Shown: in pieces, positions 1 through 42,848 of the stretch | How the letters are laid out: each line of letters begins with the position of its first letter | How positions within the stretch are numbered: position 1 is the first letter of the stretch | Assembly: GCA_020720365.1 (NCBI GenBank) | Contig: DYOU01000004.1 | Coordinates: forward strand, 1-42,848 | Source of the DNA: Candidatus Elulimicrobium sp. | GTDB taxonomy: Bacteria; Omnitrophota; Gorgyraeia; Zapsychrales; Fredricksoniimonadaceae | Reading direction: 5' to 3' | DNA length: 42,848 nt | Position numbers and translations under genes: made by a program | The notes under the pieces: generated by a model | What the model saw: the letters and a program-made list of their open reading frames with translations, nothing else | Databases searched by the model: none | Told to the model about the DNA's origin: nothing

Positions 1-3000
1 ACGCGGCATCCAGATCCCAGACATAAGCGATCCAGCCGGACATTCCCGCCGCAAAATTCCGGCCGGTATTTCCTAAAACAACCACACGACCGCCAGTCAT
101 ATATTCACACCCGTGATCGCCGACACCTTCCACAACCGCACAGCCACCGGAATTGCGCACACAAAAACGTTCGCCCGCAACTCCTCGAAAATACGCTTCG
201 CCACAAATCGCCCCATATAACACAACGTTTCCAACGATAATATTATCTTCGGCAACCATAGGGGACTTCCGGGAAGGATAAACAATGATCCGTCCACCGG
301 AAAGGCCTTTTCCTACATAATCGTTCGAATCACCCTCAAGCTCAAATGTCACCCCTCGGGAAAGGAAGGCCCCGAAACTCTGCCCGCCGGAACCGGTATA
401 ATTCACATGAACAGACCCTTCCGGAAGGCCTGCCATCCCATAACGCCGCGCAATGGCCGAGCTTAACATCGTCCCGACCGTACGATTAATATTCTTGACT
501 TCCATCGAAAGGCGCACCGGCTTATTATTTTCCAACGCTTCTTTACATTGTTCGATCAGAACATTATCCAACGCCTTTTCCAGGCCATGCTCCTGCTTTA
601 AACAATGATGGATCGGAATATCTTTCGATACATCCGGCCGATGCAGGATATTCGTCAGATCGATCCCCTTCAACTTCCAATACTGGATCACATCTTTTGG
701 CTCAAGCCTGTCCACACGGCCGACCATGTCTTCAAACTTTCTGAAACCCAACTCAGCCATCAACTCACGGACTTCCTCGGCAAGGAACAAAAAGAAATTC
801 ACCACATATTCCGGCTTACCGCGAAATCTCGCGCGCAAGGCCGGATCCTGTGTGGCAATACCGACCGAACAAGCATCCAGATGGCACTTGCGCAGCATCA
901 CACACCCCATCGTCACCAGGGCAATCGTCGCGAATCCGAATTCATCCGCGCCCAACATCGCGGCTATCACTACGTCACGGCCGGTCTTCAACTGGCCATC
1001 AGCCTGCACACGAATACGCCCGCGCAGATCGTTCATGACCAGGACCTGCTGTGCTTCCGCAAGCCCAAGTTCCATCGGCAGACCGGCATGTTTGATCGAG
1101 GTTTGCGGCGAAGCGCCTGTGCCGCCGTCATACCCGGAAATAAGGACATGATCGGACTTGCCTTTGGACACACCCGCAGCAACTGTCCCTACACCAATCT
1201 CGGAGACCAATTTCACACTGACATCCGCCTGAGGATTCGCATTCTTCAGGTCGTGGATAAGCTGAGCCAGGTCCTCGATCGAATAAATATCATGATGCGG
1301 AGGAGGGGAAATGAGCTGAACCCCGGCGGTTGTTCCACGGGTCTGCGCGATCTCCTTCGTTACCTTATGGCCTGGCAGCTGACCGCCCTCACCAGGCTTC
1401 GCTCCCTGAGCCATCTTGATCTGCATCTGATCGGCATTCACCAGATATTCAATATTCACACCAAAACGCCCTTGAGCGACCTGCTTGATACGGCTGCGGC
1501 GAATATCACCATTAGCATCTGGTTTAAACCGTAAAGGATCCTCTCCCCCCTCACCGGTATTCGAAAACCCGCCTAAACGGTTCATGGCAATGGCCAGCGT
1601 TTCATGCGCTTCTTTGGAAATAGACCCGTAACTCATAGCACCCGTAGCGAACCGTTTAACGATCTCGCTGGCAGGTTCTACCTCTGCCAACGAGACAGGT
1701 ATACCTTTCTTAAACTGCATTAAACCGCGGATATTGGATATCGTTCTATCCGCTTCATTAACGATCCTGGAGAACTTCTTGAACAATTGATAATCATTCG
1801 TCCGCACAGCCTGCTGCAGGGTCGCAATAACTTCAGGGTTGATCTGATGATACTCGCCGTCCTTACGCCAATGGTACCAGCCCCCCTCATCCAGCAATCT
1901 GTCGCTGGAAGGGCTTTCCGGATACCCCGCCGCATGCCGACGCAAGGTTTCTTCGGCCACAGTTTCAATATCAATACCACCGATCCGTGACGGCGTCGCT
2001 GTGAAATATTTATGGATCAACCCGTCGCCCAACCCGACCGCTTCAAAGATCTGCGCACCACAGTAAGACTGCACCGTTGAAATCCCCATCTTCGAAATAA
2101 CCTTAAAAAGCCCTTTACGCGTAGACTTAAGATAATTCTTCTCCGCGAGTTCGGCATCCAGCCCGGCGCCTTTGAAATTTCCTTTCTTCACTTCGCTCTC
2201 GATCGTCTCAAGCGCCAAATACGGATTCACCGCATTCGCGCCATATCCGATCAAGACCGCAAAATGATGCATTTCACGCGCTTCGCCCGTTTCAATAACA
2301 ATAGAAACCTGCGTACGGGTCCCCTTGCGGATCAAGTGATGATGCAAGCCCGCGCAAGCCAGCAAGGACGGCATCGCGGCATTCTTTTCATTCATTCCCC
2401 GATCAGACAAAACAAGAATGCTCACACCTTCCAAGATCGCTTTATCCACGCGTTCGAACAAGGCGATAACCGCCTTCTCCAGGCCCAAAACGCCGTCCGC
2501 GCGTTTGAACACAATAGGGAACGTCGCCGCTTTCAGCCCGCGCATATTCATATGCGCGATCTTCTCTAATTCTTTATTATTAATAACCGGACGTGACAGC
2601 CGTAAACGGCGTGCATGCCCGGGCGTCTCCGTTAAAATATTCCCTTCAGGCCCCAAATACACATTTTCCGCCATCACGATCTCCTCACGGATAGCATCCA
2701 CCGGCGGATTAGTTACCTGGGCGAAAAGTTGTTTGAAATAATTAAACAACAGTTGTGATCGATTCGACAATACAGCGACAGGATTATCCGCTCCCATGGA
2801 TCCTGTCGCTTCCTCGCCATTCTCCACCATCGGCCTCAGAACGATCGTCAGATCTTCCTGGGTATAACCGAACGCGCGTTGACGCTCCAGCAAAGTCTTT
2901 TCATTCAACCCCTGCGACTTCTTGGGCTCAGGCAGGTCCTTGATATCAACGATATTATCTTTAAGCCACTGGCCATAAGGCTTGCGGCCGGCATATGCGT

Positions 3001-4294
3001 CTTTAATCTCCTGATCATCAATAATGCGCCCTTCGAGGGTATCGATCAAAAACATTTTTCCAGGCTGCAGGCGCCACTTTCTGGCAACACGAGAAGGGTC
3101 GATCGGAAGAACACCGGTTTCAGACGCCACGATCACAAGCCCGTCTTTCGTCAGCGTATAACGCGACGGACGAAGGCCGTTACGGTCCAGCAAAGCACCG
3201 ATATAGCGGCCGTCCGTGAAACAAATACACGCCGGGCCATCCCAAGGCTCCATCAGTGTGGCATGATACTCATAGAATGCTTTTTTCTCAGGCGACATCT
3301 CTTCATTGCCCAACCACGCCTCAGGCACCATCATCATCATGGCATGCGGCAAAGGCCGGCCGGCCAAGACCAGCAACTCCAGCGCATTATCGAAACTGGC
3401 CGAATCGCTCCCGCCAGGCTCAACCACCGGATGCACCTTATGAATATCTTCACCAAAAATATCGGAAATGAACTGTTTCTCCCGCGCTCGCATCCAATTC
3501 ACATTCCCGCGCAATGTATTGATCTCACCGTTGTGGGCAATAAACCGATACGGATGCGCTAACCCCCACGTTGGAAAAGTATTCGTGCTATAGCGCGAAT
3601 GGACCAGCGCAAGAGCAGAAACCATGCTCTCATCAGCCAGGTCGCTGAAAAACGTATCTACTTGCTCGGCCATCAGCTGGCCTTTATACACGATCGTCCT
3701 AGACGACAACGAACACACATAAAAAAAGCTCTTCTGTCTGATCGCGGAAGCATTCACTTTATCTGAAATACGCTTGCGGATCACATACAGCTTACGATCA
3801 AAGGCATCCGGCGCTGTCGCCGGCCCACGCCCGATAAAAAGCATCTTGAACGCCGGCTCAACCGACCGCGCTACACGGCCGATCGTTTCACTCTTATGAG
3901 GAACATCCCTCCAGCCCAGCAGCTTCTGCCCTTCCTCATGAATAATATGTTCAAACCATTCTTCAACCGTATTGCGTTCAGAGACTTCACAAGGAAGAAA
4001 AACAATGCCGCAGCCGTAATCTCCTTCCAACGGAAGGTTCATATTCAAGGCCTGGGCCGATTTACGCAGGAAAGCATCCGGCATCTGCAGCAAAATACCT
4101 GCGCCATCCCCTGTTAAAGGGTCACATCCGCACGCCCCGCGATGAGCTAGATTTTCGAGGATCTTTATCCCCTGACGCACAATATCATGCGTCTTGCGAC
4201 CCTTGATATCGGCTATAAAACCAACACCACACGCATCATGTTCAAATTGAGGATCATACAACCCCTGTTTAGGAGGCAGCCCGCCTGTATTCAT
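1..4294 (-). CDS. gltB: Glutamate synthase large subunit (partial, C-terminus off the left edge)
   Basis: This encodes the large subunit of glutamate synthase, which turns glutamine plus 2-oxoglutarate into two glutamates. It is missing from the ORF track because it runs off the window without a stop, but I read it in one frame for 1431 codons from an ATG at 4294. A short propeptide precedes the catalytic N-terminal cysteine (EHDACGVGF, Cys22) of the class II glutaminase domain. The FMN-binding synthase domain includes [11 protein letters not shown]. The 3Fe-4S motif C-x5-C-x4-C appears as [13 protein letters not shown] near window position 890. The C-terminal glycine-rich GXGXG domain begins before the edge; roughly 80-100 residues are missing by family length. 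A GGAG ribosome site lies 8 nt before the ATG. It is the last gene of the nitrogen block; gltD is not in the window and may lie to the left. Confidence 0.97.
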
Positions 4295-4330
4295 GAGATA
4301 AACTCCAGTTTATTTGCTATAAGGGCGACT

Positions 4331-4359
4331 ATTTTATGCTTTGCTTTATTTAAAAGCAA
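4331..4359 (-). promoter_or_regulatory. Candidate gltB promoter
   Basis: On the minus strand TTGCTT and TAAAAT are separated by 17 bp, about 35 bp ahead of the gltB ATG. The -35 box matches the consensus at only 3 of 6 bases, the -10 at 5 of 6. A 7-bp inverted repeat (TTGCTTT / AAAGCAA) lies over the -35 and spacer and could be an operator, which is inference. gltB may therefore be transcribed on its own as well as by read-through from the GT2 gene. Confidence 0.4.
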
Positions 4360-4418
4360 CTGTTTTTTCTTAACCAGAACCCGACTGCAAGGACAGCCGG
4401 AACAACAGGATCCGTAAC

Positions 4419-5114
4419 CTATATTTTAGAAACACGATACCGGACGATCCCCCAAAACATCGCTAAAGCCTTCAACCCATTAATCTTTTTGCCCTGACGA
4501 ACAGAACGCGCCCGATACCGAATAGGCACTTCCACGATCTTCACACCTTTACGTACCAGCTTAGCCGTCACTTCTGTTTCAAACATAAAATGAGATGATT
4601 CAATATCCAGAGAACGAATATTTCGCGCGCAAAATAACTTGTAACATGTATTAATATCTGTCAGCCCTGTACCAAACAACACATTAAAAACCACATTTGA
4701 AAAAATATTCGCCGCGCGATTCACCGGCTCCATCATTTCAATGCTTCCTTTGAACCGGGACCCATAAACAACATCCGCCTCGCCTTTTAATATAGGAGAA
4801 AGCAGCAAAGGATACTCGGACGGCTGATATTCCAGATCGGCATCTTGAATAAGGATCAAATCTCCCGTAGACTCTTTCAACCCTCGCCGAATAGCTGCGG
4901 CCTTTCCCTGATTCGGCTGTTGAAAAAAGATCCTGACGTACCTGTCTCCGTCAAAGCGCCCTAGAGCGCCAGCTGTTCGATCCGTTGACCCATCATTCAC
5001 GACAATGATCTCCCGATCGATCCCTAAAGGTAATTCAACGGCCTTCACCTCATTGATCACCCTCACCACGGTCTGTTCTTCATTATAAACAGGAATAATA
5101 ACTGAAAGTTTCAC
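4419..5114 (-). CDS. Family 2 glycosyltransferase (dolichol-phosphate mannosyltransferase-like)
   Basis: This 231-residue GT-A fold enzyme probably transfers a sugar from a nucleotide donor to a lipid or glycan acceptor at the inner membrane face. The N-terminus SVIIPVYNEEQTV is the GT2 signature. A donor/metal-binding acidic motif QDADLEYQP follows near residue 95, and GLTDINTCYKLF near residue 155 is typical of the DPM1/polyprenyl-phosphate glycosyltransferase branch. There is no C-terminal transmembrane pair, so it is the short, soluble type. The start is GTG, overlapping the nadE stop by 4 bp (GTGA), with AAGG upstream, which implies translational coupling. Acceptor and sugar cannot be read from the sequence. 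The link to nitrogen genes looks positional only. Confidence 0.9.
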   Translation of the reverse strand: MKLSVIIPVYNEEQTVVRVINEVKAVELPLGIDREIIVVNDGSTDRTAGALGRFDGDRYVRIFFQQPNQGKAAAIRRGLKESTGDLILIQDADLEYQPSEYPLLLSPILKGEADVVYGSRFKGSIEMMEPVNRAANIFSNVVFNVLFGTGLTDINTCYKLFCARNIRSLDIESSHFMFETEVTAKLVRKGVKIVEVPIRYRARSVRQGKKINGLKALAMFWGIVRYRVSKI

Positions 5115-6727
5115 TCAACCGCCTTATATCTGTTTGTCAACGGCAGCCGCCAGTCCTTGCCGAATGCCCGCTTGGAAATCTTGACGCCCGGCGGTGCCTG
5201 GCGTCTCTTATATTCGCTCTTATCCACCAACTCCGTCACCCGCTTGGCCGTTTGTATATCCCCGCAAGATCTGGCCATGGTTTCCAGCCCCTGATGATCC
5301 TCTACATACAGAGTCAAGAGAGCATCGAGTTCCGCATAAGGAGGCAGGGAATCCTGATCCCTCTGGCCATGGCGAAGCTCTGCCGAAGGCGCACGGGCAA
5401 TGATCGAGCCGGGGATCACTTCTTTTCCGGCCCGTTGATTAATATACGCGCAAAGCTCATATACTTTTGTCTTCAATATATCTTTAATAACCGCATACCC
5501 GCCGGACATATCTCCGTAAAGAGTACAATATCCCGTCGCCATTTCACTCTTGTTCCCTGTCGTCAGCACCAGCCAACCGAACTTGTTCGAGAACGCCATC
5601 AGCAGATTTCCGCGAATACGCGCCTGCAGGTTCTCTTCCGCCAGCCCGGAAGGCAAGCCCTTGAAATACGGCGCCAACGTCTTCAGAAAAACATCCAGGA
5701 TCGGCTCAATCGGGATCTCATGAAAAACTACCCCCAGATTCCGGGCGAGCCGCACAGCATCCTTCCGCGTCGCTTTAGCATTAAACCGCGTTGGCATGGA
5801 AATACCAATAACATTCTCGCGCCCCACCGCATCCACAGCGATCGCGGCCACCAGGGCTGAATCTATCCCGCCGGAAAGACCGATCAAGACTTTTCTGAAC
5901 CCGTTTTTCTGAATATAATCCCGCGTGCCTAAAAGAACCGCCTCATACATTTCCCGGGTACTATCAAGTTTGACGGGAAACGGCTGCGCTTTGCCTGCCG
6001 AAAGGTCACAGATCAAAAGATCTTCTTTGAACTGAAGGCCTGCCGCTATCACTTTTCCTTTCGCATTCACCACCAGACTGGAACCGTCAAAGACCAGTTC
6101 ATCCTGCCCGCCCACCAGATTGACATAAGCCCACACAACCCCTGTCTCCCGTGCACGCCGGGAGATCAACCGGACCCGGCCTTCTCTCTTGCCAAACTCA
6201 TACGGCGAACTGGAAATATTCACGATCAACTCCGCCCCGGCTTTAGCCTGCTCCCGATAAACACCGCCGTCAACCCAAACATCTTCACAAATATTCACGG
6301 CTATCCTGCACCCTTTCACCATAAACAGCTGAAATCCCTGGCCCGGTGTAAAATAACGTTTCTCATCAAACACACTGTAATTCGGTAATGCCTGTTTATG
6401 ATAAATGCCGCGCACCTTTCCGTCTGCTATAACCGCCGCGGCATTATAAAGGACTCCCCGGTGAGCCGGATCCACAAAACCTACAATCGCCGTAATTCCC
6501 CGGATCCGGCGGGCAATCATTTGAAGCGCTTTAACATTGCCCTTAATAAAATGATCTTTCAGCAAAAGGTCTTCCGGCGGATATCCGGTAACTGTCAACT
6601 CGGGAAAGATCACCAGGTCCGCTCCACGCGCCCTGGCGTCCATAGAAGACTGCAGGATCCTGTTCGCGTTTCCCTGCAGGTCCCCAACAATTATATTGAT
6701 CTGTGCCAGTGCGATCCGAATGTTCAT
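5111..6727 (-). CDS. nadE: Glutamine-dependent NAD+ synthetase
   Basis: NadE makes NAD+ from nicotinic acid adenine dinucleotide, ATP and glutamine. The 538-residue length is normal for the two-domain bacterial form. Residues 1 to about 250 are a nitrilase-fold glutaminase with the Glu-Lys-Cys triad in FPELTVTGYP, YHKQALPNY and VNICEDVW. The C-terminal synthetase domain has the PP-loop SGGIDSAL near residue 285, then TTGNKSEMATGYCTLYGD. It produces its own ammonia, so it does not need the neighbouring amidotransferase. Its ATG overlaps the upstream amidotransferase stop by 4 bp (ATGA), and the GT2 start overlaps its own stop, so the three genes are one tightly coupled unit. Use of glutamine fits its place next to glnN. 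Confidence 0.97.
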   Translation of the reverse strand: MNIRIALAQINIIVGDLQGNANRILQSSMDARARGADLVIFPELTVTGYPPEDLLLKDHFIKGNVKALQMIARRIRGITAIVGFVDPAHRGVLYNAAAVIADGKVRGIYHKQALPNYSVFDEKRYFTPGQGFQLFMVKGCRIAVNICEDVWVDGGVYREQAKAGAELIVNISSSPYEFGKREGRVRLISRRARETGVVWAYVNLVGGQDELVFDGSSLVVNAKGKVIAAGLQFKEDLLICDLSAGKAQPFPVKLDSTREMYEAVLLGTRDYIQKNGFRKVLIGLSGGIDSALVAAIAVDAVGRENVIGISMPTRFNAKATRKDAVRLARNLGVVFHEIPIEPILDVFLKTLAPYFKGLPSGLAEENLQARIRGNLLMAFSNKFGWLVLTTGNKSEMATGYCTLYGDMSGGYAVIKDILKTKVYELCAYINQRAGKEVIPGSIIARAPSAELRHGQRDQDSLPPYAELDALLTLYVEDHQGLETMARSCGDIQTAKRVTELVDKSEYKRRQAPPGVKISKRAFGKDWRLPLTNRYKAVE

Positions 6728-7416
6728 GTCGCCTTTATGATCTTAAGAAAATTTTCACAAACAAGCCTTCCGCTCTGATGAAAAGACCCTTTTATCCCGG
6801 CATAGCGCTCAAGCATGGCCGCTCGTTCACCCTGTTTCTTGACTGAAAAGTCTGCCGACCAATCCCGAATACTTTGATCCGTGATCTCCATATGAAACTG
6901 AAGCCCATACGCATTAAACCCATAACGAAAAGCCTGCACCGGACAAGCCGCAGAGGACGCCAAAACAACCGACTCTTTCGACGGAATACACATATCCCCA
7001 TGCCACTGATACACCTCAAGCGGTGACGGAATTCCGGCCAATAAAGGATCTCCTGATCCCTCGCGAGTCAAATCTACCGTGAACCAGCCGATCTCCGTCT
7101 CCGGAGAACGAACAACCTTTCCACCGGACGCCTTGGCGAGCAATTGAGCCCCGAGACAAATCCCCAAAACCGGAACGCGCGCCGCCAGCACCTTTTTTAA
7201 AAAAACATCCTCTTCTTTCAAAAAAGGATATTGCTCCTCTTCATACACATTCATCGGCCCGCCCAATGGAATAACAGCATCAATATCCCGAACGCTGTCC
7301 GGCAGACGATGACCCTGATGAAGGTCGATCACCTTCATGGCATATCCTTGTTCAATGAAGAAACTTCCCAGTGCCTCAGGGCCTTCAATTTCAACATGCT
7401 TAAGAAACATTATCAT
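6724..7416 (-). CDS. Class I glutamine amidotransferase-like protein (GMP synthase GATase family)
   Basis: A stand-alone triad-type glutamine amidotransferase domain of 230 residues. The nucleophile elbow is LGICLGAQLL with Cys87, and the catalytic His is in LQFHMEIT near residue 170. LGGPMNVYEEEQ is the usual oxyanion-side motif of GuaA-like GATases. It has no synthetase domain, so it resembles the YP_/GuaA-like proteins of unclear substrate, some of which act on gamma-glutamyl compounds. The chosen ATG (MIMFLK) lies 6 nt after an AAGGGCGG sequence; a start two codons later is possible. It sits between glnN and nadE with a 4-bp overlap to nadE, so it is probably co-transcribed in glutamine metabolism. 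The exact reaction is unknown. Confidence 0.85.
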   Translation of the reverse strand: MIMFLKHVEIEGPEALGSFFIEQGYAMKVIDLHQGHRLPDSVRDIDAVIPLGGPMNVYEEEQYPFLKEEDVFLKKVLAARVPVLGICLGAQLLAKASGGKVVRSPETEIGWFTVDLTREGSGDPLLAGIPSPLEVYQWHGDMCIPSKESVVLASSAACPVQAFRYGFNAYGLQFHMEITDQSIRDWSADFSVKKQGERAAMLERYAGIKGSFHQSGRLVCENFLKIIKAT

Positions 7417-7448
7417 ATCATACCGCCCTTATAATTGTTAAACCCGTA

Positions 7449-7479
7449 TGAAAAACAAGAAAGGGGATATCCTGCCCCT
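7449..7479 (-). terminator. Hairpin and T-rich tract after glnN
   Basis: Reading the minus strand, AGGGG and CCCCT form a 5-bp stem around CAGGATAT. It is followed by TTCTTGTTTTTC. It lies between the glnN stop and the amidotransferase start. The stem is short, so termination may be partial and may leave some read-through into the amidotransferase-nadE genes. Confidence 0.45.
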
Positions 7480-7557
7480 ACGCGCGTCAGCCCTTTACAG
7501 CCTGCATGTACGGACCGGGTCTCCCCTTCCTTGATCAACGTTCAGCTCTCTACTTCT

Positions 7558-9657
7558 TCAATACAAGAATAACATCTCTGCGTACGTTGGCAGAGGCCAT
7601 AGATCCGACGGCACGATCCCTTCAAGCTCATCCGCGGCCGCGCGCGTCTGCAGCATAGCGGCTTTCATCTTGTCGGTGCAATGACAATCCAGCGCCGCTT
7701 CGATCGCTGCAATACCCGCCGCCAGGTCATCGGATAACTTGGTCACCTGGGACAAAAGCTTCTTGGCCGAAGCCGCCTTGGAACCAACACCTTCCACGGC
7801 CGTCACTGTTGCCGCCAAAGCCGCCTGATACTCCATTGCGGCCGGATAGATCTGCGTTGACGCGATCGTCCTGGCACATTCCGCTTCATAAGACAGAACG
7901 CTCTTGTAGTTATGCATATAGATCTCATAACGGGATAAGAGTTCTTTCTTTGAAAAAACAGAATGTTTTTCAAACAACTTGACCGTTGATTCATCCTCTA
8001 AAACCTGCAACGCTTCCGGCGTAGTCTTGAAATTCGGCAAGCCGCGGCGTTCTGCTTCCTTATGCCACTCTTCAGTATAATTATCGCCGTTAAAAAGAAC
8101 ACGCTTATGCTTCTTGATGATCGCCTGAAAGATCGCCTGAAGAGACTTGTTAAAATCCTTCTTCGCTCTCACATCAGCCTCAAGCTGTGTACACATAACA
8201 TCCAGCGCGTCGGCTACGATCGTATTCAGCGCCACATTCGCGCCCGAAGGGCTCATGTTAGAGCCAAGCGCGCGGAATTCAAATTTATTACCCGTGAACG
8301 CGAATGGTGAAGTGCGATTACGATCGGTAGCATCACGCGGCAATGTAGGAATAACGTCCACACCGATCTGAATCGTACCGCCGCTCTTCGCGGCCTTCGG
8401 TTCGCCCTTCTCTAACTGATCGATAATATCCGACAGCTGATCCCCAAGGAACACAGAAATGATCGCCGGAGGAGCTTCATTAGCCCCTAAACGATGATCA
8501 TTGCCAGGAGACGCTACCGTTGCGCGCAGCAGGGCCGCATTCTCATCAACCGCCTTGATGATCGCGCAAAGCGTGAAAAGGAACTTCGCATTCTCATGCG
8601 GATTAGAACCCGGATTCAACCAGTTTTTACCATCTGTACCAACAACGGACCAGTTATTATGTTTACCCGAGCCATTCACACCGGCGAACGGTTTTTCGTG
8701 CAACAAACAAGCCAGGCCATGCTTATCCGCGACCTGCTTCATAACATCCATACACATCATATTATGATCAACCGCCAGGTTCAACCGCTCAAAGATCGGT
8801 GCGAGCTCAAACTGTGCCGGAGCCACTTCATTATGACGCGTTTTCGCCGGCATCCCCAATTTCCAAAGTGTCTGGTCAAGCTCTTCCATGAACGCCAGGA
8901 TCCGCGGACGAATAGCACCAAAATAATGATCTTCCATCTGTTGATGGCGCGCCGGCTTACGGCCGAACAGGGTACGTCCTGTCTGAACAAGGTCCAAACG
9001 GGCATTATAAAATTCCTTGTCAATAAGGAAATATTCCTGCTCTGGCCCTAAAGTCACGTACGCCTTGGCGGCCGACTTCACACCGAATAACTTACCAGCA
9101 CGGCCCATCTGTTTGGCCAATGCGGCGATCGAACGAAGAAGGGGCGCTTTCTTATCAAGAGCCTCTCCGTGATAACCGCAGAAAATTGTCGGAATACACA
9201 AAGTTGCGCCTTCCTGGCCTTCTTTAATAAAAGCAGGACTGGTTGGATCCCAGGCCGTATAACCACGGGCTTCAAACGTAGCGCGTAAACCGCCAGAAGG
9301 AAAAGAAGAAGCATCCGGCTCACCCTGGATCAATTCTTTCGCAGAAAACTCCATCTTAACGCCGCCCTGGCCATCCGGAGAAATAAACGAATCATGCTTC
9401 TCGGCCGTAGTACCGGTCAAAGGCTGGAACCAATGGCAGAAATGCGTAGCGCCCTTGGAAACCGCCCAGGCCTTCATGGCTCCCGCCACTTCACCCGCGA
9501 TCGCCGGATCCAGCGCACCGCCTTCATTCATTGTCTTGCTCAAAGAGTCAAACGCCTTCTTTGAAAGCATCTTTTGCATAACATTCAGGCCGAACACATT
9601 CTCGCCGTACATGGCTTCGACTGCGCTGACCACCTTTTTGGTGTTCTTTGCTGCCAT
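7558..9657 (-). CDS. glnN: Glutamine synthetase type III
   Basis: GlnN condenses glutamate and ammonia with ATP to form glutamine. The 699-residue length and N-terminal extension (ENVFGLNVMQKMLSKKAF) mark the type III family rather than GSI (about 470 aa). Active-site motifs include LGPEQEYFLID near residue 205, TRHNEVAPAQFELAP near residue 265 and GVNGSGKHNNWS near residue 335, followed by the long helical GSIII C-terminal domain. The ORF track starts at TTG 9663; I prefer ATG 9657, which is 7 nt downstream of AGGAGG, since the TTG is only 1 nt from it. The gene has its own promoter and a long leader with a terminator that overlaps an ANTAR-type hairpin, and the next upstream gene encodes an ANTAR protein. 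GSIII lacks the adenylylation site of GSI, so RNA-level control is plausible. Confidence 0.97.
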   Translation of the reverse strand: MAAKNTKKVVSAVEAMYGENVFGLNVMQKMLSKKAFDSLSKTMNEGGALDPAIAGEVAGAMKAWAVSKGATHFCHWFQPLTGTTAEKHDSFISPDGQGGVKMEFSAKELIQGEPDASSFPSGGLRATFEARGYTAWDPTSPAFIKEGQEGATLCIPTIFCGYHGEALDKKAPLLRSIAALAKQMGRAGKLFGVKSAAKAYVTLGPEQEYFLIDKEFYNARLDLVQTGRTLFGRKPARHQQMEDHYFGAIRPRILAFMEELDQTLWKLGMPAKTRHNEVAPAQFELAPIFERLNLAVDHNMMCMDVMKQVADKHGLACLLHEKPFAGVNGSGKHNNWSVVGTDGKNWLNPGSNPHENAKFLFTLCAIIKAVDENAALLRATVASPGNDHRLGANEAPPAIISVFLGDQLSDIIDQLEKGEPKAAKSGGTIQIGVDVIPTLPRDATDRNRTSPFAFTGNKFEFRALGSNMSPSGANVALNTIVADALDVMCTQLEADVRAKKDFNKSLQAIFQAIIKKHKRVLFNGDNYTEEWHKEAERRGLPNFKTTPEALQVLEDESTVKLFEKHSVFSKKELLSRYEIYMHNYKSVLSYEAECARTIASTQIYPAAMEYQAALAATVTAVEGVGSKAASAKKLLSQVTKLSDDLAAGIAAIEAALDCHCTDKMKAAMLQTRAAADELEGIVPSDLWPLPTYAEMLFLY

Positions 9658-9699
9658 AATCAATCCTCCTGTTATTTAAATACTCCCCTGAGCCCCTCT

Positions 9700-9742
9700 A
9701 AAATCAAAAATCCTCTTCCGAAAAGACAATTTTCGAAAGAGG
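9700..9742 (-). terminator. Intrinsic terminator in the glnN leader (attenuator)
   Basis: On the minus strand the arms CCTCTTTCGAAAA and TTTTCGGAAGAGG form a 13-position stem with one wobble/mismatch around a TTGTC loop. ATTTTTGATTTT follows at once. It lies between the glnN promoter and its ribosome site, so it would stop transcripts before glnN. Its 5' arm is shared with the hexaloop hairpin just upstream, so the two folds exclude each other. Confidence 0.8.
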
Positions 9743-9759
9743 ACGTCAATGCCCTGCTT
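9736..9759 (-). promoter_or_regulatory. ANTAR-type hexaloop hairpin (antiterminator) in the glnN leader
   Basis: The RNA GGGC-AUUGAC-GUCC forms a stem closing a six-base loop. The loop has A at position 1 and G at position 4, the hallmark of ANTAR targets. The stem extends outward to nine positions with one C-C mismatch. Seven bases on its 3' side are also the 5' arm of the terminator, so binding here would block terminator folding. The second upstream hairpin of the usual two-hairpin motif is not obvious to me. Confidence 0.65.
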
Positions 9760-9796
9760 TGTTCATTTGCACGCTATCCCGCTTTTAATCCAACAA

Positions 9797-9824
9797 AGTA
9801 TATCCCTCAGCCAAAACTTGTCAA
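9797..9824 (-). promoter_or_regulatory. glnN promoter
   Basis: TTGACA and TATACT are separated by 16 bp on the minus strand, in the gap between the ANTAR gene and glnN. Transcription would start near 9790, giving a leader of about 130 nt that contains the hexaloop hairpin and the terminator. Confidence 0.65.
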
Positions 9825-9845
9825 CTATAAAAAATAGAGGGATTC

Positions 9846-11069
9846 TCAGGCTTTCTTCTGGAAATCTGCCATCAGCACGATCGATTCCGCAATTTCTTTC
9901 ATGGTCCGGCAGGAATCCATGCTCTTTTTATGGATCATTTTATAGGCCGCTTCCTCCGAAAGATCATTCATCTTCATCAAAATGCCTTTCGCCCGCTCGA
10001 CGATCTTGCGCGTTTCCAGCGCTTCTTTGGACTTTAATGCCTCTTCCATCAAACGGGTGTTCAATACCGCCGCCGCCGCCTGATTGGCCACTACCTGAAG
10101 GATCCCGACTTCATCGGAAGAAAATACATGCGGTTCTTTGGTATACACATTGATCACACCGATCGCCCGGTCTTTCACGACCATCGGGACCGCCACCATT
10201 GAACTTAACCCTTCTTTAACCGCCAGCTCACGATAAAAATACCGCGTTTCCTTACGCACATCCTCCACAATCAATGGACGCAGGGTTTTAACCACTTCAC
10301 CGATCAAACTGGAGTCCACCCTCAGGTTCGGTTTCTTTTTATATTCATCACTCAGGCTCTGCGTTGCCTTGATCGTCAATTCCAGGCCCTTCGCATCCAA
10401 CAGCATAACCGAACAGATCTTGGAATTCAGCATCTCCGCGGTCACAATAACGATCAGGCTCAGGATCTCCTCCAGATACTTTTCCGATATGATCGATCGG
10501 CTGACCTTGACCAGGCTGTCGAACTGCACAGCTTTTTGCCGGGTGTCACTGAATAAACGGGCATGTTCCACAACTCCACCCAATTGCCGCGCCGCCATCC
10601 CCAGAAGATCGACCACTTCCACAGGAAAATCAAAAGGTTTCTTATGCTGCAAATTAATAACGCCAACAGCTTTCCCTTTATATACGATCGGCACCGCAAG
10701 GAAAGCTTCATAATGATCTTCCGGCAGAACATCAAAAGCCTTAAAGCGCGGATCATTATAGGCATTCGCCTTGATCGCCAGCGGCTTGACATTCTTGGCA
10801 ACCCAGCCCGTCAACCCTTCACCGACCTTAAGCGCCACATTCCCCAATTCTTTCTTGTGAGGAGTCTTCGACGCGCGCAATACCAGGTTCTTGTTCGCCT
10901 CATCGAACAAATATACAAATACCGAATCCGCCGGCGCCATATCCAAAGCCACCTTAACGATCTCGCCCAACACACCTTCCAGATCCGTCTCGGAAGTTGT
11001 AATATCAACGATCCTGCGCAAGATAAGAAGTTCGTCCTCTGAAGAAAGGGCTTTTCTGACCTTCGCCAT
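9846..11069 (-). CDS. GAF-GAF-ANTAR transcription antiterminator
   Basis: A 407-residue soluble regulator with two GAF sensor domains (about residues 20-165 and 190-345) and a C-terminal ANTAR RNA-binding domain (about 350-405). The ANTAR part is recognised from ETRKIVERAKGILMKMNDLS, the spacing of its three helices and the pattern EEAAYKMIHKKSMD. It has no response-regulator receiver, so the signal is likely a small ligand or a redox cue at a GAF domain. ANTAR proteins bind paired hexaloop hairpins in nascent RNA and prevent termination, classically in nitrogen genes. The next gene is glnN, whose leader has such a loop overlapping a terminator. GGAG lies 6 nt before the ATG. The gene is 15 bp downstream of the peptidoglycan-binding lipoprotein gene and probably shares its promoter. 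Confidence 0.92.
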   Translation of the reverse strand: MAKVRKALSSEDELLILRRIVDITTSETDLEGVLGEIVKVALDMAPADSVFVYLFDEANKNLVLRASKTPHKKELGNVALKVGEGLTGWVAKNVKPLAIKANAYNDPRFKAFDVLPEDHYEAFLAVPIVYKGKAVGVINLQHKKPFDFPVEVVDLLGMAARQLGGVVEHARLFSDTRQKAVQFDSLVKVSRSIISEKYLEEILSLIVIVTAEMLNSKICSVMLLDAKGLELTIKATQSLSDEYKKKPNLRVDSSLIGEVVKTLRPLIVEDVRKETRYFYRELAVKEGLSSMVAVPMVVKDRAIGVINVYTKEPHVFSSDEVGILQVVANQAAAAVLNTRLMEEALKSKEALETRKIVERAKGILMKMNDLSEEAAYKMIHKKSMDSCRTMKEIAESIVLMADFQKKA

Positions 11070-11084
11070 TCTGCTCTCCGTTAT

Positions 11085-11666
11085 TTAATTATTCCCGCTG
11101 CCGGCGCCATCTGACTCTACAGGCACAGCCGATGCAGGCGGCTTAGCCGCATAGGACTGTAAAACCTTGATCGTTTTTAACCCCAGATAACCGTCATCCG
11201 CAAGGCCTTGTGATGCCTGAAACTGCTTGATCGCCTGATGCGTACGCTTACCCCATTGGCCGTCAGCTTTCCCCGCCGGGAAGCCTGCCCTGGCTAAAGC
11301 CTTCTGAACCGCGCGTATATTCACGGCCCCCTCTTTAAAGAGCGGCCCTTGCACATAACCTTGCATTAATCCCCAGGTTGCTTTATCCACAAACCGGGTC
11401 ACCTTGATCCCTTCATCTGCCTGGAACTTCGCAACAGCCTCACGAGTGGACGCGCCGAACTTTCCATCTGGCCGGCCAATATTATAACCAAACCCCTTCA
11501 GGATCTTCTGTACCTCTTCAACCCTGGCGTTATATTCATTGAATTCAAACGCCCCGAGATTCGCGCGCTCTTCTCCGCCAGGTTTATGCAAGACCGCATA
11601 AAGCCGGTCACAGCCCATCAGAGACAAACAAAAAATGAAACATAAAAGGATTTTGACAGCCTGCAT
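11085..11666 (-). CDS. Lipoprotein with two peptidoglycan-binding domains
   Basis: A 193-residue predicted lipoprotein. The signal ends in a lipobox LMGC with Cys19 as the lipidated residue. Two PG_binding_1 repeats follow (about residues 48-103 and 112-168), each with the typical IGRPDGKFGASTREAVAKFQ / AGKADGQWGKRTHQAIKQFQ pattern. The tail is rich in Ala, Pro, Ser and Gly. The role is probably non-covalent anchoring of the envelope to peptidoglycan. No catalytic domain is present. There is no visible ribosome site before the ATG, and the predicted transcription start is only a few bases upstream, so the message may be nearly leaderless. It precedes the ANTAR gene by 15 bp; a functional link between the two is not evident. 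Confidence 0.85.
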   Translation of the reverse strand: MQAVKILLCFIFCLSLMGCDRLYAVLHKPGGEERANLGAFEFNEYNARVEEVQKILKGFGYNIGRPDGKFGASTREAVAKFQADEGIKVTRFVDKATWGLMQGYVQGPLFKEGAVNIRAVQKALARAGFPAGKADGQWGKRTHQAIKQFQASQGLADDGYLGLKTIKVLQSYAAKPPASAVPVESDGAGSGNN

Positions 11667-11679
11667 ATCGATTTATAAT
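11653..11679 (+). promoter_or_regulatory. Candidate promoter for the TMTC/TPR gene
   Basis: TTGACA and TATAAT lie on the plus strand with a 15-bp spacer, which is short. The -35 box is inside the lipoprotein coding sequence. A start near 11686 would give a 60-nt untranslated leader. The two divergent -10 boxes overlap by 5 bp, so polymerase binding on one side should exclude the other. Confidence 0.4.
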
Positions 11680-11702
11680 AATCGCATTCAATAGGGTGTC
11701 AA
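11675..11702 (-). promoter_or_regulatory. Promoter for the PG-binding lipoprotein and ANTAR gene
   Basis: TTGACA and TATTAT are separated by 16 bp on the minus strand. The predicted start lies about 2 nt before the lipoprotein ATG at 11666. Its -10 region overlaps the candidate -10 of the divergent plus-strand promoter. Confidence 0.55.
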
Positions 11703-11746
11703 TAAGTTCATGTCGTTTAACGGCGAACCAACATTAACCAGGTCTT

Positions 11747-13432
11747 ATGGCTCCGTGGTTTCAACACATTAGACGCCTGATCCAAAAACCATCTGCGGCC
11801 ATCCTTATTCTGATACTGGCCGGTGTGATCGTATACGTTAACTGCCTGCCGAACGAAATGTTCTGGGATGACGATGATTTCATCCTCAAGAACCAATACA
11901 TCCAGGACTGGAAATTCTGGCCCCATTTCTTTACGGATAATCTGATCGCCGGCGCTCATCTGGTCAGTAATTACTGGCGGCCGCTCCTGCAGATCATATT
12001 CGCGATCGAATGGCACCTCTGGGCTGATTGGGTTCCCGGCTGGCATGCCGTCAGCATCTTTTTTCACACCCTCGCCGGCGTGATGCTTTTCAAAGCTTTC
12101 GATGTCCTGCTTACCCACAGAACCCTCGCCTTTCTGTGTGCCATGATCTTTATTATCCACCCGGTACAAACAGAATCTGTGGTCTATCCCAACAGCATGG
12201 GTGATGCGCTCGCTGTCTCCTGTATGTTCACCAGCTTGTATTATTATACTCGCGCTAAAAGAAACCGCCAGCGCCGCTGGTGGTGGGTCTCTCTCGCCCT
12301 TTACCCGCTCGCTCTTATGTCCAAAGAAACAGGGATCCTGCTCGTCGGATACCTGGCACTGGCTGAATTCTTCATCCTCCAGGCTGCCGCGCCATTCTTC
12401 TTGAAAGCCTGGCGCACGCTCAAAGGCCTTTGGGCATTTATCGGGATTGCCGGCAGCTATCTCATCTTGCGCGCCACCGTACTTAATTTCTCAAACTCAT
12501 TCAATTTTTATAATGAGTCCACTTCTTTTACAGCGAACACGGGCTTGCGCCTCGCTTCTTTCTTTCAGACGCTCACGACCTACACGGGCCTTCTCTTTAT
12601 CCCCCATGACCTGCGCGTTGAACGTGTCATTCAACCCTCGGCAAACTTTCTGACCCCTGACGTCTTCTTCGGAGGGGCCGTCTTCACTGCACTTGTGTAC
12701 GGCATTATCCGATCCTGGACTAAACAGCCTTTGATCAGCTTTGCCCTTCTCTGGTTCTTGATCAGCATCCTTCCAACATCCAACCTGATCGTTGTGATCA
12801 ATGCCATTCTTTATGAACACTTCCTGTATACAGCGCTGATCGGGGCCTGGCTCGCCATCTTCCTGACGCTCAAAAACCAGATCCCTGTAAAGAACAAGCC
12901 GATCGCCGCCAGTATTTTAATCCTTATATTGGTTATATTCGCCGGGCGCAGCCTCTGGCGCACCTTCGACTGGCGTACAGCTGTCAATTTTTATGAACAA
13001 CTGCTCCTTACGGCACCGCACAGTTACCGCGTCATCAATAACCTGGGAATGGAATATGCCGAACATGCTCAACCGGAAAAAGCCGAAACGACCTACAAAA
13101 TGGCGATCGCGCTTGACCCTTCTAATGCTGTGGCTTTTCACAATCTCGGAAATTTATACAAAGGCGCGGGCCGCCGGGAAGAAGGGATCGCTTATTTCGA
13201 AAAAGCGATCGCCCTGCAACGGAACTTTATTTTCTCCTACACATCACTCGCCCAGCTTTACCTGGATAAGAACGATTACGCCAATGCCCGCCGGATCATG
13301 GAACAATACTTTGACTACGCCAATGAACGCGATTATACGCTCAATGTCCTGATTGAAATAGCCCGGCGTCAGAATGACCTTGCGGGAGTCCAGCATTACA
13401 CTCAAGCCCTGCTGAAACTGCGCGGACAATAA
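11747..13432 (+). CDS. TMTC-like multi-pass membrane protein with C-terminal TPR repeats
   Basis: A 561-residue membrane protein. About ten hydrophobic segments span residues 15 to 415, and three or four TPR units fill about 430-555 (for example NAVAFHNLGNLYKGAGRREE). The first loop after transmembrane helix 1 holds the acidic motif MFWDDDDF, as in TMTC/PMT-like GT-C glycosyltransferases, where such residues bind the lipid-linked sugar. FIIHPVQTESVVYPNSMGDAL is also a family hallmark. By family it would transfer a sugar from a polyprenyl phosphate donor to proteins outside the cytoplasm, with TPRs binding partners; the bacterial members are largely uncharacterised. It is the only protein gene on the plus strand in this window. 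The ribosome site is weak (AGG). Confidence 0.85.
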   Translation: MAPWFQHIRRLIQKPSAAILILILAGVIVYVNCLPNEMFWDDDDFILKNQYIQDWKFWPHFFTDNLIAGAHLVSNYWRPLLQIIFAIEWHLWADWVPGWHAVSIFFHTLAGVMLFKAFDVLLTHRTLAFLCAMIFIIHPVQTESVVYPNSMGDALAVSCMFTSLYYYTRAKRNRQRRWWWVSLALYPLALMSKETGILLVGYLALAEFFILQAAAPFFLKAWRTLKGLWAFIGIAGSYLILRATVLNFSNSFNFYNESTSFTANTGLRLASFFQTLTTYTGLLFIPHDLRVERVIQPSANFLTPDVFFGGAVFTALVYGIIRSWTKQPLISFALLWFLISILPTSNLIVVINAILYEHFLYTALIGAWLAIFLTLKNQIPVKNKPIAASILILILVIFAGRSLWRTFDWRTAVNFYEQLLLTAPHSYRVINNLGMEYAEHAQPEKAETTYKMAIALDPSNAVAFHNLGNLYKGAGRREEGIAYFEKAIALQRNFIFSYTSLAQLYLDKNDYANARRIMEQYFDYANERDYTLNVLIEIARRQNDLAGVQHYTQALLKLRGQ

Positions 13433-13463
13433 GCGCTATCTCTTTCTATCCTTTAAAGAAACA

Positions 13464-13494
13464 AGCCTCCCTCTATTAAATTAGAAGGGAGGCT
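13464..13494. terminator. Strong hairpin downstream of the TMTC gene
   Basis: AGCCTCCCT and AGGGAGGCT form a 9-bp perfect stem, with three more pairs after a bulge. On the minus strand it is followed by TTGTTTCTTT, so it looks best as a terminator for leftward transcripts, perhaps the candidate RNA at 13501-13676. On the plus strand no T-tract follows, though the hairpin closes the end of the TMTC gene. Confidence 0.6.
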
Positions 13495-13500
13495 CACCGT

Positions 13501-13676
13501 AAAAAAATACGGGGGTCACCAGGTTGGCAAGGCACAACACAACGAGTTTGGTGGATTCGTTTTGAGGAAGGTTTACCTGACAACCCCGCATCTCGCGCCC
13601 AACCTTCTTACCGGGCAAAATATCGGGAAAATACCGAAATCCTCCTCAGGACAGAGAATCCATCCCCCCTGCCTAT
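13501..13676 (-). ncRNA. Candidate structured non-coding RNA of unknown family
   Basis: This is most of the only gene-free stretch longer than 300 bases (13433-13783). No convincing reading frame was seen. On the minus strand a TATACT box at 13683-13688 is followed by a segment that can fold as nested helices: GGGGG with CCCCC at its ends, TGGATTC with GAATCCA, and TGAGGAGG with CTTCCTCA. There are smaller hairpins inside. A seven-T run and then the strong hairpin at 13464-13494 follow. It lies between the terminator of the ROK gene and that hairpin, so it looks like a separate transcription unit. No -35 box is clear. I do not recognise 6S, SRP, RNase P or tmRNA signatures. The boundaries are approximate. 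Confidence 0.3.
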
Positions 13677-13703
13677 AGGGAGAGTATATATGATAAAATC
13701 AGG

Positions 13704-13727
13704 AAAACCCTGCTTCTGAAGGGTTTT
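13704..13727. terminator. Bidirectional hairpin terminator downstream of the ROK gene
   Basis: AAAACCCT and AGGGTTTT form an 8-bp stem with an 8-base loop. T-runs follow on both strands (TTTTT on plus, TTTTCCTGATTTT on minus). It ends the leftward ROK transcript about 60 bp after its stop. Confidence 0.65.
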
Positions 13728-13741
13728 TAAGAAAACGGTTT

Positions 13742-13778
13742 CTTGCAAAAACAGAAACTTCCCGTCTCTGTATGCAAG
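13742..13778 (-). repeat. Stem-loop immediately after the ROK stop
   Basis: CTTGCA/TGCAAG and ACAGA/TCTGT form a two-part hairpin directly after the ROK stop codon. Part of it (ACAGA-CTT-CCGTCTCTG on the plus strand) recurs just before the ROK start at 15121-15138. It may stabilise the mRNA end. Confidence 0.4.
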
Positions 13779-13783
13779 AATGA

Positions 13784-15106
13784 TTATATATGAAATAAGA
13801 TCGCACGACGATCTTGCGATATATTGTATTTCCGGACAGCATCTCTCATCGGAAGAACGCAAGGTAATATTTTCTTCTTGCGTAAATATTTCAACGCCAT
13901 CGCCGAGAATTCAGCTGATTTCTTATGACCGCAGGCAACGATCAGCACGTCCGGGCCTTTCTTGCAAATATCATCCAACTCATCATCCGTTAAATGTGAC
14001 GGGATCAGATCTCCTGGAACTTTAACCTTGCCATCCGCGCGAATATAGAACGCACCGCTCAGCACTTCACCTTTCACTCTCACCCTGCCCGCCGACACGA
14101 TCTGTACTTTGGGATAATACGAAAGATCTTTCAACTCTTTAAGATCGCATTGCTGACGGACCATCGCGACTGCCCCCAGCATAACCGCATCATCACCTAG
14201 TTTAGACGCGAGAACTTTGGGTGGATTCAACTTGGTAAAGAAAGGATCGTGCTGCAGCGCTTTCTCAATAACCGGTAAAATATAATCTCCGCACGCCTCG
14301 ATCACCCCGCCGCCAAAAATAAAGACCTCCGGATTAAAGATATGATTGAATGACACGCAGGCCGACGCCAATGCTTCTGCCGCCTTGCGGACGACCCGGG
14401 TAACTAACGGATCTTTGGCCTGCAGCGCTTTTTTTAACGCACCGCTTTTGATCTGTGACAGCCCCTTACCGGCAATATCCGCGATCAGGGACGCTTCACC
14501 ACCCTTTACGGCCGCGCGAATATCCCGCTCCATGGCCCAACGCCCCGCCAACGCCTCAAGACACCCGCTATTGCCGCAGGTGCATTTCGGCCCCTTGGGA
14601 TGCACTATTACATGTCCCAATTCCGCCGCCGCTCCCTGCGCGCCTTCCAGTAAGTGTCCGCCAACGATAATGCCGCCGCCCACACCCGTTCCGGGAAATA
14701 TTCCTACGATTGAATCTGCCCTGCGTCCGGCGCCAAGCCAGCGCTCACCCATTACACCAAAATTAACATCATTGCCAACAGCGGCGCGCATGCGGTATGT
14801 TTTGATCAGGATCTTCTTGAGCTCTGTACCGCTCAAGGAAATATTCGGCGTTATAACAACCCTTCCACTGCTATCCACAACGCCCGGAACAGCAACCCCA
14901 ATGCCCAACACACAGCTAACCGGCATCGCCGCTTCTTTTAAAAGCTCTTTAATCACCTTATGCAGAGCCGCAAGAATAGCGCCGGCCGTCGCCTTCGGGG
15001 GAGTAGCCGCTTTCAGCGAATGTACGATCTCACCACACGGGCGCACGAGCGCTCCGTATATCTTTGTTCCACCAATATCAATACCTATAAAGAATTTCTT
15101 ATCCAT
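13784..15106 (-). CDS. ROK-family sugar kinase fused to an Mth938-like domain
   Basis: A 440-residue protein. Residues 1 to about 320 are a complete ROK kinase: phosphate loop FIGIDIGGTKIYGAL, second ATP motif GIFPGTGVGGGI, and the ROK zinc motif CTCGNSGCLE. This part probably phosphorylates glucose or a related hexose, feeding or draining the glycogen pathway encoded upstream. Normal ROK kinases end near residue 320. Here a further 107 residues from about 334 resemble Mth938/DUF498: a short strand-rich start (AGRVRVKGEV), then GPDVLIVACGH, a helix, and MRDAVRKYNI with a final RRAILFHI. The function of that domain is not established. It lies 35 bp after the metallophosphoesterase-HD gene. No clear ribosome site precedes the ATG. 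Confidence 0.92.
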   Translation of the reverse strand: MDKKFFIGIDIGGTKIYGALVRPCGEIVHSLKAATPPKATAGAILAALHKVIKELLKEAAMPVSCVLGIGVAVPGVVDSSGRVVITPNISLSGTELKKILIKTYRMRAAVGNDVNFGVMGERWLGAGRRADSIVGIFPGTGVGGGIIVGGHLLEGAQGAAAELGHVIVHPKGPKCTCGNSGCLEALAGRWAMERDIRAAVKGGEASLIADIAGKGLSQIKSGALKKALQAKDPLVTRVVRKAAEALASACVSFNHIFNPEVFIFGGGVIEACGDYILPVIEKALQHDPFFTKLNPPKVLASKLGDDAVMLGAVAMVRQQCDLKELKDLSYYPKVQIVSAGRVRVKGEVLSGAFYIRADGKVKVPGDLIPSHLTDDELDDICKKGPDVLIVACGHKKSAEFSAMALKYLRKKKILPCVLPMRDAVRKYNISQDRRAILFHI

Positions 15107-15141
15107 GGCGCAATTCTATCACAGACTTTCCGTCTCTGCGT

Positions 15142-16485
15142 TCATAAATTCTTTTTCTTGATAAGGATATCAGGGCCATAAATGAAGCGGAGAAGATCAC
15201 TTTTTTCTTGAGCAGTCTGGATCTCAACGAAACCCTTCACTCCTGGCTCAGGTCTAACCGAAAGCGTCATCCGGACACGGCTGATCACAGCGCTGACCTC
15301 CGCTACACGCGCGGTATGCGTACAATCCAGGCCATCGGCAATACGCAAAAGTCCGGCTAACAGGCTTACAAGTTCTTTCTCATAAGCCGTCAGATCTTTA
15401 TACCCCTTATGAGACCCTTCTGGCAATGACTTGCGGTGATACCGGGCGATCAACGCAACCATGCTGCGCTCCCGAAGATTCAATGGCAATGTACTGTCTT
15501 TCAGGATCAAATCCCTGGAGGCTTTATGATGGCCCTCTTGCCCATAGATCCAGCCGATATCATGCAATAAAGCCGCTGTACCCAGTAAAGCCCGTTCCCG
15601 CCAGCCCAATCCATAGAATTCAGCCAAATCATCGAACAATTGCAAGGCCAGCCGCGCAACCTGAACCGAATGCCCCATTTTGGACTGCAAACTCTTGGCT
15701 AACTCTATCGCTGCCGCTAAAAGGCCTTCAACAGATTCTCGCTTCAACCCGTCGATCTCTTCCAGGCTGCGCGCCTCGATCAAGGTGCTGATCAACCTCT
15801 CCGGAAAACCTTTGTCCCGCATTATTCCCACCGAAGCGTCCAAAGAATACTCCAGCCGATACCGCTCAACCGTGATCATTCCATTCTTGATCTCAATAAT
15901 ACAATAAGACGTCCTGGGGTCTCCATCAAATGAACGCCCGGCACCGCCAGGATTAATAAACCGGACTCCATCCACCGTCCGATCCACGTATTCATGCGTA
16001 TGCCCAAAGACAACGGTATGCGCCTTTCGGCGAACAGCATCGGCCGCCAGCGACCGGTACTTTTCCGCCGCAGACCGCGGCGTCAGGATATCATCGATCG
16101 CAAAGGATGAGCCGTGGACCAGCATAAGGCTCTGCCCAGCGATATCAACCTGATCGGTCTCAGGCAACTGCTGAATAAACACTTGATTCTCGACCGACAG
16201 CGTATTCAATGTCCATTCAAATGAAAATATCTTGTCTTTATCCTTGCCCGCCGCTTTCATCCGCTCCACATGATCTTGCGATGTGCATTTAATATCATAA
16301 TTACCTGCAATATGACGAGCACATACCTGGCGCAGGGAAGCGATCACTTCATTCGGAAAAGGGCCATAACCCACCATATCCCCTAAACTCCAGTATTCAT
16401 CAACTTTTTTTCGGGAAGCATCCGCAAGGATCGCCTGTAAGGCAGGAAAATTGGCATGAACATCGGCGATCAAGGCTACTCTCAT
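15142..16485 (-). CDS. Metallophosphoesterase fused to a Ppx/GppA-type HD domain
   Basis: A 447-residue two-domain protein. The N-terminal calcineurin-like phosphoesterase (about 1-240) has the metal-binding set LIADVHANF, GDMVGYG, GNYD, VHGSS and GHTHEYVD, close to YfcE/prokaryotic phosphodiesterases. From about residue 265 it carries an HD-type helical domain with ALLHDIGWIYGQEGHHKASRD and IARYHRKSLPEGSHKGY. The same pattern occurs in the C-terminal domain of the Ppx/GppA protein three genes upstream, with matching ARYHRR, SLLRMANALDHSHRQKV segments. It probably hydrolyses a nucleotide or phosphate polymer; the substrate is unknown. The ATG overlaps the CHAD gene stop by 4 bp (ATGA), which ties it to the polyphosphate operon. 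Confidence 0.88.
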   Translation of the reverse strand: MRVALIADVHANFPALQAILADASRKKVDEYWSLGDMVGYGPFPNEVIASLRQVCARHIAGNYDIKCTSQDHVERMKAAGKDKDKIFSFEWTLNTLSVENQVFIQQLPETDQVDIAGQSLMLVHGSSFAIDDILTPRSAAEKYRSLAADAVRRKAHTVVFGHTHEYVDRTVDGVRFINPGGAGRSFDGDPRTSYCIIEIKNGMITVERYRLEYSLDASVGIMRDKGFPERLISTLIEARSLEEIDGLKRESVEGLLAAAIELAKSLQSKMGHSVQVARLALQLFDDLAEFYGLGWRERALLGTAALLHDIGWIYGQEGHHKASRDLILKDSTLPLNLRERSMVALIARYHRKSLPEGSHKGYKDLTAYEKELVSLLAGLLRIADGLDCTHTARVAEVSAVISRVRMTLSVRPEPGVKGFVEIQTAQEKSDLLRFIYGPDILIKKKNL

Positions 16486-17363
16486 GACCGGTCGAGCGTA
16501 AAGAAACTTAACCGCGCCCAGGTTTTTTGTTTCTTGAGCTCGCTCCAGAGCTTCACAAAACGATCATGGGCATCAGCTCGACGGCGGGTACACTCATCAT
16601 TCAAGAAATTAACCGTCCTGCGGAATGACGCGTCACGCCCTGAGCTGTCTTTCAATATTCGAATAAGGCCGAGCCAAACATCAAAATTATGCATATCTCC
16701 CAAAGCACGCTGAACTTTCATCGCCGCAGCAATGAAAGATTTAACCTTCGAGCCATACAAGCATTCAAAATTCTCCAGTGTATAGCGCAAGTTCTTGGCC
16801 GCAATACGCATTTCATGAAGCTCTTTCACACAAGCCGGCTTACGCACATACGGCTCCAGGCTGAACATCTTCTCCAACCGTTCCAGGACATTGTTCTTCG
16901 CCCACTCATCCAGGGTAACCCCTGTTTCATTCAATGAAGGCTTAAGGCGGCGGATGGACTTGAAAACCTGATGCTGATGCAGCCGCGACAGATCCTTGCA
17001 GATCCGCGGCTGGATCTCTCCGCGATCTTCGCGAAGCTCATCAATGATCTCAAAGATCCCTTCCCTGAATTTCATGCCCTCAGGACTGGCGGCCAATTCT
17101 GTCAAAAAAGATATTTTTGTATCAATATCCCGTGCCTGGCCGAGAGATCTCAGGAGGCGTTTAATATTGGTTACAGCCGCCTGATATTCCCGCAGAGCCA
17201 CTGTTTCCTTATGGTCCGAAAGTGTGCTTTTCAGGCGGCGCAAGCTCACGCGCATCCGGTGCAAATGCTCAATATCCTTCGCTTTGCGGACGCCTTTCAC
17301 CTCAATCTCTACAGCCGCAATATATTTCTCCACCAGCCGGCTAAAAAAGATCTGTTCATTCAT
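16482..17363 (-). CDS. CHAD domain protein (polyphosphate-binding)
   Basis: A 293-residue protein made almost wholly of a CHAD domain, the conserved-histidine alpha-helical fold that binds inorganic polyphosphate. The diagnostic positions are the basic/histidine helices IEHLHRMRVSLRRLKSTL near residue 35 and KELHEMRIAAKNLRYTLENF near 185, which line a positively charged channel. There is no catalytic domain. The track begins at TTG 17381; I chose ATG 17363, which has AAGGG 7-8 nt upstream. The gene follows ppk1 closely and overlaps the metallophosphoesterase-HD gene by 4 bp. The likely role is as a polyphosphate granule or adaptor protein. Confidence 0.92.
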   Translation of the reverse strand: MNEQIFFSRLVEKYIAAVEIEVKGVRKAKDIEHLHRMRVSLRRLKSTLSDHKETVALREYQAAVTNIKRLLRSLGQARDIDTKISFLTELAASPEGMKFREGIFEIIDELREDRGEIQPRICKDLSRLHQHQVFKSIRRLKPSLNETGVTLDEWAKNNVLERLEKMFSLEPYVRKPACVKELHEMRIAAKNLRYTLENFECLYGSKVKSFIAAAMKVQRALGDMHNFDVWLGLIRILKDSSGRDASFRRTVNFLNDECTRRRADAHDRFVKLWSELKKQKTWARLSFFTLDRS

Positions 17364-17377
17364 GAAGTTACCCTTAT

Positions 17378-19408
17378 TCAAGTATATTTCTTAATAAAAA
17401 ATTCCTGTGCATTAAAAACATCCTCATCCGCTTTAATGAACGAATACGTCCGCTGCGGCAATAATACCCTCGACCGCTGATTATCCCGCCAGGTATTCTC
17501 CAGGACAGACCGCAGCTGCTCTTTCAGTTCACCTCGATGAATCTCGAATAAAAGCTCGATCCGACGGTCAAGATTACGGCTCATCCAGTCGGCTGATGAT
17601 AAAAAAACCCTGTATTCAGAATTGTTATTGAACAGAAAGATCCGGCTATGCTCCAGAAAACGGCCGACAATACTTTTAACCGTAATGTTCTCGCTCAAAC
17701 CGGGAACCCCCGGTATCAGAACACAAATACCGCGCACGATCAAATTGATCTTGACCCCCTCACGTGAAGCCTCATACAACTTGTCGATCATCCGGACATC
17801 TTCCAGTGAATTCATTTTAGCGAACACAAAACCATTCTTGTATTTCCGCTGAAACTCGATCTCCTTGTCGATCATCTCAAAAAAGTACTCCCGCAGGTCG
17901 TACGGCGAGGAAATAACCCTTTTCCAACGTGCCGGCTGGGAATACCCTGAAATAACATTGAAGACATCCGATATATCACGGGCAAAATCATCATTCGCGG
18001 TAAAATAGCCGATATCGGTATATACCCGCGCTGTTTTCTCGTTATAATTTCCCGTCGATAAATGCACATACCTGCGCGTACGATTCTCCTCCTTGCGCAC
18101 GATCAAGGCGATCTTGGAATGGATCTTCATGCCGGCAATGCCATAAATCACATAACAGCCCGCTTCCTCCAACTGCCGCACCCAGCCAATATTGCGCTCT
18201 TCGTCAAAACGCGCCTTGATCTCCACCAGCACCGTCACTTGCTTCTTGTTCTTAGCCGCCGCTTTCAACGCCGAAATGATCTCCGAATCTTCGCTCGCCC
18301 GGTAGAGGGTCATCTTGATCGCCAATACATCCGGATCAACGGATGCCGACGCGATCAGATCTACGGTCGGCTGAAAAGACTGGTACGGCATATGCAGAAT
18401 AAAATCTTCTTCCTTGATCCGTTCAAAGATATTATCGTACTTCATTTTTGCCGGAATATACATTGGGAAAGACAGCGCCGTTCCACCGGCCTGTTCGACC
18501 AGTTTAAACAGAAAAGTCAGGTCAATCTCGCCTTCAATGCACGTCACTTCATCCTTGAAGAAGCCCGCCGCGTCCATCACGGCATCCAGAAGCGGTTCAG
18601 GGCAGGATTTCTCCATAGTCAACTGAACAACTTTGGCGCGCGGGCGTTTCTTGATCTCTTCTTCAATGGATAAAAGAAGATTAGGCGAAAATTCTTCATC
18701 AACCGAAAGCTCGCTATCCCTGATCAAACGGAACAGTGACGCGCCGGTAATCTCATAACCGCGAAAGAAACTCTTCAAATTATCCCGAATGATCTCGTCG
18801 ATCAGGATAAATTCAAACGCATCCTTGGCCGAAGGTAATTTAACCAGCCGGGGAATGCTCAAGGGTACCGGGATCACCGCCAGATGCGTGAGCTCCTTAC
18901 GGGTCAAATGCACGGCGAACGCCAGCGTCTTGGACGCCAACACAGGAAAAGGATGCCCCTGATCGATCGCCATTGGCGTAATGATCGGATACAGCGTTGA
19001 ATCAAAGAAGCGTTTAAGAAATTTTTGCTGATCGGAATTAAGGTCATTCACATGCCTGATAAAAATGTTTCTCGCGGCCAGGCCCGGTTTCAGCTGGTCT
19101 TCGTACAGGGTATAAAGCTTTTCAAACAGCCTTGACGCCTTGTCCCTGACCTGACGAAAAACGTCCTGAGGATAATATCCATAAATATCTTCACGATTAT
19201 ATTGCGCGTCCAGAAGCCTTTTCAACCCGGCGACACGGACCATAAAGAACTCATCCATATTGCTGGCAAAAATAGCCAGGAACCTTGCTCGTTCCAGGAG
19301 CGGATTCTCCGCTTCAGCCGCCTCTTCCAGGACACGCTCATTGAATAAAAGCCAACTTAAGTCTCTGTGAATAAAACGGTCTTTTTCATTCAATGCAGCT
19401 TCCGGCAT
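17378..19408 (-). CDS. ppk: Polyphosphate kinase 1
   Basis: PPK1 reversibly polymerises the gamma-phosphate of ATP into polyphosphate. At 676 residues it is full length. The domain order is the N-terminal domain (KDRFIHRDLSWLLFNERVLEEA), the head domain and two phospholipase D-like catalytic domains. The autophosphorylated histidine lies in YVHLSTGNYNEKTARVYTDI near residue 435. The second catalytic His is in FLEHSRIFLFNN near residue 590, and SSADWMSRNLDRRIELLFE follows. Nine bases separate it from the upstream ppx gene and the CHAD gene follows, so synthesis, binding and breakdown of polyphosphate are encoded together. AAGGA lies close to the ATG. Confidence 0.97.
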   Translation of the reverse strand: MPEAALNEKDRFIHRDLSWLLFNERVLEEAAEAENPLLERARFLAIFASNMDEFFMVRVAGLKRLLDAQYNREDIYGYYPQDVFRQVRDKASRLFEKLYTLYEDQLKPGLAARNIFIRHVNDLNSDQQKFLKRFFDSTLYPIITPMAIDQGHPFPVLASKTLAFAVHLTRKELTHLAVIPVPLSIPRLVKLPSAKDAFEFILIDEIIRDNLKSFFRGYEITGASLFRLIRDSELSVDEEFSPNLLLSIEEEIKKRPRAKVVQLTMEKSCPEPLLDAVMDAAGFFKDEVTCIEGEIDLTFLFKLVEQAGGTALSFPMYIPAKMKYDNIFERIKEEDFILHMPYQSFQPTVDLIASASVDPDVLAIKMTLYRASEDSEIISALKAAAKNKKQVTVLVEIKARFDEERNIGWVRQLEEAGCYVIYGIAGMKIHSKIALIVRKEENRTRRYVHLSTGNYNEKTARVYTDIGYFTANDDFARDISDVFNVISGYSQPARWKRVISSPYDLREYFFEMIDKEIEFQRKYKNGFVFAKMNSLEDVRMIDKLYEASREGVKINLIVRGICVLIPGVPGLSENITVKSIVGRFLEHSRIFLFNNNSEYRVFLSSADWMSRNLDRRIELLFEIHRGELKEQLRSVLENTWRDNQRSRVLLPQRTYSFIKADEDVFNAQEFFIKKYT

Positions 19409-19417
19409 AGATCCTTT

Positions 19418-20950
19418 TTAAAAATTCTCATTAATAACCAGGCGAATACGGCTGCCCGTGATCCGCTCAAACAACTCTTTTTTTTCAAGAAAATCATTCT
19501 TTTCCAACAGAAAATTCGCCTTGCAATCCACCTGTAAAGCAATATTATCCGTATCCCCGTGCAGGATCTTGACCGCCTTCACTTTTTGCCGATGTGAATG
19601 ATCCAGCGCATTAGCCATTCGCAGCAACGATGCCAGTTTCTGTACCGCGATCTGCCGGTCTTCCGACAGGCTGCTGTAAACCAGATGCGACTTTTGAGGA
19701 TCTCCCCGGCGGTGATAACGGGCGACACACGCGATCGTTTTGATCTCTTCGTCTGTCAGACGAAATAAATTCAATGAACTGATAATATATTCCGAATGTT
19801 TATGGTGCGACCGGTTGGAAATAAACTTTCCAATATCATGCAGATACGCCGCCAATGTTAAATATAAAAGATCCCGTTCTTCCAGCCCAAGCTGTTCAGC
19901 CAAGCCTTCATACAAGGTTTTAACCAGCTGCGCCACATGCTTGGAATGCTCAATATTCACATTATATTGTTCACAAATAGAATGCGCGACGGATACCAGC
20001 TGATTTGATTTATTATACCTTTTCGACAATTCAAGCCCCAGCACCTTGTTCGCCAAAACAGCCTCTGCCAGCGACGTTTCAAGAATATACACATGAGGAA
20101 TACCGGTCATCTTGAAGAACATTTTGAGGACGATCATGTACGGCAGGAGGGCATCTGCCGTTTCCAATGTCATATCATAATCATGCGCGATCTCTTCATT
20201 GGTCTTCAATATTAACTCTGCCACAATCTTCTCAACTTCACTAACGCTGAACTGAAAGAAATTAGTGGACACCTTCTTGCTCGGCAGGATCGCTTTCAAC
20301 AATTCCTGATTCTCATCGATCAGGAATATGTCATCCACATGCAGCCGCGGCAGGCGTGTTTTAAGATAAATAAACTCATTTTCAATATATTCCTCAACCG
20401 ACTCCACCAGCTCTTCCTTGGTGCCGTCGATCTCGCTGATCAGCTGCTTGAACCTCAATGCCCCGAGCGCAAGCCCGGTATTCATCAGCGTAAAACCCTT
20501 TTTCAACAAGGAAATGTCCAGGCTGCCGGCGCCCATCTCGGCGATCAGCAGGTTTTTGTTATGTACCGGATAGGTACCTTTGAGTTTATGCGAAATATAC
20601 GCATCAATATAATAAACAACGTCGCCCACGCTCAAGACTTCGATCTCGAACCCGGTCTTGCGCCAGACCGTATCCACAAAAATATTCCGGTTATTTGCTT
20701 CACGTACCGCGGTGGTCGCGATCACAAAGACCTGTGAAATATTATATTCCCTGAGGATCTTCCTGTATTTCTCAAGGGTATTGATCGTATGATTGATCAA
20801 TTCCTGGGAAATATTCCCCTTCAGGAAGGTGGCACGGCCAAGAGGGACCACATTCTTAAGTGATTCGAGGATCATAATATCCCCGTCGGAAGTTTCCCCT
20901 ACTAAAAGCTTGATCGTATTGGATCCTATATCAATAACGCCTGCCGCCAT
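19418..20950 (-). CDS. ppx: Ppx/GppA exopolyphosphatase/pppGpp phosphohydrolase with HD domain
   Basis: A 510-residue phosphatase of the Ppx/GppA family, which removes terminal phosphates from polyphosphate or converts pppGpp to ppGpp. The actin-like ASKHA core (about 1-305) opens with GVIDIGSNTIKLLVGE and has the second phosphate motif AEMGAGSLDISLL, in place of the usual GGGS-type sequence. The C-terminal HD domain carries AAYLHDIGKF and SHHKHSEYIISSL, then CVARYHRRGDPQKSH. Context next to ppk1 favours the exopolyphosphatase role, but ppGpp control of polyphosphate cannot be excluded. It starts 20 bp after the GH57 gene and is probably co-transcribed with it. Confidence 0.93.
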   Translation of the reverse strand: MAAGVIDIGSNTIKLLVGETSDGDIMILESLKNVVPLGRATFLKGNISQELINHTINTLEKYRKILREYNISQVFVIATTAVREANNRNIFVDTVWRKTGFEIEVLSVGDVVYYIDAYISHKLKGTYPVHNKNLLIAEMGAGSLDISLLKKGFTLMNTGLALGALRFKQLISEIDGTKEELVESVEEYIENEFIYLKTRLPRLHVDDIFLIDENQELLKAILPSKKVSTNFFQFSVSEVEKIVAELILKTNEEIAHDYDMTLETADALLPYMIVLKMFFKMTGIPHVYILETSLAEAVLANKVLGLELSKRYNKSNQLVSVAHSICEQYNVNIEHSKHVAQLVKTLYEGLAEQLGLEERDLLYLTLAAYLHDIGKFISNRSHHKHSEYIISSLNLFRLTDEEIKTIACVARYHRRGDPQKSHLVYSSLSEDRQIAVQKLASLLRMANALDHSHRQKVKAVKILHGDTDNIALQVDCKANFLLEKNDFLEKKELFERITGSRIRLVINENF

Positions 20951-20970
20951 AACGCTTTCTTTGCCCCTTG

Positions 20971-23397
20971 TTAATACTCACGGATCTTGAGCAATTCACC
21001 CAAAGACTGAAACTGCTTGACCCATCTGTCCGCACCCGGAGAAGTCGCCGCTTGAGCTTTCTTCACTCTGCCGCTGGACTGACTGATCGCATAATAAATA
21101 TTCTGAGCTTTCCAGAAATCCAGATCGAACTTCAGGCCTGTCAAGACGCGCACCACCTCTGTGATCTTCTCCAGAAGAGCCATATCCTCAGGCGACCGAG
21201 CAAACTGCACCATCATCTCATTGACTTTATGCCCACCCACAAAATCCAGTTGTTCCTTGCCGCGCTTGAAAGACCAACGCTGAACTTCCAGCGCCATCCG
21301 TTGCAATGTTTCAACAGGAATATCCGGCATTTCCAGCACGCGGGTCATGTCCCGGTTAACAACAAATTCCACCACCCCCGACAAGGTTTTAGGCAGCGGC
21401 ATGTGATTTTCATTGATCATCCGGATCAGCGAATAATGGTCATCGTAAATCCGGCGGAACGACGTTTCTACCTCACGCATGGTCGATTCGAAAATGCTCT
21501 CAAAGATCGTCTGCTGTTCATGCTTGAACAAATGCCATAATGAGAAATTCTTGGTTCCGAAATACCGGTTGATCACCTGAATGGCCCGCGGAATATCTCC
21601 CTCGGAGAATACCTGCATGGCATCCTGGCGCATCTTATTAAAGAAAGCTTCATCCTTAAAGTATTCCACGCCCGTAATAAAACTGTGATCTCCCAGATGC
21701 AAGACCATAAACTGGACCTCAAAACTTGTCCAGGTGATCTGCGAAACGATCTGGGCACGGCCGGTCACCATCGCCAGCTTGCCGATCGTCTGACGGTCAT
21801 AGGCTTTTCGAATAACAGTAAAACAATACAATTGAGCTTCTCTCGGATAATCCTGATACAGCGAACTCATCGCATAATGCGCGCCGACACGCAAAATGTC
21901 AACGATCGAAGGCTCAACACGGAGCTTGTAAATACGCGCGCCATTATTCGCTTCTGGCACATTGCTATGCGCTTTTCCCAATATCTCGATAAATCCCAAC
22001 TCCAGGTCTTGCTCACAGATCCGCTGTACCAGCTGAATGACCCTGGCGGCATATTTTATGATCTGCACTGTTTCGATCCCTGAAATATCATCAAAGAACC
22101 AGCCGCAGCTGGTATACATCAACTGTGCGTTCCGCTGAATCTCCAGGCACCGTAAAATATGGTTCTTCTGCTTTTCTTCAAGGCCGGGACGAATATATTC
22201 CGTCAAAAACCGCTCCACATTCGGCCGCGACCTGTCCAGTACAACCTGAATATACAGATCCCTCAGCTTCCAGGGATCATCCGTAAAAAGTTTCATTTCC
22301 TGCTCATAAGAAACCGCCACACGGTCCCGCAGCCAATCCAGAGCCTCTCTTAAAGGCTTGCGCCACTGTTGCTGCCATCCGGGTTTTCCTCCGGAATTAC
22401 ACCCGCAGTCACTGCGCCAGCGTTCGATCCCATGCACACAACTCCAGGAACTCCCCTCCACGATCTCCACCTCATACTCCGGCGGATTACCTTCCAGGTA
22501 TTCCCCATAGACCGTTACTGTTGCGCGCTTGTTCTTTTCAATATAGTGCAAGGCATACGCTAAGGCCATATCCCCGAATTTATGATGATGGCCGTAGGAC
22601 TCTCCGTCGGTTGCAATATGAACAAGCTGATTTTTACTGCTCTTGAGATCAAGCGCGCCCAGGATACGATTGGCAAAAGCTTCGCCGCTGTGCAACACGC
22701 CTTCAAACGCCACTGACTGCGAGATCGGGCCGTCGTAAAAAAATAATGCGATCGTCCGCCCTGAAGGTAAATGGCAAAGATACGGCCGGCGCAGGTCTAT
22801 CGCCACGCTATCCCCTTCATTCCACGTCCGTCGATCAGAAAGCTTTCTTACCCGTTTAGCCTGATGCGGCGCGAGCACGGTAAATTTGATCCCGTTCTCA
22901 GCCAGAATATCCAGGCTTTCCAGGTCAACCGCTGTTTCGGCAAGCCACATCCCTTCTGGCGCCCGCTTGAACCGCGACTCAAAATCACGGATCCCCCAGA
23001 TAATCTGCGTACGCTTATCCCGCATATTGGCCAACGGCATGATCATGTGGTTATACACCTGTGCCATGGCTGAACCATGCCCCGAAAAATGGGCACAGCT
23101 CAAACGATCTGCTTCCAGCACCGATTGATACGCATCTGGATCTTTCTTCTCCATCCAGGAAAGAAGCGTCGCGCCCATATTAAAGCTGATCTTGGAATAC
23201 GTATTAATGATATCTACAATATACCCCTGTGCATCCAGAATGCGCGAAGCGCCATTACGGGCATAACACTCGGCGGAGATCCGTTCATTCCAATCATGAT
23301 AAGGATGTGCGGATTCCTGCAGCTCGACCTCTTCAAGCCACGGATTTTCCCGCGGAGGCTGATAAAAATGACCGTGAATACAAACAAATTTATTCAT
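20971..23397 (-). CDS. Glycoside hydrolase family 57 with DUF3536 domain
   Basis: An 808-residue GH57 enzyme with a C-terminal DUF3536 region. It opens with CIHGHFYQPPRENPWLE, where the His-rich loop is typical. The nucleophile glutamate is probably in EGMWLAETAVD near residue 155, and the acid/base aspartate in HIATDGESYGHHHKFGDMAL near residue 265. GH57 enzymes cleave or transfer alpha-1,4/1,6-glucans; the DUF3536 type is an unassigned group often next to glycogen genes. It has no signal peptide, so it is cytoplasmic and likely trims or reshapes glycogen. Its ATG overlaps the upstream DUF4139 stop by one base (TAATG) with GAGGG upstream. Confidence 0.92.
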   Translation of the reverse strand: MNKFVCIHGHFYQPPRENPWLEEVELQESAHPYHDWNERISAECYARNGASRILDAQGYIVDIINTYSKISFNMGATLLSWMEKKDPDAYQSVLEADRLSCAHFSGHGSAMAQVYNHMIMPLANMRDKRTQIIWGIRDFESRFKRAPEGMWLAETAVDLESLDILAENGIKFTVLAPHQAKRVRKLSDRRTWNEGDSVAIDLRRPYLCHLPSGRTIALFFYDGPISQSVAFEGVLHSGEAFANRILGALDLKSSKNQLVHIATDGESYGHHHKFGDMALAYALHYIEKNKRATVTVYGEYLEGNPPEYEVEIVEGSSWSCVHGIERWRSDCGCNSGGKPGWQQQWRKPLREALDWLRDRVAVSYEQEMKLFTDDPWKLRDLYIQVVLDRSRPNVERFLTEYIRPGLEEKQKNHILRCLEIQRNAQLMYTSCGWFFDDISGIETVQIIKYAARVIQLVQRICEQDLELGFIEILGKAHSNVPEANNGARIYKLRVEPSIVDILRVGAHYAMSSLYQDYPREAQLYCFTVIRKAYDRQTIGKLAMVTGRAQIVSQITWTSFEVQFMVLHLGDHSFITGVEYFKDEAFFNKMRQDAMQVFSEGDIPRAIQVINRYFGTKNFSLWHLFKHEQQTIFESIFESTMREVETSFRRIYDDHYSLIRMINENHMPLPKTLSGVVEFVVNRDMTRVLEMPDIPVETLQRMALEVQRWSFKRGKEQLDFVGGHKVNEMMVQFARSPEDMALLEKITEVVRVLTGLKFDLDFWKAQNIYYAISQSSGRVKKAQAATSPGADRWVKQFQSLGELLKIREY

Positions 23398-25082
23398 TAT
23401 AATCCCTCAATATTCATCTCTCTCGGATACTCGACTACATAGGAAAGCGTTAGTTCCTTCTTTTCCTTCGGCTGCACCTGTAATGTCCACAAATATACCC
23501 CTTCACGATCTTGATACATTTCCGTATCCGGCTTTAAGCTGGGCATCACTTTAACCACCCGGATCTTGTCATCCTGCGCTACCGGGATCTGGTCGAAAAC
23601 TTTCACTGTAACGGCCTTGGACTTAAAGCTCTCTACCGTGATTTTATAAGTATACGTGATTTTCTTCGTTGGTGACGGAATATTCCCGATAAGGGTATCA
23701 TCGCTCTTTTGTTCGATCAACTCCCGTTTTACGCCAACCCCTTCATCCACCCCCAGATAAAGATCAAACGGAGCCCCTGGCGGGATCGTTTTAATAATAT
23801 CGGAATTCCCTACATAAGTGCCATCAAGAAAAACATTGACCCGGCCCGCCATTAACTGCTCTTCAGGGCTATTTGTCACTAATGATCTCAAATACGCATA
23901 CGTAGACAATTTGGGAGTCGCCGCATACTGCAACGAGGCATCCAGCGTCTGCACATTCAGCGGTACACGCACTTCGCTGCCGTCAGACTTGACCGTAACC
24001 GGCCGTGCCGCCTTATACGTCAATGAAACACCCGACGCATCAGCCTTGGCATAAGCTATCTCAGCCGCCTGCGGAGCCGCCGCCATCATTGATGCAGATT
24101 TATCCGAATCCATCAAAGCGTCGGAAACTACTTCCAAATTCGCTGATTTTGATCTCCGGCCTCCGTCGGCTCTCATTATAGACTGAACCTGTCGTGGCCT
24201 CAAATACCATTGGTTCAGTTCAGGCATACGCCCGCCAACCGACGGCATGGAAGTCGACAATGTCAACTGGACATCCTGCCAATCCTCTCCTGTTGTTTGA
24301 CGCACAACCGCAAAAGCGCTCAGGTTCACCTTGACTTTATCAAACTCAACCCGCGCATCATACACCGGATACCAGCCAACCGCATTCAACGTATAAGCAA
24401 CTTCGATCATAAGGTCTCCCGCCCGCTCACACTCGAGTTCCACCGACAAGATCCTCTGCTCATTCCGCGAAGACGCCATTAACTGCCCCAACTCCTGCTG
24501 CAAGGCTTGACGCTCAAGATTCTTTTCTCTTTGCTCTATCCCTACCGTCAACTGACCCTCTTCCAGGCTTTTTGTGCCCTCTTCCAGGAAAGCCATCGTC
24601 GCCTTCAATTCATCTGCTGTTGGTACTTTTGTCGCCAGATCTTTCGGCAGCTGCCCCGCAGTAAAAAGCCGGACCGAATTCAGAAAAGCCCGCTTCTCCG
24701 CAAATACTGCTGTCTCCGCTTTCAGTACAGCCAGCGCATCATCCACAGCCTGGATCTTTATCTGAAGCTCACGTACGCGCTCATCCGACGGGCGGGTCAG
24801 GAACTCTTTTTTGATCCCGGCCCCCAGGATCTTCACCTGAGCCGTCCCCTTGGCAGAAACAGAAAGAGAATTCTCATCAAAAAGTGCCTGGACACCCTTA
24901 AGCCGAACCGTTTGCAATCCCGGCTTCAGCTCAACTTTAGCCGTACGCGTCACACGTGCTGAAGAAGGATACACAATAGCCTGGCTGATAGCTGAATCCG
25001 CCTCCTGCACATCCGCCTGAACAGCTCCCGCTAACACAGACACTAAAAAGCCAACGATCAATCCTGCCTGTTTCCGCCGCAT
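23397..25082 (-). CDS. DUF4139 family envelope protein (DUF4140 plus DUF4139)
   Basis: A 561-residue secreted or periplasmic protein. A signal peptide (FLVSVLAGAVQA) precedes a DUF4140 N-terminal beta domain starting at ISQAIVYPSSARVTRTAKV. A helical coiled-coil stretch (about 100-195) follows, then the large DUF4139 domain from about 215 with YTLNAVGWYPVYDARV and a C-terminal WTLQVQPKEKKELTLSY. The family, which includes mucoidy inhibitor-like proteins, has no agreed biochemical function. GAAAGGA lies before the ATG. It follows the glgB terminator and is translationally coupled to GH57 by a one-base overlap, so it probably heads the GH57-ppx-ppk-CHAD transcription unit. Its presence there is unexplained. 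Confidence 0.85.
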   Translation of the reverse strand: MRRKQAGLIVGFLVSVLAGAVQADVQEADSAISQAIVYPSSARVTRTAKVELKPGLQTVRLKGVQALFDENSLSVSAKGTAQVKILGAGIKKEFLTRPSDERVRELQIKIQAVDDALAVLKAETAVFAEKRAFLNSVRLFTAGQLPKDLATKVPTADELKATMAFLEEGTKSLEEGQLTVGIEQREKNLERQALQQELGQLMASSRNEQRILSVELECERAGDLMIEVAYTLNAVGWYPVYDARVEFDKVKVNLSAFAVVRQTTGEDWQDVQLTLSTSMPSVGGRMPELNQWYLRPRQVQSIMRADGGRRSKSANLEVVSDALMDSDKSASMMAAAPQAAEIAYAKADASGVSLTYKAARPVTVKSDGSEVRVPLNVQTLDASLQYAATPKLSTYAYLRSLVTNSPEEQLMAGRVNVFLDGTYVGNSDIIKTIPPGAPFDLYLGVDEGVGVKRELIEQKSDDTLIGNIPSPTKKITYTYKITVESFKSKAVTVKVFDQIPVAQDDKIRVVKVMPSLKPDTEMYQDREGVYLWTLQVQPKEKKELTLSYVVEYPREMNIEGL

Positions 25083-25120
25083 AAAATATCCTTTCCATTA
25101 AACTTTTCTGAAAATACTCC

Positions 25121-25183
25121 GCAAAAATTTGGGCTGAAGAGCTGGCCGCAGGGTACCTAACCCAATACGACCGCCTTCAGCCC
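25121..25183 (-). terminator. Long hairpin terminator after glgB
   Basis: GGGCTGAAG and CTTCAGCCC form a 9-bp perfect stem closing about 35 nt, which has its own GGGT/ACCC hairpin. AAATTTTTGC follows on the minus strand. It would end the glgP-glgB transcript before the DUF4139 gene. The branched interior is larger than usual for a plain terminator. Confidence 0.65.
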
Positions 25184-25195
25184 TTAACCTGTTGC

Positions 25196-27154
25196 TTATT
25201 TCTCTCTTTTAAAATATACCACGCTCAATGGAGGCAGCGTCATTAACAGCGAATGTTCACGGCCATGCGCGGACATAGGCTCCGACATGACTCCGCCCGC
25301 ATTCCCTTTATTGGAACCCCAGTACATTTCTCCATCAGAATTAAGGATCTCCCTCCAATACCCCGGACGCGGTACGCCCACGCGGTACTTTTCACGCAAC
25401 ACGGGCGTTAAATTACAACAGACCAGGATCGTATCATCCGGATCATATCCCTTGCGCAGAAAGAACAGCGTACCGCCTTCCCAATCGCCGCAATCGATCC
25501 ATTCAAACCCTGTATAATTAAAATCATCCTGATACAGCGCAGGCTCACGACGATATATCGCATTCAGGTCTTTCATCCACTTCTGAACCCCCCTGTGCGG
25601 CGGCCATTCCAGCAAATGCCAATCTATGCTCGTCTCATAATTCCACTCGTCCCACTGCCCCATCTCTCCGCCCATAAAGTGCAATTTCTTGCCGGGCTGG
25701 CCGAACATATACCCGAACAGCAGGCGCAGGTTCGCAAACTTCTGCCAGTCATCACCGGGCATTTTGCGCAATAAGGCGCCTTTACCATGAACCACCTCAT
25801 CATGAGATAAAGACATCATGAAATTCTCTGTAAAAGCATATAAGAGACCAAACGTCAACTGATCATGATGATGCTTGCGATAAACCGGATCCTTCGAGAA
25901 ATAAACCAGCGTATCGTGCATCCAGCCCATATTCCATTTCATCCCGAAGCCAAGCCCGCCGTCAAATACCGGTTTCGATACTTTGGTCCAGGCCGTAGAC
26001 TCTTCCGCGATCATTAGCGCATCCGGATGAGCCCGGTACACTGCCGTATTCAACGTTGTGATAAAATCAATCGCTTCCAGATTTTCCCGTCCGCCATAAC
26101 AATTCGGGATCCACTCGCCTTCTTCACGGGAATAGTCCAGGTACAACATGGACGCAACGCCATCAACACGCAGGCCATCCACATGGTATTTATCCATCCA
26201 GAACAAGGCGCTGGAAATTAGATAATTACGCACCTCCATGCGGCCGTAATTAAAGATCGAACTCTTCCAATCCGGATGGAACCCTTTACGGGGATCCTCA
26301 TGTTCATATAACGCCGTACCGTCAAATTGATACAACCCATGGCCATCATTCGGAAAATGCGATGGCACCCAATCCAGAAAAACCCCGATATCATTCTGAT
26401 GCATACGATCGATCAAAAACATCAGATCCTGCGGGCCTCCAAAGAAAGACGCCGGCGCAAAAAAACCGATCGTCTGATAACCCCAGGACCCCTGAAAAGG
26501 ATGTGCCAGGACCGGCATAAATTCTACATGAGTATAGCCCATTTCTTTTACATAATTAACCAGCTTGTCGGCCATCTCAACATAAGACAGTGAACGATTT
26601 CCTTCTTCACAAACGCGCATCCAGGAACCCAGGTGTACTTCATACACCGAGATCGGCTTATTTAACGCATTATTTTCTTTACGCCTGGACATCCACGCAT
26701 GATCATTCCACCCATAGGAAATATCCCATACAAGCGATGCGGATTTTGGCGGCACTTCCGAATGGAACCCTAGCGGATCTGACTTCTCAAGCTCCCAACC
26801 CTGCTGTGTACGGATATAATATTTGTACGACTGGCCATGGCCAATATGCCCTACAAAACCTTCCCAGACCCCCGATCCATCCTGACGGCAAGTCAACGGC
26901 GTTGCCATCCGATTCCAGCCGTTGCAATCAGCGATCAAAGAAACATACTCGGCATTCGGTGCCCATACCGCGAACCAAACCCCTTTAACTCCGTTGCGCT
27001 CAACAAGATGCGCTCCCATTTTGTCATACAGATTGAAATGATTCCCTTCACGGATCAAATGCAGATCAAAATCAGAAAAATAACAATTATTCGTCGATAT
27101 TTTACCAAGGTCCTGCGGAATATGAGTCATTGCTTTCGTATTATCTTTGCGCAC
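25196..27154 (-). CDS. glgB: 1,4-alpha-glucan branching enzyme
   Basis: GlgB cuts alpha-1,4 glucan chains and reattaches them by alpha-1,6 bonds to branch glycogen. At 652 residues it is a GH13_9 enzyme with one N-terminal CBM48 (VWFAVWAPNAEYVSLIADCNGW), then the barrel. Catalytic residues are the Asp in GLRVDGVASMLYLDYSR near residue 335, the Glu in MIAEESTAW near 390, and the Asp in SLSHDEVVHGKGAL near 455. A C-terminal beta domain ends the chain. The start is GTG, set by GGAGGGAG 5 nt upstream. It lies 42 bp downstream of the DUF2934 gene and follows glgP in the same unit. Confidence 0.96.
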   Translation of the reverse strand: MRKDNTKAMTHIPQDLGKISTNNCYFSDFDLHLIREGNHFNLYDKMGAHLVERNGVKGVWFAVWAPNAEYVSLIADCNGWNRMATPLTCRQDGSGVWEGFVGHIGHGQSYKYYIRTQQGWELEKSDPLGFHSEVPPKSASLVWDISYGWNDHAWMSRRKENNALNKPISVYEVHLGSWMRVCEEGNRSLSYVEMADKLVNYVKEMGYTHVEFMPVLAHPFQGSWGYQTIGFFAPASFFGGPQDLMFLIDRMHQNDIGVFLDWVPSHFPNDGHGLYQFDGTALYEHEDPRKGFHPDWKSSIFNYGRMEVRNYLISSALFWMDKYHVDGLRVDGVASMLYLDYSREEGEWIPNCYGGRENLEAIDFITTLNTAVYRAHPDALMIAEESTAWTKVSKPVFDGGLGFGMKWNMGWMHDTLVYFSKDPVYRKHHHDQLTFGLLYAFTENFMMSLSHDEVVHGKGALLRKMPGDDWQKFANLRLLFGYMFGQPGKKLHFMGGEMGQWDEWNYETSIDWHLLEWPPHRGVQKWMKDLNAIYRREPALYQDDFNYTGFEWIDCGDWEGGTLFFLRKGYDPDDTILVCCNLTPVLREKYRVGVPRPGYWREILNSDGEMYWGSNKGNAGGVMSEPMSAHGREHSLLMTLPPLSVVYFKREK

Positions 27155-27196
27155 GCTTACTCCCTCCGGATATTTATATCGACAAGAACCGATCGG

Positions 27197-27490
27197 TTAT
27201 AGGCCAAGCTCTTTTTTTACCAGCATTTCTGCCTCATACCAATCGCCCAGGTCGCTGCCGGCCACGCAGCCACGCACAACAAAAAGTTCATAAGCCTTAT
27301 TCTGGATCAAATCAAACATTTGATCATCGCTGATCTTCTTTGCCGAAGCAGAAACCTTCACCGGCTTTGCCACAGCTTTAACGCCAGCGGCAGGCTTTAC
27401 CAAAGCCGCAACGGCTTTCACAGCTTTCGGAAGTTTTTTTACTACCGGAGAGAACCCTTTTTTAACGGCTGTTTTCTTTACTTTTTCCAT
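27197..27490 (-). CDS. Small DUF2934 protein with lysine-rich N-terminus
   Basis: A 97-residue protein. The track ORF (27197-27850) is overlong, because its first 120 codons overlap glgP in another frame. The true start is ATG 27490, with AAGGA 7 nt upstream. Residues 1-50 are rich in Lys, Ala, Val and Pro (KKLPKAVKAVAALVKP), giving a strongly basic, histone-H1-like tail. Residues 52-97 match DUF2934: IQNKAYELFVVRGCVAGSDL followed by DWYEAEMLV. DUF2934 proteins are small, of unknown function, and often sit beside glycogen genes. It lies between glgP and glgB, probably co-transcribed. The basic tail could bind nucleic acid or polyphosphate, which is inference. Confidence 0.85.
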   Translation of the reverse strand: MEKVKKTAVKKGFSPVVKKLPKAVKAVAALVKPAAGVKAVAKPVKVSASAKKISDDQMFDLIQNKAYELFVVRGCVAGSDLGDWYEAEMLVKKELGL

Positions 27491-27542
27491 AATCACGTCC
27501 TTTGTTGTTTTATCCCGTCTTAATAAATAACGGGTTAGTATT

Positions 27543-29981
27543 TTAAACTTTCCAGATATCCCGGGCATATTCCCGGATGGTACGGTCACTCGAAAACTGC
27601 CCGGACCTGGCCACATTATAAATCGACTTCCGGGTCCACTCTTCATGATCCTGATAAACCCGTGAAACATTTTCCTGCGCCTGGGAATAGGCTTCAAAAT
27701 CAGCGCAAAGCATATAATAGTCACCGTGATAGATCGTCTCCAGCAGCGGCGTAAAAAGCCCCTTCTGCCCGCGAGAGAAAGTATCGCTCTCCAGGGCACG
27801 AAAAACATCGCGCAGGCTGCCGGACCGTTTAATATATTCACGCGGATCATATCCGCTACTCCTCAAGGCCAGCACCTCATGAGCCTTGAGACCAAAAATG
27901 AAAATGTCTTTACCTTCCAGGAATTGCGCCATTTCAATATTAGCCCCGTCATAAGTGCCGATCGTCAGCGCTCCGTTCAGCATAAATTTCATATTCCCCG
28001 TCCCGGAAGCTTCCATTCCCGCTGTTGAAATCTGCTCGGAAAGATCTGCCGCCGGAATAATCCTCTCCGCGAGCGACACACGGTAATTTTCCAGGAACAC
28101 CAGCCGCAACTTATCACGAACAGACCTGTCCTGTTCCATCACAAGCGCCACATTATTAATGAACTTGATGATCAGTTTGGCCAGAAAATATCCGGGCGCC
28201 GCTTTACCGCCGATAATAAACGTACGCGGCTGCACAAAAATATGCGGCGCATCCTTCACCTTCAAATACTGGGAGATCACATAAAGCGCGAACAGGAATT
28301 GACGCTTATATTCGTGGATCCGTTTTACCTGCACATCAAATAACGAATTGGGATCGATCGGTACATTCATGGTCCGGCCGATATGTTCCGCCAGTGAAAC
28401 CTTGTTAGACTGCTTGATCGAACGCCAACGACGGCGAAACTCTTTATTCTCTTTATGTTGTTCCAGCCCGGACAACAGGTCCAGATTTGTTACCCAGCCA
28501 TCTCCAATAGTTTCCGTAATAAGATCTGCCAGCCGTGAATTCGCTTTCAGCAACCAGCGGCGCGGTGTGATCCCGTTCGTTTTATTATTGAATTTGTTCG
28601 GAAAGAATTCAAAGAAGTCCTTGAATAATTCCGTCTTGAGTAATTCAGAATGCAGCGCTGAAACACCATTCACAGAAAAACTTCCGACGATCGCTAGATA
28701 AGCCATACGGACTTTCTTCGGTGAACCTTCCTCAATGATCGACATCCGGCGCAACCGGTCTGTATCTCCAGGAAACCGATGGGCAATTTCTTCAAGAAAC
28801 CGGCGGTTCACTTCATAAGCAATATCCAGATGCCTCGGCAGTACCAGCCCCATCAAGTCTACTGTCCAGCATTCCAGAGCCTCTGGCATCAGTGTATGAT
28901 TGGTGTACGCGAACGTTTGCGTTGTAATGTTCCAGGCCTCTTCCCACGGCAACCCTTCCAGATCTACCAGAATGCGCATTAATTCCAGCACAGCCAGCGT
29001 AGGATGCGTATCATTCAGCTGAATACAGACTGTTTCATGCAACCGGTGAATATCATTCTTGTCGCCTTTATGCCGACGTAGAATATCCGCGATCGATGCC
29101 GCTGAAAAGAAATACTCCTGCTTTAACCGCAGCTCTTTTCCCTGGCTTACATTGTCATTAGGATATAAAACCTTGGAAATACTCTCGGAAGAGATCTTTT
29201 TCTGAACAGCCCGTTCATAATCCCCGTGATTAAAATAATCAAATTCAAACTCATCTGTTGCCCTGGCAGACCAAAGGCGCAACGTATTCACAATACCATT
29301 CTTGAACCCTGGAATAGGGGTATCATACGGAAACGCCATGACCGACTCAGCATCAACCCATGGGGACGCAAACTGAGCGCTCCTGTCAAGCCGACCATAG
29401 AACTGCACCTTGACGGTATATTCCGGCCGCGGGATCTCCCACGGATTCCCATTACGCATCCATTCATCTGGCAGTTCAACCTGATTTCCATCCTTGATCT
29501 TCTGATTAAAGATCCCGTAATCATATCGGATCCCATACCCGTGGGCAGGAATCGCAAGCGTCGCCATTGAATCAAGAAAACAAGCTGCCAGCCGTCCCAA
29601 ACCGCCATTCCCCAACCCGGCATCCATCTCCTGTCCGCGAACCGTATCTAAATTAATGTCCAACTCACGCAAAGCGGCTTCAATATCTTTCTCTTTCCCA
29701 AGATTGAACATATAGTTCCCCAAGAGCCTTCCGATCAGAAATTCCATGGAAAGATAATAAACGCGGCGTGCATTCTTTTCATGATAATGACTTTGCGTCT
29801 TCATCCAACGATCAACAATACGATGCCGAATAGTCAACGCCAAAGCATGAAAATTGTCTAAAGAAGTCGCTGTCTTTTGATCTTTGGCCAGGTAGTGGGT
29901 ACGAATATCCTGCAGGGAAGATTTAATATCCTCTTTGCTCATATCGACCTTGAAATCATACTTATCAACGGATCGTGACAT
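27543..29981 (-). CDS. glgP: Glycogen/maltodextrin phosphorylase
   Basis: GlgP releases glucose-1-phosphate from the non-reducing ends of glycogen with inorganic phosphate. At 812 residues it is a full GT35 enzyme. The pyridoxal-phosphate lysine lies in the signature EASGTGNMKFMLNGALTIGT near residue 660. MDAGLGNGGLGRLAACFLDS near residue 115 and KRIHEYKRQ near 560 are further family motifs. The regulatory phosphorylation and AMP sites of eukaryotic enzymes are not expected. AGAGGA sits 5 nt before the ATG. It heads the glycogen operon from its own promoter. Confidence 0.97.
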   Translation of the reverse strand: MSRSVDKYDFKVDMSKEDIKSSLQDIRTHYLAKDQKTATSLDNFHALALTIRHRIVDRWMKTQSHYHEKNARRVYYLSMEFLIGRLLGNYMFNLGKEKDIEAALRELDINLDTVRGQEMDAGLGNGGLGRLAACFLDSMATLAIPAHGYGIRYDYGIFNQKIKDGNQVELPDEWMRNGNPWEIPRPEYTVKVQFYGRLDRSAQFASPWVDAESVMAFPYDTPIPGFKNGIVNTLRLWSARATDEFEFDYFNHGDYERAVQKKISSESISKVLYPNDNVSQGKELRLKQEYFFSAASIADILRRHKGDKNDIHRLHETVCIQLNDTHPTLAVLELMRILVDLEGLPWEEAWNITTQTFAYTNHTLMPEALECWTVDLMGLVLPRHLDIAYEVNRRFLEEIAHRFPGDTDRLRRMSIIEEGSPKKVRMAYLAIVGSFSVNGVSALHSELLKTELFKDFFEFFPNKFNNKTNGITPRRWLLKANSRLADLITETIGDGWVTNLDLLSGLEQHKENKEFRRRWRSIKQSNKVSLAEHIGRTMNVPIDPNSLFDVQVKRIHEYKRQFLFALYVISQYLKVKDAPHIFVQPRTFIIGGKAAPGYFLAKLIIKFINNVALVMEQDRSVRDKLRLVFLENYRVSLAERIIPAADLSEQISTAGMEASGTGNMKFMLNGALTIGTYDGANIEMAQFLEGKDIFIFGLKAHEVLALRSSGYDPREYIKRSGSLRDVFRALESDTFSRGQKGLFTPLLETIYHGDYYMLCADFEAYSQAQENVSRVYQDHEEWTRKSIYNVARSGQFSSDRTIREYARDIWKV

Positions 29982-30031
29982 AGGTGTCCTCTGAACAAAA
30001 AGTTAATAAACTCTTGAAATATAATTAATAA

Positions 30032-30059
30032 ATTATACGCAACAGACCCATCCCGTCAA
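30032..30059 (-). promoter_or_regulatory. glgP promoter
   Basis: TTGACG and a perfect TATAAT are separated by 16 bp on the minus strand, about 50 bp before the glgP ATG. It would drive glgP, the DUF2934 gene and glgB. Confidence 0.7.
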
Positions 30060-30083
30060 CACAATTCTGGAATGAACCTGGCG

Positions 30084-30133
30084 ATCAAGCTGAATCCTAA
30101 GGGCTTGATACAAGAAGATTTAAGATACTTCTT
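30084..30133 (-). terminator. Two consecutive stem-loops after ilvD
   Basis: AAGAAG/CTTCTT (30112-30133) and ATCAAGC/GCTTGAT (30084-30109) form two hairpins downstream of the ilvD stop. Neither has a proper T-tract on the minus strand, so they are weak candidates for termination or for mRNA 3' end protection. Confidence 0.3.
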
Positions 30134-30138
30134 CAATC

Positions 30139-31791
30139 CTAATGGAACACGGCCCCAGTAGAAGCTGAGGTAACCAGTCGGGCATAACGGCCAAGATATC
30201 CCGACATGACTTTAGGCGGTAAAAGCTTCATTGTTTTGCGCCTGACTTTAATTTCTGACGGAGTTAACCGGACATTGATCGTTTTCTTTGGAATATCAAT
30301 ATCGATCATATCTCCATTCTTAATATAAGCGATCAATCCGCCAGCGGCCGCTTCCGGTGAAATATGTCCAATACACGGGCCGCGAGTGCCGCCAGAAAAA
30401 CGCCCATCTGTAATCAGCGCAACATGTTTATGCAAACCCATGCCCACAATGGCCGCTGTGGGAGAAAGCATTTCCCTCATTCCTGGACCGCCTGACGGGC
30501 CTTCATAACGGATCACGACAACAGTTCCTTTGTTGATCTTGCCCGCAAGGATAGCGGTCATGGACTCTTCTTCTGAATCAAAAACAACCGCCTGTCCGCT
30601 AAAAACCATCATTTCAGGTTCTACAGCTGACTGCTTGACAATGCAACCCTCTTCACACACGTTCCCGTGCAATACCGCAATGCCGCCTTGTTTATGTTCC
30701 GGAGCATCTGGCGACTTGATCACTTCAGGATCGATCATTTTCACTGAACGCATGATCTTCGCGGTCGACAGGCCAGAAACAGTCGGAAGATCATGAATAT
30801 CTTTGGCCAGCATGCGCATCACCGCTGGAATGCCACCCGCATAATGCAAGTCTTCCATATACCATTTACCCGCCGGATTCATGCTGCACAAATGCGGAGT
30901 TGAGCCACTGAGTCGATCAAAATGTTTCAACGTCAACGGCACACCGGCTTCATGAGCGATCGCCATCAAATGTAATACCGTATTCGAAGACCCCCCTAAC
31001 GCCATATCAACACGCACCGCATTCTCCATTGACTGTACTGTCACAATATCCCTCGGGCGAACTTGTTTCTTTACAAGATCAACGACCCTCTGTCCGCTCT
31101 CATAAGCAATACGCTGTTTGCGCGTCAATACGGCCATCGTTGTTGCGCAATACGGCAGGGAAAGGCCCATGGCTTCCGTCAAGCACGCCATTGTATTAGC
31201 GGTGTACATCCCCTGGCAAGACCCACAAGTCGGACAAGCTTCTGTCTCAAGCAGATTGCGTTCAGCTTCTTCCATCTCACCCGCCTTGAATTTACCAACA
31301 GCTTCAAACGTATCCGTGATCAAATTAAGACGGCGCTTGTTATGACGCCCCGTCATCATGGCTCCGGCAGTAACAACCACCATCGGAACATTGACACGCA
31401 AAGCCCCCATGATCATGCCTGGCGTTATCTTGTCGCAATTGGTCAGAAGGATCAACCCGTCAAAAGCATTCGCCTGCGCTACGGTTTCAATAACATCCGC
31501 GATCAACTCGCGAGACGGCAGGGAGTTCCTCATGCCATGATGACCCATCGCGATCCCGTCGCAAATCCCCGGAACACCAAAAATGAACGGCGTTCCACCG
31601 GCATTCTCGATCCCGCGCTCGATCGAACGCTCCAGGGTCCGCATATGCGTATGCCCCGGAATAATATCAGTGAAAGATGAGGCTATTCCAATAAACGGCC
31701 TCTCCATATGCGACGCATGCAATCCGGTAGCATATAATAAAGCCCTGTTCGGCATTCTTTCCAAACCTTTTTTCATACTATCTGATTTCAT
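30139..31791 (-). CDS. ilvD: Dihydroxy-acid dehydratase
   Basis: IlvD dehydrates 2,3-dihydroxy-isovalerate or -methylvalerate to the 2-keto acid, the third common step of branched-chain amino acid synthesis. At 550 residues it has family length. Iron-sulfur cysteines are in [12 protein letters not shown] near residue 120 and [17 protein letters not shown] near residue 193. The C-terminus has [19 protein letters not shown]. It follows the DUF192 gene by 39 bp, across an AT-rich spacer with two TTAATTAA palindromes, and stands alone with no other ilv genes. Confidence 0.97.
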
Positions 31792-31830
31792 AACCTTCTC
31801 TTCCTTTAATTAATCAATTTAATTAATACA

Positions 31831-32175
31831 TTATTCGGCTAAACAAAGTTTTTGTCCCAGCCCAACACCCGTTCGATCAATGCTGCCTGCGACCAGCTCA
31901 ATGGCCATTTCTGCCCTCCAGAAGATCGGACTTAATCCAAAAGGCTTTATCCGACGAGTCAAGCCCACGACCATCCAATTCCGATCTACAAAGATCACAT
32001 CGATCGCGAAACACATAAAGAACATATGAATAGAATTACAGCCCGTAATGACCAGCGCTTCACCTTCGACCAGGCTTTTACGGCCCAAAAGTCCTTTCAT
32101 CCGGGACAATGGATTATCCGCTATTTCAACCTTATTGGCAATAATAACCTGTGTGAGGGGATTGGAAAGGATCAC
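31831..32175 (-). CDS. DUF192 family protein
   Basis: A 114-residue DUF192 beta-barrel protein. LSRMKGLLGRKSL near residue 23 and the core HMFFMCFAIDVIFVDRNWMVV near residue 50 are the family signature. The C-terminus AIELVAGSIDRTGVGLGQKL also fits. Its function is unknown. The start is GTG 32175, with GGAG 6 nt upstream; no signal peptide is present, unlike many DUF192 proteins. It lies 32 bp downstream of the CpaE-CpaF gene, where tad clusters often carry a DUF192 gene, so it may belong to the pilus unit. Confidence 0.88.
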   Translation of the reverse strand: MILSNPLTQVIIANKVEIADNPLSRMKGLLGRKSLVEGEALVITGCNSIHMFFMCFAIDVIFVDRNWMVVGLTRRIKPFGLSPIFWRAEMAIELVAGSIDRTGVGLGQKLCLAE

Positions 32176-32207
32176 TCATAACTCCGAACAACAACTGACC
32201 CGAAAGA

Positions 32208-34385
32208 TCACGGCTCAGGATAAACTCTATTGGAATTAAAAATTTCCGAACTGATCGTCAGGCCGCGCTTGGCAAAATCTTCAAAACACACAGGAACATA
32301 TCCTGTTGGAACATACTCGCCCAGGATCCGGCCGTTATCATCAATACCGCGGTGATTAAAAATAAAAACATCTTTCAATTCCGGTATACCATTCGTCAGG
32401 CTTCCGGTCAATTCTGTAATACCGATGATCTTTCTTGTGCCATCAGAGAATCGACTGACCTGCACAATAATATCGATCGCCGATGCAACCATTTCATAAA
32501 TTGCCCGTAAAGGTAACTCTATACCACTCATTAAAAATAATGAATTCAAGCGCGTGATCGCATCTCGTGTTGAGTTCGCGTGGATCGTTGTCATGGATCC
32601 GTCATGGCCCGTATTCATGGCCTGAAGCATATCAATAACTTCAGCGCCACGGCACTCACCAATAATAATACGGTCAGGACGCATACGTAATGTGTTCACA
32701 AAAAGATCGCGGATCGAGATCGCTCCTCGGCCTTCCACGTTGGATGCGCGAGACTCAAGGCGCGCCCAATGACTTTTGCTTAATTTTAACTCCGCTGCGT
32801 CCTCAATCGTAATAATACGTTCATTATCCGGAATATATTCGGAAATAATATTTAACAAGGTTGTTTTTCCGGCACCAGTACCGCCGGAGACAAGAATATT
32901 CTTGCGTGAAATAACCGCCGCCTGAATAAAGTCCGCCATCGACTGAGAAATACTCTTGAAACGATGGATCAAATCGTCCGCGCTATACCTTTCCTGAGAA
33001 AACTTGCGGATCGTTATCATCGGTCCGCCTAAAGACAGCGGGGGAATGATCGCATTAATACGAGAACCGTCCGGAAGACGGGCGTCGACCATCGGTACAG
33101 ATTCATCAATACGCCGGCCAAGAGGCGCAATGATACGGTCAATGATCATGCGCACCTGCTGATCTGACATGAATTTCTTATTGGTCTGACTGATCTTGCC
33201 GGCTTTTTCAATAAAGATATCGTCTTTATTATTCACCATAATATCGGTGACATTAGGATCGGCCAGAAACTCTTCCAAAGGCCCAAGGCCCAAAGCCTCA
33301 TTGACGATCTCTTGAACAAAATGCGCACGCTCTTCATGAGATGAAAGGAACGCCCCCGATTCATCAGCCACAATGTCTGTAATGATCTTTTTTGCTTCTT
33401 TCTTAATGATAGCCGCCTGCTCAGTATCCGCCAACTGCTCAGGTGAAGCCTTGATATTCATGCGATCAATCAGTTTTTCATGGACACGCTTCTTCAACTG
33501 GCTGATTTGATCTTCCTCTTTCTTCGAACCCGCCTTGATCTCGGTCAGTGTTCCGTCCTGAATAATGCCAAACGTTTCCCAGAAATTAATGCCCTTCTTT
33601 TCATCGGTAGACGAACGAAGGCGAAGCACTTCTGTTGTTTGAACATACAAATCTTGATTGGCCAGCAGTGTGGCCATTTCCATAAAAACCGCCGAAACTT
33701 TAGAACGCGGACTGTCCATCACACATGGTACACCGCGGTTTAACGCCACGCCAACCGTCTTTCCATCAGATGGGATCCGGGATAATATGTCCAGATTTAA
33801 TGCGGTTTTAACCTCCTGCCAGGGCACGCCTCCATGGCTTTCAGAACGATTCAATATCAACTTGACCATCCTCAACGGAAAATGCTGACTCTGAAGAACC
33901 TCAATCCCCCATTTGATCTGATAAACAGCCAGAATATCCGGGGTTGTGATTAGTAGAATCAGGTTCGACATGTCCAAGACAGACAAAAGGACATCGGTAA
34001 ATGTTTTACCAACATCAACGATAACATAATCATATTGCGGAATGATCTTCTTGAAAAAAAGCCTGGCATTATCCGACGTGATCTGGCCTGTCTGCCGCAC
34101 AGTATTCACAGCAGAAATAAAGTCCACCTTCGAAGGATGTGTCGTCACGAAATTCTTGATAATGGAGGGATCCTGAAGACGTTCAGATTCTGGCAGATAA
34201 TTTACAATAGAATTATGCGGCACTAAATTCAGCATGCGCGCCATATCCTGCCCGGACTGAAAATCAAAATCCACAAGCAAAACTTTATGGCCAGCCATGG
34301 CTAAAGCTGTTGCCGCATTAACACAAGTGAACGTTTTACCAACGCCACCCTTATTGCTAAAACCAGTAATTACGCGTGCCTTCAT
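32208..34385 (-). CDS. cpaF: CpaE-CpaF fusion: MinD-like ATPase joined to Tad secretion ATPase
   Basis: A 725-residue protein that unites two proteins normally encoded separately. Residues 1 to about 250 are a CpaE/TadZ-type ParA/MinD ATPase with deviant Walker [22 protein letters not shown] and [12 protein letters not shown]. It would place the pilus machine, commonly at a pole. A charged linker with [18 protein letters not shown] leads into CpaF/TadA, from about 300 to the end. This part has [18 protein letters not shown], Walker [13 protein letters not shown] near residue 510, Walker B region [19 protein letters not shown] and the His box [11 protein letters not shown] hexameric secretion ATPase would thus carry six localisation domains. 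A GAGG abuts the ATG directly, so the ribosome site is unusual. No TadB/TadC genes follow. Confidence 0.93.
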
Positions 34386-34409
34386 CCTCTAGTACCATCC
34401 CATTCTCTA

Positions 34410-36119
34410 TCATTTAGCAACGTTCTTCAAAAAGGCATCAAGGCTGTATACAATAGGTAAGGTTACCGTAATCTCTTCCTGCGCTATCGTTGCTGGAAAG
34501 GATGCGTAAGGTGCCAGGATCTGAGCTGTATTTACGGCATCCTGGTCGAACACATCATACCCGGAACTCTCTTTTACAAAAACATCCCTCAGGCTGCCAT
34601 CTTTGCGAATAACCATACCCAGTTTAACGGTCCCCTGCCATCCATTCTCCTGGGCTTCATAAGGATACGCGATCCCTGATGAAACTTTCTGTTGGATCAC
34701 ATTCGCATATGGTTGCAAATTCCCAGGGATCGTTACCGGCACATTGGCGGCATTCTTCGTTATCACAGGCTTTTTACTTTCATTTCGTCCGGATTCCATC
34801 ACCAATTTTTCATCAACTGAATACTTCGCCGCTGCAGGTTTCGGCTCTACCCGCTTGACAACAGACCCCTGCTCAGGAAAAACTGCTGCACTCTTCAAAA
34901 TTGTAGCTGTTAAAGAAATGACCACTTCAGTATCTTTATCGGCAGGTGATGACGTATTGCGGAACAATACCCCGAGAACCGGGATCTTTCCAAAAAACGG
35001 AACCCTGTCCTTGGTTTCACTCTGGTGCTTTTTGATCAAACCCGCTAAAACGATCGCCTGCTTGTCATTTAACAATACTTGAGTTTGTGCCGAACGCGTT
35101 ATGAACGCCAAATTGCTCGATATCAAAAGAGCCGTTGATGCATCTATATCGCTGATTTCAGTATTCAATAAAATATCAATTTTATGATTTTTGATCGTCG
35201 GTGTTATCCCAAGGCTGATGCCATAAGGTTTAAAGGTTGTATTTTGAGTAATCTGTGTTCCACTGGAATCAGACGTAACCGTTGTGATCGGAACTTCGCC
35301 GCCAACTTGTAACATAGCTTCCTTACCGCTTCTAACCACAAGCCGAGGTTTGGATAAAACGCGGCCTTTTCCTTCAGAAATAAGCATATTCACATGGGCC
35401 ATGATCGTTCCAACCCGGTTAAAATCACCTAATTTCAAAATATCCTGGATCTTGCCTGTTTGAGGCACATTGCTTTCCTCTGCTGTCGGAGTGAACGGTC
35501 CTAACGTTTCACCTACACCATTCGTTGACCACTGCACACCCATCGCCTTATTGAGTGTTGTCGATAATTCCGTGATCTGCATATCAATCTGAATCATGTC
35601 CTCCACATCTTCCTTGGTAACAAAATTCAGAACACTTCCTGGGAATGAGTCCGCTGTTTTGATGACTGTTTCCAGCTTCTCTTCCGAAACGCTTCCCGAT
35701 AACATGACCTTGCCTTCCAGGTCATTCTGCTCAACAGTAACACCTTGTACCCCGGCCGTAGCCAGGATCGTCTTGATTCTGGCCTTAGTTAACCCCAGAT
35801 CTTCCAAGATAACACGAATAATGTAAGACCTTTTACCATTCTCATCCCAAAGAAAAAGAACAGCCTGCCCTACTTGTTGCCCGACAATAATAACTTCTTC
35901 CGGCTTGGCATCGCTGATATCTACGATCGTCGGATCAGTAATAGATACTCTCTGTAAGCTTTTGGCCGGGATCGAAAAGACATCCCCTTTAAGTAACTGA
36001 ATTTCTTCAAAAACTCCCATGGCCGCCTTAGCCTCAGGTACATAAATCGGTATTAAACAAAGAGCGGCCAATAAACAAATACTTTTTTTCATCATCTTCA
36101 TCATTATAGTCAAATTCAT
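34410..36119 (-). CDS. cpaC: CpaC/RcpA secretin with C-terminal TonB-like domain
   Basis: A 569-residue outer-membrane secretin of the Tad pilus. A signal peptide ends near YVPEAKA. The pilus-formation N-domain (GDVFSIPAKSLQRVSITDP) and a BON-like domain (about 115-175) come first. The secretin core runs from about 185 to 405, with VLSKPRLVVRSGKEAMLQVGGEVPI and VPFFGKIPVLGVLFRNT. An unusual 100-residue TonB/TolA-type C-terminal domain begins near residue 475: YPYEAQENGWQGTVKLGMVI and DGSLRDVFVKESSGYDVFDQDAV. Start ATG 36119 is favoured by GGGAG 8 nt upstream; the track uses TTG 36125. A later Met (MMKMMKKS) is possible. It overlaps or nearly touches the cpaB stop. Confidence 0.93.
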   Translation of the reverse strand: MNLTIMMKMMKKSICLLAALCLIPIYVPEAKAAMGVFEEIQLLKGDVFSIPAKSLQRVSITDPTIVDISDAKPEEVIIVGQQVGQAVLFLWDENGKRSYIIRVILEDLGLTKARIKTILATAGVQGVTVEQNDLEGKVMLSGSVSEEKLETVIKTADSFPGSVLNFVTKEDVEDMIQIDMQITELSTTLNKAMGVQWSTNGVGETLGPFTPTAEESNVPQTGKIQDILKLGDFNRVGTIMAHVNMLISEGKGRVLSKPRLVVRSGKEAMLQVGGEVPITTVTSDSSGTQITQNTTFKPYGISLGITPTIKNHKIDILLNTEISDIDASTALLISSNLAFITRSAQTQVLLNDKQAIVLAGLIKKHQSETKDRVPFFGKIPVLGVLFRNTSSPADKDTEVVISLTATILKSAAVFPEQGSVVKRVEPKPAAAKYSVDEKLVMESGRNESKKPVITKNAANVPVTIPGNLQPYANVIQQKVSSGIAYPYEAQENGWQGTVKLGMVIRKDGSLRDVFVKESSGYDVFDQDAVNTAQILAPYASFPATIAQEEITVTLPIVYSLDAFLKNVAK

Positions 36120-36121
36120 GA

Positions 36122-36970
36122 TCAAAGCTCCCTTCCACCTCGATAGATCTGAATATATGGCTTGGCTTCCGAAACATTCTCTGTCTCAATATTCAACGCC
36201 TGATTCTCTTCCGGCAGTTCCAATAATGACTGAATATCTGCGCCGCTGTTTTCCAAAACATATTCTGCCAGTGTCGACCAGTTAGCCATCGATGTCATTG
36301 TCCGGCCTTTTTCTGTCGGAGTACGTAAAGCCAGGTCGATCTTTCCATTCTGATCAGCAAACGCCAATAAGCCCGCCTCCTGTGGATCTACGGCAAACGT
36401 AACCTTTAACGCTGTTTCTCTCTGCTGAATATCATAAGCGCCTGGTTCATCAAGATTGGTATTAACCGCCAATACCTGTAGATTCTGGAAGATCATGGCG
36501 ATCACTTTTTCTTTAACGCCTAGTTTGCTTGAAGGCATTTCCAGCTTGGCGATCACATCCACAAAATCTCCCGGATTCAACAATCCGCCGACAGCCGCCA
36601 AAGAATCAAGTCTTACGGTCAATGCCCGTTTGCCCGCGGGCGTCAGCTTGGCCAATGACGGCTTTTTCTTCGCCACAATCGCCTGAGCTGCGACTTTCTG
36701 AGCTTCGAGGCTCTTAGCTGCCGCCTCAGCTGCTTTGGTCGCACGCATTTCAACATCGCCGATCTTCTGGTTCAAGGCATTGATCTGATCATTATATTGC
36801 TGTTCTTTTTGGGCCTGCGCCTTCTCATACTGATGGGCCAATTTACGCGTTTCTTCATTCACATTCGACTGTACATATCCGCCTACTAGTACGGATGCCA
36901 CAATCCCCGCGCCTATCGCAAAAGCAATAATAATGATCTGTTTCTTGTTCTCCAGATTAACTAACGCCAT
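36122..36970 (-). CDS. cpaB: Tad pilus assembly protein CpaB/RcpC
   Basis: A 282-residue inner-membrane-anchored periplasmic protein. One transmembrane helix (IIIIAFAIGAGIVASVLVGGYV) is followed by a long Ala/Gln/Lys-rich coiled coil (about 37-100). The SAF/RcpC domain then has GKRALTVRLDSLAAVGGLLNPGDFVDVIA and TFAVDPQEAGLLAFADQNGKIDLALRTP. The coiled coil stands where many CpaB proteins have more of the SAF domain, so this one looks remodelled. It would stabilise the CpaC secretin. It starts 2 bp after the PpiC gene and runs into cpaC. Confidence 0.9.
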   Translation of the reverse strand: MALVNLENKKQIIIIAFAIGAGIVASVLVGGYVQSNVNEETRKLAHQYEKAQAQKEQQYNDQINALNQKIGDVEMRATKAAEAAAKSLEAQKVAAQAIVAKKKPSLAKLTPAGKRALTVRLDSLAAVGGLLNPGDFVDVIAKLEMPSSKLGVKEKVIAMIFQNLQVLAVNTNLDEPGAYDIQQRETALKVTFAVDPQEAGLLAFADQNGKIDLALRTPTEKGRTMTSMANWSTLAEYVLENSGADIQSLLELPEENQALNIETENVSEAKPYIQIYRGGREL

Positions 36971-36972
36971 AA

Positions 36973-37908
36973 TTATTCTCCGGTTTTGGCATTCAACAAT
37001 TCACCATTCACATTAACCTTCACCTTCTTCGCCACTTCAGCCATCTTTTCAAGAACAATCCGCTGCTGCTTCTGCGCCGTTAAACCTTTAACAAGATCCT
37101 CTTTGATCTTATCAAACGCAACCGTCTCTCCGCCACGCACATCAGTCACTTTCACAATATAATAACCTGTCGGTCCCTGGAAAACACCCGAAAGACCACC
37201 CTTATTAAGAGTAGCCAGGGCACTTTCCATCTGATCAAACACGGGTTTATTTAAAAATCCGAGATCTCCACCATCTCTGGAGGTTTCACCCTTGGAGAGT
37301 TCTTTAGCTGTTTGCGCAAAATCCGCACCCTGTAACAATGAAACTAAAATATCCTTGGCCTCTGCCTCAGACATAACAACGATCTCACTGGCCCTCTTCT
37401 CAAGAGGTGCAACAAAAATAGTCGGATTCTGATCATAATATTCCTTGGCTTCCGTATCATTTACCTGAATATCTTTGGTCAAGCCGACAACCAACTGTTG
37501 AACAAGTATGTTGTTTTCAAAATCTTTCAACGCCGCACGGAATTCTTCCGTGTCATTCAGCCGCTGCTCACGCGCCTCATGTACCATTAACTGCTGACGA
37601 ATAAGCTCATCGATCAGCATTTTTTTTGTTTCAAGACTATTCTCATCAAACGAAGGCACCGCCTGTTTAATGTTCTTGACGCGCTCATCAAAATCAGCCA
37701 CTGTCAACCGCCAGTTTCCTACTACAGCCAACGTATCTTTAGGTAATTTTTCATCCGTGGCAAAAACAGCGCTCTCAACCGCGGCAGCAGCAACAGACGT
37801 TTTCGCCTCAGGAGCCTTGCGTTTGGACTGCAAATTATCGCACCCCGCCACACAAACGGCTGTAAACATTAAAGAAAGAACCAATCCATTCTTAGTATTC
37901 ACCAACAT
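36973..37908 (-). CDS. PpiC/SurA-like peptidyl-prolyl isomerase lipoprotein
   Basis: A 311-residue predicted lipoprotein. The lipobox VAGC places the lipidated Cys near residue 23. A SurA-type helical N-domain (about 60-165, with IDELIRQQLMVHEAREQRL) precedes a parvulin domain (about 170-265) with RASEIVVMSEAEAKDIL, GETSRDGGDLGFL and GPTGYYIVKVTD. It would fold outer-membrane or secreted proteins in the periplasm. The track starts at 37920, but GGAGG 5 nt before ATG 37908 favours the shorter form. It heads the pilus operon, so its main client may be the CpaC secretin. Confidence 0.9.
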   Translation of the reverse strand: MLVNTKNGLVLSLMFTAVCVAGCDNLQSKRKAPEAKTSVAAAAVESAVFATDEKLPKDTLAVVGNWRLTVADFDERVKNIKQAVPSFDENSLETKKMLIDELIRQQLMVHEAREQRLNDTEEFRAALKDFENNILVQQLVVGLTKDIQVNDTEAKEYYDQNPTIFVAPLEKRASEIVVMSEAEAKDILVSLLQGADFAQTAKELSKGETSRDGGDLGFLNKPVFDQMESALATLNKGGLSGVFQGPTGYYIVKVTDVRGGETVAFDKIKEDLVKGLTAQKQQRIVLEKMAEVAKKVKVNVNGELLNAKTGE

Positions 37909-37937
37909 AATTTCCTCCATTTATTGCGACGTAATAA

Positions 37938-37966
37938 ATTATATACGTCATTTGTTAAAAAAACAA
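37938..37966 (-). promoter_or_regulatory. Candidate promoter of the ppiC-cpaB-cpaC-cpaEF operon
   Basis: A perfect TATAAT lies 17 bp downstream of TTGTTT on the minus strand, about 30 bp before the PpiC ATG. The -35 match is poor, but the region is very AT-rich. Confidence 0.5.
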
Positions 37967-38005
37967 GTTAGTCGCTATTTTTTTGTTAAATCTTAATAAT
38001 TAACT

Positions 38006-38977
38006 TTATACTAAAGTTTTAATCGTCTCCCGTTCCTCCAGCAACTCCCGTAACGTCACCGCAATTTTCTCTTGTGCAAAACTGTCCTGGGCAAGACCCT
38101 GAACAATCTGCCAATCTTCGCCATCCGAAACCACGGGATACCCAAACATAAGGCCCTGAGCAATACCATAACTGCCATCTGAAACAACCGCCACAGAAAA
38201 ATAATGATTCTTTTCTGTAGGCGTCCTTAATGCGCGAACGGTATCGATAATGGCGTTCGCAGCCGAAGCGGCAGATGATAATCCTCGCGCTTTAATGATC
38301 TCTGCCCCGCGCTTTTGTACCGTTTCAATAAAACACCCCTTCAACCAAGCTTCATCCAGAATCACGTCGCTAACCTTCAAGCCATTAATACAAGCATTCA
38401 TAAAATCGGGAAATTGAGTTGCTGAATGATTTCCCCAAATACCCATGCGGCTGACGGCATTAAAACCAACCCCGGCCTTCAGGGCCAGCTGAGCTGTTGC
38501 GCGATTCTGATCCAACATTGTCATTGCAAAGAAACGGCGTGGATTCAAGTTCTTTGCACATTCTTTCGCAATGAAGGCATTGGTATTACATGGATTCCCC
38601 ACAACCAGGACTCGGCAATCTTTTTTAGCCACCGCCGAAAGAGCCCTGCCCTGCGCAACAAAAACGCCGGCGTTGATCTTCAACAAGTCTCCACGCTCCA
38701 TGCCAGCCTTACGCGGAACACTTCCAACAAGCAAAGCCCAATCAACATCTGCAAAAGCCATTAACGGATCTGATGATAGTGTTACTTTCTTCAACAATGG
38801 AAAAGCGCAATCTTCCAATTCCATCTCAACGCCTTTAAGCGCGCCCAAAGCCGCATCAAGTTCCAGCAGGCTTAATTCCACCGGTGTATTTTTTCCAAAC
38901 ATTTCACCCGATGCGATCCGAAATAATAATGCATAACCGATCTGTCCGGCTGCACCTGTTACAGCGACTTTGATCAT
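38006..38977 (-). CDS. mdh: Malate dehydrogenase
   Basis: A 323-residue NAD(P)-dependent malate dehydrogenase of the cytosolic/plant-Thermus type, interconverting malate and oxaloacetate. The nucleotide-binding start is [19 protein letters not shown]. The substrate-binding arginines are in [15 protein letters not shown] near residue 90, and the catalytic His is in [15 protein letters not shown] near residue 185. GAGGAG lies 6 nt before the ATG. It is 53 bp downstream of the nitrilase-family gene and is likely transcribed with it. Confidence 0.96.
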
Positions 38978-39030
38978 ACAGAACTCCTCTTGAGAAGTAT
39001 TTTAAATGATTTTCCGATTTTAAACAAAAA

Positions 39031-39837
39031 CTATTCGAACTTTTTATATTCCGGGAACATGCGCCGTAATCGACCCGGTTCTTTTGGGTCCAGCACAGCA
39101 TAAATAACCTCCTCCTTATCATGTCCTGCCTGCGCCAGAATTTGTCCCCAAGGGCCGACGATCAGGCTTTGCCCCCAACATGGAAATCCCTGTGCATTAA
39201 GCCCTGTTTGATTCGGCGCCAGAACATAACTGAACGTCTCGACAGCTCTTGCCCTGACTAATAATTCCCAATGAGCTTTACCTGTTTCATAAGAGAAAGC
39301 TGCTGGCACGGTAAACAGATTGGCTCCCCGGCTGGCATACCGCTCAAACAATAAGGGGAACCGCACATCAAAACATACCGCCATTCCCAAAATAAATGGC
39401 CCTGCCTTAACCATGGCTGTTTTCTTTCCTGCATAAAACAACTTCTTTTCACAAATCTCTGCCCTTGGTAAACGCAAATGAAAAAGGTTGTTTTTACGGT
39501 ATGCGGCTTTCACACAACCCTCCGGCCCGATCAAAATCGAGGTGTTATAGGCCCTCATGCCATCTCGCGCTTGTTCATAAACAGATCCCAAAAGAATATA
39601 TACCTTATTCTTGCGCGCGACAGCAGAAAACAGTTTTACCGTCGGTCCATCTATCGGTTCAACCACCCTGGCGATCTCTTCACGCGTAGCAAGAGAACCG
39701 CGAAAGTAAAAGTATTCCGGCAAGCAGATCAAAGCCGCTCTTTCCTCAATTGCTTCTTTTGTAAAGGCTAAAGCTCTTCGGACATTGTCAATCTTGTCCG
39801 CGCTACTATTCATTTGAATAACGGCTGTTTTCATCAT
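39031..39837 (-). CDS. Carbon-nitrogen hydrolase (nitrilase superfamily)
   Basis: A 268-residue nitrilase-fold hydrolase, close to the Nit/omega-amidase branch. The triad is Glu in CLPEYFYF near residue 42, Lys in AYRKNNLFHL near 115, and Cys in GMAVCFDVRFPLLFERYA near 155. Members of this branch hydrolyse deaminated glutathione, 2-oxoglutaramate or similar amides; the substrate cannot be assigned from sequence. GAGGA stands 8 nt before the first of two adjacent ATG codons, so either start is plausible. The gene is divergent from tRNA-Glu and precedes mdh. Confidence 0.92.
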   Translation of the reverse strand: MMKTAVIQMNSSADKIDNVRRALAFTKEAIEERAALICLPEYFYFRGSLATREEIARVVEPIDGPTVKLFSAVARKNKVYILLGSVYEQARDGMRAYNTSILIGPEGCVKAAYRKNNLFHLRLPRAEICEKKLFYAGKKTAMVKAGPFILGMAVCFDVRFPLLFERYASRGANLFTVPAAFSYETGKAHWELLVRARAVETFSYVLAPNQTGLNAQGFPCWGQSLIVGPWGQILAQAGHDKEEVIYAVLDPKEPGRLRRMFPEYKKFE

Positions 39838-39861
39838 TTCTTCATTCCTCAGTAATTCTTC

Positions 39862-39889
39862 TTGACGGAGTTGTTCATAAAAATATAAT
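39862..39889 (+). promoter_or_regulatory. tRNA-Glu promoter
   Basis: TTGACG and a perfect TATAAT lie 16 bp apart on the plus strand, 23 bp before the mature tRNA start. This is a strong promoter for a single-tRNA transcript. Confidence 0.75.
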
Positions 39890-39912
39890 AGGGTCGCTTT
39901 ACTTGATCTTTT

Positions 39913-39986
39913 GACCCCATCGTCTAGTCTGGTCAGGACGCGAGCTTTTCAAGCTTGCAACGCGGGTTCAAATCCCGCTGGGGTCG
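39913..39986 (+). tRNA. tRNA-Glu: tRNA-Glu (anticodon UUC)
   Basis: A complete cloverleaf can be drawn. The acceptor stem is GACCCCA/TGGGGTC and the D arm is GTCTAGTCTGGTCAGGAC. The anticodon stem CGAGC/GCTTG encloses TTTTCAA with anticodon TTC. The T arm is GCGGG-TTCAAAT-CCCGC and the discriminator base is G. CCA is not encoded. Confidence 0.97.
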
Positions 39987-40040
39987 TTATATTATATAAA
40001 ATCTAGGTTGATCGCCTGGATTTTTTATTCTTTATACATA

Positions 40041-40071
40041 AAAAGACCTGCTTTATCAGCAGGTCTTTTTA
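40041..40071. terminator. Bidirectional terminator between tRNA-Glu and gyrA
   Basis: AAAAGACCTGC and GCAGGTCTTTT form an 11-bp perfect stem with a 6-base loop, with T-runs at the 3' side on both strands. It serves the plus-strand tRNA and the minus-strand gyrA transcript. Confidence 0.9.
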
Positions 40072-40094
40072 CTATAACACAACCTCAACAAAAA

Positions 40095-42563
40095 CTATTC
40101 CGCGACTTCCTCTTCTTCATCGCGTGCGATTACATTGGCGATCGAAGATAAGGTATCGCCATTATCCAGCGAAACAAGTTTTACACCCATGGCACTGCGC
40201 CCTGTTAACCGAACATCTTTAGGAGTACAACGAATGATCGACCCCTGCTTTGTAACAGCCATCATCTCATCATCCTCATGAACTGTAAGGACTCCTACCA
40301 CAAACCCATTCTTCTCGGTACACTTCAGGTTAATGATCCCCTTGCCGCCGCGCGACTGGATCCGGTAATCTTCAAATTTAGACCGCTTCGCAAAACCAAG
40401 CGAAGAACATGTTAATAGCGTATTCCCTGTCTTATCCACATCCGGCGGAAACACGATCATCCCGACAACAAAATCATCCTTCGCCAGGCTGATCCCGCGC
40501 ACCCCCATGGCAGAACGCCCCGTATCACGGATCTGCGTATCCAAAAACCGCAATGACTGACCATTTTTGGTTGCCAACAAAACATTCTGCTTTCCTGCGA
40601 TCAACGAAACTCCGATCAGGTCATCTCCAGCTTCAAGGGTAATACCAATAATCCCCCCTTTACGCGGATTGCTATAAGCCGACAGCTTCGTCTTTTTGAT
40701 GGTTCCTTTGGCTGTAGCCATGATCAGCGACTGCTCATCATTAAACTCTTTTACCGCCACGATCGCCCGAATGCTTTCATCATTCGCAAAAGAAAGCAAA
40801 TTCACAATAGCCTTCCCCTTCGCCTGGCGCGAGGCTACCGGGATCTCATACACTTTCAGCCAACGAACGATACCTTTATTAGAAAAGATCAAAAGATAAT
40901 CTTTAGATGATGCCACAAAAAGCCGCTCCACAAAATCTTCTTCTTTTGTGGTCATTCCGGTCACACCTTTACCGCCGCGTTTTTGTTTCCGATAAGCGTG
41001 CACCGGTGTCCGTTTGATATATCCGGTATTTGTAATGGTGATCGCCATGTCTTCTTCAGCAATGAGATCTTCCATTTCAATTTCTTCAGCATTACCAGCG
41101 ATCTCGGTACGGCGCTCATCACCAAATTTAGCCTTAAGATCAGCTAATTCCTTCTTGATGATCGCATCCACACGCTTGGGATCGGCTAAAATAGCCCGAT
41201 ACTCATCAATTGCTTTTAATAACTCTTGATACTCCTGCTCAATTTTATCTCGCTCCAAGCCCGTCAACTTTTGCAGCTGCATTTCCAGAATAGCCTGTGC
41301 CTGGATCTCGGTCAGGCCGAACTTTTTCATTAACGCGATCTTGGCTTCAGGAGTTGATGCCGACTTGCGAATAGTTGAAATAATTTCATCAATATTATTA
41401 AGAGCGATCTTTAACCCTTCAAGGATATGCGCCCGCCTTAACGCTTTATCCAGGTCATGCTGCGTACGACGTCTGACAACGATCCTGCGATGCTCAATAT
41501 AATGCGCCATCAATTGTTTCAGGTTGAGCACGCGCGGATGATTGTTCACAAGCGCCAGATTGATAATACCGAACGTTGTTTCAAGCTGTGTATGCTTGAA
41601 CAGGTAATTCAAAACGATCTGCGCTTCCACATCCCGGCGCAGTTCAATAACAACCCGGATCCCGTCTTTATCGGATTCATCACGAATATCCGTTATGCCG
41701 TCAACGCTCTTGTTTTGCACAAGATCAGCGATATTCGCTACCAGATTAGCCTTGTTCACCTGATACGGCAATTCCGTAATAATAATAAAATCTTTGCCAT
41801 TCTTCTGCTTTTCAATAGCGGCCCGAGCTCGCAAGATGATCTTGCCGCGCCCGGTCGTATAAGCATCCTTAATGCCTTCACGCCCGCAGATGATCCCGGA
41901 CGTTGGAAAATCCGGCCCGGTCACAAATTTAGTAAGGTCTTTTATTTCCGCTTCAGGATTATCGATCAAATACACGATCCCGTTCACGATCTCCGTCAAA
42001 TTATGCGGCGCCATATTCGTTGCCATACCAACCGCAATACCGCTGGACCCGTTCACGAGAAGATTCGGCAGGATAGACGGCAGGATCACCGGCTCTTCAA
42101 GCGTCGAATCAAAGTTTGGAGCAAACTCAACGGTTTCCTTATCAATATCCGCCATGACCGCTTCTGCGATCGACGCCATTCTAGCTTCGGTATAACGCAT
42201 TGCCGCCGCAGAATCGCCGTCGATCGAACCAAAGTTTCCCTGACCGTCGACCAATGGATAGCGCAGAGAGAAACTCTGCACCATACGCACCATCGTATCG
42301 TAAACAGCCGTATCACCATGAGGATGGTATTTACCTAACACTTCACCAACGATACGCGCGCTTTTCTTATACGCCTTGTTATGCTCTAAATGCAGTTCCT
42401 TCATGGCAAAAAGCACGCGCCGGTGTACCGGCTTCAACCCATCGCGGACATCCGGTAAGGCTCGGCCCACAATAACGCTCATGGAATACGCCAAATACGA
42501 ACGCCGCATTTCTTCTTCGATCGGAACAGGAATAATTCTTTCTTTTTTAGTAAAGTCTTTCAT
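40095..42563 (-). CDS. gyrA: DNA gyrase subunit A
   Basis: GyrA is the DNA-breaking subunit of gyrase, which puts negative supercoils into DNA using ATP hydrolysed by GyrB. At 822 residues it is full length. The catalytic tyrosine is Tyr124 in [10 protein letters not shown]. The quinolone region reads [10 protein letters not shown], with Thr85 and Asp89 at the positions of E. coli Ser83 and Asp87. The C-terminal wrapping domain has the GyrA box QKRGGKG near residue 530, which separates gyrase from topoisomerase IV. It lies 48 bp downstream of gyrB, and a terminator follows. Confidence 0.98.
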
Positions 42564-42611
42564 CGATCCTTTGCCTTTTTCCTAAGATTCCAGGGACAAT
42601 ATTATTAATGA

Positions 42612-42848
42612 TCAAATATCCAGATCTCTCACCGTATGAGCATTTACTTCAATAAACTCACGGCGAGGAGCTACTTCATCACCCATCAGGATTGTGAATG
42701 TTTTATCCGCTTCAACGGCATCCTCCAACGCAACCTGAAGCAATGTACGATGATCAGGATCCATAGTCGTATCCCATAACTGACGAGGATTCATTTCACC
42801 GAGACCTTTATACCGCTGTATATGCATACCTTTTTGCGCATATTCTTT
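42612..42848 (-). CDS. gyrB: DNA gyrase subunit B, C-terminal end (partial)
   Basis: Only the last 78 residues are in the window; the reading frame is open to the right edge. [23 protein letters not shown] is the conserved GyrB/ParE C-terminal motif, and the end VRDLDI matches GyrB. It sits directly upstream of gyrA in the usual order. Confidence 0.96.

Follow-up and report, generated by a model that had tools for sequence, protein, structure and literature searches.

The stretch of Omnitrophota DNA analyzed here (the window, 42,848 nucleotides) carries glnN, the gene for a type III glutamine synthetase, next to and downstream of a gene for a GAF-GAF-ANTAR protein, and the locus raises the question of whether the leader between the two is an ANTAR-controlled transcription attenuator and, if so, which RNA elements work the switch. 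The evidence below makes it very probable that the glnN leader is such an attenuator.

Anatomy of the glnN leader

The leader runs on the minus strand from 9824 down to 9657, between two genes on the same strand. Its parts and neighbors are as follows.

9846 to 11069, minus strand: gene for the GAF-GAF-ANTAR protein (407 aa; Pfam GAF twice, ANTAR), the presumed cognate antiterminator
9797 to 9824, minus strand: glnN leader promoter of sigma-70-like type (TTGACA-16-TATACT, agreeing with the consensus at 11 of 12 positions; equivalents in the leaders of relatives)
9756 to 9790, minus strand: 5' part of the leader, site of a first hairpin (P1) in relatives and degenerate here (the homologous stretch in relatives is a P1 with A1/G4)
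9740 to 9755, minus strand: P2 hairpin AGGGC-AUUGAC-GUCCU, a hexaloop with A1 and G4, the predicted antiterminator (sequence; loop conservation)
9710 to 9744, minus strand: intrinsic terminator hairpin, which has GUCCU in common with P2 (15 bp; covariation)
9701 to 9709, minus strand: U-rich tract of the terminator (sequence)
7558 to 9657, minus strand: glnN, the presumed controlled gene, encoding a type III glutamine synthetase of 699 aa (Pfam GSIII_N, Gln-synt_C, Gln-synt_C-ter)

The promoter that a sequence-only reading of this DNA had placed in the leader consists of a TTGACA box (9824-9819), a 16 bp spacer, and a TATACT box (9802-9797), with a predicted transcription start at about 9790. 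Roughly 35 bases downstream of that start is the hairpin claimed by the same reading, with arms AGGGC (9755-9751) and GUCCU (9744-9740) enclosing the loop AUUGAC (9750-9745). The terminator comprises 15 uninterrupted pairs and a 5-nt loop. Because both hairpins use GUCCU, they are mutually exclusive, as had been proposed, but the overlap amounts to these five bases and not to seven. Folded in isolation, P2 reaches −5.0 kcal/mol and the terminator −19.0 kcal/mol, so termination is the predicted default. An AGGAGG ribosome-binding site lies close upstream of glnN.

Folds of the plus strand were discarded since the genes are on the minus strand, and a UUUGUU/AACAAAG stem that dominates some folds was excluded on the ground that transcription is expected to start downstream of its 5' arm.

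As a control for chance, related loci were scanned for an A..G.. hexaloop whose 3' arm begins a terminator; 292 kb yielded 24 distinct matches, and a Markov-shuffled copy of equal size yielded none.

The ANTAR protein and its neighbor

Pfam confirms the domain make-up expected of the upstream neighbor, matching GAF to two stretches of the protein and ANTAR (PF03861) to window positions 9849-10082 on the minus strand with 71.1 bits against a curated cut-off of 27.3. This protein is the sole PF03861 match in its own genome, which is 86% complete. Its named relatives, at 84-62% identity, come nearly all from Candidatus Omnitrophota genomes, and within its own family 27 of 32 genomes encode an orthologue (E 1e-30 or better). 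The glnN product matches GSIII_N at E 3.9e-76.

Comparison with EutV of Enterococcus faecalis shows that the equivalents of R142, K143, E160, Y164, and M172 are retained in the window protein, among them the contacts to the flipped G4 (R142, E160, Y164) and the methionine plug (M172). Across 47 relatives, R142 and K143 are present in all 47, E160 in 46, M172 in 45, and Y164 in 40. K147 is replaced by R, and N173, R175, and R177 are replaced by D, C, and T; in EutV, the triple mutant at these last three positions abolishes RNA binding. Most relatives have D/C/S there, such that the RNA-contacting loop is unlike that of EutV across Omnitrophota.

The first GAF domain finds its best match in PDB entry 3ci6 (E 1.8e-21), which, together with one further entry, we take from the molecule name to be the GAF domain of PtsP. 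PtsP serves the nitrogen phosphotransferase system as its enzyme I. The NifA model aligns through its N-terminal part to the second GAF domain and the ANTAR region, far under its cut-off. These two likenesses hint that the ligand of the GAF domains may be a nitrogen or carbon metabolite; glutamine or 2-oxoglutarate would be in keeping with the PtsP likeness of the first domain.

Conservation across the family and phylum

An Infernal model built from 24 leaders found at related loci matches 29 of the 32 genomes in the family, covering all 14 genera, and 97 of 384 Omnitrophota genomes; the window leader scores 64.9 bits, among the best in its family. Most relatives have the same hairpin with an overlapping terminator downstream of their ANTAR gene. 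By comparison of two lists, an ANTAR gene occurs in ≈88 of the 97 genomes with a leader versus 284 of 384 overall, a co-occurrence across the phylum that is supportive but weak, since the leader model also catches some plain terminators. The leader-bearing genomes in which an ANTAR gene was not detected may be incomplete assemblies.

Among 120 distinct leaders, 27 directly precede glnN, 29 amtB, nine a nirB-like gene, and three nifH. Furthermore, in four genomes (G011, G013, G017, and G031, the last by eye), glnN lies apart from the ANTAR gene and still has the leader, which ties the RNA to its target gene and not merely to the ANTAR locus. The proposal of ANTAR-controlled attenuation is thus strengthened by a motif that is family-wide, stays with glnN away from the ANTAR gene, and precedes other nitrogen genes.

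In the genome of the window, a search with the leader model found glnN as the only convincing leader-bearing gene. A second match on contig C166 (E 1.4e-5) proved to be an ordinary terminator after an apparent rpsI, with no hexaloop, and was dropped. The genome's sole ammonium-transporter match (L126, G000:C107:25673-26140) is partial and contains TGA and TAA, which could reflect a pseudogene or an error in the assembly.

An alternative view is that the leader is a decaying relic, an ancestral switch from which ANTAR control over glnN is disappearing in this genome, with a leaky terminator left behind. Such a relic would account for the degenerate P1, the single such leader found, and an only detected ammonium-transporter match that is partial with in-frame stops. 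However, there is no flaw in P2, in its loop, or in the 15-bp terminator, the leader scores 64.9 bits with the model, among the highest values in the family, and the ANTAR gene is intact; we regard a relic as quite improbable.

Covariation and loop bases

In aligned leaders, 91% of the cells of the terminator helix are paired and 58 are changed on both sides, a result that none of 500 shuffles reaches and that slid versions come nowhere near. No covariation was counted for P2, whose stem is almost invariant, with a G.U pair in 21 of 24 leaders. The terminator fixes the 3' arm of P2, which leaves the stem too invariant to covary. Covariation of the hexaloop hairpin, on which the sequence-only reading had staked its proposal, is therefore lacking in P2 itself, but it is present in the terminator and in the P1 of relatives.

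The loop is the better witness for P2. A scan of all loci for any hexaloop overlapping a terminator gave 80 matches, with A1 in 63 and G4 in 74; other loop sizes were rare in the same scan (nine with five bases, 13 with seven). At loci retrieved with nothing but the ANTAR protein as query, free of bias from the RNA model and with no base requirement, A1 and G4 occur together in 23 of 32, where even base usage would give 1 in 16.

These bases bear on whether the hexaloop might be incidental to an attenuator run by other means (a riboswitch, for instance, or leader-peptide translation). We consider this very improbable: the most constant loop bases are the ANTAR signature, an ANTAR gene stands alongside the leader in most relatives, and no Rfam covariance model, that of the glutamine riboswitch included, matches the leader even at E 1.

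Approximately 20 of the 120 leaders (L105, L090, L113, L044, L099, and others) have G at loop position 1 and keep G4, relaxing the published A1 rule. In L016 (near 2807) and L020 (near 2801), P2 has a 7-base loop, AAAGAUA, within GGAC/GUCC or GGGC/GUCC, possibly a tolerated variant; both leaders retain a perfect P1.

The first hairpin is decayed or absent in the genus

Published ANTAR targets are defined as two hexaloop hairpins (PMC8164766 and PMC3369931), P1 and P2, separated by a linker of 2-25 nt (PMC8164766). The sequence-only reading saw no clear second hexaloop hairpin upstream of the AUUGAC loop, and rightly so: upstream of P2, the leader offers no A1/G4 hexaloop with a stem of more than 1 bp. 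At the site itself, the loop GGGAUA (G1/A4) is flanked by no more than C-G and G-C pairs, one A-U pair, and a mismatched A.G.

In the comparison with relatives that this reading had suggested, P2 and the terminator are conserved and P1 is present in those with long leaders (L010, UGAAGAC-AGUGUG-GUCUUCA; L011; L013; L088; and others), but P1 appears to be absent from many leaders. Where present, it covaries: in 12 aligned hairpins, for which rows outside the glnN set were picked partly for possessing a stem, 97.6% of cells pair and 24 are double-changed, with none of 500 shuffles reaching this. Within the window's genus, P1 is decayed or absent. Congeners L003 and L004 have a strong stem at the P1 site (−8.5 and −7.9 kcal/mol) with loops that lack A1/G4, and L005 has only 17 bases from the −10 box to P2, which leaves no room for a P1.

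The window leader might still be a canonical dual-hexaloop target whose P1 is merely unusual (e.g., GCG-GGAUAG-CGU) and continues to recruit. Its distance of 41 from the −10 box to P2 is within the range of P1-bearing relatives, and the stems of L003 and L004 would fit such a P1, but the window site lacks an A1/G4 hexaloop and its fold reaches only −3.4 kcal/mol, the L003 and L004 loops are missing A1/G4 too, and L005 does without P1 altogether. We judge this unlikely and lean toward a switch that operates from P2 alone, P1 having decayed or disappeared in the genus.

Leaders with no room for P1 also occur across the phylum. Among the 56 leaders with strong promoters, to which the count was restricted, −10-to-P2 distances fall into two groups, 26 leaders at 11-21 nt and 30 at 29 nt or more. 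In the short class, the predicted transcript start lies only 5-15 nt before P2, which makes a P1 impossible. A scanner with a strict loop rule found no second unit within 140 nt in 17 of the 26 short leaders; in L021, L023, L122, and L128, a further unit is visible by eye. Eight short leaders precede glnN, and a single unit is all that is visible in the stretch of sequence inspected in L005, L038, L105, L146, and L169 (all short and before glnN) and in L093. On balance, these distances favor a class of single-hexaloop ANTAR attenuators in Omnitrophota, with P2 at the 5' end of the transcript and antitermination that would proceed without a recruitment hairpin, a state that the window leader would have reached by decay of P1 in place.

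Serial P2-terminator units, often before amtB, occur in L019, L021, L023, L044, L098, L100, L103, L122, and L128, the first of them right where the transcript begins.

Relation to known ANTAR systems

That ANTAR antitermination of nitrogen genes is established, as the sequence-only reading assumed, is confirmed by Ramesh et al. (PMC3369931, 2012), which describes the switch between P2 and terminator and its link to nitrogen genes and glutamine synthesis. The targets given there, in Desulfotomaculum acetoxidans and Pelobacter carbinolicus among others, number several per genome and include glutamate and glutamine synthesis, ammonium transport, and nitrogenase. Those hexaloop/terminator leaders before nitrogen genes are like the window leader, whereas the searches that found them demanded two hexaloop hairpins. 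Neither Omnitrophota nor type III glutamine synthetase is named in the sections consulted.

The closest anatomical parallel is with EutV/EutW and the eut leaders of E. faecalis, which share the A1/G4 hexaloop of P2, the use of its 3' arm as the 5' arm of the terminator, and, in EutV, the residues contacting G4. Unlike the eut leaders, the window leader has no recognizable P1, and in 26 related leaders a P1 is physically impossible; the sensor also differs, being GAF-GAF in place of the phosphorylated receiver of EutV, and so does the target, which is glnN. For EutV, both hexaloops are reported to be obligatory for antitermination in vivo and one to be enough for binding (PMC8934654), and in the model based on it, the first hexaloop recruits the protein to polymerase.

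NasR and the nasF leader of Klebsiella likewise pair a one-component, ligand-sensing ANTAR protein with a leader for nitrogen assimilation; NasR senses through a nitrate-binding NIT domain in place of GAF domains, and the window leader lacks a clear P1. In Clostridium saccharobutylicum, the ANTAR protein NitR reportedly has been proposed to control the glutamine synthetase gene glnA, a pairing like the one here except that the enzyme is said to be type I and NitR a receiver-ANTAR protein. For NitR, for GnfR, or for a GAF-ANTAR regulator already described in print, no usable open paper other than the works cited was found.

We infer that the window leader resembles the eut, nas, and ami attenuators in how it works; with P1, one defining feature, missing, it is a variant and not a plain dual-hexaloop member. 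This missing hairpin is what goes beyond the sequence-only reading. No single-hexaloop antitermination leader was found in the main texts of the open papers searched.

Proposed mechanism and wider occurrence

In the mechanism we propose, RNA polymerase would start ≈45 bases ahead of the terminator hairpin, and by default the nascent RNA would form the strong terminator and transcription would halt before glnN. The switch is probably opened by the neighboring sensor protein. When active, the GAF-GAF-ANTAR protein would bind the A1/G4 hexaloop of the emerging P2, stabilize this weak hairpin, and thereby sequester the terminator's 5' arm GUCCU until polymerase has passed. The GAF domains probably sense nitrogen status, such that glnN would be made under nitrogen shortage.

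Many Omnitrophota leaders, before glnN, amtB, and other genes, appear to lack the first hexaloop and to keep the second with its terminator. The role of P1 can thus be tested on natural pairs, with L010, L011, and L013 bearing P1 and L005, L105, and the window leader lacking it. The uncultured Omnitrophota gain a concrete candidate nitrogen regulon. For GAF-ANTAR proteins, of which PMC3369931 knew no characterized example in 2012, proposed targets are now on offer.

Two further kinds of locus in the phylum deserve mention. Leader L075 (G027:C131) has both a P1, UGGGGCGU-AAAGAA-GCGCCUUG, and a P2, and lies 57 nt before a nifH-like gene, an arrangement that suggests nitrogenase may be under ANTAR control in an Omnitrophota genome. 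In several genomes of one genus (L017, L018, L019, L026, and L027), a small gene separates the amtB leader from the ANTAR gene; its product is ≈71 aa long and begins MRQ/MIQ/MAL..TVKRT.

Follow-up and report, generated by a model that had tools for sequence, protein, structure and literature searches.

ROK sugar kinases fused to a basic Mth938-type domain recur beside polyphosphate genes in several phyla

Results

A ROK–DUF498 gene lies at the end of a polyphosphate gene cluster

The window, meaning the whole 42,848-nucleotide stretch of Candidatus Elulimicrobium DNA that was analyzed, carries a co-directional cluster on its reverse strand in the order GH57, ppx, ppk1, CHAD, phosphoesterase-HD, and ROK-DUF498, with gaps of 20, 9, −4, −4, and 35 bp between successive genes. 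The ROK-DUF498 fusion is thus the last gene of this ppx-ppk-CHAD cluster.

20971..23397 (−), GH57-DUF3536 glucan enzyme, upstream in the co-directional cluster (Pfam; 20-bp gap to ppx)
19418..20950 (−), exopolyphosphatase Ppx/GppA with an HD domain (Pfam)
17378..19408 (−), polyphosphate kinase PPK1 (four PPK1 Pfam domains)
16482..17381 (−), CHAD protein of the polyphosphate-binding type (PF05235, E 1.2e-37; 4-bp overlaps with its neighbors)
15142..16485 (−), metallophosphoesterase plus HD protein, 35 bp upstream of the fusion (Pfam; neighbor conserved in relatives)
13784..15106 (−), ROK-DUF498 fusion gene, 440 residues, ATG start (open reading frame, translation, and Pfam; recurs in relatives)
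13704..13727 (−), terminator-like hairpin with an 8-bp stem after the ROK-DUF498 stop codon (consensus scan only)

Judged from its sequence, the hairpin likely marks the end of the operon. Upstream of the polyphosphate genes, the interval 20971-29981 (−) holds glycogen genes, encoding the GH57-DUF3536 enzyme, a DUF4139/DUF4140 protein, a GH13 branching-type enzyme, and glycogen phosphorylase. The phosphoesterase gene at 15142-16485 (−) is an unusual fusion too, joining a calcineurin-like phosphoesterase to an HD region that resembles domain III of Ppx-GppA, and in some relatives only one half of it matches (the phosphoesterase in L102; the HD region in L089, L108, and L147). Elsewhere in the window, at 7558-11069 (−), a gene for a two-GAF ANTAR protein (9846-11069) lies directly upstream of one for a 701-residue protein (7558-9663), a putative type III glutamine synthetase by its appearance; this pairing suggests antitermination control of nitrogen assimilation.

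The kinase core is complete and resembles ROK glucokinases

The window protein consists of a ROK kinase domain, a short linker, and a C-terminal DUF498/Mth938 domain.

14153..15088 (−), ROK kinase domain, residues 7-318 (PF00480, E 6.4e-59)
14768..14770 (−), predicted catalytic Asp113, in GNDVN (alignment A3; nearly invariant across the family)
14555..14584 (−), zinc motif CTCGNSGCLE, residues 175-184 (sequence; conserved in alignment A1)
14102..14152 (−), short linker, residues 319-335, with a conserved YP at 331-332 (invariant columns of A1)
13814..14101 (−), DUF498/Mth938 domain, residues 336-431 by family match (PF04430 and fold match)

An earlier note on this DNA had described the kinase core as complete, and the PF00480 match indeed spans the full domain, with near-invariant phosphate-binding glycine motifs and catalytic Asp. 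Asp113 is presumably the catalytic residue, by analogy with ROK kinases in general. The CxCGxxGCxE zinc motif used to recognize ROK kinases is also present. Against the Streptomyces griseus ROK glucokinase 3vgk, the kinase domain gives a TM score of 0.90 (by target length). The source genome encodes a second ROK protein, which is single-domain and 30% identical to the window protein.

The zinc motif is lost in the fused kinases of families f4 and f5 (L057, L058, L060, L061, L065, and L066), as in TSAGLSGTLE, while the flanking His and Glu residues are retained. These proteins may have a metal-free core or an altered choice of donor or sugar.

AlphaFold2 modeling of the full protein with 38 aligned sequences gave a mean pLDDT of 92.8 and a pTM of 0.91, so the two domains and their relative placement are modeled with confidence. 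The best fold matches of the full-length model are the ROK glucokinases 2qm1 and 3vgk. Because the 50 matches listed for this search comprised ROK proteins only, the C-terminal tail was modeled separately.

The C-terminal tail adopts the Mth938 fold

The separate tail model has a pLDDT of 94.1, and its top nine PDB matches in Foldseek are eight Mth938/DUF498-type proteins, all at a probability of 1.00 (2ab1, as two chains, and 1ihn, 2gm2, 2cyj, 3cpk, 2fi9, 2fvt, and 2k2e). The fold extends beyond residue 431 to the C terminus. PF04430 scores 37.2 bits in the full protein, above the Pfam cut-off of 33, and 40.7 bits (E 2.6e-10) on the tail alone, though some relatives score under the cut-off. 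The resemblance to Mth938/DUF498 that the earlier note had proposed is therefore borne out by both profile and structure, including the profile search of the tail that it had called for and the structural match whose absence it had named as grounds for rejection. At the sequence level, a fused planctomycete relative matches PH1505 at 5e-16 and MTH938 at 5e-14, including the C-terminal HVTC.

Members of this family had been characterized in the same note as small stand-alone proteins, and stand-alone examples of 112-127 residues were found. The window protein departs from this usual form in being fused in frame to a ROK kinase, a feature on which the Pfam family definition does not bear. Its DUF498 domain is the only one in the source genome.

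The fusion recurs in several phyla

A survey of the fusion's spread, also suggested earlier, recovered ~37 fused relatives in Omnitrophota (several families), Planctomycetes, Auribacterota, and one further phylum. A set of 55 relatives included fused orthologues from many genera of the window's family and from another family; other genera carry a 45-53% identical orthologue that ends before the DUF498 domain. A domain match was present in 36 of 384 genomes of the phylum, 26 of them as fusions and 10 as stand-alone proteins or short frames. Scanning genome_contigs yielded 20 loci, whose titles name Omnitrophota, Auribacterota, Pirellulales, Planctomycetota, and Elusimicrobia; such titles can mislead, as the contig titled "Elusimicrobia" (L083) is identical to one from the window's own family. 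In genome-centered searches, the genome sets of L085 and L087 differ from the window's phylum set. The fusion is present in 9 of 298 genomes of the class of the Pirellulales locus, and in the phylum set of L085 the remaining DUF498 matches are all short or stand-alone, the usual type. No split form, with a stand-alone DUF498 gene adjoining a separate ROK gene, was found in the 1.5-kb flanks of stand-alone loci.

The window comes from a fragmented metagenome-assembled genome of 198 contigs, which might favor an assembly artifact or a chance read-through having joined two genes. However, the same two domains are joined in frame, through the same linker region, in ~37 genomes of several phyla. 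The fusion is therefore not an assembly accident, and we treat an artifact, a vanishingly improbable reading, as ruled out.

Two loci show signs of rearrangement. In one genome (L133/L135, G719:C211), a stand-alone DUF498 gene is split into two frames and an intact copy lies elsewhere; the broken gene is possibly a decaying duplicate. At L082 7290-8339, the G006 kinase gene is missing the first 104 residues and runs up against a GH57 gene that is missing its end, as if the junction were the product of a deletion or misassembly.

Polyphosphate genes adjoin fused and unfused kinase genes

In Omnitrophota and Auribacterota, the fused gene adjoins ppx-ppk1-CHAD-phosphoesterase/HD in either orientation. 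The neighbors seen in the window recur next to the fusion in further genera and families, where the kinase gene may be co-directional or convergent, and adjacency to ppk1 persists after inversion of the kinase gene and is present in the Auribacterota locus L089. Among the 31 fused loci with useful flanks, ppk1, usually with ppx, lies within ~8 kb in 20 and a PPK2 gene lies beside or near the kinase in 3, giving 23 with PPK1 or PPK2 nearby; the chance expectation is ~0.8% per locus. In the remaining 8 (L087, L088, L105, L139-L141, L143, and L146), half of them planctomycete, no close polyphosphate gene was found; at L143, a PPK2 gene lies ~7 kb from the fused gene.

Since PPK2 is non-homologous to PPK1, its association with the fusion constitutes separate evidence. 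At L085, a tandem PPK2 (E 4e-149) is one gene from the kinase, with a ppk1-CHAD cluster ~11 kb further, and in planctomycetes a PPK2 relative directly adjoins the fused gene at two loci, L136 and L138. Strong PPK1 matches occur in 22 of 26 fusion genomes versus 38 of 358 others (Fisher p 4e-16, which ignores kinship). These neighborhood and genome tallies are all observational and come from related genomes, and their p-values take no account of that relatedness.

Unfused orthologues also adjoin ppk1, in 12 of 12 loci examined, with gaps that are often 5-45 bp and sometimes place the kinase gene 5-8 bp after ppk1. Thus, the DUF498 domain is not required for the ppk1 association.

CHAD genes track the DUF498 domain

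Adjacent CHAD genes were seen in 19 of 21 fused cassettes versus 0 of 12 unfused ones, and genome-wide CHAD is present in 13 of 15 fused versus 3 of 17 unfused. The fused cassettes L109 and L110 lack an adjacent CHAD gene, and none was found near the planctomycete fusions. On the kinase tree, in which the deep forks lack resolution, the domain label needs only two changes (at least two). With so few independent changes and with shared ancestry as a confounder, the phylogenetically clustered tracking of CHAD with the DUF498 domain is suggestive and not proof.

This co-occurrence could mean that the partner bound by the C-terminal domain is the CHAD protein and not polyphosphate, so that the kinase is recruited to CHAD-coated granules. 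We regard this as very improbable, given the clustered nature of the correlation and the fusions that have no CHAD gene close by, in L109, L110, and the planctomycetes. Moreover, CHAD itself is basic (+17), and two basic partners are more likely to be bridged by the polymer.

The fused domain has gained basic residues

The fused Mth938 domains carry a net charge of +12.0 +/- 5.1 (n=37), compared with +0.1 +/- 1.8 (n=8) for stand-alone members and with −1 and 0 for the solved homologues PH1505 and MTH938. The kinase cores of the fusions are no more basic than paralogous ROKs, so the basic enrichment belongs to the tail. Basicity of the whole protein was dropped as evidence because paralogous ROK cores are equally basic (+13.7) and only the tail is unusual. 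As these genomes encode generally basic ROKs, lineage composition may explain part of the tail charge. The basic residues of the window's tail fall in three groups.

14021..14041 (−), fusion-specific basic motif RADGKVK, residues 356-362 (alignment A4)
13958..13963 (−), K382-K383, a basic pair specific to the fusions (all fused rows have a basic residue at 382, and 89% have one at 383)
13805..13810 (−), R433 and R434 (R433 common to stand-alone members; R434 fusion-specific, basic in all fused rows)

In A4, the fusion-specific basic positions are 356, 360, 362, 382, 383, and 434. Its 18 fused rows all have a basic residue at R356 and at K362, and 94% have one at K360, where the stand-alone rows have L/F, V, and S/P; positions 382 and 383 are likewise non-basic in the stand-alone rows.

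These residues bear on the proposal that the Mth938 domain serves as an appendage for structure or regulation, in dimerization or small-metabolite sensing, with no polyphosphate role and merely a shared storage operon. No biochemical function is known to have been established for Mth938-type proteins, the unfused orthologues sit in the same ppk neighborhood, and several planctomycete fusions lack that neighborhood, all of which would fit an appendage. The fusion-specific gain of ~12 net positive charges, the near-invariant Lys/Arg positions, the PPK2 neighbors in separate lineages, and the tracking with CHAD argue against it, and we consider it unlikely.

The phosphate donor

The kinase core is closest to the ATP-type glucokinases (6e-39 against 2qm1 and 1e-36 against 3vgk) and far from the polyphosphate-using 1woq (1.7e-10). 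It scores 182 bits against the glucokinase model TIGR00744 (trusted cut-off 260) and 54.7 bits against the polyphosphate-glucose phosphotransferase model NF045942 (cut-off 250). Polyphosphate glucokinases of methanotrophs are reported to lack the CxCGxxGCxE zinc motif (PMC6406325). Membership in the known polyphosphate glucokinase family was ruled out by the NF045942 score, the distance from 1woq, and the presence of the zinc motif.

A non-ATP donor, raised speculatively in the earlier note from the neighboring genes, is conceivable. The hint of a polyphosphate link has gained from the neighborhood conserved across phyla, the non-homologous PPK2 in some lineages, and the basic domain, but the donor itself has so far found no such backing. 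On one such reading, the protein would be a direct polyphosphate glucokinase, in which glucose receives its phosphate from polyphosphate and the Mth938 domain is a track leading the polymer into a ROK core whose polyphosphate use evolved separately from that of the known enzymes. The conserved ppk/ppx/PPK2 neighborhood, the fusion-specific basic residues, and the ROK membership of known polyphosphate glucokinases (1woq) are consistent with this reading. However, the ATP-type core and the retained zinc motif, together with the low NF045942 score, make it improbable, and direct polyphosphate use is accordingly a rival and not our main reading.

Discussion

A possible polyphosphate-tethered hexokinase

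We see an even chance that the fusion is a ROK-family hexokinase physically tied to polyphosphate through its basic Mth938 domain. The predicted sugar is most likely glucose. The basic domain would bind polyphosphate chains or granules, in a manner modeled on the conserved Lys/Arg patches through which CHAD domains bind polyphosphate (PMC6537752). Neighboring glucan enzymes would free glucose from glycogen, and this glucose would be phosphorylated at the polyphosphate store, most likely from ATP that PPK1/PPK2 would regenerate on site out of polyphosphate. On the glycogen side, the glycogen phosphorylase and branching-type enzyme encoded upstream, and the GH57 enzyme too, are in keeping with this tethered-hexokinase reading.

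Somewhat more tentatively, the fused proteins may form an undescribed class of polyphosphate-coupled hexokinases in several phyla, in which a repurposed Mth938 domain acts as a polyphosphate-binding module; glucose phosphorylation linked to polyphosphate may then have a second route, one through enzymes with the zinc motif. Each half belongs to a known family, but neither their fusion nor its occurrence in several phyla, its setting among polyphosphate genes, or its basic signature was described in the titles and abstracts listed from the open-access literature.

Mth938/DUF498 proteins occur in bacteria, archaea, and humans (AAMDC, 2ab1), and their biochemical function is unsettled. A sugar-kinase fusion that recurs in polyphosphate clusters provides a concrete hypothesis for them, namely polyanion binding. 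If true, it would be the first biochemical role for this long-unexplained family and a new way to attach a metabolic enzyme to polyphosphate, and it would link the glycogen and polyphosphate reserves of uncultured phyla at one enzyme.

Comparison with known systems

The window protein shares with ROK glucokinases (2qm1 from Enterococcus faecalis, 3vgk, and TIGR00744) the core, the catalytic Asp, ExGH, and CxCGxxGCxE, at 30-33% identity, but differs in its C-terminal Mth938 domain, its polyphosphate-cassette setting, and its sub-cut-off TIGR00744 score. With the polyphosphate/ATP glucomannokinase and polyphosphate glucokinases (1woq and NF045942) it has in common the ROK superfamily fold and the link to polyphosphate; those enzymes, however, are shorter (the 1woq chain has 267 residues), lack an Mth938 domain, and are distant in sequence, and the methanotroph enzymes lack the zinc motif that the window protein has (PMC6406325). 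The CHAD proteins of ppk operons (PMC6537752) provide a parallel as basic accessory modules encoded alongside polyphosphate enzymes, although their fold is unrelated to Mth938 and CHAD is here a separate neighboring gene. Finally, the fold is shared with the Mth938/DUF498 proteins (MTH938 1ihn, PH1505 2cyj, human AAMDC 2ab1, and XCC1710 2gm2), whose signature of GTSH, YN, and a C-terminal HVTC is kept in the fused planctomycete members, while the window member has lost the C-terminal HxTC. The known Mth938 proteins are single-domain and near neutral, whereas the window's version is fused and strongly basic.
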